DNA from: a virus
Length of the DNA stretch: 49,300 nucleotides
Strand: one strand, 5' to 3'
IMG/VR virus record: IMGVR_UViG_3300028130_000009
Coordinates: 1-49,300 of that record
The first letter of the stretch is position 1. Each line of letters opens with the position of its first letter. The notes under the pieces are model-generated. The model did not search any database and was not told where the DNA came from. It worked only from the letters and a program-made list of their open reading frames with translations. Shown here in pieces: positions 1-49,300 of the stretch. Made by a program: the position numbers and the translations under genes.

Positions 1-686
1 TGAAGATCATAAAAGTTTTTTTCATCAAGCTCAGTTTCCTGCAATACCCATTCTTCTGTCTCTTCGTCAAAGACTGGATAAAAACCATTTTGTTTGTAGG
101 TCCCATCTTGTAGGTATCTTTGTGCCCCATGAAAAAATAAAACTTGATTATCCTTTTCTCTTGTTCTTTGTATTCCTTCTTCAGAGGATATATCTCCCCA
201 AGCAAAGGCATCCCAGTCTAGTTTGTCTCCTGGTTTTGTTTTAGTCTTGTCTGCATAGAAAGCATCTGTTAAACCTCTAGTACGTCTTAGCAACTTACCA
301 TCAGTATCAACTCCTGTAAGTTTATCATACCAAGAAGCATTATCAAACTCTCCATTATCATAATCACCGTCTCTAAAGTCTTCAAACTCTCCATTTATGT
401 TTTTTACTTTACCTACACGAGCTAAATCAATACCTATTTTTTGCAACTCTGTGTTTACATCATCGCCTCCAATCTTATTGTTATAGGAAGTAGAATCTAC
501 ATCACCTATATTCCAAGACTCTGGAGAATACTCTAAAGGAATATCTCCTTCTATAGTATTACTTAGATCAGAGTTATTGAATTCTGCTGCTGATAGAGGA
601 GCACTTAAGTCTACTGTAGAAAGATCTACAGGCTGTGACTGAGAATCTATTTGTCCTCCACCCTGATACTTCTTAATGTCTTTCAT
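1..686 (-). CDS. Partial virion-type protein with N-terminal KYQGGG motif
   Basis: The N-terminal 228 residues of a protein that continues past the left edge. I placed the start at the ATG at 684-686, three bases after the stop of the upstream gene, which fits the tight spacing of this operon. It opens MKDIKKYQGGGQIDSQ, and this Tyr-Gln-x-Gly-Gly signature recurs in the next two large proteins upstream. The rest of the visible part is acidic, rich in Asp, Gly and Asn, with no membrane segment and no domain I recognise. Its place at the end of a run of large proteins downstream of the tail genes suggests a packaged or ejected virion protein. That role is inferred from context only. Confidence 0.75.
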   Translation of the reverse strand, partial: MKDIKKYQGGGQIDSQSQPVDLSTVDLSAPLSAAEFNNSDLSNTIEGDIPLEYSPESWNIGDVDSTSYNNKIGGDDVNTELQKIGIDLARVGKVKNINGEFEDFRDGDYDNGEFDNASWYDKLTGVDTDGKLLRRTRGLTDAFYADKTKTKPGDKLDWDAFAWGDISSEEGIQRTREKDNQVLFFHGAQRYLQDGTYKQNGFYPVFDEETEEWVLQETELDEKNFYDL

Positions 687-689
687 CTT

Positions 690-2579
690 TTAATCAAAGG
701 TGTTATTTGGTTTGGTGCTTTCGTTTTTCTGTTGCCATTCAAAAGATGTTTGCTTGAAGACTTGAGGCATTAATGTTTTGTCAACTTGTTCTAACTGTGC
801 TAAATCTATTGGTGTCAATTTTTTTCCGTCCCGAATCTTATTATTGATGTTTTTGTAAATGCGTCTTGCATAATTAACATTTGCATTTGTATTAAGAGGA
901 TCTATCATATCAAGCTTTTCAATAGAGTTTTGAATTCTATTTCCACTATTGCTAACCAGTCCTGAAGAATCTAAGCTTATACTGCTGTATCCTATATCAT
1001 TAGCAAACCCAGCTAAAGAAGCAATTTCTGGTGAGGCTTGTGCATAGACTTGCTCTCCTGTTAAATTACCTTCATTATCTGCAATATTATAAACTTGTTG
1101 TGCTCTGTTTTCTACAAACACGGGTTCTCCATCCATAAGAATATAGCTCATATCTCTATAAATGTCTTTTGGGTTACCCTTAGAATCTGTACTACTTCCT
1201 ACTTTAACTCTTAAAGTTTTAGGATCAAATCCTTCTACATCATTCCATCTACCTCCTGCAAATACAGATGATCCTCCTATGTTACCTTCATAAGGCATCT
1301 CATCTTTATAGTCCTTTTGTGCAGAATAGTTATATTTATAACTTTTCCCAGCATCTTCAAACGCTTGATTAATTAGCTCTGCATTATAACCAGGATTAGG
1401 TCCTACTACAAAAGGAGTTGTTACAACTTCTCCTGTTGCTTGCGTGTTTATAGCATTACCGTATGTTTTAGATTTCATAGCAGCTCCAGTAGTTCTATCA
1501 TTACCTGCATAGACAATAGGCTGATTAAATCTACGCATTGTAGGTTCAGCCTCTGCATATGTTGGATTTACTTTAGAATTTGTAATGCTAAAAGAAAACT
1601 TATCATCCCCTCCTTTTAACCAGCTTTCATCTTCAATTTGGTTTCTCCTACCAATAGCTCCTTGTCTCCATTGTGTAGTATTACCTTGATTACTTGTTGC
1701 TTTTTGTCTTGCGGCTAACTGAGCATTAAATAAAGCACGATTAGGATTTCTATCTTTTTGATTATATACAAATCTTTCTCCTACAGCAGCAAACTCTTGT
1801 TTACGTTGTGCATCATAGGCAGCCTCATCAAAAGGAACTCCAGTATATTGTGCTTGCGCTCTTTTGTTTTGTAGATCTTGTTGATATGCATCTGTTTGTT
1901 TTAGACCTTGGAAACCTTCTTCTACTACCTGTTGCACTCTTTGATTACTTACACCTGTATTAGTTGTAATATTCATAAAGTCATCAATGTATGTAGACTT
2001 GTTTGCTTTTAGATCTTCAAAGAATGTTTGCATAGTAGGGTCCATATCAACTCCTTTACCTATGTAATAGTCATACTCATTAAGAGATGTTTTACCGTCC
2101 GGTCCTATACCTTCTGTAGTAAAGCCTTCTGGTTTAAAGTACTGAGGGTTTAAACCTCTACGCATATCTTCTTTATATGCAGCTTCTCCTTCTTCAAACT
2201 TCTTTTTATTTTGCATAGCTTTATATAACCATTCGTTGTTACCAACATCTCTAGCTAAACCTCTTACAAAATTATCTCCCGTTTCATATGCTCCGTCTGT
2301 GTCTTGTGTAAACTGATCTACTTTATCTCGTAATCCTTGTATGTATTGTTGTTTTTTAACATCGTCTCCTGCCATAACTTCGGCAGAAGCTAGCGCAGAT
2401 TCATACTTATCTTGCAGATCTCTGTTTCTGATGTACTCAGAATTAAGGTCTGTCATTGCTGTTTGCATAGCATCGATAGGTATATCCGCGTAGACTTTAC
2501 CTAGTTGTGCTAGGTTCTGATCTCCAAATGGATTACGTCTTTCTCTTCGACCTCTATAGTATTCTCTTTGATATCCCAT
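690..2579 (-). CDS. Large putative internal virion protein, 629 aa
   Basis: A hydrophilic 629-residue protein of unknown function. Residues 1-20 are strongly basic (MGYQREYYRGRRERRNPFGD). Residues about 20-150 are predicted helical and charged (DLQDKYESALASAEVMAG, KAMQNKKKFEEGEAAYKEDM). The second half is more mixed and Asn/Gln-rich, ending in QQKNESTKPNNTFD. No signal peptide, membrane helix or catalytic motif is visible. It lies between two other large proteins of the same composition with gaps of 3 and 7 bases, so it is probably co-transcribed with them. In crAss-like phages large proteins next to the tail block include virion cargo that enters the cell with the DNA. I assign it there by context alone. 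Confidence 0.75.
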   Translation of the reverse strand: MGYQREYYRGRRERRNPFGDQNLAQLGKVYADIPIDAMQTAMTDLNSEYIRNRDLQDKYESALASAEVMAGDDVKKQQYIQGLRDKVDQFTQDTDGAYETGDNFVRGLARDVGNNEWLYKAMQNKKKFEEGEAAYKEDMRRGLNPQYFKPEGFTTEGIGPDGKTSLNEYDYYIGKGVDMDPTMQTFFEDLKANKSTYIDDFMNITTNTGVSNQRVQQVVEEGFQGLKQTDAYQQDLQNKRAQAQYTGVPFDEAAYDAQRKQEFAAVGERFVYNQKDRNPNRALFNAQLAARQKATSNQGNTTQWRQGAIGRRNQIEDESWLKGGDDKFSFSITNSKVNPTYAEAEPTMRRFNQPIVYAGNDRTTGAAMKSKTYGNAINTQATGEVVTTPFVVGPNPGYNAELINQAFEDAGKSYKYNYSAQKDYKDEMPYEGNIGGSSVFAGGRWNDVEGFDPKTLRVKVGSSTDSKGNPKDIYRDMSYILMDGEPVFVENRAQQVYNIADNEGNLTGEQVYAQASPEIASLAGFANDIGYSSISLDSSGLVSNSGNRIQNSIEKLDMIDPLNTNANVNYARRIYKNINNKIRDGKKLTPIDLAQLEQVDKTLMPQVFKQTSFEWQQKNESTKPNNTFD

Positions 2580-2586
2580 AGTATTA

Positions 2587-4296
2587 TTATATTAAGCCTA
2601 GAAGTTTTAACAGCTGTGTGTTTTGACCGTTGTCTTGGTATTGTCTATCCATGACTCCGTATTTATTCCATGAAGGTTTTAATGCTTCAAGGGCTGCCTC
2701 TTGACTTTTTCGGTTTGTTCGCTGCGTTAGCAAGTTCATTGCGTCTCCTGTAATAGCACTGGAGAAATCAGATATTGCGTTCCGCTTTTGATTATTAAAA
2801 TCTAGCTGTGCATTCTCGTTATCAAAGATAATGTTATTATTTAATTGATTAGCTTTTGCATTAGCCATTGTTTGCATATTCTGCAATTGTGATTCTCTAT
2901 TAAACTTATCAGCATATAACTGATTAAAGTTTCTTTGATTACCAGATTGTAATCCTGCAAGATTGTTTCTTACATTATTTCTTTTAGTAGAATTAGCATT
3001 TAATCCTCTAGCTAGTAATGCAGTTTGTTCTTCTGCAGCATTAATTTGTGGTGCTATATTGTACTGTGTGTTTAAGTAAACAGGATCTTCTAAATTCTTA
3101 GGTGCAGGAGCTTGCATGTCACTAATAGCACTTGCTTTATCATAGTATTCTTTTGCTTTAGAAAGACCGGATAAAGCACCTGGTAGTCTACTACCTAAAT
3201 CTTTTAGCTTATTTCCAAAGTTACCTTTTTCTGAAGGCGTATCTGGTATACCTGTCGGAGCCGCCATGTTAGGAATGTCTATCATTTCTGCTGTAGGTTC
3301 CATACTAGGCATTTGAATTCCTGCAGGTGTACCTTCTAATAGTCCTTGTTGTCTTAATGCTGTAAGAGTATCAATACCAAATTTACCATCTACTCCCGCA
3401 TTGTTTATAGATCTAGAACCACCATCGTTTAATATGTCTCCCTCTTCTCCTGAAAACTGAAAAGATTCTCCTGACTTATTAAGCATAGCAGTTTGTAATG
3501 CTTTTACATGTTTAGGATTAGTTGCGTCAAAATCTTCTATACCAGTAATAGATCTTGCTTTAAGCATTAAGTCTTCAAAGTCTCTAGGTTTTACACCGTC
3601 ATATAAACCATTACTATTAGAAGTAGTAGGAGTAGCAGGAGGCGTTGCTAAAGTGCCATCAGCGTTTAATTCCCTGCCTAAATAATCTGCATCTGGGTCT
3701 GGCTCTACATAAGGCTGCCCATTTACACTAACTGTTTTATTAGTGTTTAAATCTATTTCATAGTTACTACCTGAAAATGTCATATTAGTTGTAGCATCAT
3801 CAGGCATTAATATTTTACCTTCACTAACTGCATCTAAACCTCCAAGACTTTTAAAGAATTGGTAGGTATTTCCATCCATAACTCTTTCTGAAAAAGTATA
3901 AACTCCGTCTTTTTCAGTAACTCCTTTAGGTAAAGTTTGACCTCCAGCTTGCATGTACCCCATAGCATTTCTTACTCCTTTTGGTAATTTAGGTAACCCT
4001 TTATTACTGTCAGGAATAGAAGCTAATCCCCCATAAGCATAACCATTAGCGGTTCGTGTTCCTATACTAAGATTAGGAGAGTTAGGTGCTTGTTTCTTTT
4101 GATCCATTACATTTGCTGCTTCCTGGTTCTCCATAACAAGAGAATTCATATTGTCTGATACACGTCTTAGCATACGAGTAGCTGAGTTTTTTTCAGCTTC
4201 AGTTACAGCTCCTTGTAATTGTTTATCATATTTATTATATGATTGAGTAAGCTTTTCTGCTATCTCAGCGTATGTAAGTTTATTTGGTTTTGCCAT
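2587..4296 (-). CDS. Putative virion protein with peptidoglycan-binding-like motif and Asn/Gln-rich C-terminus
   Basis: A protein of 569 residues. The N-terminal 60 residues look helical. Two Gly-rich signatures follow (YAYGGLAS and YMQAGGQTLPKG), each linked to an LPKGV sequence. Residues about 260-317 contain HVKALQTAML and, after a loop, DGKFGIDTLTAL, which resembles the consensus of the PG_binding_1 fold (LQ...DGxFGxxTxxAL). The C-terminal 170 residues are very rich in Asn and Gln and likely form long helices. There is no signal peptide. The combination suggests a virion-carried protein that meets the cell wall during DNA entry. The fold match is by eye and the function is inferred. The start lies 2 bases after the stop of the upstream gene. 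Confidence 0.72.
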   Translation of the reverse strand: MAKPNKLTYAEIAEKLTQSYNKYDKQLQGAVTEAEKNSATRMLRRVSDNMNSLVMENQEAANVMDQKKQAPNSPNLSIGTRTANGYAYGGLASIPDSNKGLPKLPKGVRNAMGYMQAGGQTLPKGVTEKDGVYTFSERVMDGNTYQFFKSLGGLDAVSEGKILMPDDATTNMTFSGSNYEIDLNTNKTVSVNGQPYVEPDPDADYLGRELNADGTLATPPATPTTSNSNGLYDGVKPRDFEDLMLKARSITGIEDFDATNPKHVKALQTAMLNKSGESFQFSGEEGDILNDGGSRSINNAGVDGKFGIDTLTALRQQGLLEGTPAGIQMPSMEPTAEMIDIPNMAAPTGIPDTPSEKGNFGNKLKDLGSRLPGALSGLSKAKEYYDKASAISDMQAPAPKNLEDPVYLNTQYNIAPQINAAEEQTALLARGLNANSTKRNNVRNNLAGLQSGNQRNFNQLYADKFNRESQLQNMQTMANAKANQLNNNIIFDNENAQLDFNNQKRNAISDFSSAITGDAMNLLTQRTNRKSQEAALEALKPSWNKYGVMDRQYQDNGQNTQLLKLLGLI

Positions 4297-4298
4297 GA

Positions 4299-6473
4299 TT
4301 AAATGTCTTTTAAATAGTTTGTAGCATCCGTTTTAAGTCTGTCAGAAAATACAAACCCAGAATTTAATACTTGATTCGTTTGTGTTGCAAACTCTGTATT
4401 ACCTCCTGCTACTCCAATACCTCCTGATTTATCATCATGTGTATCGCCTGTAAATTTAAACATATTTTCTCCAACTTTAGTAGCTTTTCCGTGTTGATCT
4501 GTTTTAGGTGGATTACCATTAGGTGCCATCATTAGTTCTCCTCCTTCTACAGTGTAGTCTGATTCCTCTGTTGGTATGTGTCCTCCATACTTTGCATAGT
4601 AACCCGCATTGTCTACACCGTCTTGTGGGTATTGAGCCATAATAGCGGCGGATTTAACAGCATCATTTGCTCTACCTGATGCTATTTTAGAATCTATTCC
4701 TGCTTCTTTAATCTTTCGTTCTTCTTCCATTTGCTTTTTTCTCTGACTCTTTCCTAAAAAGAATCCTCCTAATCCTCCAACAATAGCTCCTACTCCTGCG
4801 CCTATAGGTCCAAAAGCCATTCCCATAGAAGCTCCTTGTCCTGCCATGCTAAGACCTGTAGATATACCAGCGTCTTTTGAATCATAAGTACCATCACTCA
4901 TTCCATGTTGTGTAGCTAATCCTCCCGCAAGTTGACCTATTTGTCCCCAAGGTACTGCAGGTCCTCCTGCACCGGCTGCAGCAGTTGCACCAGTTGCATT
5001 TGCTGTTGCTGCTGTTTGATTAGCTGTACTAGGGTCCATGTATCCCGGAGATCCTCCTATACCATATTGTGGTTTTGTTTTACCTCCGTTACCAAAGGTT
5101 ATATTAACATCCGCTCCTTCACCTGGTCCACTTCCTTTATACTCGGCAAGCTTTCTAAGTTTTTGGTATGCAGTAAGATCAGGATTTTCTTTTAGTTCTT
5201 TTCTAAAACCATCCATCCCGCCTTCTTTAGCGTTGTTAAAATTATATTTATCTGTATAAGTGTACGTTCCGTCCTCGTTCTTTTTAAATCCTATTTGCCC
5301 AAACGTAGTTTTTGCTGAGTAGTTAGGGTCTAATAAACGTGACGCTAGTTTTGCTGTAGTATCATCTGGATTTCCTCCAACATCTCCATATTGACTATCT
5401 GTATCATAGTCTCCGTACTCTATAAAACTCTTACCTGCTTTTTCTGCTTTTTCTCTTGCACCTTGTAGCGCGTCTTTTTCTGCTTGACTTAAATGTCTTT
5501 CATTGATTTCACTATCGTTGCCCATTAAATCATTTGCAAAAGCTCTTACGTTTAATGGTATCATATTTTGTATAGACTGAGGGATTAAGAAATCCTCTGG
5601 ATCCATTTTTTTCATTCTATTTATTAAATCAGAACCTGCTCCAATCATAGCTGGCGTAAGACCTGTCATAGTATTTACCATTCCTCCAGCTTGCATTTCC
5701 GGTTGTGGTCTTAAAGGACCCTCCATGCTAAAAGCAGGATCATCCTGTAGGTTCTGAGCGTAACCATTCATAGTAGGTGCTGGTTGTGCCATAGCTGTAG
5801 GAAAAAAACTACTTGGACTAAAAGAAGAATTAGCTGCCACATTTTTAACCATATCAGGAGCATGTTTTACACCCATCTTTGCAGTTAGCTTTGCAGTTGT
5901 TTTATCTAGACCAGGCATTATTTTACTTGCCACATTTTTATATGCATGCATTGCGTCATCCCCGTATTGTGCTACAGCATTTGCTGCGTCATCTAAATAA
6001 GGACTAACTGCTTTCATAGAACCTTTTAATCCTTTTCCAATAGTACCTGCGTAAGGTATTGCTTGTAAAGCTCCATATGCAGTTTTACCCAAGTCTCCTT
6101 TTTGAACTCCTTGTGTTACTTTAGAAACTGCACCAGGTAAATTAATTAAGTCAATTGGTAAATCAAAAGCTTCTCTTTCTACAACACCTGCGTCTATAGC
6201 TCCGCCTATTCCGTTTGTCCATTCTCCTCCTGTTTGATACAAATTTTTTGCAACTGTAAAAGGATTTTGTGCAAAAGCATGTAGCTTAGTCATAAAAGAA
6301 TCGTCCTCTGTTGCTCTTATTGAACCTTGAGGTTGTATTGCACCTTGAGGTTGATTAGTAGCATACCATTGCATTATCTCCTCTTGACTACCATTTGTAG
6401 GAAACGGTTGTTTTTGTATTACCTCTCCTCCTGCTTGGTACTTTGGAGTTTTATATGAATATACTTTCTTCAT
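4299..6473 (-). CDS. Putative virion cargo protein with glycine-zipper segment and C-terminal EGGE/FSDRL domain
   Basis: A protein of 724 residues. Its N-terminus, MKKVYSYKTPKYQAGGEV, carries the YQAGG signature, repeated as EMQAGGMV near residue 260 and as YAKYGGHIP near 630. Residues about 548-577 form a Gly/Ala-rich hydrophobic stretch (GAGVGAIVGGLGGFFLG) followed by a highly basic helix, which could enter or span a membrane. The last 95 residues contain VEGGELMMAP, then a HDDKSGGIGV stretch and FSDRLK. From memory, this arrangement is common in crAss-like and other Bacteroidota phages (EGGE...GG...+FSDRL). I infer an ejected or internal virion protein. The start codon overlaps the holin stop by one base (TAATG), indicating translational coupling. 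Confidence 0.75.
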   Translation of the reverse strand: MKKVYSYKTPKYQAGGEVIQKQPFPTNGSQEEIMQWYATNQPQGAIQPQGSIRATEDDSFMTKLHAFAQNPFTVAKNLYQTGGEWTNGIGGAIDAGVVEREAFDLPIDLINLPGAVSKVTQGVQKGDLGKTAYGALQAIPYAGTIGKGLKGSMKAVSPYLDDAANAVAQYGDDAMHAYKNVASKIMPGLDKTTAKLTAKMGVKHAPDMVKNVAANSSFSPSSFFPTAMAQPAPTMNGYAQNLQDDPAFSMEGPLRPQPEMQAGGMVNTMTGLTPAMIGAGSDLINRMKKMDPEDFLIPQSIQNMIPLNVRAFANDLMGNDSEINERHLSQAEKDALQGAREKAEKAGKSFIEYGDYDTDSQYGDVGGNPDDTTAKLASRLLDPNYSAKTTFGQIGFKKNEDGTYTYTDKYNFNNAKEGGMDGFRKELKENPDLTAYQKLRKLAEYKGSGPGEGADVNITFGNGGKTKPQYGIGGSPGYMDPSTANQTAATANATGATAAAGAGGPAVPWGQIGQLAGGLATQHGMSDGTYDSKDAGISTGLSMAGQGASMGMAFGPIGAGVGAIVGGLGGFFLGKSQRKKQMEEERKIKEAGIDSKIASGRANDAVKSAAIMAQYPQDGVDNAGYYAKYGGHIPTEESDYTVEGGELMMAPNGNPPKTDQHGKATKVGENMFKFTGDTHDDKSGGIGVAGGNTEFATQTNQVLNSGFVFSDRLKTDATNYLKDI

Positions 6474-6928
6474 TATTTTTTAATTGAATTATATTTTTCA
6501 AAACCACGGCTACCAAAATAGGCAACATAGATAGTAACTAATAAAGTTTTTAATAACTCTACCCAACTTTCATCGATATTAAAAGCAATATCTAAACTAT
6601 CTAGTATAATATATAAAGACATCATTACAGTTAAGTATATTAATGTCATAGGACGTGTGTTTTTAGAAAGCCATGAATCACTCTTCATGTCTGACTCCCA
6701 ACGCTTAGAGACCTCTTGCATTTCTACTATGTCTTGTTCTAAAAGCTTTAAAGCTGTTTCTTTATCTTGAGCAGGCATAACGTCATCTTTATCAATAAGA
6801 TTCTTTACAACGCCTAAGACACCACTATCGGGTAACAAATCACCAACGATGTCTGCTATCTTAGATCCACTACCAAGTAAGAACTTTCCTACTTTAGTAT
6901 CCTTAAATTTTTTCTTTGGTTTGCTCAT
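6473..6928 (-). CDS. Holin, phage/GTA 3TM-type family
   Basis: A protein of 151 residues matching the pattern of the phage and gene-transfer-agent holin family (Pfam Holin_3TMS). It has a basic N-terminus (MSKPKKKFKD) and an amphipathic region with GSKIADIVGDLLPDS. Next come an acidic helix, the conserved WESDMKSDSWLSKNTRP block at residues 77-93, and two clear membrane helices at about 92-114 and 121-138. The second ends in YVAYFGSRGFEKY. Holins of this family form lesions in the inner membrane that start lysis. The likely partner is the M15 peptidase encoded at 20651-21139, far upstream in the same direction. Recognition of the SDSWLSKNTRP and FGSRGFEK motifs makes this a confident call. 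Confidence 0.85.
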   Translation of the reverse strand: MSKPKKKFKDTKVGKFLLGSGSKIADIVGDLLPDSGVLGVVKNLIDKDDVMPAQDKETALKLLEQDIVEMQEVSKRWESDMKSDSWLSKNTRPMTLIYLTVMMSLYIILDSLDIAFNIDESWVELLKTLLVTIYVAYFGSRGFEKYNSIKK

Positions 6929-6934
6929 GTCTTT

Positions 6935-7186
6935 TTATTTTTTTTTACCTTCTAGGTATCCTTTTTCGTATTGCAATTCTTTTTCAATACCAACTATCCT
7001 GTCTTCTAATCCGTTAATGACTTTAATTTTCTTGTCTAACCTCTCATGTACAGTTGTTAACTCCACTTTTAAGGCAGTAAACTGAGCAAAAATAGTTCCT
7101 GCTGTAAATATAGCAGCCAACAAACCGACCACAATTGACCAGTTGTTTGCTAAAAACTTATTTATGTTTACTTCCTCACTAGACAT
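6935..7186 (-). CDS. Small membrane protein with coiled coil (possible spanin or holin accessory)
   Basis: A protein of 83 residues. I chose the ATG at 7184-7186 (MSSEEVNINKF) instead of the in-frame ATG at 7204, because the upstream 46-codon gene ends at 7191 and the 7204 start would overlap it. Residues about 17-37 form one membrane helix (SIVVGLLAAIFTAGTIFAQF). A charged heptad-patterned helix follows to the end (TTVHERLDKKIKVINGLEDR). A single N-terminal anchor plus a coiled coil is a layout shared by inner-membrane spanins and by small holin-associated proteins. It lies directly before the holin gene, 6 bases away. The function is inferred from topology and position. Confidence 0.7.
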   Translation of the reverse strand: MSSEEVNINKFLANNWSIVVGLLAAIFTAGTIFAQFTALKVELTTVHERLDKKIKVINGLEDRIVGIEKELQYEKGYLEGKKK

Positions 7187-7190
7187 TGAA

Positions 7191-7331
7191 TTAAATATTA
7201 CCAAATCTTCTTTTAGATTCCCATTGTACCTTTTTGCTTTTAGCTAAGTATAGTTTTTTAGAAACTAATTTATTATAATTGTTTCTTAGTGAATTTAATT
7301 GAGGTCCACTATTACTACTTATATCACTCAT
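7191..7331 (-). CDS. Small basic protein, 46 aa
   Basis: A short ORF found by reading the gap between annotated-size genes. It starts MSDISSNSGPQLNSLRNNYN and ends RRFGNI, stopping TAA at 7191-7193. Its start overlaps the stop of the upstream 34-codon gene (ATGA at 7328-7331), and its stop lies four bases before the next start. That exact packing is the main evidence that it is translated. The second half is rich in Lys and aromatic residues. No function is recognised. Confidence 0.65.
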   Translation of the reverse strand: MSDISSNSGPQLNSLRNNYNKLVSKKLYLAKSKKVQWESKRRFGNI

Positions 7332-7432
7332 TTCTTTTTCTTTGCTGTTGTTTTCTTTGAAGTAATTTTTTTCTTTTTTTTCTTAGGAGGTCTACCTACT
7401 TTAGATCCGTATGTTCCTTTACCGTATGGCAT
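7328..7432 (-). CDS. Lysine-rich mini-protein, 34 aa, GRPPKKK motif
   Basis: A 34-codon ORF opening MPYGKGTYGSKVGRPPKKKK and ending in a second lysine cluster, with TGA at 7328-7330. About half the residues are lysine. The GRPPKKK core resembles an AT-hook, a minor-groove DNA-binding element. I recall short MPYGKGTYGSK-type proteins in other aquatic phages, which supports a real gene, although I could not search. It overlaps the next start by ATGA. A role in binding DNA, RNA or capsid surface is a guess from charge alone. Confidence 0.62.
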   Translation of the reverse strand: MPYGKGTYGSKVGRPPKKKKKKITSKKTTAKKKK

Positions 7433-7451
7433 AATTAATATATTTAAAGTG

Positions 7452-7583
7452 TTATTTTTTTACGCATTTGTTTACCATTTTAGCCCTACCACTCTTAGTT
7501 TTTTTACCACTAGGTGATTTCTTTTTACCGACTGCTTTATAACCTTTCCAACAGCTAGGACCCTTTTTCTTTTTTTTTGCCAT
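7452..7583 (-). CDS. Lysine-rich mini-protein, 43 aa, CWKGYKAVGKK motif
   Basis: A 43-codon ORF starting MAKKKKKGPSCWKGYKAVGK, with two cysteines (positions 11 and 40), and ending CVKK with TAA at 7452-7454. The pattern Lys-rich N-terminus, C-W-K-G-Y-x-x-V-G, basic linker, V-N-x-C-V resembles short conserved proteins I recall from marine phages (WKGY..VG.K...GK.VPNCV). The two Cys could bind a metal or form a disulfide. The gene fits between neighbours with gaps of 10 and 19 bases. Its function is not known to me. Confidence 0.65.
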   Translation of the reverse strand: MAKKKKKGPSCWKGYKAVGKKKSPSGKKTKSGRAKMVNKCVKK

Positions 7584-7593
7584 GTTTATAGTT

Positions 7594-7767
7594 TTAAGAG
7601 CCGCATCCTATACAGTCTATACTAGAGTCTGTAGGCTTTACCCCATTTAATTTCATTTCTATATTATGGATCTCATCAGCAATAGTCATCTGCTCCATAA
7701 AGTCACTTGTTTGTAACTTTTTTGCTTTTAACGTCTCTAACGTTTTAAGCATCTCGTCTTTATTCAT
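7594..7767 (-). CDS. Small helical protein with C-terminal CIGCGS motif
   Basis: About 57 residues if started at the ATG at 7765-7767 (MNKDEMLKTLETLKAKK), which overlaps the stop of the upstream gene by 8 bases. In-frame ATGs at 7776, 7779 and 7791 would give up to 65 residues with a larger overlap. The body is one or two amphipathic helices, and the end is DCIGCGS, a CxxC pair at the extreme C-terminus. CxxC could coordinate a metal or be redox-active. No family is recognised. Confidence 0.65.
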   Translation of the reverse strand: MNKDEMLKTLETLKAKKLQTSDFMEQMTIADEIHNIEMKLNGVKPTDSSIDCIGCGS

Positions 7768-7957
7768 AGTCTTCATCATAACCCCATTCATAAATAAGTG
7801 TTACAAAACCTAGCCTAAGCATAGCTGTACACCAGTTTTCTATTTGAGTAGGCGCATAGAAATCATAAGAAAAACCAAAGCCTTCGTGAGGCAACTTGAT
7901 ATTTAAACCAAAAGCCCACCAAGTACCGTCTTCATTATTATTTCTTTTTGCTTTCAT
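7760..7957 (-). CDS. Small hypothetical protein rich in aromatic residues, 65 aa
   Basis: Opens MKAKRNNNEDGTWWAFGLNI and ends EWGYDEDYE. It has many Trp, Phe and Tyr residues and alternating polar/hydrophobic positions that suggest a small beta-sheet protein. There is no signal peptide or membrane helix. It overlaps the upstream gene by 20 bases and the downstream gene by at least 8, in different frames, typical of this compact cassette. I recognise no family. Confidence 0.62.
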   Translation of the reverse strand: MKAKRNNNEDGTWWAFGLNIKLPHEGFGFSYDFYAPTQIENWCTAMLRLGFVTLIYEWGYDEDYE

Positions 7958-8207
7958 TAGCTTTCTTTTTTGGTCTACCTCTTCTTTTTTTACCGGCTGC
8001 TGCAGATCCTACATCTCCTAGTTGATTCCCAACTTCTTTAATTGCAGAGCTAACATCTCCTAATTCTTTTTTAACCGTCTTAGCTCTACTCTTTACTTCT
8101 TTTACTACCTCAATAGCTTTTTCATCTACTGTAGTTAGACCCCATAGTTTAACCCATATAGATTTAAACCAGTTGCCTATTTTTTTGCAAACGCATTCTG
8201 TACACAT
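7938..8207 (-). CDS. Small protein with N-terminal Cys motif, amphipathic helix and AT-hook-like tail
   Basis: A protein of 89 residues. The first eight contain three cysteines (MCTECVCKK). A Trp-rich amphipathic helix follows (IGNWFKSIWVKLWGL), then a long charged helix (residues about 28-70, KAIEVVKEVKSRAKTVKKEL), and a very basic end with the GRPKKK sequence. The Trp-rich helix could lie on a membrane surface, and the tail resembles an AT-hook. The GRP-Lys ending is echoed in the 34-residue protein at 7328-7432. A membrane-surface nucleic-acid tether is conceivable but unproven. Confidence 0.65.
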   Translation of the reverse strand: MCTECVCKKIGNWFKSIWVKLWGLTTVDEKAIEVVKEVKSRAKTVKKELGDVSSAIKEVGNQLGDVGSAAAGKKRRGRPKKKANESKKK

Positions 8208-8213
8208 ATTTTA

Positions 8214-8573
8214 TTAATTTGAATTTTTTATTTTATTTACTTGTGCTTGTATTTCACTATAACCAATAGTTGGAACCATTGAAATACCTGCTTGATATCT
8301 GTATGTAAGCTTTCCTCCATTTGTAATAAATATAGCAGGAACAGATTTAATTTTTTCTTTAAACTCTTTAGGTTGGTCATCTAAATAACCATAAACATAT
8401 TTGCAGCCTCTTAAAGCGCCTAAGTTTTTTATTGAGTTTCTTTCATTCCACTCTGAGTTTATTTGATAAACTACGATTTTATTTGTGGAAGGGTTTGAAG
8501 TAGACTTAGTTGGTGTCCAAGTTGAACCGGTGGGTATAAAAAATAATACAACTAAAATTAAAAGATTTTTCAT
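8214..8573 (-). CDS. Secreted small protein, possible thioredoxin-like fold
   Basis: A protein of 119 residues with a clear N-terminal export signal (MKNLLILVVLFFIPTGST), followed by a Ser/Thr-rich linker. The mature part runs beta (KIVVYQI), SEWNERNSIKNL helix, GCKYVYGYLDD, KIKSVPAIFITNGGKLTYRY, and a closing helix. The Val-Pro-Ala before a strand and the preceding alternation resemble a thioredoxin fold (cis-Pro loop at SVPAIF). The usual CxxC is replaced by SEWN, so no classical redox activity is expected. A periplasmic role in lysis or superinfection control is possible. The fold call is tentative. Confidence 0.6.
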   Translation of the reverse strand: MKNLLILVVLFFIPTGSTWTPTKSTSNPSTNKIVVYQINSEWNERNSIKNLGALRGCKYVYGYLDDQPKEFKEKIKSVPAIFITNGGKLTYRYQAGISMVPTIGYSEIQAQVNKIKNSN

Positions 8574-8579
8574 AGCTCA

Positions 8580-8867
8580 TCAATTTTTTTTGATACTTAG
8601 TTCATATAGCCTCTTTTCTATCAAGTCTAATTTTTTACCGTTCTCCATGACTTGTGCGCCTGTGTTCATTATTTGCTCTCTTACTAGTTGATCTTTAAGA
8701 TCATATTCAGATCTAGTAATTGGAGGTTTAGGTAGTTCCTTTGCTAAAGCAATATCCGCTTTTAGCGTGAAGAATACTGTTGCTAAACTCATAACAAAAC
8801 CTATAATAATTCCAATTGTTTTAAGGTCGAGTTGTACGTTAGTATCTTCGCTTATTTTTACAGCCAT
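8580..8867 (-). CDS. Small single-pass membrane protein, 95 aa
   Basis: Starts MAVKISEDTNVQLDLKTIGI. One membrane helix spans about residues 17-38 (TIGIIIGFVMSLATVFFTL), followed by a charged linker (KELPKPPITRSEYDLKDQ) and a helical tail rich in Lys and Glu. The layout resembles small holin-associated or spanin-like membrane proteins of phages. It is the first gene after the 289-base intergenic region and so probably the first cistron of the small-gene, holin and cargo transcript. Confidence 0.65.
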   Translation of the reverse strand: MAVKISEDTNVQLDLKTIGIIIGFVMSLATVFFTLKADIALAKELPKPPITRSEYDLKDQLVREQIMNTGAQVMENGKKLDLIEKRLYELSIKKN

Positions 8868-9156
8868 TTTTGATGTTTTTAAAGTATAATTAATTTACGT
8901 TACAGGTTAAATACAGTACTACCTAATTTTTGTGTTTATTAACCTTAATAAAACACATATACTTTTATTAATCTTTTACGATTAAATTCTAAAACTATTA
9001 TTGGAAGACGTATATACGTACTCCTCTATGATTACATTGTTAATCAAAGAGAGTCAGCCTCTGAAGATACTGTGAGCTGAAGATACTATACTAAAAACTG
9101 ATATACTTTTAATTCTGATTTGCTATGCTGACTATCTATGATACCTAAAATAAATA
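8868..9156. promoter_or_regulatory. 289-bp intergenic region with repeats and inverted repeats
   Basis: The longest gap without a gene in the window. It holds two copies of CTGAAGATACT (9061-9071 and 9077-9087, 16-base period). It also holds an inverted repeat AGTCAGC/GCTGACT (9052-9058 and 9127-9133) that encloses them. A hairpin with arms CTCTATGATTA and TAATCAAAGAG, broken by one mismatch, spans 9024-9051. A 12-base palindrome ACGTATATACGT lies at 9008-9019. I see no ORF, tRNA or clear -7 box. It separates the tail genes from the small-gene and lysis cassette, so a promoter, operator or structured leader is likely, but the elements are unassigned. Confidence 0.5.
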
Positions 9157-9945
9157 TTATCTGGCAGATAACCTCATATTAGCACTAACATCATACAAAT
9201 ATAAGCTATTTTGGCTGACATTGTCAAATGAAAAGCGAGAAATAATGAATTTATCTATAAATCTTTTTTGTGTATACCAAGGTTTACTACTGTTTATGTT
9301 ACTTGATATTACGTTTAAATCGCTGTCTATAAACGGATTAGACGTGTTACTAACTAGATCTCTAAACTTGTTTACACCCCACGTACCTTCTCTATTATAC
9401 ATATTATAATTTAGTGTAGTGGCATTGTTACTTGTCTTTAATGTAAGATCTAAGCTACCAGAACACTGATAAGAGTTATAAATTAAAAGGTCTGTAATTG
9501 TTTCTTGGTGTAAGTTAGCACCAGCTGCGTTAGTTATTTTACTTACCCAGTTAACTGTAGAAAATACTTTTGTATAAACGTTTTCTGGATTAAATACCGC
9601 ATCAATATAACTTGCATATGTAGTCTGTGAGCTACCTACCTCATAGTATCTAGCATACTTACCTTGTATGTTATGTCTGTAAAGCTTTTTATAATCACTA
9701 GAAAATATAATATTTCTAGTATTAACCATTACAGACGGATAGTAATCATGATAAGATGCCCAGCTTTTTGTGTCAAGCGCATAGGATAAAGTCCAAGAGT
9801 TATTTATAAAATATGTAGCTAGCTCAGATTCCTGCAGCTGTCTTAAATATTTTACTCCTCCAGATGTTTGCACTGTATAATAAGCTCCGTCGTTTAAGAC
9901 TAAACTACCTACGGCTAGATCTGCTATGTTAGTTATTACGCTCAT
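9157..9945 (-). CDS. Separate C-terminal part of crAss-type muzzle (tail) protein
   Basis: A protein of 262 residues. After a short beta N-terminus it carries SWTLSYALDTKSWASYHDYY and MVNTRNIIFSSDYKKLYRHN. Later come FRDLVSN, PFIDSDLNVI, KPWYTQKRFIDKFIISRFSFDN and a final LYDVSANMRLSAR. This series (LSYxLDTKxWxSxHDYxP ... TRN ... PWYxxxRxxxKFxIxRxxxDN ... R.SxR) matches what I remember of the C-terminal end of the large crAss-like tail/muzzle protein. Here it is its own gene, starting 2 bases after the stop of the 2804-residue ORF and in a different reading frame, so simple readthrough would not join them. The two products probably assemble together at the tail. The 289-base regulatory gap follows. 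Confidence 0.7.
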   Translation of the reverse strand: MSVITNIADLAVGSLVLNDGAYYTVQTSGGVKYLRQLQESELATYFINNSWTLSYALDTKSWASYHDYYPSVMVNTRNIIFSSDYKKLYRHNIQGKYARYYEVGSSQTTYASYIDAVFNPENVYTKVFSTVNWVSKITNAAGANLHQETITDLLIYNSYQCSGSLDLTLKTSNNATTLNYNMYNREGTWGVNKFRDLVSNTSNPFIDSDLNVISSNINSSKPWYTQKRFIDKFIISRFSFDNVSQNSLYLYDVSANMRLSAR

Positions 9946-9947
9946 AT

Positions 9948-12900
9948 TTATGGTATATTAAATCCAAAGTCTTCTAGTACGGTTACAACCAATCCTCTAA
10001 AGTAAGATGAGGTACCGCTTATATTGCCGTCATAAGAATATGTTATGTCATCTGCAAGACTTCCTTGCGTTGTTGTTAAATCGTATGCTACTCCATTATC
10101 TGTTCCTATCATCTCACTAGACGTGCTTGTTTCAACTGCCTGCAAGAATGGTTTTAATCCTGCATAAGAACTATTAGCTAAATGAAATACATGTCCATAT
10201 ACATTAGTACCTGAAGGTGTTCCAGAGATAGCAGATTTGTATGCGTTTAAATCAGCAATGTGCGATGCACCTCCAGTAGTATCTCTATAACCAGATAATG
10301 TAAAAGTACTAGATGCTGCATATGGAGAAGACTCATCTTGAAATACCATTGTTATAATGTTATCTGCATCTGCAAAATCATTACCGCTTGCTACACCAAA
10401 TCCAGTTCTACTAGCTCCTAAAGCTGCATCAGAACTATCTCTCCAGGTAAGACTAGAGTCATTAGCTAACATTGCCCATGTTTTTTCAGAGTTCTCTATA
10501 AGCAAGTATACATGAGAATCATATGCGTCTGAACCATTTGTAGTACTATCTGTGTTACCTTGTAATTCAGTTTGACCTGTAGCATAGAAATCTTGTAACA
10601 CTGCTCTAAGAGTGTCTGGATTTTTTACAGTGGTGCTTCCACTTGTAAAATAAGATCCTCCTGCCATTGTTTGTAGATTTGGTACTGCAGCATCCATAGA
10701 TCCTGATCCATCAAACACGAGCATTATATAAGTATCTGGTGTAATAAACTGACCTGCTAAACTTACAGTTGCTGTATCTATACATATGCTTTTAGAAACA
10801 GAGTAACTAAAAGAATCTGTTAATGACTGAGCCGCTGATAAAGCTGTTTCTGAATATTGAATACCAGGGTTATACCAATACTTACCTGAAGCAGGTGTTC
10901 TTGATACGTTATTATAATCAGTATAAGAGTTAATTCCAGTTCCTTGTGCAGATTGTACAGATGTATTATCAACACAATAAAATATTCCTGAAGTGTTTGA
11001 AACTCTATTTACTCTACCTAATCCAGATCCGTCCCACCACCAGCTGTTATTAATAGCATTTGATGTTTGTTGTAAACATGTACTACCTAACCAAGTACCA
11101 TTTAAAGAAGTAGTGTTATGTATTACAGTGCTAAATCTATAAGTACCGTTAGCGTCTCTTGGCATATAGTGGTACTTTTCAATGTATCCAGGAGTTTGTC
11201 CAACTGAGTTGCTAGAGCTCCACTCAACAATTATATCATAATTAGCAGTAGTATTTGTGCTACCATTGTAAACGTATTCTAAATATACATTGTCTTTAGC
11301 ACCGTCTGTTGGTGTATATATATTAGAGTTAACAACTAAAGCATTAGTTTGTCCCGGCTTTCTTAAATAACCTGACGTAGGTAAAGATGTTAAAGTCGCA
11401 GTTGTTGGATACAAAGATGCATTAGCACCAGAAAAAGTAGTTCCAAAGTTATCATTAATAAAAGGATATACGTTTGTAACCGCTCCGTAGTTTACTTGTA
11501 TAGTGTTTCCGCTGTTGACTTTTAAAACCTGATCATTACTAGGACTTCCTTCTTGTAATAGTATAGAAAGTTTAAAAGAGATTAAATTTGTACTTGTACT
11601 AAGTATTTTTAACTCTGGGTATACTACTGCTCCTGAAACTGCAGGAGTTGGATCTGATATCCAATTTCTTGTAGCACTTGTAGCTTGACCAATACCGGTT
11701 GCACCAGTAGCACTGTCTAACAATTCATTTGTTAAACTGTTTCTAAGCTCTGCTTTTATAACAGAGTTAGTTGGATAAACTTCTGTAAATGCGTATACAA
11801 TATTACTAACTGCTCCTTGTACTCTTCTATAATGTTGAGTTGTTCCTGAAGTAGTTAATACTCTTTTTTCATTTGGATAGTCCGGTTGTGTTGCATCTTC
11901 TGCTACTTGTATACCATATAAAGTATCAATGGCAAAAGACATAGGTGCTGTACCATTTAAGGTAACATCTGTTACAGAATCATTAGCTAGTACAGGACAA
12001 TCATATACATTATATGTAGCTGAAGCCACAGTAATAACAGCCGCGTTAGGAATGTTACTTTGATTACCTGAACTGTCTTCACTATATTTTTCAATATTAG
12101 TTATAGTAGCAATTATAGTCTCTGTTCCTTCTATTGTGTCATCTGATATTGTTGTACCAGAAGAAACTACAGTTGTATAACCCTGTGGTATAGTTATAGA
12201 AGTTGCAGGTAAAGTACCATCTGCAGGATCTGTAAAAGTTCCTGAATAAGCTATTGTTGCATAAAAATCTACTTCTTGTATTTCGCTAAGAGTTACATTT
12301 AATGTTGGAACAGCTCCTTCAAAAGCTCCTACGGCATTCCATGAAAGAGATATGTTAGGTTTACCTGGACATAAATCTGTATTAATTACAGGTGCAACAT
12401 AACCTACATGCGTAGAAGAGTTAGCTACCTGTCCTATTAATTGACCCCATTGATCAAAAACATTTAAATGTGTATACCCTACATATCCAGTGTTATTACC
12501 TTCAGAGTCTACTACACAATAAGGAGTAGCTTCTTTGTATGTAGTAGGTATAGATACGTTTGTATATAATGTAGTATTTAGTTTTAAATCTTTTTTACTT
12601 AGTATTATCCTGTTATTGTCTTCGTCAAAAGCTGTTGTATAACCAGACCCTCCTAAGTTAAAAGCAGTATCATAACTATCTTGTTGAGTATTTTCAAAAT
12701 CTAAATTATTCTGAAACCAATTTCTCATTCCTTTATTAGAGATCTCTTCTAAAGTATCAGATACTACAAACACTTTACCTTGTTCTCTATCTACAAAACT
12801 GTACCCTGCTTTACTAACTAATATTGAAGATAAATTTTGTGTACCTGCATATCCATTTTCAGAAGTTAGTAATTCTGTAGGTGCAAATTGAAATATATCA

Positions 12901-15900
12901 CCTGTACCTAAAGATGCCTGTGCTGTATCAGTAGCTATAACATCTTGTGTAGTAGTTCTAAATAAAGCAAACTCATGGTGTATTAACAAGTGCTTACCTA
13001 AACCTTCTACGTTAGTAATACTACCTCTGTCTTTTGGCATCTCATAGTAGTCATTAGTTTTAAAGACTTTTAAAGTCATTGTTTTATTCTCTTGACCGTA
13101 TGCTTGAGATCTTATTACACGATAAGGAAATTTATCTAAGAATTTATTTCTATTATCGTATGAGGTTGTTGTGTTGTATGAATTTATAGAAGTATAATCT
13201 TCGTTATAATGTAATGCATTAGTATTTGTAGCATCAACCGCACGAGCTCTATAATTGTGAAGAGCTTGTTTCTTTTGATCCTGCATAGTGTTTACACTAG
13301 TGGTTGTGTTACCATTAGCCATAGACCCTACACTACACTTTGGATAGTAAGAATCAATAAAACTATCTTTATCATTTCGTAAAGAAGTATTTGATGAGCT
13401 ATATCTTGGAAAATAGAATATATTTTTAACCGCGTTAAACTTATTATCTGAATAATACCACGTGTTTGTACTCTTTCCTTCTGAGTAAAACAAAGGAGCA
13501 GTTAATCTTACCCCGTACATTCCTACAAAAGTATCACCTCCATATATTACACCTGTATTTTTTATAATACTATTCTGTGTAAGTAAACGAGCTTTATCAG
13601 AAAGAGAAAGTTTGTTGTAACCAAGTGTAGAGACTAAAGTCTGATCATAAAAACTATTATAAACATCTGTTTTATAAGATAGCAAATCAACTAAATTATA
13701 AGAAGGTCCTACAGTAGTACCTTCAAAAGGACTATCTGTGCTATTATCTTCGTTATAATAATGTGACTTAATCTTTCTCCACGCTGCCGGTGTTTTATAA
13801 CCTTCCTTACTAACAGTTGTACCTAAAACAACAACATCTTTATTCTCCTCGGTCATAAACCCAGTATGGTGATCTATCTCACTCCAATACTGCTCTTTAT
13901 CATAGTGTATGATTTGAGCATGAAAGCATTCTTCACCCCAAGTATTGTTGATAGTTATAGAGTTCTTAGTTACTATACCATCTCCTGGTAAGTAAGAAGG
14001 ACTTTGTAGCTGTCTTAAAATATTAAAGTCATTATCAACTAAAGCAAATCCTACATTGTTTTCTATACTTGTAGAAGTACCTGCTCTATTCCATATTTGA
14101 TTATAAGAAGCTTGTACAGTTGTATCTATTGTAGAATTCTTACCAAGCAACGTAGTGTATTTTCCTAGTGCTCCGTCGTTTGCTGTGTCTTCGCTAAAAG
14201 AAGTACTATCATTTAGACCATCTGCATTAGAAATTGCATCATGAGAGTTGTGATTTATAGTTCTTATATCTGTAAACTCTGCACCTGATAGTTTAGATAC
14301 AATGTTTACATACGCACTTTGCACTGTAGGCTTAGTGTTTAAAACATCAAATCCGTGAAAACGTAAAGAGCTTGAATTAATTTTATGCTGCTTGCTAAGT
14401 TCTGTTTCGTTTAGATCAAAACTAGTTTGCTTCCAGTGACTACTTGTATAAGAGGTAGTTGTACCAACAGAATTATGTTTGTTAGTAGGTTCAAGATTTA
14501 AACTTCCTAGTGGAATTAAATGTCCTGCATAAGATCCTTCTTCGTTAGGTTGTAACGCATGAGGCGAACCGTGAAAAGCAATTGACTGATCGTACACACG
14601 AGTGTTACGTTCATCTCTTCGTGCATAGAAGAATTGATACCCCTGCACTCTGTCTTTTAACTCTCTTGGTATTTCTATATTAGAAAAACGAACACCACAT
14701 ATAGAAGCATACATAGAGTATGGTCCATACACAGGCTCTGGATATTGATAAGGATATGAAAGTATCTGTATATCAAAGTCATAAGTAATTCTATTTGAAA
14801 AAGAGGAATTACTAGGAACATTAACATTTACATCGCCATCTACAATACAAGTAGTTTCATGATAAAATTGTATAACATCACCTACTTGTAAAGCTACTGC
14901 AGCTGTAAAGTCCGGTCTAAATACTTCTGCTGAATCTAAACTTGTAAAATCTCCTCCTTTAGTAGAGGTTATTAATTTAAAATCTCCTTCATACCCGGTG
15001 TCATTTACTTGAGCGTTGTGCTCTGCTTCTGTAACCAGGGCTTTAGAATTAGATTCTTTGTTGCGAAACACATCAGTTCTAGTCCAAGTAGTTTCATCTG
15101 TAATATCTTGTTTAGCTATTTTACGTATACCTGAGATACATACTTGATCAACTGTAGGTTTACCGGCTATATTAATATTTTTAGAAAGCATTTCAACTCC
15201 ATACTTTCCTTTAAGTAATAAAGTATGTGCTTCTGTAGCTTTATATGTGTAGTTGCCATTAGAAAAAACACCGTAAGGAGTAGTTCCAGTTACAGTTGTC
15301 GGAAATAAAGTAGATCCAGACAGAGCTGAAATTGCAGCTTGATTATTTAAAGAACCAGATGAGTTATAATGAAAGTCGTCAAATGTCTTAGGAGACAATC
15401 CTGAGCTTGTTACGTCAGGTACAGTTCCTGATTGTTTAACATTTGCAACACCTTCTGCGTCATATGGCTGAGAACTAATAAAACTAGGAGTAGTATAGTT
15501 ACCTAAACTAGCGCTGTAATTATAGTCTGCAGCTTGTCTAATTGTTTTTATACCGTTTCCGTTATTGCTTCCTACTTGATTACCAGAACTGTTCCACCAT
15601 GCGCTAATAACAGATGGTTGTACAGAGTCTGTAAACATTGCTATATCCTTATGTCTATAGTCTACCCAGCTATGTACACGACTACATCCTTTTGTATATT
15701 TTCCTTCTCCCCATCTTCTACCCCATAAACCAGATTTATGAGCACTACTTGCACACCAAGGTTTTCTATACCACTTCCAATAGTAGTGACCTACAATTTT
15801 GCCTGTATAGTTAGTAAGACTATTACCATACACATATTCAAACTTTTGAGCTGTTCTTAGAGGTAACTCTGGAATTGGTGTATTTAGATTCTCACCCATA

Positions 15901-18362
15901 CCCGCTCCCTGATACTCTATCTCTAGACCATCTGCAAGCTTATTGGTATTTTTCATGGTAAGCAAGTTAGGATACAGTGCTTTTAAATCTGCTAAAGTTC
16001 CCGCGCTTATTTGTTGAGGTGTTGTAGCGTTGTGTTCATATCCTCCTCTTCTTAGGTTACCTGCAATATCAATATCGCCTGTTAAGAAATGAGCATAAGG
16101 ACCACTAGTGTCAGTAAATTCTCTTGGATCATAAGTTTCTGCTAAAAAATAGTACCCTGCAGGTACTGTAGGAGCAGCCGTTCCAACGTATAAATACAAA
16201 TGGTGTTTAACAACTTGTCTGTTATAAGAAACGTTATGAGCAGTATTCTTTTTATTATTAGACCAGAAAGACATTTGACCTTTAGTAGGCATACTAGGTC
16301 TTGTGTCTATTTCGCAATCATCCATAAAAGCAATAACAACTAAATCTCCAGTACCTGCGGCAGGTCCAGAGAAATCTCCTGAATTAGACTCATCAGGAAA
16401 AGAAGTATTAACTCCATTTAAGGTTGCGTAGTTAGGCATCTTGTGGTGACGAACAGGTTGACCCGCGTTTGTATCTCCCCAAGTGTCTACATCTAATGGA
16501 TATTTTTCGTTTTCGTTTTGCCAAAAACCCAATCTACCATCTACTCGTGCAGTCTCTCTAGTCTGAAAGTATCTTGTATCTGGATTTATACCAATATCAT
16601 GATTAAATATTCTTTCGTATTTTGTACGATCGCCTGCAGTTATTGTACCACTACTTACATCTCCTAATATAACATCCTTTAAAGGAATAGTTTCATCTAT
16701 AGATATAGGATTTAAGTATTTATTGTTTTGATCTTTTAGAGCAACTGTAACCAGCATTTTATCTCTACCTGGTATGTGATAAGCACCAGACCATGTACCA
16801 TCGTTATATAAAAACGAGATGTAAAAAGCATATACTTCATCAGGTCTAAACCCTTTTTTATTATATACAAACAACTCATTTTTATAAGACCCCTTTACAG
16901 AATTGATATCTACATAATCTCTTTCCCAGTGCGCCTTAATTTTCATAGCATAAGGCTGATAATTAAAGTCTGGATTAGTAGTAAGATTTCCTAAAAATAG
17001 TTTGCTATCAAAGTAAGTAATACTCTTAGCTGATCTATACGTGTCATTTCCTACAGTAATATCTTCTAACAATAAAGTATTAGAGGTTTCTTTACCTGTA
17101 TATGTTATTTCAAAATTGTTTTCTAATGATACGTTTGTGTCATTAGAAACTTCTATTGAAGTATCATCTACTATTTCATCACTAATAAAAGATGCAATCT
17201 CTATCTTTTTTACAAACTCGCTTGTAACAACTCCTCCTATTTTTTTATAAACAGCAAAGTGTACGTATTTATATCTAGTATCTATATCTGTTAATATAAA
17301 TTTAATAGACTTAGATGTAGGAGAATCAGGTTCACACCCGTCGTACTCAGATGTAATATCAAAGTTACTTTGTTGATCTTGTCTATAACTTCCTGATAAT
17401 TCTAATGTAGAATTTGTAACAACAAAAGGACCTTCTAATGGAGTGTAGTTTGTTACACTACCATCCTCTAATTCATAAGCAAAAGATAAAAAGTACGCTC
17501 CAGATTTTAGTGCACCTCCGTTATCTAAAACTGTATTATAAACTATACGTGGTTTTGAAAACTCTGGGAACAAATAAGATAATACTAAATCATTTTCGTC
17601 TAAAAGTTTCTTTGAGGTAGGGTCTACATCAAAAGGCAACGTGTCTATATTTAAAATCTTTGGAGGGTTCTTATCATCTGTAAAAGCAATAATAATCTCT
17701 CGCTTATAATTTAATACATAGCACCCTTTAATAAATGAATCAGATCTAAGTTTGAGTTTAGAAGACTCTAGTATTTTTGTATAGGTTCCGTTTTTGTATC
17801 TTCCTATTTCAGAATAATAAACTTCTTCTATTATAGTTAAAGCAGATCCTGTTTCTAAGTGAAAGGTTAAATTTGCTTTTATATTCTGTACGTTAGTAGT
17901 ATCAGAAAAAACAACAGTAAAGTTATTCGATGGGGTAGTACTATCAGACTGTGTAACAGTAACTCCTCCATTAATAAAGTATGTGTAAGCACCTCCTCCT
18001 GAAGGAAAAGGCAAATCATCTATAATAAGAGTTTCACTTTGTACTATACCTAAATTGTTAGTATATGTTATAGTAAGATTTCCTGTCATGTTAGCAGGAA
18101 TTTCTACATAGTACGTAGCTACTGTTCTATTAGTAACAATAGTATCTGCGTCATCATCTCTAGAAAAGATAATAATTTCATCATCTGTTACTGGTATACT
18201 ACCTATGATCTTTCTATTAAGAGTATGTATCTTATCAAACCCTAACTCATTTGTAACAGCACCATGTATTTTATTAACAAGTATGTTACGAGCGTTTTGA
18301 TATGTACCCTCAAGCTGATCAATAGCGTGTGTATCTTTGTATAAACCTTTGTCTAATTTCAT
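9948..18362 (-). CDS. Giant crAss-type muzzle/tail protein with Calx-beta-like and VWA domains, 2804 aa
   Basis: The first 80 residues (MKLDKGLYKDTHAIDQLEGT, NARNILV, NELGF, IGSIPVTDDEIIIFS) match the N-terminus of crAss-like muzzle proteins as I recall it. The muzzle forms the lower part of the tail through which cargo and DNA pass. Homology-like sequence runs to about residue 1920, with GYSFVDREQGKVFVVSDTLE, EEISNKGMRNWF and DEDNNRIILSKKD. Extra sequence follows: a Calx-beta-like unit at about 1995-2095 (ISDDTIEGTETIIATI), beta-rich repeats, and a VWA domain at about 2540-2804 with MIDAS DGSGSM at 2551-2556. The canonical C-terminal part is missing and encoded by the next gene. The start is 1 base after the preceding stop. 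Confidence 0.8.
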   Translation of the reverse strand: MKLDKGLYKDTHAIDQLEGTYQNARNILVNKIHGAVTNELGFDKIHTLNRKIIGSIPVTDDEIIIFSRDDDADTIVTNRTVATYYVEIPANMTGNLTITYTNNLGIVQSETLIIDDLPFPSGGGAYTYFINGGVTVTQSDSTTPSNNFTVVFSDTTNVQNIKANLTFHLETGSALTIIEEVYYSEIGRYKNGTYTKILESSKLKLRSDSFIKGCYVLNYKREIIIAFTDDKNPPKILNIDTLPFDVDPTSKKLLDENDLVLSYLFPEFSKPRIVYNTVLDNGGALKSGAYFLSFAYELEDGSVTNYTPLEGPFVVTNSTLELSGSYRQDQQSNFDITSEYDGCEPDSPTSKSIKFILTDIDTRYKYVHFAVYKKIGGVVTSEFVKKIEIASFISDEIVDDTSIEVSNDTNVSLENNFEITYTGKETSNTLLLEDITVGNDTYRSAKSITYFDSKLFLGNLTTNPDFNYQPYAMKIKAHWERDYVDINSVKGSYKNELFVYNKKGFRPDEVYAFYISFLYNDGTWSGAYHIPGRDKMLVTVALKDQNNKYLNPISIDETIPLKDVILGDVSSGTITAGDRTKYERIFNHDIGINPDTRYFQTRETARVDGRLGFWQNENEKYPLDVDTWGDTNAGQPVRHHKMPNYATLNGVNTSFPDESNSGDFSGPAAGTGDLVVIAFMDDCEIDTRPSMPTKGQMSFWSNNKKNTAHNVSYNRQVVKHHLYLYVGTAAPTVPAGYYFLAETYDPREFTDTSGPYAHFLTGDIDIAGNLRRGGYEHNATTPQQISAGTLADLKALYPNLLTMKNTNKLADGLEIEYQGAGMGENLNTPIPELPLRTAQKFEYVYGNSLTNYTGKIVGHYYWKWYRKPWCASSAHKSGLWGRRWGEGKYTKGCSRVHSWVDYRHKDIAMFTDSVQPSVISAWWNSSGNQVGSNNGNGIKTIRQAADYNYSASLGNYTTPSFISSQPYDAEGVANVKQSGTVPDVTSSGLSPKTFDDFHYNSSGSLNNQAAISALSGSTLFPTTVTGTTPYGVFSNGNYTYKATEAHTLLLKGKYGVEMLSKNINIAGKPTVDQVCISGIRKIAKQDITDETTWTRTDVFRNKESNSKALVTEAEHNAQVNDTGYEGDFKLITSTKGGDFTSLDSAEVFRPDFTAAVALQVGDVIQFYHETTCIVDGDVNVNVPSNSSFSNRITYDFDIQILSYPYQYPEPVYGPYSMYASICGVRFSNIEIPRELKDRVQGYQFFYARRDERNTRVYDQSIAFHGSPHALQPNEEGSYAGHLIPLGSLNLEPTNKHNSVGTTTSYTSSHWKQTSFDLNETELSKQHKINSSSLRFHGFDVLNTKPTVQSAYVNIVSKLSGAEFTDIRTINHNSHDAISNADGLNDSTSFSEDTANDGALGKYTTLLGKNSTIDTTVQASYNQIWNRAGTSTSIENNVGFALVDNDFNILRQLQSPSYLPGDGIVTKNSITINNTWGEECFHAQIIHYDKEQYWSEIDHHTGFMTEENKDVVVLGTTVSKEGYKTPAAWRKIKSHYYNEDNSTDSPFEGTTVGPSYNLVDLLSYKTDVYNSFYDQTLVSTLGYNKLSLSDKARLLTQNSIIKNTGVIYGGDTFVGMYGVRLTAPLFYSEGKSTNTWYYSDNKFNAVKNIFYFPRYSSSNTSLRNDKDSFIDSYYPKCSVGSMANGNTTTSVNTMQDQKKQALHNYRARAVDATNTNALHYNEDYTSINSYNTTTSYDNRNKFLDKFPYRVIRSQAYGQENKTMTLKVFKTNDYYEMPKDRGSITNVEGLGKHLLIHHEFALFRTTTQDVIATDTAQASLGTGDIFQFAPTELLTSENGYAGTQNLSSILVSKAGYSFVDREQGKVFVVSDTLEEISNKGMRNWFQNNLDFENTQQDSYDTAFNLGGSGYTTAFDEDNNRIILSKKDLKLNTTLYTNVSIPTTYKEATPYCVVDSEGNNTGYVGYTHLNVFDQWGQLIGQVANSSTHVGYVAPVINTDLCPGKPNISLSWNAVGAFEGAVPTLNVTLSEIQEVDFYATIAYSGTFTDPADGTLPATSITIPQGYTTVVSSGTTISDDTIEGTETIIATITNIEKYSEDSSGNQSNIPNAAVITVASATYNVYDCPVLANDSVTDVTLNGTAPMSFAIDTLYGIQVAEDATQPDYPNEKRVLTTSGTTQHYRRVQGAVSNIVYAFTEVYPTNSVIKAELRNSLTNELLDSATGATGIGQATSATRNWISDPTPAVSGAVVYPELKILSTSTNLISFKLSILLQEGSPSNDQVLKVNSGNTIQVNYGAVTNVYPFINDNFGTTFSGANASLYPTTATLTSLPTSGYLRKPGQTNALVVNSNIYTPTDGAKDNVYLEYVYNGSTNTTANYDIIVEWSSSNSVGQTPGYIEKYHYMPRDANGTYRFSTVIHNTTSLNGTWLGSTCLQQTSNAINNSWWWDGSGLGRVNRVSNTSGIFYCVDNTSVQSAQGTGINSYTDYNNVSRTPASGKYWYNPGIQYSETALSAAQSLTDSFSYSVSKSICIDTATVSLAGQFITPDTYIMLVFDGSGSMDAAVPNLQTMAGGSYFTSGSTTVKNPDTLRAVLQDFYATGQTELQGNTDSTTNGSDAYDSHVYLLIENSEKTWAMLANDSSLTWRDSSDAALGASRTGFGVASGNDFADADNIITMVFQDESSPYAASSTFTLSGYRDTTGGASHIADLNAYKSAISGTPSGTNVYGHVFHLANSSYAGLKPFLQAVETSTSSEMIGTDNGVAYDLTTTQGSLADDITYSYDGNISGTSSYFRGLVVTVLEDFGFNIP

Positions 18363-18363
18363 C

Positions 18364-19158
18364 TTATTTTAAAATCTGTTCTTGAGACTGATTGCCCATA
18401 AAGAAATCTCTGTGAGCATTTATATTAGGTATAAGTCTAACCCACATGTTTTTAAATGATTCTACTTTATCAACAGAAGGGAAGGCTAGATCGTTCTGAG
18501 CACTTATGCAATATTGACCCCATTTTTGATCTGCCACTTCCCAACTGAATAACGGATGAGCATACCCTCCCATTAACATTTGACGTAATACATACCACTC
18601 TAAGGCTTGTTTTACATATATGTTATCTGGTACCATAGGGTATCCATCGCCATCAGTAGGATAAGCTGTATAATGTATTTTTATTTTACCTTTTGCAAAG
18701 CTGGTTTGTATTGACCCATTATTAATTAAATAATAATCGCCTCCTCTAATACCATTCTTTGTAGATCTTTTAGTTAAACCGCTAGCGTTGTTACTAATGT
18801 TATTTACATCTACTGTGTATGCAGATGTATATACTTCAACGTTTGCCCCGTTAGGTGACATAGTAGTAGTTGACGTAGCGTTTGGTAAATCATATCCTGT
18901 AACATCAGTTCCGTAAGGCAGTGGTGTACCTGAATACTCTACCTGTATAATGTCGACTAGGTCTAACGGTAATACCGCTTTGTGACTATCTGTTGTAACT
19001 TCTACAGCTTTGCGCTCAGAGATTGATACATGACCAATGTACTCTAATGCTTCGCCTATCCATTCCATAGCGTCTAAGACCCACCCTTCATCATTAATAC
19101 GTAAGTCTCTAAATATTTTAGCGATTACGTTTTTCGAACTTATGTGTTTATAATTCAT
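18364..19158 (-). CDS. crAss-type tail ring/adaptor protein, 264 aa
   Basis: Opens MNYKHISSKNVIAKIFRDLR, then WVLDAMEWIGEALEYIGH, a block I recognise from crAss-like phages just upstream of the muzzle gene (SSKxVIAKIxRDL...W.xDAIEWIGEALE.IG). The middle has DLVDIIQVEYSGTPLPYG. The last third is YVKQALEWYVLRQMLMGGYA and WGQYCISAQNDL, a pattern shared with P22 gp4-like tail accessory factors. It is probably one of the ring subunits that join the portal to the tail barrel. It starts within the stop of the preceding gene (4-base overlap) and ends 1 base before the muzzle start. The family is recognised, but the exact ring position is not certain. Confidence 0.75.
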   Translation of the reverse strand: MNYKHISSKNVIAKIFRDLRINDEGWVLDAMEWIGEALEYIGHVSISERKAVEVTTDSHKAVLPLDLVDIIQVEYSGTPLPYGTDVTGYDLPNATSTTTMSPNGANVEVYTSAYTVDVNNISNNASGLTKRSTKNGIRGGDYYLINNGSIQTSFAKGKIKIHYTAYPTDGDGYPMVPDNIYVKQALEWYVLRQMLMGGYAHPLFSWEVADQKWGQYCISAQNDLAFPSVDKVESFKNMWVRLIPNINAHRDFFMGNQSQEQILK

Positions 19159-19580
19159 TTGATAAAGTTTAAAAATGAGAATTCATCCAATTTTAATTTG
19201 TCTGAAAGCTTTTTTCTATTCCCTTTTGTAGGAGTAAACTTATATACACTTTTATTGGCTACTTGACATATTGCCTTTTCCCAATACCATCTAAACCAAT
19301 GATCATCGGTCCAGTATACTACTTTGTCTATGCCCTGCTCTTTGAGTTTTTTTGTCTCAAAATAATTGACACTCTTTTTTTCAAAATTTCTTTCTACTCG
19401 TTTTATTTTTAGTCTTCCTAATTGATGACCTGGGTAAAACGTTTGTCCTTCTAATATTGCTTCTACTACTTTATGATTAAATTTAGATATAACGTATTTG
19501 TATAATGTGTAAGTTACCTCTGTTTTAGGATTCTTCTTTTTATAAAAAGCGTACATATCTTTTGCTCCATAGTTATTCAT
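19155..19580 (-). CDS. crAss-type conserved tail-block protein, 141 aa
   Basis: A basic protein of 141 residues beginning MNNYGAKDMYAFYKKKNPKT. It has ISKFNHKVVEAILEGQTFYP, GRLKIKRVERNF, FRWYWEKAICQVANKSVYKF and a basic C-terminus. This order (FNxxIxxxILxGxxxxxxxxLGxIxIxR...W.K...NxxxYKFxxT+) is a widely conserved small protein in crAss-like genomes at this locus. No enzymatic motif is visible, and it may be an assembly factor or minor tail component. It overlaps the upstream gene by 8 bases and the downstream one by 4, so all three are tightly coupled. Confidence 0.72.
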   Translation of the reverse strand: MNNYGAKDMYAFYKKKNPKTEVTYTLYKYVISKFNHKVVEAILEGQTFYPGHQLGRLKIKRVERNFEKKSVNYFETKKLKEQGIDKVVYWTDDHWFRWYWEKAICQVANKSVYKFTPTKGNRKKLSDKLKLDEFSFLNFIK

Positions 19581-20637
19581 TTACTTTGATTTCGTTATTG
19601 TCGTTTTGTATGTTTTCCATTTTGTATTCTGCTGCTAAAATTGATTGTGTTATCTGTTGGATCATATCTGCGGTAACTGGGTAAGGAGACTCGTCGTTAT
19701 AACAAGGTTCTCCTATGTAAGTAAATCCTCTAAGCTCTTCTACATCTTCAAAGATGCCTCTTATAAACAAAGACGGTACTGTATAAGCATCACCTTCGTT
19801 AGGATCCGAGTTAGGAATATTTAATGTATAGATTCTACCGTTTTGATAAAAGTATTTTGGTGCGTTAGCATTAAACTTAGTAAAGTAAGAGTATTGATAC
19901 GCCCCAGGAGTAATTGGAATAAGAGCTTCTTTAGTTCTGTTTAGTATACTAGTAAGATCTATATCTGCTTGTGTAATAGTATACACGATGCTTGAATCAC
20001 CAAGATCTCTAGGACCATCTGTTGCAGGAAGATTTAAAGTAACTTTATCTCCTACGTTATATCCTACGCCTCCTTGAGTAATGTTAATACTTGTTACAGG
20101 AGTAGAACCAGAATTTGTTGTGTAAACGATTTGAAAAACAGCTCCTGTACCCGATTGAGTGTTGCTGTTTGTACTTGTTATATTAGAGAGTGTAACTGAA
20201 CTGCCTGCAGCAATAGTACCGGTAACTAGAAAAGTTCCTTCCCAAGTACCAAACGTAGTTGCTACTTGATCTGTAACTGCTACAACTTGTCTAACTTGCA
20301 GCTTACCTGTATATGTAGTTTTAAAAAAAGCTACTTCAAAGAAAGGTACTCCTCTTTTTAACCTTACTGGTTTAGGAAGTATAGAGTTTGATTTATGTAA
20401 AGGTTGATTGTTTACAGCCGCAGAGAACTCAATTGTTTCTGCTATATTAACTAATGTAATAGGTGCTTCTAAAGTTTGTATAAACTGATCTGGTAGGTAA
20501 GTGTTTCGCTCCTGATCTCTACGTATTAATAAAGATCTATAATACTTAATTTGAAATTTAAGTCGCTCTATGTATGATGCATTTGTAGCTCTGCCCGAAG
20601 CATCTGCTATATTATATGCAATTTCATTAAGAGTCAT
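19573..20637 (-). CDS. crAss-type tail ring protein, 354 aa
   Basis: Starts MTLNEIAYNIADASGRATNA, followed by IERLKFQIKYYRSLLIRRDQ. This is a crAss-type signature (MTLNEIAYNI...xQIKFxIxxYRALLIRxD) for a structural protein encoded between the head genes and the muzzle. Residues about 80-120 and 215-330 correspond to family-like sequence. Residues about 125-215 are a Gly/Ser/Thr-rich beta insertion (VTGTIAAGSSVTLSNITSTN, SINITQGGVGYNVGDKVTLN) that looks like a surface domain added to the core. The product probably forms a ring of the tail barrel. A gap of 13 bases separates it from the M15 peptidase gene upstream. Confidence 0.73.
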   Translation of the reverse strand: MTLNEIAYNIADASGRATNASYIERLKFQIKYYRSLLIRRDQERNTYLPDQFIQTLEAPITLVNIAETIEFSAAVNNQPLHKSNSILPKPVRLKRGVPFFEVAFFKTTYTGKLQVRQVVAVTDQVATTFGTWEGTFLVTGTIAAGSSVTLSNITSTNSNTQSGTGAVFQIVYTTNSGSTPVTSINITQGGVGYNVGDKVTLNLPATDGPRDLGDSSIVYTITQADIDLTSILNRTKEALIPITPGAYQYSYFTKFNANAPKYFYQNGRIYTLNIPNSDPNEGDAYTVPSLFIRGIFEDVEELRGFTYIGEPCYNDESPYPVTADMIQQITQSILAAEYKMENIQNDNNEIKVNE

Positions 20638-20650
20638 AACGCGTTTTTGT

Positions 20651-21139
20651 TTAAATTACCATGTATCTTGTTTTTTTGTTTTTGTCTTTATAAGCTTTTA
20701 AACATCTGTTTCTATTACTGTCTTCAGATACATATGATACATGTATCCAATCTGGATTATTCTCATCACCAAACTCCCATATTACTTGATCGAAATCTAG
20801 GTTGTCTTTTATGAATTTATACATTTCAGCGTTTGTCTTATGACCGTACGCATCATCTATATCCATAGCTCTACCCTCGCAGTGCTGTGATGTTTGACGT
20901 TTTTTTCCGTCAATTATTTTACTTGCTCCACCTATTGCTTCGTTTAATTCGTCGCATCGGTAGAATGAATTTATTCTAATAGGACCTCCTACATATTTGC
21001 GCAGAGGTTCAAAGATTCGTTCTGCTATGACTTCCATATTTGTTATATGGTAATCACTAGGTGTGTTAATTATGCCTAATCTCTTAGCGGTTGAACTTCT
21101 TATCCCCTCTTTGTATGATATATGTTCAGAAATTTTCAT
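20651..21139 (-). CDS. Peptidase M15A-like endolysin or virion peptidase
   Basis: A protein of 162 residues with the Zn-peptidase pattern of family M15 (Peptidase_M15_3). It shows GGPIRINSFYRCDELNEAIG at 51-70, SQHCEGRAMDIDD with ligands His86 and Asp93, and DWIHVSY with His133. The spacing matches D-Ala-D-Ala carboxypeptidase or L-Ala-D-Glu endopeptidase folds that cut peptidoglycan peptides. There is no signal peptide, so it needs the holin (6473-6928) for lysis or acts from the virion. Its location among tail ring genes is compatible with either. All three metal ligands are present, so it is probably active. Confidence 0.88.
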   Translation of the reverse strand: MKISEHISYKEGIRSSTAKRLGIINTPSDYHITNMEVIAERIFEPLRKYVGGPIRINSFYRCDELNEAIGGASKIIDGKKRQTSQHCEGRAMDIDDAYGHKTNAEMYKFIKDNLDFDQVIWEFGDENNPDWIHVSYVSEDSNRNRCLKAYKDKNKKTRYMVI

Positions 21140-21145
21140 AAGCTT

Positions 21146-21445
21146 TTATTTGCTTTGAATCTCACCTGTGTTTTTATCAATGCTAACGTCTCCGTATTTT
21201 TCTTTTAACTCACTTACAAGAACGTTTCGTTGATCTATAATAGATTGAAACTTTTCTTTAAGCGATTCTTCGTTCTTTTCTACGTTTAATTTTACTAACT
21301 GTAAATCACCCAATTGATAAGTAACATCTTGAATTTGTCTTTCAGCATCTTGAATGCCTTGCAATTCTTCTTGTGTAACTTTGTTGTTGTCTTCTATTGG
21401 TTGTACATCTTGTACAAGCTCAACTTCTTTTGCTTTCTTAGCCAT
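21146..21445 (-). CDS. Small coiled-coil protein, 99 aa
   Basis: Starts MAKKAKEVELVQDVQPIEDN. Residues about 25-80 are a continuous helix with heptad pattern (ELQGIQDAERQIQDVTYQLG, LQLVKLNVEKNEESLKEKFQ). The end, KYGDVSIDKNTGEIQSK, is a small hairpin seen in short proteins of crAss-like and related phages (LxxKYGxxxIDLxTGE). The function is not established, and an assembly or chaperone role is possible. It is the first gene after a 98-base intergenic region that holds a promoter-like pair of boxes. Confidence 0.7.
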   Translation of the reverse strand: MAKKAKEVELVQDVQPIEDNNKVTQEELQGIQDAERQIQDVTYQLGDLQLVKLNVEKNEESLKEKFQSIIDQRNVLVSELKEKYGDVSIDKNTGEIQSK

Positions 21446-21475
21446 GCTTTGAAATTAAATTATTGTTATTACTTA

Positions 21476-21507
21476 CAAAAATGCGAAAAATTTCTTTACC
21501 CACCAAA
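21476..21507 (-). promoter_or_regulatory. Candidate Bacteroidota-type promoter for the tail operon
   Basis: On the minus strand TTTG (21507-21504) is followed after 20 bases by CATTTTTG (21483-21476). The Bacteroidota vegetative consensus is TTTG at -33 and TAnnTTTG at -7 with about 19-21 bases between, so only the first base of the -7 box deviates. Initiation would fall near 21470, leaving a leader of about 25 bases before the ATG at 21445. It lies in the 98-base gap between the VWA gene and the coiled-coil gene. This is by eye, in AT-rich sequence. Confidence 0.45.
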
Positions 21508-21543
21508 ATATCTTCTAACAATCGGCTTGAATACCTCTTAAAA

Positions 21544-23535
21544 TTAGACACTCATATTTAAAGAAGCAAATCCATTAGTTGTTCCCATAGCATTTCCTGT
21601 AACATTCTTACCCCATTTTGTAGTACTATAACTTGTCCAAGTACTAGATGCTCCATAACTAGTTCCGTTTATAACTAAATTACTAAAAGAAGGTTTTGTT
21701 GTTGTAAAAGAAATAAACAAAGTATCAGCACTACCTGTGTCTTGCCAATATAATTCTGCTATAGTTTTTGAATTAAATATATAAGAAGTCATAGATCCCA
21801 TCGTTGGAAAATATGAAGCACTTGATCCGTATCCATACGCATAAGTAGAATAAATATTATCAGACCCAACATTTATAGTTGCGCTAAAATCAAAACTTGC
21901 AGGAACAGTAAAAGAAGATATGTTAGTACTATACACTATACCTCCGTTATTTTTTTGCTCAAACCAACCTCTTAGTTTATAAGTATTATTAGCAAGTAAA
22001 GAAACTTGATTTTCATTTATAGTTTGTGTTTTGGTGCCTGGATAAATAGAACCTGAGTACACAGCTAGTTGATTACCAGTACCAGCTGTTGGAGTGCCTG
22101 TATAATTAGCAAGACTAGGAGTAGAGCTATACCCCTGGTTACAGTATACCCAACCCATAGAATCTAAACCAGCATTATTCACTATTGCTTTTTGATACGT
22201 GTTTGTACCTCCTGTTGCTGTAACGTATGTACCCAGTGTTGATAGGTTATTAGGAGATAAGCCATATACAAAACCTCTGCTTGTTATAGTACTACTACTA
22301 GCAACGTTTCCATTAGCAGTCCATTTACTGGCTAAAACCGTTTCAGTACTTCCAAAAGATGTTCCGGCTGAGTTTGTAGCCCAAGGTTTCCAATAGTTAG
22401 CTGTATTATTATTAACATCAGACACAACAAACGATGCATCAAATCTAGTTTCAGAAGGGCTACTAGCAGAAACAGTACCTGTTGGTGAAGCATCTATGTT
22501 AGTACTGTGTAATGTTATATCTGTAAATACAGGAAATCCATCTGATATATCAAGACATATATCTTCTATAAAATCTACAATGTCACCTGGATCCCCACTA
22601 AAATTAGTCAAGCCTCCAGTATTCGTTGCATAGGCGTTGTATATATTATGTATACTTGTAGACCCATCAGAACTGCTATAATTACTTATTGTTCCTAAAA
22701 CAGATATAGTACATACATTAGCAACCGCCTGATTAGTCAAAGTACCCATTTTAGCAGTTTCTTCAGCCCCCTGAAATTGATCATCTCCATCCCCATCCGG
22801 AGCGTTGTCTGTTATAAGTATAATCATTCTAGTTACTCCTGATCTAAAACTTCCTGCTAGACTATGGTTTAATACTCTGTCAATTGCAGTGTCATTTGGT
22901 TCTGGAGCGTTATTACCTGATCCTAATAGCATACTTGTAGAACTGTTAGTAGTTCCATCTAAATACCCTATTTTTGTATCAAAATCTGTTTTATTTGCGC
23001 TTGCAAAAGGAACTAGAGCAGATAACCACACTTCTCCTGAATTATATTTGTTTGCAGAAGCTAAGTTAGAAACAGCAGTATTATTACCCGTCCAATACGA
23101 AGGAGTACCATTATCCTCTCCTCCAGTTTGATCAATCAAAACTGCTGCTAACCTGTAATCACCACCAGACTCTGAAACAACTTTATTTGATATAGAAGCT
23201 ACGTTAGTTTTTAAAGTTTGCATATCATCGCCCATACTTCCAGTATAGTCTAATAAAAAAACAACATCCATTGCTTTACTACAAGGTATAGCCTGAAAAT
23301 CATGATCATAAGCATAGAACTCACCCATACTAAAAGTAGCTACATTATCAGGGTGATTTGGACTCTGTTGATTTGTAACATCATAATCCTCACTCTGACC
23401 ATACTGATCACCTCCTTGTGTAATATCTCTTAGACTGTATGGTCCAGATCCATCATCACCGTCATTGTAATCATTGCTAAGTTTTTCATTAGCTATAGAA
23501 AATAAACTTAAACTTCCGCTTCCAGGTACCGCCAT
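21544..23535 (-). CDS. Virion adhesin with von Willebrand A domain, 663 aa
   Basis: Residues 1-80 (MAVPGSGSLSLFSIANEKLS, GPYSLRDITQGG, FYAYDHDF) form a conserved-looking N-terminus that I recall from structural proteins of Bacteroidota phages, probably the part that docks to the particle. A VWA domain spans about 87-330. Its strand KAMDVVFLLDYTGSMG gives MIDAS residues Asp96, Thr98 and Ser100, with ITDNAPDGDGDD as a further acidic loop. The second half is beta-rich, with two fibronectin-like units (SRGFVYGLSPNNLSTLG, NNTYKLRGWFEQKN). It is likely a metal-dependent adhesion protein on the virion. It is the last gene before a promoter-bearing gap. Confidence 0.78.
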   Translation of the reverse strand: MAVPGSGSLSLFSIANEKLSNDYNDGDDGSGPYSLRDITQGGDQYGQSEDYDVTNQQSPNHPDNVATFSMGEFYAYDHDFQAIPCSKAMDVVFLLDYTGSMGDDMQTLKTNVASISNKVVSESGGDYRLAAVLIDQTGGEDNGTPSYWTGNNTAVSNLASANKYNSGEVWLSALVPFASANKTDFDTKIGYLDGTTNSSTSMLLGSGNNAPEPNDTAIDRVLNHSLAGSFRSGVTRMIILITDNAPDGDGDDQFQGAEETAKMGTLTNQAVANVCTISVLGTISNYSSSDGSTSIHNIYNAYATNTGGLTNFSGDPGDIVDFIEDICLDISDGFPVFTDITLHSTNIDASPTGTVSASSPSETRFDASFVVSDVNNNTANYWKPWATNSAGTSFGSTETVLASKWTANGNVASSSTITSRGFVYGLSPNNLSTLGTYVTATGGTNTYQKAIVNNAGLDSMGWVYCNQGYSSTPSLANYTGTPTAGTGNQLAVYSGSIYPGTKTQTINENQVSLLANNTYKLRGWFEQKNNGGIVYSTNISSFTVPASFDFSATINVGSDNIYSTYAYGYGSSASYFPTMGSMTSYIFNSKTIAELYWQDTGSADTLFISFTTTKPSFSNLVINGTSYGASSTWTSYSTTKWGKNVTGNAMGTTNGFASLNMSV

Positions 23536-23536
23536 A

Positions 23537-23851
23537 TTATTCCCAAGGTTTTTCCATACCTACATTCGTAGGTACTTTCATATTATTTATAAATTCCTCT
23601 AAATGATTTTTATGATTTTGAAGTACAGGGTGAGATTCAATCCATCCTAAAACCATTTCTTCTGTTACATCCTCAAAAGCAGTAAAAGCGTTTTCATTTA
23701 AAGTAACACCTAAATGTCCTATACTGTTATGCGTATATTCACCATCTACAGCTACTACTTCAAATTCTACTTCAGTTATAACATCAGATAATTCTCCTAA
23801 TGTTGGTGCTCCTTTTAATTGCAGGATGTTTGTATTATAAGTTATTGCCAT
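23537..23851 (-). CDS. Small accessory protein of the fibre block, 104 aa
   Basis: Opens MAITYNTNILQLKGAPTLGE and has VEFEVVAVDGEYTHNSIGHL, a beta segment, then FEDVTEEMVLGWIESHPVLQ and a helical end. The arrangement (beta hairpin, then TEExVxxW) is like small proteins that I recall next to tail-fibre genes in aquatic phages, possibly fibre assembly factors. This link is weak. The gene sits 1 base before the VWA gene and 5 bases after the S74 fibre, so it is part of the same transcript. Confidence 0.65.
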   Translation of the reverse strand: MAITYNTNILQLKGAPTLGELSDVITEVEFEVVAVDGEYTHNSIGHLGVTLNENAFTAFEDVTEEMVLGWIESHPVLQNHKNHLEEFINNMKVPTNVGMEKPWE

Positions 23852-23856
23852 TTTTA

Positions 23857-25203
23857 TTAATTTTTACAGTTACAGTTACAAGCTGTCTTATTACAAGCAG
23901 CCATTTGTGATTTAAGTTCGTCTATTTGTTTTTGTTGTTCTTTAATTGCTTCTATCAAGTATCCAGTTAAGTTACCATAAGCAACTCCTAATGTACCATC
24001 GTCATCGCTAACAAGTTCAGGAGCTACCTTTTGCATTTCTTGCGCTATTACACCAGAGCTTGATACACCTGTGTCTTTTCTATCAAAGCTAACGCCTCTC
24101 ATTTTTAATACTTTGTTACCGTCTAATGTTTTAACATTTTCTTTTAATCTAGCATCTGAGTAGGCTATAACATCTGCGCTAGCTGTAACAGATCCTAAAA
24201 AGTTTCCTGGTCCAGAATGAAAATCTTTCCATCTGTAAGAAGATGTACCTAGTCTAGTGTTATTTGCTAAAGTTGTAGAGTTAGGTATAAGAGCAGTAGG
24301 ACAGTTAACGTGGATATGATTATTATCTCCACTTGCAGAAATAGTACAATTACCCAATTGAATATAGCCAGTACCAAGCACTTGAAATCTACTACTAGTA
24401 CCGGCAGTAATGTGGGCAGGAAAAACCCAATGACCATCTTTGCTTTTTGTAGTTGAGTTAAAATCATTACTAGCGCTCTTCCTAGTATAAAGTATTAACT
24501 TACCTCCTCTAGTATCAGCACCTCCAGCCTGTGTTGTACCTCTTATTATAACTGCTCTATCATCAGTACCATTAGTATGAGTAGTTTGCCATTTTATATC
24601 TCCTAGTATTTGAGAATCACCATTTGTATTTCTTCTAAAGTCTAAATTTCCAGGAACGCTATCAGAATGATATAAATTCAAAGTTCCCTTTATAGTAGCT
24701 AAAGTATTTTGTAATTGTAAAATAAGAACACCACCTACGTGATGTTGCATAACATCAGCCGAGCTTTCAGTTATGTATGTATTACTTTGACCATCAAGGT
24801 AAAGTTTTCTAGCTGCTGCAATTGCAAAATCAGTACCAGAAAGAGAAGCTACATCACTACCAATTCTAAATCTAGTTGCACCATTTGCAATGAACTTTAA
24901 TTCACCAGTACCATTGTCACTTATGTAACTATGTGTACCATCGTGATATAATTCTAAATCTTGAGCATTACCTAGTTGTATTTTATCATTATCAGCTAAT
25001 TGAATATTACCATCAATAGTTACTGTACCATCTGAGTTTACATTAAATATTGGAATACCAGAAATATCTGAGACAGAAAATATATCTCCTGTTAGATTAT
25101 CTGTTACAGAGAATACTTGCCCAACGCTTCCTTGAACGTCTAAGAGTGTACCTCCTGACCCACTTACTATGAGTCCTTTTTTTATTTTAAATTCATTTGC
25201 CAT
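23857..25203 (-). CDS. Tail fibre/spike with C-terminal S74 intramolecular chaperone
   Basis: A protein of 448 residues. Residues about 15-100 (LLDVQGSVGQVFSVTDNLTG, SDISGIPIFNVNSDG, IQLGNAQDLELYHDG) repeat the N-terminal module of the 2169-residue fibre at 29310-35819. The middle is a beta-structured fibre. The last 100 residues are a Peptidase_S74 domain, AYSDARLKENVKTLDGNKVL, with the Ser349-Lys354 dyad expected for self-cleavage, then GVIAQEMQKVAPELV and a coiled coil (EAIKEQQKQIDELKSQM). The very end is cysteine-rich (ACNKTACNCNCKN), which is unusual for this domain. The chaperone helps fibre trimerisation and is then cut off. An SD-like AAAGG lies 7 bases before the ATG. Confidence 0.88.
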   Translation of the reverse strand: MANEFKIKKGLIVSGSGGTLLDVQGSVGQVFSVTDNLTGDIFSVSDISGIPIFNVNSDGTVTIDGNIQLADNDKIQLGNAQDLELYHDGTHSYISDNGTGELKFIANGATRFRIGSDVASLSGTDFAIAAARKLYLDGQSNTYITESSADVMQHHVGGVLILQLQNTLATIKGTLNLYHSDSVPGNLDFRRNTNGDSQILGDIKWQTTHTNGTDDRAVIIRGTTQAGGADTRGGKLILYTRKSASNDFNSTTKSKDGHWVFPAHITAGTSSRFQVLGTGYIQLGNCTISASGDNNHIHVNCPTALIPNSTTLANNTRLGTSSYRWKDFHSGPGNFLGSVTASADVIAYSDARLKENVKTLDGNKVLKMRGVSFDRKDTGVSSSGVIAQEMQKVAPELVSDDDGTLGVAYGNLTGYLIEAIKEQQKQIDELKSQMAACNKTACNCNCKN

Positions 25204-25224
25204 AATTACCTTTCATTTTCCAGG

Positions 25225-26508
25225 TTAAATATTAAATCTATTTTTGTATGCGTTATAATTTTGTTTTACTTCTGCATCAGAAAGTGCTTTGTTGTATACT
25301 TTACTAATAGCAACTTTACCTCCAATAGTATTAGAATTATTATCTCTTTTCATAAATCTCATGTTATCTCTTGATCCACCAGAATCTATATTTCCTATAG
25401 TAGAACCTGTAACTGTATCATGTAGAGATCCGTTTCTGTAAAATTTTATAGTATTTACACCATCATAAACACCAACATCATGATACCAAGTATTTGTTGA
25501 GGGATAACCCATGTCATCTATAGTTAAAGATTGCGAACCATTACTAACTTGAAAATACCAACCACCAGCTCCTCCTTGACCTATTAATGCTCCATTGTAA
25601 GGGCTGCTTGATTTTCTTTCAAACATTCCACCTCTACCTCCAGTAGTGCTAATTTGGTACAAAAACTCCATTGTAAAAGCGCCTATTGTAGGTAAAAATT
25701 TAGCATTCAATTGTAAATAATCATTTGTACCATCAAAAACAGGTTGTCCAATTGAATCAAAACTAAGAGTTGATACATCTATATTTGTTGTAGATTTTAA
25801 ATCTATTAAGCTTTGAGTATTTGATCTAGTTCCAGATGTGTAATTTATAGGACCTGTTGGTACTGTCGCATGCTCTGTTATAACAAAGTTTGTAAATATA
25901 CCTTCACCTGTAACAGTTCTATCGTTATAGATATACATGCTAGATATAGATGACGGTGTTTTAGAGCTATTAACTTGAACGTATAGCCCTATTTTTCTCC
26001 ATTTACCTATATAAGCACTGTTGTTATTCCAGTCGTCTCCAGCATTACCAGCTAATGATGTGTTCCAACCAATACCTTGGCTAGTACCGTCTGTATATGC
26101 AATGCCCATATAACCGTTTAGACCTGTACTCGAACTAGAGTGTCTAACGTACGGGGTTATCATGTAGAAATCAAAACTAACTAACACATACTCTGTGCTT
26201 GAACTAAGGGCAGCCGTATTAAAATTTTTATATAGACCAGCGTTGTTGTTGAACGCACTAGTATTTGCTGTTGCGGGATTACTTACAAAGTTTCTTTGAA
26301 AAACCCCAGAATCAGAGTTTAAGCCGTAATAATTGTCTCTGTATAAAGTTTCACCACCGGAACCAAAGTAGCCCGGTAAACCAGATGTTATTAAGTTAGT
26401 AGCGGGTTCACCTTTATAATGTCTAGTACTTGAATGTTGGTCTAAGCCGTATCCAGTGTCGTATCCAAACACCAACTGGTCGTTATGTAATTTAGGTCCT
26501 GTATACAT
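25225..26508 (-). CDS. LamG/concanavalin-like virion protein, paralogue 3 of 3
   Basis: A protein of 427 residues with the block architecture shared by its two neighbours. The N-terminal dock is QLVFGYDTGYGL...YKGEPATNL. An individual beta domain follows, then the linker RSNTQSLIDLKSTTNIDVST, a LamG-like lectin fold (about 250-405: DGTNDYLQLN, AFTMEFLYQI, IKFYRNGSLHD, KVAISKVYNKAL) and the ending EVKQNYNAYKNRFNI. LamG folds bind glycans or proteins, so it is a candidate receptor-binding protein. Its ATG overlaps the previous stop by one base (TAATG). The middle domain (about 60-220) differs most from the paralogues. Confidence 0.8.
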   Translation of the reverse strand: MYTGPKLHNDQLVFGYDTGYGLDQHSSTRHYKGEPATNLITSGLPGYFGSGGETLYRDNYYGLNSDSGVFQRNFVSNPATANTSAFNNNAGLYKNFNTAALSSSTEYVLVSFDFYMITPYVRHSSSSTGLNGYMGIAYTDGTSQGIGWNTSLAGNAGDDWNNNSAYIGKWRKIGLYVQVNSSKTPSSISSMYIYNDRTVTGEGIFTNFVITEHATVPTGPINYTSGTRSNTQSLIDLKSTTNIDVSTLSFDSIGQPVFDGTNDYLQLNAKFLPTIGAFTMEFLYQISTTGGRGGMFERKSSSPYNGALIGQGGAGGWYFQVSNGSQSLTIDDMGYPSTNTWYHDVGVYDGVNTIKFYRNGSLHDTVTGSTIGNIDSGGSRDNMRFMKRDNNSNTIGGKVAISKVYNKALSDAEVKQNYNAYKNRFNI

Positions 26509-27743
26509 TATAAATTAAATCTTTTTTTATATGATTGATAATTCTGTTTTATTTCACTAGCAGTTAACCCCCTATTATGCATCTTAAAAACAGGCACCTC
26601 TCCTGCTAAATAATAATTTGGATATGTGCGTCCTATATGTAAATAAGCAGTTTTAGATGAGTCAATTCTATTCCAACGAAAATTAGGTGTATAACTTTTT
26701 TCTAGCTCTCCATTTACATATACCGAAACATGATTAAAACCAACTACTGTAACAACATGCTGATTAACATTTGAAACAAAAGGCACAGATCCTGAAAAAG
26801 TAGTGCCTTGCTCTCCAGCCGTAGCGTCTTCAACTCTAAAGTAAACAGCATTGTTTATATTGTAGTGCCACCAAAAACCGTCTTTATCAGAATTAGTTGT
26901 ATGATCTGTTAGTATAGCCCAAGGACCTGCGGAATTAACACTTGCATTTACAATTCCCTCAATAGTTATAGTATTAGCATTTCTAACTATGCTATCCACA
27001 TCTACAACTATCTGGTCATCAGAGGCGTCAAAATTCATTTGACCAGAACTATCAAAAGACGTATTAGATACATCTATATCTTTTGTTCTTCTTAGGTCTA
27101 TAAGAGATTCTGTAGATGATCTTGTACCTAATACATATGGAGTTACATGAGTATTAATTTCTAGCTTTGCTCCACCAATAGCCCAAAAACCAGTATGACT
27201 ACCATCTGTTACACCGCTTCTAGATGGGTAAGCTATTATAGCGTTACCACTAACAGCAGAAGACGAATTACATGTAATTGATAATTGTTGCCAAGTTCCT
27301 TTGTTATTAAGATCATACCATCTATTTGTAGTATTTGTTAATGTAGTTCCTTCCATACTTTGATGTAAAGCACCAATGTTAGAATCGGGACTTACGTATA
27401 CCCAGCAACTCAAAGTGTAAGATGTGTTAGCTAAATAACTATAAGCTATCAAAGTATACCCATAAGAGTTTCCGCTCCAAGTAGAATTTAAAGATCCTGA
27501 TGTATGACTATACACTCTACCAACATCTTCAGGTGGTTTTGGAAAACTAGCTGTCCAGGCAGATGTATTGTACTCTGTTCTGTTTGGTCTTGCGTTAGCG
27601 TTGCTTATATCTCCAAATAAATTGACTGCAGGCTCTCCCGGGTAGAATCTAGCAGCAGTATTATTATTAGCCACACCAAAATTAGTGTCGTATCCAAATA
27701 CTACACTATCTTCAATTAAATTACCGCCTACTTCTGTTGCCAT
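26508..27743 (-). CDS. LamG/concanavalin-like virion protein, paralogue 2 of 3
   Basis: A protein of 411 residues. The N-terminus is SVVFGYDTNFGV...FYPGEPAVNLF, the linker is RSSTESLIDLRRTKDIDVSN, and the LamG-like region (about 235-395) contains FDASDDQIVVD, NTITIEGIVNA, HVSVYVNGELEKSY and PVFKMHNRGLTASE. It ends EIKQNYQSYKKRFNL. The central part (about 60-200) includes a carbohydrate-binding-module-like series (TSYTLSCWVYVS, GTWQQLSITCNSSS) that is not closely shared with the other copies. Predicted role: adhesin on the fibre tip or baseplate. It lies between the 109-residue accessory gene and paralogue 3. Confidence 0.8.
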   Translation of the reverse strand: MATEVGGNLIEDSVVFGYDTNFGVANNNTAARFYPGEPAVNLFGDISNANARPNRTEYNTSAWTASFPKPPEDVGRVYSHTSGSLNSTWSGNSYGYTLIAYSYLANTSYTLSCWVYVSPDSNIGALHQSMEGTTLTNTTNRWYDLNNKGTWQQLSITCNSSSAVSGNAIIAYPSRSGVTDGSHTGFWAIGGAKLEINTHVTPYVLGTRSSTESLIDLRRTKDIDVSNTSFDSSGQMNFDASDDQIVVDVDSIVRNANTITIEGIVNASVNSAGPWAILTDHTTNSDKDGFWWHYNINNAVYFRVEDATAGEQGTTFSGSVPFVSNVNQHVVTVVGFNHVSVYVNGELEKSYTPNFRWNRIDSSKTAYLHIGRTYPNYYLAGEVPVFKMHNRGLTASEIKQNYQSYKKRFNL

Positions 27744-27744
27744 G

Positions 27745-28074
27745 TTATTCTTCTAGTTGTTCAGTCCATTGATCTGTTGCTAGCAGTTCTAGTATTTCAG
27801 AATGATTATATTCTGTGTAATCATCATTATATATATCTGGTCTGCCGTAAACTCCAGCTTCTATAGTATTAGTCATTTCTTGGTTTGTATCAACATCCCA
27901 AAAAGTTTCTGTATGAGTTTCTTCTATTACATTAACTTCATATTTAACAAAAGTCAAAGTCTCATCTACTGATATTCTTAAAGACTCTTTGCTTGGTTCT
28001 AAAACCTGATTAAAGTCTATGTCGTCTATTATACTTGTTGGTATTACCAACCACCTTCTATTTTCGAATCTCAT
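27745..28074 (-). CDS. Small acidic accessory protein of the fibre block, 109 aa
   Basis: Starts MRFENRRWLVIPTSIIDDID and ends ELLATDQWTEQLEE. It is acidic, with a VKYEVNVIEETHTETFWDVD beta segment and a C-terminal NHSEILELL helix. Short proteins with a similar RxWLVIPT...I.F..v.E.s...lR.S.D opening occur, as I recall, beside fibre genes in aquatic phages, but no function is known to me. It separates LamG paralogues 1 and 2 with gaps of 4 and 1 bases, so it is part of the adhesin cassette and may assist assembly. Confidence 0.65.
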   Translation of the reverse strand: MRFENRRWLVIPTSIIDDIDFNQVLEPSKESLRISVDETLTFVKYEVNVIEETHTETFWDVDTNQEMTNTIEAGVYGRPDIYNDDYTEYNHSEILELLATDQWTEQLEE

Positions 28075-28078
28075 AATT

Positions 28079-29308
28079 TTATATATTAAATCTATTTTTT
28101 ATTGCATTAAAATTTTGTTTTACTTCTGTAGCTGTTAGAGCTCGGTTATAATACTTAGCTATAGGTATTTCTCCTTCAAACCAAGAACCAACATTTCCAC
28201 CAAATGCTCTCTGCCCACCTATATATAAATTTGTAGTATCAGGTGCTCCTGAAAAAGAGGTTGTCGAATTAGATACAGATACTCCATTTTTATATAAAAC
28301 CAAACCAGACCCTCCTTGAAAAACAGCTGTTATATGATGATAAGTATCTCTTGCAAGTCCAGCAGTAGCAGGGTAAGTGCCTGTACTAGCATCTCTTATT
28401 TGGAATCCTATATTAGTTGTTCCAGATTTATAAAATCCGTATTGTCCTGCATAACTACCTCCAATTGAAAATATATTACTACTATACGAATTTGCCCAAG
28501 TGGCTCCTGTAGGAACCATAAATACACATTCCATTGTAAAAGGATGAGAATAATCTGTTATCCCTATTCCTGATACACTTATTCTATCATCCGTACCGTC
28601 AAATGTAGGCTGCCCAGTTGAGTTAAAAGATACATTAGACACATCTATGTTGGTAGTCTTCTTTAAGTCTATTAGAGAAGCTGTATTAGATCTTGTACTA
28701 TCTACAAAAGGAACTGGTATTCCTTCATTAACCATAAAATTATCAAATAAATATTCAAAATCTACATTATTGTTTGTATTTAAATTTGTTCTATAAAAGT
28801 TATATCCAGTATAAGTTGACGTATATGTTCTCGTCAATCTTTTCCATCCGTCTTCTAAATCAACTATAGTATCGGTAAGACTAGTTGCAGCACTTCCAGA
28901 ATCAGGAGTCTTATATCCATTTTTATAAATGGCGCTAGGAGAAAAAGAGGAATTAGTTCCCCTTATTTTTTTATAATCAAACGAGTACGTATATACATTT
29001 CCTGATGTATTTATAATACTACTTTGTTGGTTTACCATATAGTATCCCGAAGTGTTAGTAGAGTATATTCTAAATACATTTTTTCTATTACCGTAAGAAA
29101 TTATTTCAGTTGTTACTGATGCACCGTGACTACCAACAGAAGGATTGATTACGGCGTTTGCTCTATCTGCTCCCCCGTTTATAGAATTAGATATAGGCTT
29201 ACCAGGATAAAATCTTGTAGCGGTAGTATTATCTGATACTCCGTACCCAGTATCATACCCAAATACTAAATTTTCTTTTATTAAATTAGGTCCTCTGTGT
29301 ATTCCCAT
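28079..29308 (-). CDS. LamG/concanavalin-like virion protein, paralogue 1 of 3
   Basis: A protein of 409 residues. The N-terminus is LIKENLVFGYDTGYGV...FYPGKPISNSI, the linker is RSNTASLIDLKKTTNIDVSN, and the LamG-like region (about 235-390) contains DGTDDRISVSGIG, HPFTMECVFMVP, YHHITAVFQGGSGLVLYKNG and EIPIAKYYNRAL. It ends EVKQNFNAIKNRFNI. It is transcribed immediately after the 2169-residue fibre, 1 base from its stop. The conserved ends and variable centre among the three paralogues suggest that the ends dock on the particle and the centres choose the ligand. Confidence 0.8.
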   Translation of the reverse strand: MGIHRGPNLIKENLVFGYDTGYGVSDNTTATRFYPGKPISNSINGGADRANAVINPSVGSHGASVTTEIISYGNRKNVFRIYSTNTSGYYMVNQQSSIINTSGNVYTYSFDYKKIRGTNSSFSPSAIYKNGYKTPDSGSAATSLTDTIVDLEDGWKRLTRTYTSTYTGYNFYRTNLNTNNNVDFEYLFDNFMVNEGIPVPFVDSTRSNTASLIDLKKTTNIDVSNVSFNSTGQPTFDGTDDRISVSGIGITDYSHPFTMECVFMVPTGATWANSYSSNIFSIGGSYAGQYGFYKSGTTNIGFQIRDASTGTYPATAGLARDTYHHITAVFQGGSGLVLYKNGVSVSNSTTSFSGAPDTTNLYIGGQRAFGGNVGSWFEGEIPIAKYYNRALTATEVKQNFNAIKNRFNI

Positions 29309-29309
29309 A

Positions 29310-32300
29310 TTATAATGCTCTTATTAATGATTTAACAATCCAGTCATTTGAAGTTGTTGTAGCTTGCAACTGCAGGTAGGTTGATGCTATAACTACGTTT
29401 AATGTAACATCTGACGTGTCACCTAAGTCATTGGTCGATGTTTCTGTAAACTCCACGTTTGTTCCATCGTGGCAAGCATATACTGTACCTGATCTTACGT
29501 TAGTGCCTTTTTTAATTACAAAGTCAAAAAATGCTGCGGTATACGTTGCTAAAACTACACTGGCTATTGCTTCAGTTCCTGTGTCTACATTTGTATTTTC
29601 TTGGTTTGAAAGTAAAGCATTGTCAACTTTTATATTACCATTAACATCAAGTTTCTCTGAAGGACTATTTGTACCAATACCGACCCTATTTGTACTAGCG
29701 TCAATTCTCATTACCTCAACTCTAGGGTACGTTGATAATTCTGCTTCAGTAAAATTCTGATTTGAATCTGTATTTGTTGAAGATCCGTATCCGAAGACAA
29801 TATCGGAGCCTCCTCCACCAGCAGTATCATTTACATCAGATACTATCTTTACCTCACCATCTGCTTGTAATCCTAAATTAGCACCAGAGTGTACAAAGTT
29901 GTTTGTATTATTAGGTCCCATATATATGTTACCTTCTATATGTAGCTTTTGTTGAGGACTACTTGTTCCGATACCTATATGACCGTTGCTATTAATCATC
30001 ATACGGGTCTTAGAGCCTACTGCATAGGAATCAGTAGTAGCAAGATACATTTTAGTACCGTACGTCCCGTCTGATCTTGTGTATATACCTGCATCTGCTA
30101 CTGAACCATTGCTATGATCACTAGCTCCAAATGTTATGGCATTACCAGTATGTGCTACACCATTACCTGCAGGGTCAAGATGTATCGCTCCTCTAGTTGT
30201 ACCTGGTGTTGTTTCATTCCAGTTAACACCTTGGCTTTCTATATATACTTTACCCGCAACTTGTAATTTCTCACTAGGACTAACCTGCCCAATACCTACT
30301 CTTTGATTTGCTCCATCAAAAGTAACTAAAGGAGTTGCAACAGCAGCGGGGTCACCAACAGCAATTTGCATTCCTTGATTAATCGGAGACATAATAGCGT
30401 AGTTTTCACCTCCTCCAACTAAGGATATATCTCCTTGAACATCTAATGTGTAATCAGGACTATCAGTATTAATTCCGACTTTACCGTCGTGATCAATCCT
30501 TAAAGCCTCATCTAATGTTTCATCATTTTGTGTAATAAAAAATCCTAAACCTGTACTTGAATCTCCATCAGAAGAGCTTTCTCTAATAGCAGCAATACTT
30601 GCTCCTACTAAACTATCACCTGGGGTTGTTGCTGCATTACCAGCTATTCTAAATTTAACACCTACACCTTCGCCTCCTTGTTGATCAATTGAATTACCAT
30701 CATCTCTTGATGAAATAGTATACGGATAATCTATGGTAGAAGCCGCTGATAATTGTTGACTAATTTCTAATAAAGATGTAGCAGAAGTTGTTCCAATACC
30801 AACATTAGCAGAATTATCAGTATCAACACTCATACTGTTAAGTATTATTCTTTCATTCCAAGTGTCATCATCTCCTGTAGGAGAAGTCTCTGGCGTATCA
30901 CTATACCAAGTTCCCTCAATGCCTGAGCCTACAAGTGTATAGTAAGGGGTTTGATAATTACTTATTAATTTATGCCATATTGTCCAAGACCCTGATGCAG
31001 CAGATGTTACAGAAAGATTAATTTTAAAATTCTCAGCTAATAAAGCTTCTGATCCATAATTAACTATATTAGCATATACACGGTATACCCCGTTTTGCAT
31101 TTTATAGTTAATATGCACATCTGCATTTATATTGTTATTAGCTGTATTTCCACCTGCTAAAACTTTTAAAGTAAATGCGGAAAAAGAAAACGTACTCCAA
31201 TTGTGAGAGTATACTTTTTGCCAATTATTAGTATGAGTAGTTGCTGTATAAGTACCTTGATGACTAAAAAATCCCTCAGCTTTAACAGTTTCGTTTACAT
31301 ATAATTGACCAGTAAGTGTACCTCCGCCTATAGGTAAATATAAACCAGCATGATCACCATGATCAGTAGGAATTGTAGGAGTACTAGTAAAGTTATTATA
31401 GTTTAAATAATAAGTTCCTTGTTGACCATCTAACTTATCAGAGTCTAAACCATTACCCGACCCTTGTTGTGTTATTTGTGCAGGGTGTATCATTCCTGTA
31501 CCTTCAGTTCCTTCCCACTGTGAAGAAGAAAAAGTAATACCAGTAAGATGAAATCTACCTGTTCTATTTTTAAATTTTATTTTTCCAAAACTACTTAAAC
31601 TTGTACCTGCAAAAGTTATAGTAGAGCCATCATGTTGACCCGCTCCTTCGTCACTGTTTTGGACTGTTTGATGTGTGTTTATTCTTCTTAAGAAAACTTC
31701 ATCACCATCTGATTGAACACCTAATACATCAACATAACCACCACTACTCCAAGTCAAATGTGAAATCCAACAAGACTCTGCACCAGTAGGAACGTCATAT
31801 GTTCTTGAACCTGTTCCATCATTATAAGCATAGCCTCCTGTAACATTAGGTTCACCCCATGCAGCGCCTGTTCCTTCAGCCCATGTTCCTGTTTCTGAGT
31901 CAAAATCGTCATTAACATCTAAAACAAATTCTCCATTTATTCTTTTTAATAGATTGCCTTGCGTCCCATCAACAGTATCAGCGTCTAATCCTGATCCTGA
32001 ACCATCATTTGCTGAGTTCCAGATTTTAGTATCTGACCCTAAATAAGTAGTGTCGTAAGTTTCATTAGTGTAAGTTATATTTGTAATAGTTGGAGTTTCA
32101 TAAATTACAGTTATACCTGCACCTGAAGTTGGATTAGTATGTAATATTGGGTGACCTAATGCGTCAATTACTACCTTAACAGACTTGTAATGAGAAACTT
32201 CAACATATATATCAGTATAGAAAACACTTTGACTAGAGTGATCCCAACCTGTATCTGTATGATCTCCTAATACTATCTTGTATCTTTGTAAATCACCGTT

Positions 32301-35300
32301 GTTACCTCTGTAGTCTACTACTTTTAAATTTAGAGTTTGGTTATCAGTTCCGTTGTAGTATCCAAATAAATGATACTTGATATACCCTGAGTTATAAGTC
32401 TCTTCATTTATTGTAAAATAAAGATTCTGCCATGTAGTATCCCAATGTTTTGGACAATAGTAAACACGTCCAATATGATGTCTTCTAGCCTGTGTCGCAC
32501 TTGCTCCTAATCCAGGGAATATGTGTCTATCAGTCACCCCAGTTAAATAAGGAGTTCCTGGATTATTCAAGATCTGTGAATCTCCACTTGTTGAAGTCCA
32601 GTCAGCATTAACGTTTTGTTCTGCATTTGTTGGAGCGTGAGCAGACTCAGCATGTGTAAATGCATTATCCCAATCTCCATTATTATAACTAGTAGAGCCC
32701 GCTGATATTAGTTCATATGTAGTACCTGCATCATTTCTATATGTCAAGTAATCATTAGAACCAGACCATATTCTGTGAACCTCTGTTCCATCTGCGGCTT
32801 TCCAAACAATATCTCCAGGGTCTGCACCTTGAAAAGATAAATCTGATGCTCCAAAATTATAACCAGAGTATGTTGTTCCATCAACAGATCCATCCGCTTT
32901 TAAAAATCCTGTAGATGCTCCACTAGGTATCGCAAAAGAAGCACCAATTACATCCCCTGCAACAGTTAAATCATTAGTTAAATCCCAAGTATCATCCCCG
33001 TCATCAAATATTAAACTTGCTTCTGTAATAGCAACGTCATTTTCATCAACTCCTCTATAAATAGATATACCAGACGTTGCTGCTGTTGCAGTGTCAGGTG
33101 TTCCTTGAGTTGTGTTAAGTTGTAGTATATTATCCTCAACCTCTACAGTTGCTGTGTTTATTGTAGTCGTAGTGCCGTTAACAGTTAACGCTCCTGTTAT
33201 TTGTACACTACCTGCAAAAGTAGCTAAACCAGCTGAGTTTAAAGTAAATTGATCAGACCCTCCTTTTTGTATTTTAAAATTATTAGCTCCTGTTCCTGCA
33301 AAAGATCTATTTAAGATAAAGTTATGTTCTGAGTTTCCATCAGAATCTTGAGCAGCAGTAATAGAATTATTTACATCAGTTATATATAATTTTATAGATT
33401 GATCTGCTGTTCTACCGACTGATAAAGATCCAGTACCCGCACCAGTATGAACAGTTAGATTACCACCAAAATTACCACCTGTTGTCGCAGAGACAAAGTC
33501 TGTCTGATTAACTACTGTATCAGCAGCAGCACCTAACTCTGTTAGAGTAGGTAGATGTCCTTCGTGATATATTTCTCTTGGAGTACTGTTATCTACGACA
33601 TAGTTACCTTCTTCAAGTGTTGAAGTGTCTATTTCAACACCTGTAGTACCTCCTGATACTGGAGCAGGTTCTGTAGTAACTACTGTAGGTGATGTATGAA
33701 AAGTAGTGGCACCTGATTTAGTTAAGTGAAGTCTTAACATTTGGTATCTAGTAGTTCTTACATAAACATCAAAATAATGATAATACTGACTAGTTGTAAT
33801 ATCAGACTCAATAATTCTAATACCACATTTATCAGTGTCAGTTGCTCCAGATGCATTATGTAAAACATCAACTTGCCCAGTTATCTCAATAGTATCATTA
33901 GTCCCTCCTTCACGACCTACGATACCTAAGTCAACTTTTTGTGCTGCAAATCCTTCAACGTGATTAGAAAAAAGACCCCTAATGTGTAAACCACCATTAC
34001 CTTGGTTTACAGTAGCAATTTTATACCATTTATTACCTGATAGACTACCCTCATCATTTACCTCAAAAACCCACTCTTTTGCCGAGCCATCTTTAGTTAA
34101 GAATTTAGCATTTGATTCAGTTTCAGTATAGTACCTGTCATCGTGATTATGTGTACTTGGTGGAAACGTACTAGGCTTATTAAGTATAAAAGAATCATCA
34201 GTAGTAGTGGTTTCAGTCCAATTTGCTTGCACATTCGCTTCAGCATCCGTAGGTGCGTGAGTAGCCTGTGAATGCGTATACGCAGTATCGTAATTAGTTT
34301 TATTAGTTGTTGTTAATTGATCTGTAGTCCATACTTGTGCCCAGTCTGTTTGCCATGTGTTATTTTGTTTACTTTTTATGTATAACTTATTAGCATGAAA
34401 ATCCTGGAAGTTTGCTGTAGCCCAGTGAGTTGAATCCCAATATTTAATAGTAAGTAATCCATCTGATGCTCCTGTTGGTTCATCGTCAGCCTCACTTACA
34501 TCCCATATATAAACACCTGAGGTAGTAATAGTGTCTAAGTCGTCTGAATGTCTTGCGTGTGTTCTTAAGTACCTGCCGTCATGGTTATGACTAGTTGTAG
34601 AATATCCGCTTAAGTCCTGATCTCCAGTATTTGTTCCTGATAAATTATTTGCTGATATATCATTTGTAATTTGTACATCACCATCTGCATAAGTTAAAGT
34701 GTCATTAGACCTTTGCCACTGAAAATCAGAACCAAAGGTATGACCATCCATATCTTGGTCTCCAGAGTCAAATGTCTCTACCCAATATCTTATATTGTAG
34801 TCACCAGGATGATTATGGTAAGCAGCCATATAAGTTCCCCCGCTGTCTGAAGCCATTGTTAATAGAGCATGGTTACTAGTTGTTCCTGCTAAAGTTACGT
34901 GTCTTACTACCCAAGCCGAAGTTGTGTTATTGTAATAAACTATATAACTAGCACCGCTATCTGTACCTGTTCCAGTAACAACTAATTTAACTCTAAAAGC
35001 ATATGCTAATGAAGGTATGTAGTGAGTTGAATTTTTCCAGTCTATTTCCGTAGCGTTGTCTGTACCTGAACCAGAGACAAGTGATGTTCCTGAATGTAGA
35101 ATAAATCTAGAACTTGCACCACCAACTGATAAAGTTTTATCAACTTGTAAACTACCTGAAAAAGTTGAGGCTAATGCACCTGTTTGAGTAAAAGCAGCAT
35201 CTACGGTAACCGCTCCGTTGAAATAACTTGTGCCGTTATTATAAAAATCATAACTAGCATGAACGCCAGTAGACATTACGGCAAACTTGCCTGTCGAATG

Positions 35301-35819
35301 ACCAGTTGTCATTCCAACGTTCCCTGTTACAGTAACGCCTGTGCTTGTGGTTTCAAACTTTTTAGAGCCATTATAATATAATTGCACTTCAGCATCAGTA
35401 ACAAACTTAGCCATAAACTCACTGTCAGTCTTTGTAATTCTAACATCAGTACCATTTGTATCGATAGCTAACATACCAGCTCCAACTTCTTGGATGAAAC
35501 TATTACTTCCGTCGTGGTATATCTGTAAGTCTTGAGAAGCTCCTAATTGTATTTTATCGCTATCGCCTAAGTTTAAGTTTCCATCTGTTAGGTTTAAGTT
35601 TCCATCTATAGTAACTAAACCACTTGAGTTAACATTTAATATAGGTATACCTGATATATCAGATATAGAAAACAAATCACCACTAAGGCTATTAGTTACA
35701 GAGAATAATTGACCTTGAGAACCTTGTACATCTAATACAGTAGAACCGTTAGTAAAAATACTACCATCAATAACAATCTTACCTGAAACATCAATATTTG
35801 TTAGAAACTTTTGAGCCAT
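29310..35819 (-). CDS. Very long tail fibre protein, 2169 aa
   Basis: Residues about 20-120 (VLDVQGSQGQLFSVTNSLSG, SDISGIPILNVNSSG, IQLGASQDLQIYHDG) match the N-terminal module of the S74 fibre. The protein then alternates phage-fibre cassettes: HNHDGRYLRTHARHSDDLDT and IWDVSEADD units, two HAPT(D/N)AE linker units, and TVNGTTTTINTATVEVEDNI (about 880-950). Late GIGT-type repeats such as SSPQQKLHIEGNI and NSPSEKLDVNGNI follow. The C-terminal 110 residues are a compact beta domain ending KSLIRAL. There is no S74 or other chaperone domain. It is a trimeric fibre in all likelihood, used for host recognition, and the longest in the block. The modular repeats make it prone to recombination. Confidence 0.85.
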   Translation of the reverse strand: MAQKFLTNIDVSGKIVIDGSIFTNGSTVLDVQGSQGQLFSVTNSLSGDLFSISDISGIPILNVNSSGLVTIDGNLNLTDGNLNLGDSDKIQLGASQDLQIYHDGSNSFIQEVGAGMLAIDTNGTDVRITKTDSEFMAKFVTDAEVQLYYNGSKKFETTSTGVTVTGNVGMTTGHSTGKFAVMSTGVHASYDFYNNGTSYFNGAVTVDAAFTQTGALASTFSGSLQVDKTLSVGGASSRFILHSGTSLVSGSGTDNATEIDWKNSTHYIPSLAYAFRVKLVVTGTGTDSGASYIVYYNNTTSAWVVRHVTLAGTTSNHALLTMASDSGGTYMAAYHNHPGDYNIRYWVETFDSGDQDMDGHTFGSDFQWQRSNDTLTYADGDVQITNDISANNLSGTNTGDQDLSGYSTTSHNHDGRYLRTHARHSDDLDTITTSGVYIWDVSEADDEPTGASDGLLTIKYWDSTHWATANFQDFHANKLYIKSKQNNTWQTDWAQVWTTDQLTTTNKTNYDTAYTHSQATHAPTDAEANVQANWTETTTTDDSFILNKPSTFPPSTHNHDDRYYTETESNAKFLTKDGSAKEWVFEVNDEGSLSGNKWYKIATVNQGNGGLHIRGLFSNHVEGFAAQKVDLGIVGREGGTNDTIEITGQVDVLHNASGATDTDKCGIRIIESDITTSQYYHYFDVYVRTTRYQMLRLHLTKSGATTFHTSPTVVTTEPAPVSGGTTGVEIDTSTLEEGNYVVDNSTPREIYHEGHLPTLTELGAAADTVVNQTDFVSATTGGNFGGNLTVHTGAGTGSLSVGRTADQSIKLYITDVNNSITAAQDSDGNSEHNFILNRSFAGTGANNFKIQKGGSDQFTLNSAGLATFAGSVQITGALTVNGTTTTINTATVEVEDNILQLNTTQGTPDTATAATSGISIYRGVDENDVAITEASLIFDDGDDTWDLTNDLTVAGDVIGASFAIPSGASTGFLKADGSVDGTTYSGYNFGASDLSFQGADPGDIVWKAADGTEVHRIWSGSNDYLTYRNDAGTTYELISAGSTSYNNGDWDNAFTHAESAHAPTNAEQNVNADWTSTSGDSQILNNPGTPYLTGVTDRHIFPGLGASATQARRHHIGRVYYCPKHWDTTWQNLYFTINEETYNSGYIKYHLFGYYNGTDNQTLNLKVVDYRGNNGDLQRYKIVLGDHTDTGWDHSSQSVFYTDIYVEVSHYKSVKVVIDALGHPILHTNPTSGAGITVIYETPTITNITYTNETYDTTYLGSDTKIWNSANDGSGSGLDADTVDGTQGNLLKRINGEFVLDVNDDFDSETGTWAEGTGAAWGEPNVTGGYAYNDGTGSRTYDVPTGAESCWISHLTWSSGGYVDVLGVQSDGDEVFLRRINTHQTVQNSDEGAGQHDGSTITFAGTSLSSFGKIKFKNRTGRFHLTGITFSSSQWEGTEGTGMIHPAQITQQGSGNGLDSDKLDGQQGTYYLNYNNFTSTPTIPTDHGDHAGLYLPIGGGTLTGQLYVNETVKAEGFFSHQGTYTATTHTNNWQKVYSHNWSTFSFSAFTLKVLAGGNTANNNINADVHINYKMQNGVYRVYANIVNYGSEALLAENFKINLSVTSAASGSWTIWHKLISNYQTPYYTLVGSGIEGTWYSDTPETSPTGDDDTWNERIILNSMSVDTDNSANVGIGTTSATSLLEISQQLSAASTIDYPYTISSRDDGNSIDQQGGEGVGVKFRIAGNAATTPGDSLVGASIAAIRESSSDGDSSTGLGFFITQNDETLDEALRIDHDGKVGINTDSPDYTLDVQGDISLVGGGENYAIMSPINQGMQIAVGDPAAVATPLVTFDGANQRVGIGQVSPSEKLQVAGKVYIESQGVNWNETTPGTTRGAIHLDPAGNGVAHTGNAITFGASDHSNGSVADAGIYTRSDGTYGTKMYLATTDSYAVGSKTRMMINSNGHIGIGTSSPQQKLHIEGNIYMGPNNTNNFVHSGANLGLQADGEVKIVSDVNDTAGGGGSDIVFGYGSSTNTDSNQNFTEAELSTYPRVEVMRIDASTNRVGIGTNSPSEKLDVNGNIKVDNALLSNQENTNVDTGTEAIASVVLATYTAAFFDFVIKKGTNVRSGTVYACHDGTNVEFTETSTNDLGDTSDVTLNVVIASTYLQLQATTTSNDWIVKSLIRAL

Positions 35820-35847
35820 AATTTACTAAATATTTAAAAAAGTACGA

Positions 35848-37170
35848 TTACGCTACTTTTTGTATTAAAACTGTAATTTGTTCGTCTGATGCAGGAGCTA
35901 CATTAAAACTAACTTTTATATGATCTGTTGATACTGTATTACTTGCATCACTAACACCACGTCTAACCTCTGCTATTACAGTATTACCAGTAGCATCGTA
36001 TAATTGAACAATTACTTTGTTAGAACTTAAACCGTGATCTATATAAAAAACAGTTTCAGTATCATCTCCTACAGTTGTGCTTGCGCTTACGTCACTAAGA
36101 ATTTCTGCAACTACAGTAGCTATAGGGAATTTTTTAGTAGCGTTACTTGCACCTACCCCTGCTAAACTTACTATACCTGTAGCGTCAGTTAGTTCATTTA
36201 AATCAAGAGTTAAAGAGTGAGTAGTTCCTTCACCAGATGTTGCGGCAGAAGAATCAATACCTGTACTACCTGTAATAGTAGCAACATAGTCTCCAGTAGT
36301 ATCAGTACCTAAAGCAATATTACCTTCTGTAGCAATAACTTTAGCAGCACCATCATTTAGCATCCATTCGTCTGTAGCCTCATTCCAGTAAAGAGATACA
36401 TCAGATGCATTACCTCTAAGAACTTCAATACCTGCATTTTCAGAAGGAGCAACGTTACCTGCTATATTACTATTTAAAGTAATAATATTATCTGCTAGGT
36501 TAATTGTTTCAGAGTTAACTGTTGTAGTTGTACCTGATACAGTTAAGTTACCTGTAATAACTATAGTATCACCTGAGTCAGCACCTATAACAATGTTTTC
36601 GTTAGCAGCGCCACTAGATGATTCTAGAGCAGCTAATCTAGTTAATAAGTTTGCATTACTAATATCATCAACAGTTGTATCACCAGCTAATGCTGTAGTA
36701 GAAGTTGTACCTAAACTAGGTAAAGTAGTAGCAACAGTAGTAACTGTATCTACGTGACCTTGTGCTGTATAAGTTGTAGATATGTTATTGAAAGCCTCTC
36801 CAAATCCTAACGTTACGGCAGTTCCAGCAGTTGCTGTTGCCGTTACAGCGTCGTGATTAATTGTAAACGATTTATCAGCAGATTGATTTAAAGTAAAGAC
36901 TCCAGTTTCTCCAGATCCAAAACTTAAAAGAGTTCCAGCAGTAACTGTTACTGTTGCGTCATAAACAGGATCGCCTACTTCTAACCATCCCCCTGTAGCT
37001 CCACTATAAACTTTTAATCTATAGTCAACTTCTGCAGAAGGTGAGGTATCAAAATATATACGACCTGCTTGTAAACTTGCAGTCGGAGCAGTCCCTAAAG
37101 GGTGTATAGATGCATTTTGTAGTTGATTACCATTAAGGTTAATATCAACAAGGTGTTTAATTTCAGCCAT
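35848..37170 (-). CDS. Structural fibre-like protein, 440 aa
   Basis: The N-terminus, MAEIKHLVDINLNGNQLQNA...AGRIYFDTS, is a common start of virion structural proteins in aquatic phages. Residues about 203-270 (NLTVSGTTTTVNSETINLAD, ITLNSN, EVLRG, YWNEATDEWML) repeat a cassette also present in the 2169-residue fibre. The C-terminal 90 residues (ETVFYIDHGLSSNKVIVQLY) resemble the tip-like domain of the 110-residue protein at 37200. The protein is probably a short fibre, whisker or head fibre. The start follows a 29-base A/T-rich gap. Confidence 0.75.
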   Translation of the reverse strand: MAEIKHLVDINLNGNQLQNASIHPLGTAPTASLQAGRIYFDTSPSAEVDYRLKVYSGATGGWLEVGDPVYDATVTVTAGTLLSFGSGETGVFTLNQSADKSFTINHDAVTATATAGTAVTLGFGEAFNNISTTYTAQGHVDTVTTVATTLPSLGTTSTTALAGDTTVDDISNANLLTRLAALESSSGAANENIVIGADSGDTIVITGNLTVSGTTTTVNSETINLADNIITLNSNIAGNVAPSENAGIEVLRGNASDVSLYWNEATDEWMLNDGAAKVIATEGNIALGTDTTGDYVATITGSTGIDSSAATSGEGTTHSLTLDLNELTDATGIVSLAGVGASNATKKFPIATVVAEILSDVSASTTVGDDTETVFYIDHGLSSNKVIVQLYDATGNTVIAEVRRGVSDASNTVSTDHIKVSFNVAPASDEQITVLIQKVA

Positions 37171-37199
37171 GATTATTTATTTTTAATTATATTATACAT

Positions 37200-37532
37200 T
37201 TAGTTTAAATATGCTTTTCCTGAGAACGTCGCCTCAAAGCTTACTGTGAGTCTGCTATTTGTATTATAAACAACTTCCCCTACCACTACTGTATCTGCTG
37301 AATCAACTACTGTTACTGATGGTTTTTTATTTAGTGAATGATTAATAACCCATTCACTTGATGCTACTGCTTGTGTGAAAACTTCAGAAGTAGATGCTGT
37401 ACCTGCAGGTCCCTGAGTACCTACACTGGTAACTACCACCTGGTTTTGCGAAGTTACAATTTTATTTTTAGTTGAGGAATTTACATGGACCTCATTATTT
37501 GCTGGTGTGGATATTTTTACGTATTTAGCCAT
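37200..37532 (-). CDS. Small virion protein with collagen-like hinge and beta tip domain, 110 aa
   Basis: The N-terminal 40 residues are beta-type (MAKYVKISTPANNEVHVNSS). A short collagen-like hinge GTQGPAGTA follows, then a compact domain (EWVINHSLNKKPSVTVVDSA...GKAYLN). The W-x-I-x-H-x-L...P-x-V-x-V-x-D pattern is one I recall at the ends of phage head and tail fibres. It is a candidate decoration or short fibre protein. Its ATG overlaps the upstream stop by one base. Confidence 0.7.
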   Translation of the reverse strand: MAKYVKISTPANNEVHVNSSTKNKIVTSQNQVVVTSVGTQGPAGTASTSEVFTQAVASSEWVINHSLNKKPSVTVVDSADTVVVGEVVYNTNSRLTVSFEATFSGKAYLN

Positions 37533-37876
37533 TATGCTACTGATTTTATAATTTGTATTTGTCCGGATATTAATCTTTCAGTAGTAGATGATAAAGTAAG
37601 ATCTAAATCAAAATCAGCTCTGTTCCAAGTATAATTAGCAGTTGTAGAAGAAGGAATACTAATAGTAAACTCTCCTGCTGTTGCATTAGTAATAGTTATT
37701 CCATTACCTACACTCAAATCAACAACAAGTGTACTATCACTTCTGTTGTCTTTTGCTTTTAAAGTTATTTGCGCACCACTTATATCTACAGCAGTATCAT
37801 CTGCTTGCTTATATGTAAGTGTGTTATTAAACGTTGTACCTTGTTCGATTTTAAAATTGTGTGATCCTGCAGCCAT
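37532..37876 (-). CDS. Small Ig-like virion protein, 114 aa
   Basis: A beta-sandwich protein: MAAGSHNFKIEQGTTFNNTL, then DISGAQITLKAKDNRSDSTL, NGITITNATAGEFTISIPSS, and FDLDLTLSSTTERLISGQIQ. This order (F.IEQGtTf...L.Y....g...dlsGa...m..r......l.....g..i....G.f.i.i........w...dyDleLt...g...RlisG.i) matches a widespread BppU-like or fibre-base domain of phages. It is a likely adaptor for the fibres encoded downstream. The ATG overlaps the metallophosphoesterase stop by one base (TAATG). Confidence 0.72.
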   Translation of the reverse strand: MAAGSHNFKIEQGTTFNNTLTYKQADDTAVDISGAQITLKAKDNRSDSTLVVDLSVGNGITITNATAGEFTISIPSSTTANYTWNRADFDLDLTLSSTTERLISGQIQIIKSVA

Positions 37877-39099
37877 TATAAAGAATAATCAAATATGTTA
37901 GGTTTACCATTACCATTGTTTTCAATCAAACTAAAACCAGCATTACTAGTCCAACCGTTTGACTCGCTGTAAAAGTTCCCGGTAAACAATGGGGCAATAT
38001 CTACAGCACGATAATTTGCTTGATCTAGGTAAGTTTCGTTTAGAGTATGAAAAACCTTTTTAGATTTTCTAGAATGCCAGTGACCTCCTAGTAAAATGTT
38101 ATAAGAATTTTGATCTCCGTACTCAAAAAATACTTTTCCTATATCTCCTTTAGATACTCCATGATGGTTATGAGTCATTACGTAAAAAATACCATCTATC
38201 ATTCTATTTAAAATAATAGAAGAAAACTCAATATTAACTTTTTTATTTAAATAGCTTTGTTTAACCATATAAAACAATAATCCAGCAACATCACCTTCGT
38301 TATCGTGTTTTGCATCAGAGGTAGATCTATCATGATTACCTGCAACCATATACACGTCTGTTAAATTATTAACCGCTGCTAAAAAATCTCTTAATATTTC
38401 ATAAGCCAAAATAACGACGTGGTGACCATATAATCCTTTCCCCATGCTTTTCCATGAGTTGATGTGATTAAGTCCCGTAAATGACTCTATAAAGTCTCCT
38501 AGAAAGATAATTGACACTTTCTTGTAGTCTTTCTCATTTACTTTGTCTGCTATCTTTCTTAAATACTCTATTACTGTTTTGTAATTAAAGTCCTGTGTTT
38601 TTGCTAAATTCTGTATATCCGCTCCTATATGTAAATCTGCCAGACATAGAACGCCATGATTAGTGCCAGGTGTTCTTTTTACATTTATAGTAGATATCGC
38701 AGAGTCTAAGTTTTTCCTCAGTTCTTTATAATCTATTTCTTTTTCACGTGGTTTTAAAGTAAGCTTAACTTGATAGTTAGTCTTCTTTCCTTTCTGTGAA
38801 GTAACATCCCACGCGTTACAGGTGTAACCAGTTACTTCAAATTTTTTAAGATCTATTTTGAAGAAATCAATAGCCTCAGCTAAAGAGGTAATAGGTTTTT
38901 CTCCTTTATAGTTATATGTTGTTGGTACTCTTGAATCGTTTATTGATTCATGTCTTGATACTTTTGCGACCTTACGTCGTAAGGTACGATGAGAAAACAT
39001 TTCTCCGGTATGGTGCGCTTGTACTATTTCTGCTATTTGGCTAAAACTTGAATCTGGGTTTTCTATTAACTTTTGTTTTATTACGTCTTCTAACTTCAC
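37876..39099 (-). CDS. HTH-linked calcineurin-like metallophosphoesterase, 407 aa
   Basis: The start codon is GTG at 39097-39099. Residues about 18-47 (SFSQIAEIVQAHHTGEMFSH, then RTLRRKVAKV) look like a small helix-turn-helix. Residues 148-345 carry a full set of calcineurin-like phosphoesterase motifs: Asp155 and His157 in DLHIGA, Gly-Asp at 201-202 in LGDFIES, GNHDR at 254-258, His310 and following THNHHG, and GGHWHSR at 338-344. The core resembles Mre11/SbcD-type nucleases and other two-metal hydrolases. Substrate unknown; DNA or a nucleotide is likely given the HTH. It heads the fibre transcript after a terminator and a promoter-like -7 box. It is enzymatic, yet surrounded by structural genes. 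Confidence 0.85.
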   Translation of the reverse strand: MKLEDVIKQKLIENPDSSFSQIAEIVQAHHTGEMFSHRTLRRKVAKVSRHESINDSRVPTTYNYKGEKPITSLAEAIDFFKIDLKKFEVTGYTCNAWDVTSQKGKKTNYQVKLTLKPREKEIDYKELRKNLDSAISTINVKRTPGTNHGVLCLADLHIGADIQNLAKTQDFNYKTVIEYLRKIADKVNEKDYKKVSIIFLGDFIESFTGLNHINSWKSMGKGLYGHHVVILAYEILRDFLAAVNNLTDVYMVAGNHDRSTSDAKHDNEGDVAGLLFYMVKQSYLNKKVNIEFSSIILNRMIDGIFYVMTHNHHGVSKGDIGKVFFEYGDQNSYNILLGGHWHSRKSKKVFHTLNETYLDQANYRAVDIAPLFTGNFYSESNGWTSNAGFSLIENNGNGKPNIFDYSL

Positions 39100-39121
39100 G
39101 ATTGTTTGATTTATGGTTTCT

Positions 39122-39129
39122 CAAAAATA
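39122..39129 (-). promoter_or_regulatory. Candidate -7 box TATTTTTG upstream of the metallophosphoesterase
   Basis: The minus strand reads TATTTTTG, an exact match to the Bacteroidota -7 consensus TAnnTTTG. It lies between the terminator at 39161-39197 and the GTG start at 39099, which would give a leader of about 16 bases. I could not find a TTTG at the expected -33 distance, so a phage-specific activator may be needed, or the match may be chance. Confidence 0.4.
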
Positions 39130-39160
39130 CTAAATTTTAACTTGTCTGTTATTTTGTAAT

Positions 39161-39197
39161 AAAAAAGGGAGCAGTTTTAAAACCGCCCCCTCCTTTG
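39161..39197 (-). terminator. Intrinsic terminator after the 261-aa gene
   Basis: On the minus strand a GC-rich hairpin GGGGGCGGTTTTAAAACTGC continues with TCCC and then TTTTTT (39166-39161). The arms pair through GTTTT/AAAAC, GC/GC and GGG/CCC with one or two internal mismatches. It lies 43-79 bases past the stop of the 261-residue gene. It should end the head transcript before the fibre genes. Confidence 0.75.
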
Positions 39198-39239
39198 AAC
39201 TAACAATAAAACTAACAAACAATTATATTATAAGTGTGT

Positions 39240-40025
39240 CTATTTAAGTTTTTCCACCTCGGTTACAATAGCCGCTGGTGTTACAGTAGAGTTGCCGTCT
39301 TTTACGTACACTTCAATAATGAAACTGTCATAATTTTTTGCATTTCCAACTGCTTTAGATGGTGTTACTTTTTCAGCTTCGATTAAAACTAAATCATAAT
39401 TTCCAGATACTACAGATACTGGTTGTTTGATGTTTGTACCACCAAGACCAAATAAACCACCGTCAATGAATCCAGCTTTTTCTGCTTGAGCTACTTTAGC
39501 TTCAGTTCCTACAGAAGGAACAGCTGCTGTACCGTAAACAAATGAACTAGCGTCATTTCCAGCTAATCTGAAATGTGAGTCAATAGGAGCTGTAATTGTA
39601 ATAACAGCACCAGATATACTTGCACCAAAACCATAGAACTCAGAGCTTGACTTAGCAAACTCAATATCCATAAGAGCTTCAATAGCTGCAGCACTTGCAC
39701 CTTCGAAAGTTTTAATTGGAAGGTTCATAGTACCTTTAGTAGTGTTGATGATTTTTACATAAGCACTTCCTGATTCTAATGCAATTGTTGCAGTAGAGGA
39801 TTGTGCTGTTCCAGCGCTATACGCTATAGAAGTAACTTTTTTGATGTTACCTTCGCTGATTGGACCTACGTTTTTAGATCCGTAGAATAATGATACGTTG
39901 TCGTCTCCGCTTGTTAATGCAGCTGTAAAAGTTGCGCCATCTTTTGCGTAACCGAACTTTGCAGCTTCAAAAGCAGAAGCAGCAGCAGTATCACTGTTGA
40001 TGATTAGGACTTCTTTTTTTGCCAT
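39240..40025 (-). CDS. Putative abundant virion protein, 261 aa
   Basis: Not assigned to a family. The sequence begins MAKKEVLIINSDTAAASAFE, is Ala/Ser/Gly/Thr-rich with mostly beta character (FTAALTSGDDNVSLFYGSKN, ATIALESGSAYVKIINTTKG) and ends ITVEVEKLK-like (AAIVTEVEKLK). There is no signal, membrane helix or catalytic motif. It shares 27 identical bases of leader with the major capsid gene and is followed directly by a strong terminator. Both suggest an abundant structural protein, such as a head decoration or tail barrel component. The function is inferred from expression signals only. Confidence 0.75.
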   Translation of the reverse strand: MAKKEVLIINSDTAAASAFEAAKFGYAKDGATFTAALTSGDDNVSLFYGSKNVGPISEGNIKKVTSIAYSAGTAQSSTATIALESGSAYVKIINTTKGTMNLPIKTFEGASAAAIEALMDIEFAKSSSEFYGFGASISGAVITITAPIDSHFRLAGNDASSFVYGTAAVPSVGTEAKVAQAEKAGFIDGGLFGLGGTNIKQPVSVVSGNYDLVLIEAEKVTPSKAVGNAKNYDSFIIEVYVKDGNSTVTPAAIVTEVEKLK

Positions 40026-40055
40026 GATAAATAAATATTAAAGATTAAAATTAAA
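40026..40055 (-). promoter_or_regulatory. Leader repeat upstream of the 261-aa gene (copy of the MCP leader)
   Basis: Positions 40029-40055 are identical over 27 bases to 43113-43139 upstream of the major capsid gene. On the minus strand it reads TTTAATTTTAATCTTTAATA and on to TTTATTT, ending 3 bases before the ATG. The two copies differ only by a one-T indel next to the start. It is A/T-only apart from one C/G pair, with no Shine-Dalgarno. It could act as a late promoter, a translation enhancer or a protein-binding site. Confidence 0.6.
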
Positions 40056-40059
40056 TTAA

Positions 40060-40788
40060 TTACTCAGATTGAGATCCCTCAATTGAATTGGTTTGGTATC
40101 TCGGAGCCTCTGTTGCTTCTAATAAATGTTTAACTGTTAAATCTACTATCTCTTGGTGTGTATGTTCTGCTAGCTCGCAATCCAGGTTCGAAGATAAGGA
40201 AATTTCTGAAGGCTCCCTAATGTAATCTAAGCCTACACCTTTTAATAGAAACCTTTTGTTCGTAAATACCTTAATAAACGTATCTGAAATTATGCCCATT
40301 GGGCTTTTATGTGTTGATTGTGCAAAAGGACTTGCAAGCAAATTGTATGCATCATCTGGCTCAACAATCCGTAAGACAACTTCTTTTTTATACTTGTCTA
40401 CTTCTATTTCTGTTTCGCCTGCTGAAACATCTGCTCCTAGTTTTGCTCTTCCGCAATCATCGTAATAAACTTTAACTCTAGAGTTAATTAAAAACATGTA
40501 GTCTGTTGGTAAATCAAAATCCTCATGATCTACAGTAGCACTCATTGTAGAAACGTCATCACTATAATCTAATATAGTTAACACACGTAAATCATCAATA
40601 CGTTTTTGTGTACCGTAATATCCTGATTGTTTTGGATCTGATTTAGACCAAAAGCGTTGTTTTATAAAACGCTCTTGCATTTTATTTAAAGCAAAGTCCA
40701 ATTCCTCTGGTAAAAAAGTATCAAAGGAATTAGAACCTACTTTTTGTAGACCTTGTTCTACAGCAAAATGCATTTCTGCTACTGTCAT
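40060..40788 (-). CDS. crAss-type head-tail connector/ring protein, 242 aa
   Basis: Opens MTVAEMHFAVEQGLQKVGSN, then FLPEELDFALNKMQERFIKQ, a block I recognise as conserved in crAss-like phages between the capsid and fibre genes. The middle has a beta region (MFLINSRVKVYYDDCGRAKL, DVSAGETEIEVDKYKKEVVL) and the end is helical (HQEIVDLTVKHLLEATEAPR). This layout fits a ring protein that docks on the portal or the tail barrel. Its start is 2 bases after the preceding stop. The precise ring identity is not determined. Confidence 0.72.
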   Translation of the reverse strand: MTVAEMHFAVEQGLQKVGSNSFDTFLPEELDFALNKMQERFIKQRFWSKSDPKQSGYYGTQKRIDDLRVLTILDYSDDVSTMSATVDHEDFDLPTDYMFLINSRVKVYYDDCGRAKLGADVSAGETEIEVDKYKKEVVLRIVEPDDAYNLLASPFAQSTHKSPMGIISDTFIKVFTNKRFLLKGVGLDYIREPSEISLSSNLDCELAEHTHQEIVDLTVKHLLEATEAPRYQTNSIEGSQSE

Positions 40789-40790
40789 AA

Positions 40791-41600
40791 TTAACTAAAA
40801 GTTTTTAGACGTGCTTTTAAGGTTGTTAATACATCAGAATTTTTCTTGTCTTTTATAAACAAGATCGCTTCTTCCATAGAGTCTCCTAAAGACACATCTC
40901 CGTTTAATATAGTATTACCTACCTTACGTAGGACTTCTCTTGTCAAGCAGTCGTTTACGAAAGCCTGGTGCTCTAAATTCTTATCAGTAGCATATCCTAA
41001 AAACTGTGTTGGATCTGCTTCAACCTCTCCTTCAAGAGTGATTTCTTTCTGAGCTTCATCCATTGTTTTAGGCTCGTAACCGTAAACTTGTAATAATTGA
41101 TCCATTTTGGATACATTAGAGGTAACCTTTATAAATTCTTTGTAAGCTTCTTTTCTCTTTCTAACTCCTGATAGCTTTTTAACTTTTTCAATTTTGGTAT
41201 CATAGATAAAGTACTTGTAACCTCTATTAGATTTCATTTCTTTTTCATCTTGCGCTACGTAGGGATGCGCACATGCGAATTTCCATCTTATGTAATCCAT
41301 TAAATTTAATGGTTCTCCATTATCATCTGTTCCTACTTCTAAATCTGTTCCTGTAGATTCAATAGTAACAGTCATGTTATGGAAATATTTTTTTACCTCT
41401 TTCATAAAATTAATGTCAGTTGCATCGACACCAATTATTTGAGGCATGTATTTTTTTTGTTCTGCAAAGGTAAGACCTGTTTGAGAGTCTCCATTACTAG
41501 AAAAAGTGGAACCTATTTTTCGTTTAGCTTCTGCATAAACGTGTTCCGGTAAATTTGTTGCGTTAGCTTTTCGTTTTAAAACTACTTTTCTTGAACTCAT
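40791..41600 (-). CDS. Conserved head-block protein, 269 aa (possible auxiliary capsid or connector protein)
   Basis: I chose the ATG at 41598-41600 (MSSRKVVLKRKANATNLPEH). The in-frame ATG at 41642 would place the start inside the terminator hairpin after the capsid gene. The protein is basic at the N-terminus. It contains YMPQIIGVDATDINFMKEVK, LNLMDYIRWKFACAHPYVAQ, RGYKYFIYDTKIEKVKK and a helical C-terminal half (NDCLTREVLRKVGNTILNGD). It has no catalytic motif. Position between the capsid gene and the connector suggests an auxiliary capsid, internal or connector-linked protein. I do not recognise the exact family. Confidence 0.7.
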   Translation of the reverse strand: MSSRKVVLKRKANATNLPEHVYAEAKRKIGSTFSSNGDSQTGLTFAEQKKYMPQIIGVDATDINFMKEVKKYFHNMTVTIESTGTDLEVGTDDNGEPLNLMDYIRWKFACAHPYVAQDEKEMKSNRGYKYFIYDTKIEKVKKLSGVRKRKEAYKEFIKVTSNVSKMDQLLQVYGYEPKTMDEAQKEITLEGEVEADPTQFLGYATDKNLEHQAFVNDCLTREVLRKVGNTILNGDVSLGDSMEEAILFIKDKKNSDVLTTLKARLKTFS

Positions 41601-41616
41601 GATTTTATTTTCTATG

Positions 41617-41659
41617 TTAAACAAAACAGTAAAGGGGAGCATTTCTACTCCCCTGACTG
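41617..41659 (-). terminator. Terminator-like hairpin after the major capsid gene
   Basis: The minus strand carries CAGTCAGGGGAG, an 8-base loop and CTCCCCTTTACTG, followed by TTTTGTTT. The AGGGGAG/CTCCCCT stem is perfect, and CAGT/ACTG extends it past a short internal loop. It begins about 10 bases after the capsid stop. The weak U-tract suggests partial termination or 3' mRNA protection, which would raise capsid mRNA relative to downstream genes. Confidence 0.7.
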
Positions 41660-41668
41660 CTTATAAAT

Positions 41669-43108
41669 TTATGATTTTACACATTCTAAGTGTAGACAGT
41701 TTGTAGCTCGTCTAATTGCGATACCACATTCTTTCATAAAGTGAACTGATGCACCATCAACGTCGTTAGCTCTTAAAGAGTTACCGCTGTTGAATCCTGG
41801 AGGTACTGAAGCACCTGCAACTGCCCATCTTACTAATTCTCTACCTTTTCTAGATACCATCTGTACGTTGGTTTCACCATCGTAAGTTGACATGTCTAAG
41901 AAAATCATTCTGTAAGATTCCATTGGTAATCCAGTCACTGGGTGTTTTGGACTATTCAATGCTCTTGCACCATGATCAAATAAAGGTAAATGTCTCACTG
42001 TTACTGTGTGACCATCAATATGTCTGTATGAAGTAAAGAAACCACCTAACTGCAATGTTGAACCTGACCCTGTAACAAAGTTAGAAGGATCTGTGTTCTT
42101 GATATAAGTACCAGAACTTAGTTCAGATTTCATTGCGTTATCGAATTCTTCCATTCCACCTAAACCTGTGAACAATACTATGTTCATGTCTTGAGCATCA
42201 GAAGCACCGTATAATGCATCTCTTACTACTGACTTGATTTTTGTAGCTGTTAATGTAGAGTAAGTATCTACGTTAGGAATTTGTTCTAATACCCCAGAAC
42301 CAAGTGGAATTGGTTTACCGTTGTCGTCTTTCATGTGAATGACACCTTCAGTAGATCTGTTGTATTTAGAATACCAAAGAGCGTATTCAGTTTCTTCTTT
42401 CCATCTTAACATGTGTTGGTACTCTTCGAAGTCATACCATAAAGCAGTTTTTCTACCGTCTACGTTAAACTCAAAGTTTACAACTCTATCAGGTGCATTA
42501 CCTTCATAACGGTAAGACTTTCTGATAAGAGAAATTTGATTTCTCATTTTAGATGGAGCAACCCAATTGCTCTCATTACCAACTGATCCAGAGATCGCTG
42601 TTGGCGCGAATAATTGTACCCAGTTTTTACCAGCTACATCAGATGCTCCGATTGAATCGTTTTCATCTGCAGTAACTAATTGTAAAGTATAAACCCATTG
42701 TCCACTTGCGTTTTCATATGGTTCATCCATTACTCTTGCCTGGATTCCATTCTCACTTTCAATAATGTATTGTTTGATAAACCATTTGCTATCAAAGGCT
42801 ACTTTAAATCGTGTGTAATTTGCACCTGATCCAGAAACTAGTGAACTAGATCTAACTGCTTTGTTTAGTCTACCCATTACTGGATAATCGTACTCAATGT
42901 CGTTGATGTACTTTACTGAACCAGTTCCTTCAGTAAGAAAAGAAAGAGGAAACCTCTTGTCTTCTTTTCCTGCCAAGTGAGTGATCACAGGTGATAATAC
43001 ATCAGGCTGAGTAAGAAGAGCGCTCGCTAACGAGTTCTCATCTGTCATTCCTTCTGCGTTGAAGAAATCTTCGTATAAACGAAGTCTTTTTGCGTTGTCT
43101 GCTGCCAT
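41669..43108 (-). CDS. Major capsid protein, crAss-like HK97 fold
   Basis: A protein of 479 residues, near the usual size of crAss-like capsid proteins (about 490-500). The sequence has VITHLAGKEDKRFPLSFLTE, GRLNKAVRSSSLVSGSGANY and FKVAFDSKWFIKQYIIESEN, then MRNQISLIRKSYRYEGNAPD with FEFNVDGRKTALWYDFEEYQ. This RKSYxYxGNAPxxVVxFEFxxxxxKTxLWxxxE block fits what I recall of crAss capsid proteins. There is no acidic prohead domain in the protein; a separate acidic gene lies upstream. Its leader is shared with the 261-residue gene and it is followed by a terminator-like hairpin, both signs of strong separate expression. It forms the icosahedral shell. Confidence 0.88.
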   Translation of the reverse strand: MAADNAKRLRLYEDFFNAEGMTDENSLASALLTQPDVLSPVITHLAGKEDKRFPLSFLTEGTGSVKYINDIEYDYPVMGRLNKAVRSSSLVSGSGANYTRFKVAFDSKWFIKQYIIESENGIQARVMDEPYENASGQWVYTLQLVTADENDSIGASDVAGKNWVQLFAPTAISGSVGNESNWVAPSKMRNQISLIRKSYRYEGNAPDRVVNFEFNVDGRKTALWYDFEEYQHMLRWKEETEYALWYSKYNRSTEGVIHMKDDNGKPIPLGSGVLEQIPNVDTYSTLTATKIKSVVRDALYGASDAQDMNIVLFTGLGGMEEFDNAMKSELSSGTYIKNTDPSNFVTGSGSTLQLGGFFTSYRHIDGHTVTVRHLPLFDHGARALNSPKHPVTGLPMESYRMIFLDMSTYDGETNVQMVSRKGRELVRWAVAGASVPPGFNSGNSLRANDVDGASVHFMKECGIAIRRATNCLHLECVKS

Positions 43109-43139
43109 GATTAAATAAATATTAAAGATTAAAATTAAA
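43109..43139 (-). promoter_or_regulatory. Leader repeat upstream of the major capsid gene
   Basis: Positions 43113-43139 are the partner copy of 40029-40055: 27 identical bases, ending 4 bases before the capsid ATG. The gap between the upstream stop and this ATG is only 40 bases, so the element fills nearly all of it. The repetition before two presumably abundant virion proteins, and before no other gene that I found, suggests a shared late expression signal. Confidence 0.6.
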
Positions 43140-43148
43140 AATTCGTGT

Positions 43149-44273
43149 TTAGCCTAATAGCTTGTCTAAAGTTGGAATATTAGGTCGACCATTACTAGTC
43201 TTGTTATATCCTCCTTTATTACCCTTCATTCTTCTAGAAGCTGTTGGTTTGCTTGATTTCAATTTAGATTTCAAACTTGCCGCTTGCTTTGTATTTACTT
43301 TGGCGCTTACTAATTTAGATATGTCTAATCCCTTATACATAAGGTATTCCATTGCTAGAATAGACTCTTGATCTAACTTTTCTCTATCTATAAGTCTTTG
43401 GCTTCTACCGTTATTATCTACTGGTGTTGCCATCCAACTATAAAATCTTTTTTTGTCGCTCTCAGGAATTGTAAAGTCTCTTAATCTACCTTTGTTTATG
43501 ATAGATCCTATCTGACCCCAAGTTTCTTGAGTTTGTTTAGCAGTCTCTCGTGCCTGCTTTTGTTGCTCTTGTACTAAAGACTCTTTTTGTTTTACTTGGT
43601 GAGCTGCTAATTTTTTAACTGCTCTTTCAGAGTTCTTTAACAAAAGACCTGCATCTTCATAGTCTTGTATTGCTTCAGTTATTTCTTCCGCTTCAAAACC
43701 TTGCATTTGCATAAAACTTTCTACAACTTTACGTTGCATGCCTTTGTCTTCTTTGTTTAAAGACAGCTTTCCGAAATCAATTTCTTTTGCTGCTACTTTA
43801 AAGAACTTGTCTGGATCTCCTCCAGATACTCTGTAATTTAAATACTCCTGAATGTCAGGAAACGATTGAAACACAGATCTAAACTGCTCTTCAGCAATCT
43901 TTTCTGCCATAGCTTTGGTTAAACCAGCTATACCATCGTAGTCATCTTCAAAATCTCCTTCTATTTCATATCCTAATCTTTCTTTAAGAGTGGATATAAT
44001 ACTAGCTTCTGATTCTTCTCCTTCTCCCTCTTGTTCTAATGTATCTGCAGTTTCTTGCAAATCATTATTAGGAGCTTCTGCTTCTGTATCATCCTCTTGA
44101 GTTTCTTCAGATGTTTCTTCTGTAGTCTCTTCAGATGTTTCTTCTGCTGTTGGAGTTTCAGTTTCTACGGCTTCTGGTGTTTCTTCTGTAGTTTCTGTAC
44201 TTGGGATTTGCTTGTCATCTAAGAGTTCGCTTACGCTTATCTTTGATAAATCTAGGTTGTCTTCTTTACTCAT
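43149..44273 (-). CDS. Putative scaffolding/prohead protein, 374 aa
   Basis: The N-terminal 110 residues are extremely acidic and Glu/Thr-rich (EETPEAVETETPTAEETSEE and similar). Next comes a helical middle (EEQFRSVFQSFPDIQEYLNY, LLKNSERAVKKLAAHQVKQK). The C-terminus is basic (SLKSKLKSSKPTASRRMKGN, with GGYNKTSNGRPN). An acidic low-complexity start, helical core and basic C-terminal capsid-binding tail, placed directly upstream of the capsid gene, is the classic profile of a scaffolding protein. No serine-protease motif is visible. A strong -7 box precedes the start by only 2 bases. Confidence 0.75.
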   Translation of the reverse strand: MSKEDNLDLSKISVSELLDDKQIPSTETTEETPEAVETETPTAEETSEETTEETSEETQEDDTEAEAPNNDLQETADTLEQEGEGEESEASIISTLKERLGYEIEGDFEDDYDGIAGLTKAMAEKIAEEQFRSVFQSFPDIQEYLNYRVSGGDPDKFFKVAAKEIDFGKLSLNKEDKGMQRKVVESFMQMQGFEAEEITEAIQDYEDAGLLLKNSERAVKKLAAHQVKQKESLVQEQQKQARETAKQTQETWGQIGSIINKGRLRDFTIPESDKKRFYSWMATPVDNNGRSQRLIDREKLDQESILAMEYLMYKGLDISKLVSAKVNTKQAASLKSKLKSSKPTASRRMKGNKGGYNKTSNGRPNIPTLDKLLG

Positions 44274-44275
44274 GT

Positions 44276-44306
44276 CAAAATTAATTAAATTATACTAAAT
44301 TTCAAT
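44276..44306 (-). promoter_or_regulatory. Candidate Bacteroidota-type promoter before the scaffold gene
   Basis: On the minus strand ATTG (44306-44303) is followed after 19 bases by TAATTTTG (44283-44276), an exact TAnnTTTG match with a near -33 box. The ATG begins only 2 bases after the -7 box, so a transcript from here would start within or beside the ATG (leaderless). That is odd and lowers confidence. The 75-base gap also holds a small CAAAC/GTTTG hairpin at 44317-44330. Confidence 0.35.
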
Positions 44307-44348
44307 ATATAATATGCAAACTTTTGTTTGTGTTTATATAGAGCCTTT

Positions 44349-46616
44349 TTATGTTTGTTTCTTACTTAATGCCTTCTTCTGAAGGTCTAATTTTTTATTT
44401 TCCATGCGTTCTTTTGATTGCATTTCTCTTTCTTTTTGCGATAGTTTTTCTCTTTCGATTCTAACTCGCTCAAGATCAACAGCATCATTAATGCCGTTAT
44501 TGTTCATATCTTGGTCAACAGTTTTGGCTGCTATTTCAAGTTCTTTAACCTGTATCTTGTTATCTCTATCAAGTTGGTTTTGATTAGCTTCAAATTCTTG
44601 AGCTGCTTGAGAAGCTGCCGCTTGTGCTTCTAATTGTTGTTGTTGCATCTGCTGTGCTTGCTGTTGTTGAGCTGCTTGTATTTTCTTTTCAGCAGCATCT
44701 ACTTCATTAAGCTTTTCTTTTATTTGTGCAAAATTACTAGAGTCTAGTATCTCAGCAATAGTCCCTGGTTGTGATCCATTTTGAGCAAATGATAATGTAA
44801 GTTGTTTTAACTGTTGTATTTTATCATTTTCAATAGAATTGTTTTTAACAAACACGCCATACTCTGCTTCTTGGAAAAGTTCAGCATCTATATCTAAAAT
44901 AGCCTCTCTATAATCACCGGTAATGTATTGTGTTTTCTTACCATCCTTCCAGGCAACTTTAGATGTATCAAGTAGACCATTAAATTCTCTTTCTACATAT
45001 TTATCGAAACGTCTAAACAATTCTTCTGTCATTACAGAGCTTTGAAAGACAGCTCTCTCTGTGGCTCCAATACCATCAGATGCTTGCACCTGTCCTTTTC
45101 TCTGTCTTGAGATACCAATAAGTTCTTCCCATTCTTGTTTAACAGATTGTAGTAATTGGAACTGAGCGGCTATATATTGCCCTAAACTCATGTCCAATAC
45201 TTGGAATTGATTAAACGTAACAGCTTCACCACGTTTACCTTCTGCTGTAGAATCTATAAAAGCATATCCCATCGCATCTGCGTAGTACATAAACTTTTCT
45301 TCGTCCCAACCATGTCTTTTTGGAATTGTATTCATTTCCATTAACATGATCTTATCTTTATTCTTAGCAATAGAAAGTTCTAATCTATAGTGAAAGATGT
45401 TATATAAAATTTGGTAGGGTACCCCCATCGAAACGACGGATATTTGATCTGAATGTCGATTTGAGTAGATGCGACCGTTATAAGGGAGCTTACAAACGGA
45501 TAAGTTTGACATTTCGTTTCTTTGTACTTGATGAGGACGAATGTTAACGAAGATATCTCCGTCAATTCTATACCCTTCCCAAACTTGATTAACCCAGTAA
45601 TATTCTATAGACTCTTCTTTATCAGAATCTAATTTATATTTTTCATCTACTATCATTTGTTGTTCTTGACCTACTTCATCGTAGTAAGTTAGAATTCCTA
45701 TTCTAGCAAATGATTTCCATGTTACATGTAGTACCTCAGCAAATCTTTCAGTGTCCATAGATCTAGAATCGCGATTAAACGGAGATAATATACCGTTCAT
45801 CGTTTTACCACTAGGGCTTTCTAATCTATCTATTTCGTCTGGTTTTAAAACATCATAAAAAGAATCAACAATAGCATTAACACTCATCATCTTTCTTCTG
45901 ATTGCCCAATCTCCGTCTTCAATAAATTGAATGTCAGGTGATTTTTCGTAATCTAAATCTAATGGTGATACTATTTCATATTCTACCTCATTCATACAGA
46001 TATCTTTATATGAATAGACTTCACCAGAGACTAACCAGTCAAAGAACCCCATTTGTAAATGATCCGGTAGTTCTAGTTTATCTATCATATAATCTAAAGC
46101 CTCTTGACCCATAATAGCTCTTGCATCTTTGTAGTTTGTAAGAATTTCTTCTTTCAACTCTTCTAATGGCATTTGCTCTTGAGAAGGCTCACCTGTTTCC
46201 ATACCCATTTGATTAAGCTCATTGATAAACTTTTGCTCTAGGTATTTTTTAAGTTCTTGTTGTAATAGTTTTTGTTGGTTATCCTTCATGTCAGAATTAC
46301 GGATAACAACTTGATGAGCAAAAGGTCTTTTAGATTTTTCCCCTAATAATAAATCTACAACAGGTTTAATAATGTTGTAACTTCTTAATTTAGCGGGAAA
46401 GCCTTTTACTTTATGTTTTTCAGAGTTATAAGGATTTGTTACGTAGTTGTAATCTGCTTCAACTAAGTTTCCATTATATGCGTCGTAGTAGTTATGCAAT
46501 TGAGCTTTGTGTTGACTGGAAAAAGAGCTCCTGTCTATAAAAGCTTCAATTGTGTTTTTCCCCCATTCTTTAGTCTTTCGACTACGAGGAATTTTTTGTT
46601 TTGGGATTCTACTCAT
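44349..46616 (-). CDS. Portal protein, crAss-like
   Basis: A protein of 755 residues. Residues 40-100 read YYDAYNGNLVEADYNYVTNP then GFPAKLRSYNIIKPVVDLLL, a signature I recognise in crAss-like portals (YYNG...YVTNPYN...FPAxxRxYNIIKPxVDLLxGE+xxRP). The core continues with VSPLDLDYEKSPDIQFIEDG. The C-terminal 130 residues form a Gln-rich coiled coil (AAQQQQAQQMQQQQLEAQAA) with a DMNNNGINDAVD loop at 703-714 resembling a calcium-binding EF-hand-like loop, then a basic end. It forms the ring through which DNA enters and leaves. The start lies 12 bases after the TerL stop. Confidence 0.88.
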   Translation of the reverse strand: MSRIPKQKIPRSRKTKEWGKNTIEAFIDRSSFSSQHKAQLHNYYDAYNGNLVEADYNYVTNPYNSEKHKVKGFPAKLRSYNIIKPVVDLLLGEKSKRPFAHQVVIRNSDMKDNQQKLLQQELKKYLEQKFINELNQMGMETGEPSQEQMPLEELKEEILTNYKDARAIMGQEALDYMIDKLELPDHLQMGFFDWLVSGEVYSYKDICMNEVEYEIVSPLDLDYEKSPDIQFIEDGDWAIRRKMMSVNAIVDSFYDVLKPDEIDRLESPSGKTMNGILSPFNRDSRSMDTERFAEVLHVTWKSFARIGILTYYDEVGQEQQMIVDEKYKLDSDKEESIEYYWVNQVWEGYRIDGDIFVNIRPHQVQRNEMSNLSVCKLPYNGRIYSNRHSDQISVVSMGVPYQILYNIFHYRLELSIAKNKDKIMLMEMNTIPKRHGWDEEKFMYYADAMGYAFIDSTAEGKRGEAVTFNQFQVLDMSLGQYIAAQFQLLQSVKQEWEELIGISRQRKGQVQASDGIGATERAVFQSSVMTEELFRRFDKYVEREFNGLLDTSKVAWKDGKKTQYITGDYREAILDIDAELFQEAEYGVFVKNNSIENDKIQQLKQLTLSFAQNGSQPGTIAEILDSSNFAQIKEKLNEVDAAEKKIQAAQQQQAQQMQQQQLEAQAAASQAAQEFEANQNQLDRDNKIQVKELEIAAKTVDQDMNNNGINDAVDLERVRIEREKLSQKEREMQSKERMENKKLDLQKKALSKKQT

Positions 46617-46628
46617 ATCTTTACAAAA

Positions 46629-48590
46629 CTACGAAAAAAACTTCCTATTAAAAAAAGAATCTTCACTTTGCTCTATTTCTGCTTCGAACTCTTTATTATA
46701 GAGATCTTTCATATGAAACATACCAACTAAAAGTGCTGAAACCCTATCAAAGTTTCCTTTATTGTTATATTTAATTAACTCATCTATTAAAGCAATATCA
46801 TAGATATAATGCAGATTTAATTTTCTTTCTCCATTTTCTTGTTGACCTCTTGGTGTTTTAAGCCAATCTCGCAAATATATTTCTGCTTGATTCTTTCTTT
46901 GCTTTGATCCCATGGAAGTTCCATAGGTTCTATTTAGTTTTTTTATTCTTATTCCAGAAGTTTTATCAAATAGTTCTGCCTCTGGTAGCAAATAGTGTAA
47001 AAGCTTTTTACGTTTAGCATATGGTATAACTTCACCTCGGTCATTTTCAAAACCTATGCGTGCATTGTAATATTGTGCAAGCAAAAACAGGTTATAGTTA
47101 TATTCGTCTTGTGACTCTGGTCTACCTACGTAAGATGCTACTATCATATCATCAGGCTTTGACATATTGTTAATTCTTTTCATAACATATGCAGAACCTA
47201 AAGAGGCACCGTAACCATCTGACCCATATGGATCATGAACTATAAAATATAAATCGTCGGGTATTGCTTCTTGGTTATAAGCTGGTGACTGATACACAAC
47301 TACTGCTCCTGTTGAGTCATCTGTTTTATTAAGAGGAAACTTTTCTATAGGTCGCACGCGCGGGTCAGGTCTAAACTCTATTCCTTCTGGCGCTTCAACT
47401 AAAACTCCGGCTACCGCCATTTGTTTATGTAACCCTGTTCTCATTAGTTGATTCCTCCAATCAACAAGAGTGGCTCCTGGAAACATGTTACCTCTTTGTT
47501 GTAAAAAGGCTTCTTTAGGCATCCAAGGATATTCAGTAATATATCTATCTAGTGTTGAAGCATCTTTAGCTTCTTTTTTTAACTGATCTCGTTTTGCTTC
47601 TTCTTCTTGTTTTGCTTGATTTGACAATGAATTACCTTCTTTGTCCATAAATCCTATTTTGTTTTGATAGGAAGGAAAGAAAAACCCACAATTACTTCCT
47701 TGAGCACCTTCATCCCAAATATTATCAAAAGGATATAGATCATAAGCTTCTGGATTGTAAAACATAGATTCAAAATCTATCGTACCACCATCCATGTCAC
47801 CTCCTGTTCCAAACAATACAATTTGTCCAGTAACTACACCACCATCTTCCACACAGGGACGTGTTGCTAAATAAGAAGCTTTTAAATTATCAAATGCTCC
47901 ACACTCTTCAAAAATAACTAAACTAGCATCCTTACCCCTTGCAGCATCTGGATTATCTTTAAACGTAATAGCCTCAACCTCAGACTTATAACCTTTCTCA
48001 ACGCCTTGTTTATTAATATACTCTAAATAGCTTGCGCGTTTGTGGTTTATTTTATCAACTCCTTGACGGCGCTTTTGCCATCCAGTGTGTTCGTTAAGAA
48101 AATTCATGTAATCTGTAACCATGGTCATAATACCTTTTGGATACAAATACTTTTTATCATGAGCACATAAAAGTGTGTATGAATTCTTTGTAGTGTTGTA
48201 TATGTTTGCAGCTATGGCAGCATTCTTGTAAGAAAACCCTTTACGCCTAGCTTTAGCCACTATTAAGTGCTTGCCTTCGGCAGCGGCTCTTTCCATAGCG
48301 TGAAAGTATTCATAATCGCCATCCCAAAACCCAGGAAAAGAAACAGTTTTAAAACCACCGGCTTTTTTTCCCTGCACTGCTTCTGTTAATTTTATTTGGC
48401 AGAAGTTCATGTAAAAATAATGGTGACCTGTTATTCTTACGTCACCAACAGTATATCCTTCTTTACATCTTCTTAATTGTTCGTACCAATACTCGTAGTA
48501 TGGAGCACTACCTATTGGATCTCCGCAATACAATCCATATTTTAAAAACTTTAAGCCCTCTCTTCTAAATTCGTTAGTGTTTACAAACAT
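46629..48590 (-). CDS. Terminase large subunit (TerL)
   Basis: A protein of 653 residues. The ATPase domain has the Walker A-like AKARRKGFSYK at 112-122 and Walker B SLVIFEECG at 223-231, with catalytic Glu. The coupling region GQIVLFGTGGDMDGGT follows. The RNase H-like nuclease has Asp453 in YFIVHDPYGSDG, the ENDRGE motif at 515-520, and Asp615 in NFDRVSALLVGM as third acidic site. RRKGFS in place of a classical P-loop fits phage terminases. It drives packaging and cuts the concatemer. The preceding zinc-ribbon gene ends 1 base before its start. Confidence 0.92.
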   Translation of the reverse strand: MFVNTNEFRREGLKFLKYGLYCGDPIGSAPYYEYWYEQLRRCKEGYTVGDVRITGHHYFYMNFCQIKLTEAVQGKKAGGFKTVSFPGFWDGDYEYFHAMERAAAEGKHLIVAKARRKGFSYKNAAIAANIYNTTKNSYTLLCAHDKKYLYPKGIMTMVTDYMNFLNEHTGWQKRRQGVDKINHKRASYLEYINKQGVEKGYKSEVEAITFKDNPDAARGKDASLVIFEECGAFDNLKASYLATRPCVEDGGVVTGQIVLFGTGGDMDGGTIDFESMFYNPEAYDLYPFDNIWDEGAQGSNCGFFFPSYQNKIGFMDKEGNSLSNQAKQEEEAKRDQLKKEAKDASTLDRYITEYPWMPKEAFLQQRGNMFPGATLVDWRNQLMRTGLHKQMAVAGVLVEAPEGIEFRPDPRVRPIEKFPLNKTDDSTGAVVVYQSPAYNQEAIPDDLYFIVHDPYGSDGYGASLGSAYVMKRINNMSKPDDMIVASYVGRPESQDEYNYNLFLLAQYYNARIGFENDRGEVIPYAKRKKLLHYLLPEAELFDKTSGIRIKKLNRTYGTSMGSKQRKNQAEIYLRDWLKTPRGQQENGERKLNLHYIYDIALIDELIKYNNKGNFDRVSALLVGMFHMKDLYNKEFEAEIEQSEDSFFNRKFFS

Positions 48591-48591
48591 C

Positions 48592-48993
48592 TTACTTTTT
48601 TGTTGTATCTCTTTTTTTCTGTGTGTAATCTTTTCTGTCTATTTCGTGTTTTCCGTCTTTGACTGTAGACACTAATAAATAAAAGCTTTCTCCGTGTTCA
48701 TACTGGTAATGACAATATTCTTTTAAACCTTTTAAATCAGATTCGTTTTCTACAGTGCCGCTAAAGTTCTTTCCATCATTATCTGGATACATAAAGTGAG
48801 CAGCTCCATAAGGTGTATGCTCTTTTTCTTCTTTTACGGGCATCTCTTTGTAGATAATGGTCGTCGCGCCACAGGCGGGACAAAATTTTTCTAACAGTAC
48901 ATTGCCTTCGTTTATCTCAGTGATGTTAAGGTTACTTTGTTCACACTTACATAATTGATTTGAATTTGCGGTTAATTGAATATCTTCTTTCAT
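48592..48993 (-). CDS. Zinc-ribbon protein upstream of TerL, 133 aa
   Basis: The N-terminal part has LCKCEQSN (CxC) and, about 25 residues later, KFCPACGATTI (CxxC), giving four cysteines in a zinc-ribbon-like arrangement. The second half (TPYGAAHFMYPDNDGKNFSG, EYCHYQYEHGESFYLLVSTV) is mixed alpha/beta and the end is basic (RKDYTQKKRDTTKK). Its fixed place directly before TerL makes a role in packaging or DNA recognition possible. I do not recognise a named family. Confidence 0.7.
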   Translation of the reverse strand: MKEDIQLTANSNQLCKCEQSNLNITEINEGNVLLEKFCPACGATTIIYKEMPVKEEKEHTPYGAAHFMYPDNDGKNFSGTVENESDLKGLKEYCHYQYEHGESFYLLVSTVKDGKHEIDRKDYTQKKRDTTKK

Positions 48994-49002
48994 TGTTTTA
49001 TT

Positions 49003-49300
49003 TTAATCTTCGAATAAACCTTTAGTTCCTCCTCCTCGGATCTTAGATTCATTAGCTTGTTCTTTTTTAACTTTTTCTTCTAGAGAGTTTATAGTGTCAA
49101 TTGCTTTTGGTAATTGTTCTGAAACTTCTAATAGTCTTTTTACATCTCTCATAATAGATCCTACATCTTTTCCCTCTTCACCATCTACAGTATCTAATGC
49201 TATTTCAATCTGCTCATTGAGAGCGCTTATAACCCTTGATGAAGTTAAGAGCCCTTCTCGAATTGCTTTTAAGGCTGAGATTGTAGGTGTTCGCTGTAGG
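49003..49300 (-). CDS. Partial helical protein upstream of packaging genes (candidate small terminase)
   Basis: An open frame that enters from the right edge and stops TAA at 49003-49005; 99 codons are visible. The translation contains AIREGLLTSSRVISALNEQI, IEIALDTVDGEEGKDVGSIM, RDVKRLLEVSEQLPKAIDTI and ends RGGGTKGLFED. It is strongly helical, with an acidic loop between two coiled-coil-like helices. Position two genes before TerL and the size would suit a small terminase subunit, but no HTH is visible in this fragment. The start is outside the window, and the function is a guess. Confidence 0.6.
   Translation of the reverse strand, partial: LQRTPTISALKAIREGLLTSSRVISALNEQIEIALDTVDGEEGKDVGSIMRDVKRLLEVSEQLPKAIDTINSLEEKVKKEQANESKIRGGGTKGLFED

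Follow-up and report, generated by a model that had tools for sequence, protein, structure and literature searches.

In the DNA analysed here (the window, a single metagenomic fragment recorded in IMG/VR as a linear stretch of 49.3 kb), which by its gene content belongs to a marine crAss-like phage, the muzzle protein is divided between two neighbouring genes, and the longer product carries an extra 878 residues that end in a VWA-like domain. The standard Crassvirus muzzle is a single polypeptide while that of the window is made of two ORFs, and the window protein is hence best regarded as a known structural protein in a two-chain form. The reading preferred here, to which a probability of about 0.78 can be assigned, is that the two-chain muzzle resulted from the insertion of an adhesin-type module at a loop of the beta-propeller, with the C-terminal part being kept as a reinitiated gene of its own.

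The two muzzle genes and their surroundings

The minus strand of the window carries a crAss-like structural block consisting of TerL, portal, the Crassvirus major capsid protein (MCP; 41669..43108, PF23898, E 2e-87), ring protein 2 (19573..20637, PF25702, E 3e-18) and ring protein 1 (18364..19158, PF24228, E 7e-49), followed by the muzzle region; the Crassvirales marker genes phrog_6547 and phrog_6681 are present besides the three Pfam families. The ring protein 1 gene lies directly upstream of the long muzzle ORF, at a gap of one base. On the same strand, an M15-type peptidase/endolysin gene (20651-21139) stands directly upstream of ring protein 2, separate from the holin (6473-6928) and from a second endolysin-like gene (4299-6473). 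Further away on this strand, two tail-fibre-like proteins (23857-25203 and 29310-35819) have their first ~150 residues in common (48% identity), the shorter one ending in an S74 chaperone domain, and three paralogous proteins of ~410 aa (25225-29308) are 28-38% identical to one another, with laminin-G/ConA-like lectin domains above the cut-off in the first two.

The long muzzle ORF (9948-18362, minus strand) encodes 2804 aa and the short one (9157-9945, minus strand) 262 aa, the coordinates, lengths, strand and 2-base gap being exactly those of the original prediction. The muzzle core of the long ORF, residues 1-1926 (12585..18362, minus strand), was recognised by its match to the Fpv muzzle family phrog_15100 (E 3e-40) and by colinear alignment with reference muzzles. 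It runs to RIILSKKD (residue 1925), its last muzzle segment being DEDNNRIILSKKD at residues ~1912-1925, in good agreement with the predicted end of the muzzle pattern at about residue 1920; the similarity of the long ORF to Flavobacterium phage muzzles stops at residue ~1935. Pfam gave no match to this ORF, PF25731 (crAss_MUZ) included, a family that is matched by the relative L143 at 1e-15.

The 262-aa product (the C-chain) holds the end of the propeller and the conserved muzzle C-terminus. The crAss_MUZ_C domain (PF25729, E 2.4e-7) was found by Pfam in its residues 108-193 (9367..9624, minus strand) with 31.5 bits against a curated cut-off of 27, the C-terminal end of phrog_15100 matched at E 1.5e-12, and tblastn aligned the ORF with the C-terminal region of the one-ORF muzzle of Flavobacterium (Fpv) phages (E 1e-14). 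The segment of LSYxLDTKxWxSxHDYxP type that was foreseen as the opening of a separate gene does lie on that gene, as LSYALDTKSWASYHDYYP at residues 53-70, but not at its start, about 50 residues preceding it that are partly conserved in the split relatives L117 and L118. The muzzle parts lie 926 residues apart, of which 878 belong to the long ORF, where the original prediction gave about 880, and 48 to the short ORF. When IMG/VR was scanned with each window ORF by itself, zero relatives were returned, and a sequence search of the PDB gave no match to the short ORF and only chance matches to the long one.

Position of the break in the muzzle fold

Ten reference muzzles from phage records were checked first (crAss001 gp44, cr127, cr107, R. 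jaberico, ctcc615, p-crAssphage, Lbo-JY46, csAssE, Fpv1 and FpV4), and every one of them is a single ORF colinear with both window parts. Between these parts there is 1 residue in crAss001, 5-6 in cr127, cr107, R. jaberico and ctcc615, 19 in p-crAssphage, 33 in Lbo-JY46, 40 in csAssE, 198 in Fpv1 and 361 in FpV4, and the insert of the window has no muzzle counterpart in this alignment. The original proposal, that a domain was inserted and the gene was split, is supported by this absence together with the mapping of the short product to the muzzle C-terminus; neither of the contrary findings named in advance, a 262-residue protein devoid of a muzzle-C match or homologues holding the inserted region in one intact protein, was obtained.

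The site is equivalent to residue ~1200 of crAss001 gp44. The IG2/crass region of the phicrAss001 muzzle is given as residues 318-1021, with the propeller around it, in PMC10172136. Judged from the aligned sequences, the break is therefore in the beta-propeller behind the crass domain and not in the distal crass domain itself. Residues 780-1281 of the intact relative L119 were modelled (mean pLDDT 61), and the model matched the phicrAss001 muzzle (7qok) in Foldseek at E 3e-17, along with other podovirus nozzles, so that the seven-bladed propeller fold was recovered in this one relative. At the site, the 46-residue spacer of L119 is modelled with low confidence as a loop that joins strands 236-242 and 288-293; these two strands form a blade-like set with strands 225-231 and 298-303.

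The insert and its VWA-like domain

The insert with its stop codon (9948..12584, minus strand) constitutes the C-terminal end of the long chain, residues 1927-2804, and shorter homologues of it are found in L117 and L118 (568 and 551 aa), which match it at both of its ends. An Ig-like stretch at residues ~1995-2115 (12018..12380, minus strand), recognised by eye, had been described as a Calx-beta-like unit; this identity was set aside as unsupported, with Calx-beta unmatched in Pfam and a LapA domain at E 0.1 below the cut-off.

The VWA domain expected in the same region has support from its motif. Directly before the stop, residues ~2530-2804 (9951..10775, minus strand) contain a MIDAS-like DGSGSM at residues 2551-2556 (10695..10712), and the D-x-S-G-S-M pattern, which agrees with the DxSxS of MIDAS sites, is invariant in 14/14 aligned sequences. 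The Pfam VWA profile gave nothing at E 10 for residues 2515-2804, and the last ~275 residues are accordingly named VWA-like only. AlphaFold predicted an alpha/beta domain (pLDDT 79, pTM 0.79), with a weak fold signal in Foldseek: a CE2 esterase (E 0.004), a BRCA1-A complex chain (0.006), the VWA of Ku80 (0.018) and vWF A3 (0.22), with CE2 slightly above the VWA folds and zero matches at E 0.001 or better. The VWA-like family was found in 51 IMG/VR loci, both in split muzzles and in other proteins, and its tested members had no significant Pfam or PHROG matches. In all 84 ORFs that carry the domain, the stop codon follows within 0-12 residues, which suggests that the VWA-like module brought its own stop codon into the muzzle.

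As separate observations, the family (L145-L191; motif LQDFYATGGTE) is always C-terminal in many marine phage proteins, and a 663-aa tail-region protein of the window (21544-23535, minus strand) has a VWA-like start of its own with DYTGSM at residue 96; Pfam VWA reached E 0.002 there, below the cut-off, and BLAST detected no similarity to the muzzle VWA-like domain.

The domain types of the insert would argue for an adhesin. An enzymatic arm, that is, a glycan esterase or depolymerase which cuts a host or capsule glycan within the same split architecture, is rather unlikely: CE2 acetyl xylan esterases are the top Foldseek matches of the VWA-like model (3u37, E 4e-3, prob 0.89), and an ORF between the muzzle parts of ctfjg026 is annotated as 'putative glycosidase', but the TM-scores to the esterases are just ~0.37, the invariant D-x-S-G-S-M is a VWA/MIDAS motif, and adhesion repeats fill the site in other phages.

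Recurrence and origin of the split

An MCP-based scan of IMG/VR gave many marine relatives, among them nine at 69-77% MCP identity to the window with an intact muzzle ORF, and a muzzle-based scan gave 24 loci. With extra scans by C-parts from other lineages and with profile searches, 138 IMG/VR loci were scored, of which 98 are split at the site and 40 intact (6 further ones are incomplete), in a sample that is biased, because the queries included split C-parts, and redundant, some contigs being counted twice; collapse at 75% identity and inclusion of the references left 46 split and 43 intact rows. The split is a recurrent architecture and not unique to the window. Intact muzzles mostly have spacers of 4-71 aa, the exceptions being 149, 351 and 716; those of split muzzles range from 120 to >1000 aa, and in some of them the parts are separated by one to four ORFs. 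The suggestion that the insertion forced the split does not hold strictly, since a large insert is accommodated in an unbroken ORF both in FpV4 (361 aa) and in L316 (716 aa, with Fib_succ_major repeats).

In other lineages the site carries diverse, mutually unrelated inserts of adhesion type, among them cadherin and DUF5977 modules (L138, L284, L288), Big_9/cadherin-like ones (phi13:2, L143) and TSP3 repeats (L239). The cultured Cellulophaga phages phi13:2, phi18:3, phi19:3 and phi46:3 are split, both products being annotated as structural in all four (in phi13:2, phi19:3 and phi46:3 by similarity to phi8:3), and phi38:1, elemoF and Gundel_1, the last of the same family as phi13:2, are intact. 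Since many other Bacteroidota phages are split at this very site, each with modules of its own, the site seems to be used again and again as a port through which the binding target of the tail tip can be altered. At even odds, a wider claim can be made, namely that this propeller loop is a general and repeatedly broken port of Bacteroidota phages, in which whole genes or free-ended adhesion modules of the VWA-like, cadherin, thrombospondin and DUF5977 kinds are exchanged, that a two-chain muzzle with a separate ring-side C-subunit is the usual result, and that this provides a modular second receptor-binding system at the tail tip besides the tail fibres.

Several individual loci deserve a record. 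The insert of L236 in this tail-tip protein consists of ten thrombospondin type 1 (TSP1) repeats (L236:5991-9440, E 7e-120), and L231 has a separate TSP1 ORF at the same muzzle site. A 1313-aa ORF between muzzle halves (L303:5947-9885) contains 15 DUF5977 units and a repeat of SprB, a gliding-motility adhesin of Bacteroidota, and a 435-aa ORF in the same position (L194:4671-5978, on a contig shared with L308), with overlapping start and stop codons, has no Pfam matches above the cut-off. In L146:996-6810 and L148:1204-6786 an intact muzzle precedes a VWA-like ORF, with crAss_MUZ_C found by Pfam in the L146 ORF and the C-part profile matched in both loci; an Ig/cadherin-type repeat appears by eye to be broken between the muzzle and VWA-like ORFs, which in L148 are in the same frame, a stop codon and one codon lying between them. 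The muzzle region of Maribacter phage Panino (L198:3777-7690) is annotated as two proteins, and was rejected as a split case, its break being upstream of the site and frameshift-like in continuous coding.

The distribution of the split was followed on two unrooted trees, with 6 changes between the split and intact states on 39 rows, 3 of them forced by well supported branches, and with 9 changes, 5 of them so forced, on a quick tree of 89 rows; such unrooted counts do not distinguish fission from fusion. The AU test rejected the union of every split row in a single clade (p 2.5e-47), and with it a single origin of all splits, which indicates at least two independent origins, and more than two are likely; a clade that unites the window group, L138 and L194 was not rejected (p 0.36). 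That the split was instead ancestral in crAss-type phages, with repeated fusion in place of repeated fission, would be compatible with the unrooted change counts, which do not separate gain from loss, and with the monophyly of the crAss-type split rows alone, which survives the AU test (p 0.36-0.45); it is nevertheless improbable, for the ten first references and the window MCP relatives at 69-77% are all intact, and the best trees require 6 and 9 changes.

The junction and the proposed two-chain assembly

At the junction, TAA-AT-ATG (9943..9950, minus strand), the stop of the long ORF is followed by 2 bases and the start of the short one (...ATA CCA TAA at ATG AGC...). The equivalent junctions are TAA-TT-ATG in L117 and TAA-TAATT-ATG in L118, and with these gaps of 2, 2 and 5 bases the three phages share one frame of the C-ORF relative to the N-ORF. 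Over the 58 abutting splits, the C-ORF starts within a few bases of the N-ORF stop, most commonly at a gap of 1 base, and all three relative frames are represented, a pattern in keeping with reinitiation rather than with a conserved frameshift. The short gaps of the window and its two closest relatives might be taken to mean that one polypeptide is made by programmed frameshifting or stop readthrough, but this is very improbable: inspection of the junction found no X XXY YYZ heptamer, the C-frame of the window is open for only 4 codons ahead of its ATG (open frame 266 aa) and that of L118 opens at the stop itself, the gap frames vary over the abutting splits, and whole ORFs lie between the parts in many others. 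Frameshifting at the junction was rejected on the missing slippery heptamer and the unconserved gap frames.

In a single linear metagenomic record of 49.3 kb one might suspect that the break arose in sequencing or assembly, or that the muzzle gene is decaying. This can be dismissed, since the same split with homologous inserts occurs in the independent contigs L117 and L118 (whose flanking muzzle segment shares 72-73% identity with that of the window, the MCP on the L117 contig being 87% identical), their C-chains are 63-68% identical to that of the window with the last 34 residues invariant, and cultured phages and dozens of contigs are split at the same site.

The sequences themselves show that the split is colinear, that the parts are homologous to intact muzzles, that the break recurs and that the module is C-terminal. 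The insertion reading, which combines these comparisons with homology and domain type, can be outlined as follows. An ancestor would have acquired a C-terminal adhesin-type module, composed of an Ig-like linker and a VWA-like domain, which probably came with its native stop codon and entered the loop between two strands of one blade of the muzzle propeller; most simply, an adhesin gene would have contributed its 3' end to this loop, stop codon included. The last propeller strands and the conserved C-terminus would then persist as a separate gene starting 2 bases past the stop, probably translated by termination-reinitiation, and we infer that the two chains complement each other and rejoin as one propeller within the hexameric muzzle. 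Should they reassemble in this manner, the adhesin would hang from the C-terminus of the long chain by one end only, not tied at both, and the arm would probably bind host surface glycans or proteins ahead of the muzzle opening. A plausible advantage of such a free arm is that the ends of the insert need not sit side by side in the loop.

Comparison with known systems

The muzzle gates the ejection of DNA and cargo in crAss-like phages. If the above reading is true, adhesion arms that vary while their site is conserved would be a candidate surface sensor physically attached to this gate. The two-chain muzzle would also explain why the halves are stored in databases as separate, apparently unrelated structural proteins and in separate PHROG families, so that classification based on the muzzle can miss split ones, and it may be tested in cultured carriers (phi13:2, phi46:3) and their intact cultured relatives (phi38:1, Gundel_1). 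No paper that came up in a literature search, for which most subscription papers were out of reach, describes a split muzzle.

The phicrAss001 gp44 (7qok, 7qol) is colinear and homologous with the window proteins in the core, propeller and C-terminus, and both follow ring protein 1; however, gp44 is one chain of 1371 aa with 1 residue at the site, whereas the window has two chains and 926 residues. In the accessible part of PMC10172136, muzzle length variation is placed in the crass and IG2 regions and not at the propeller site, and a split is not mentioned.

A similar arrangement is that of the Pachyviridae phage phi13:2, where, like in the window, a muzzle N-part (gp120, 1613 aa with an Ig/cadherin-type insert) is followed by a separate C-part (gp121, 241 aa), as is also the case in phi19:3, phi18:3 and phi46:3, and such Cellulophaga-type halves are reflected in phrog_14478 and phrog_18548. 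The phi13:2 pair differs in its distant lineage and in its insert, which has no VWA-like domain, and is annotated as two unrelated structural proteins. In the Flavobacterium phages FpV4 and Fpv1, inserts of 361 and 198 aa occupy the identical site of the muzzle (that of FpV4 without Pfam-recognised domains), but in a single ORF. The T7-type nozzle proteins have the propeller and ring-joining architecture in common with the muzzle, several podovirus nozzles being among the Foldseek matches, and we know of no deposited T7-type nozzle chain with an adhesin insert and split of the window kind.

Outside phages, a parallel is the insertional fission of mitochondrial cox2, where an inserted sequence breaks the gene into two complementary coding genes and a homing-type nuclease is suspected (PMC5374615). 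It works alike, but in an unrelated gene and organism, whereas the site in the window is held by adhesion modules.
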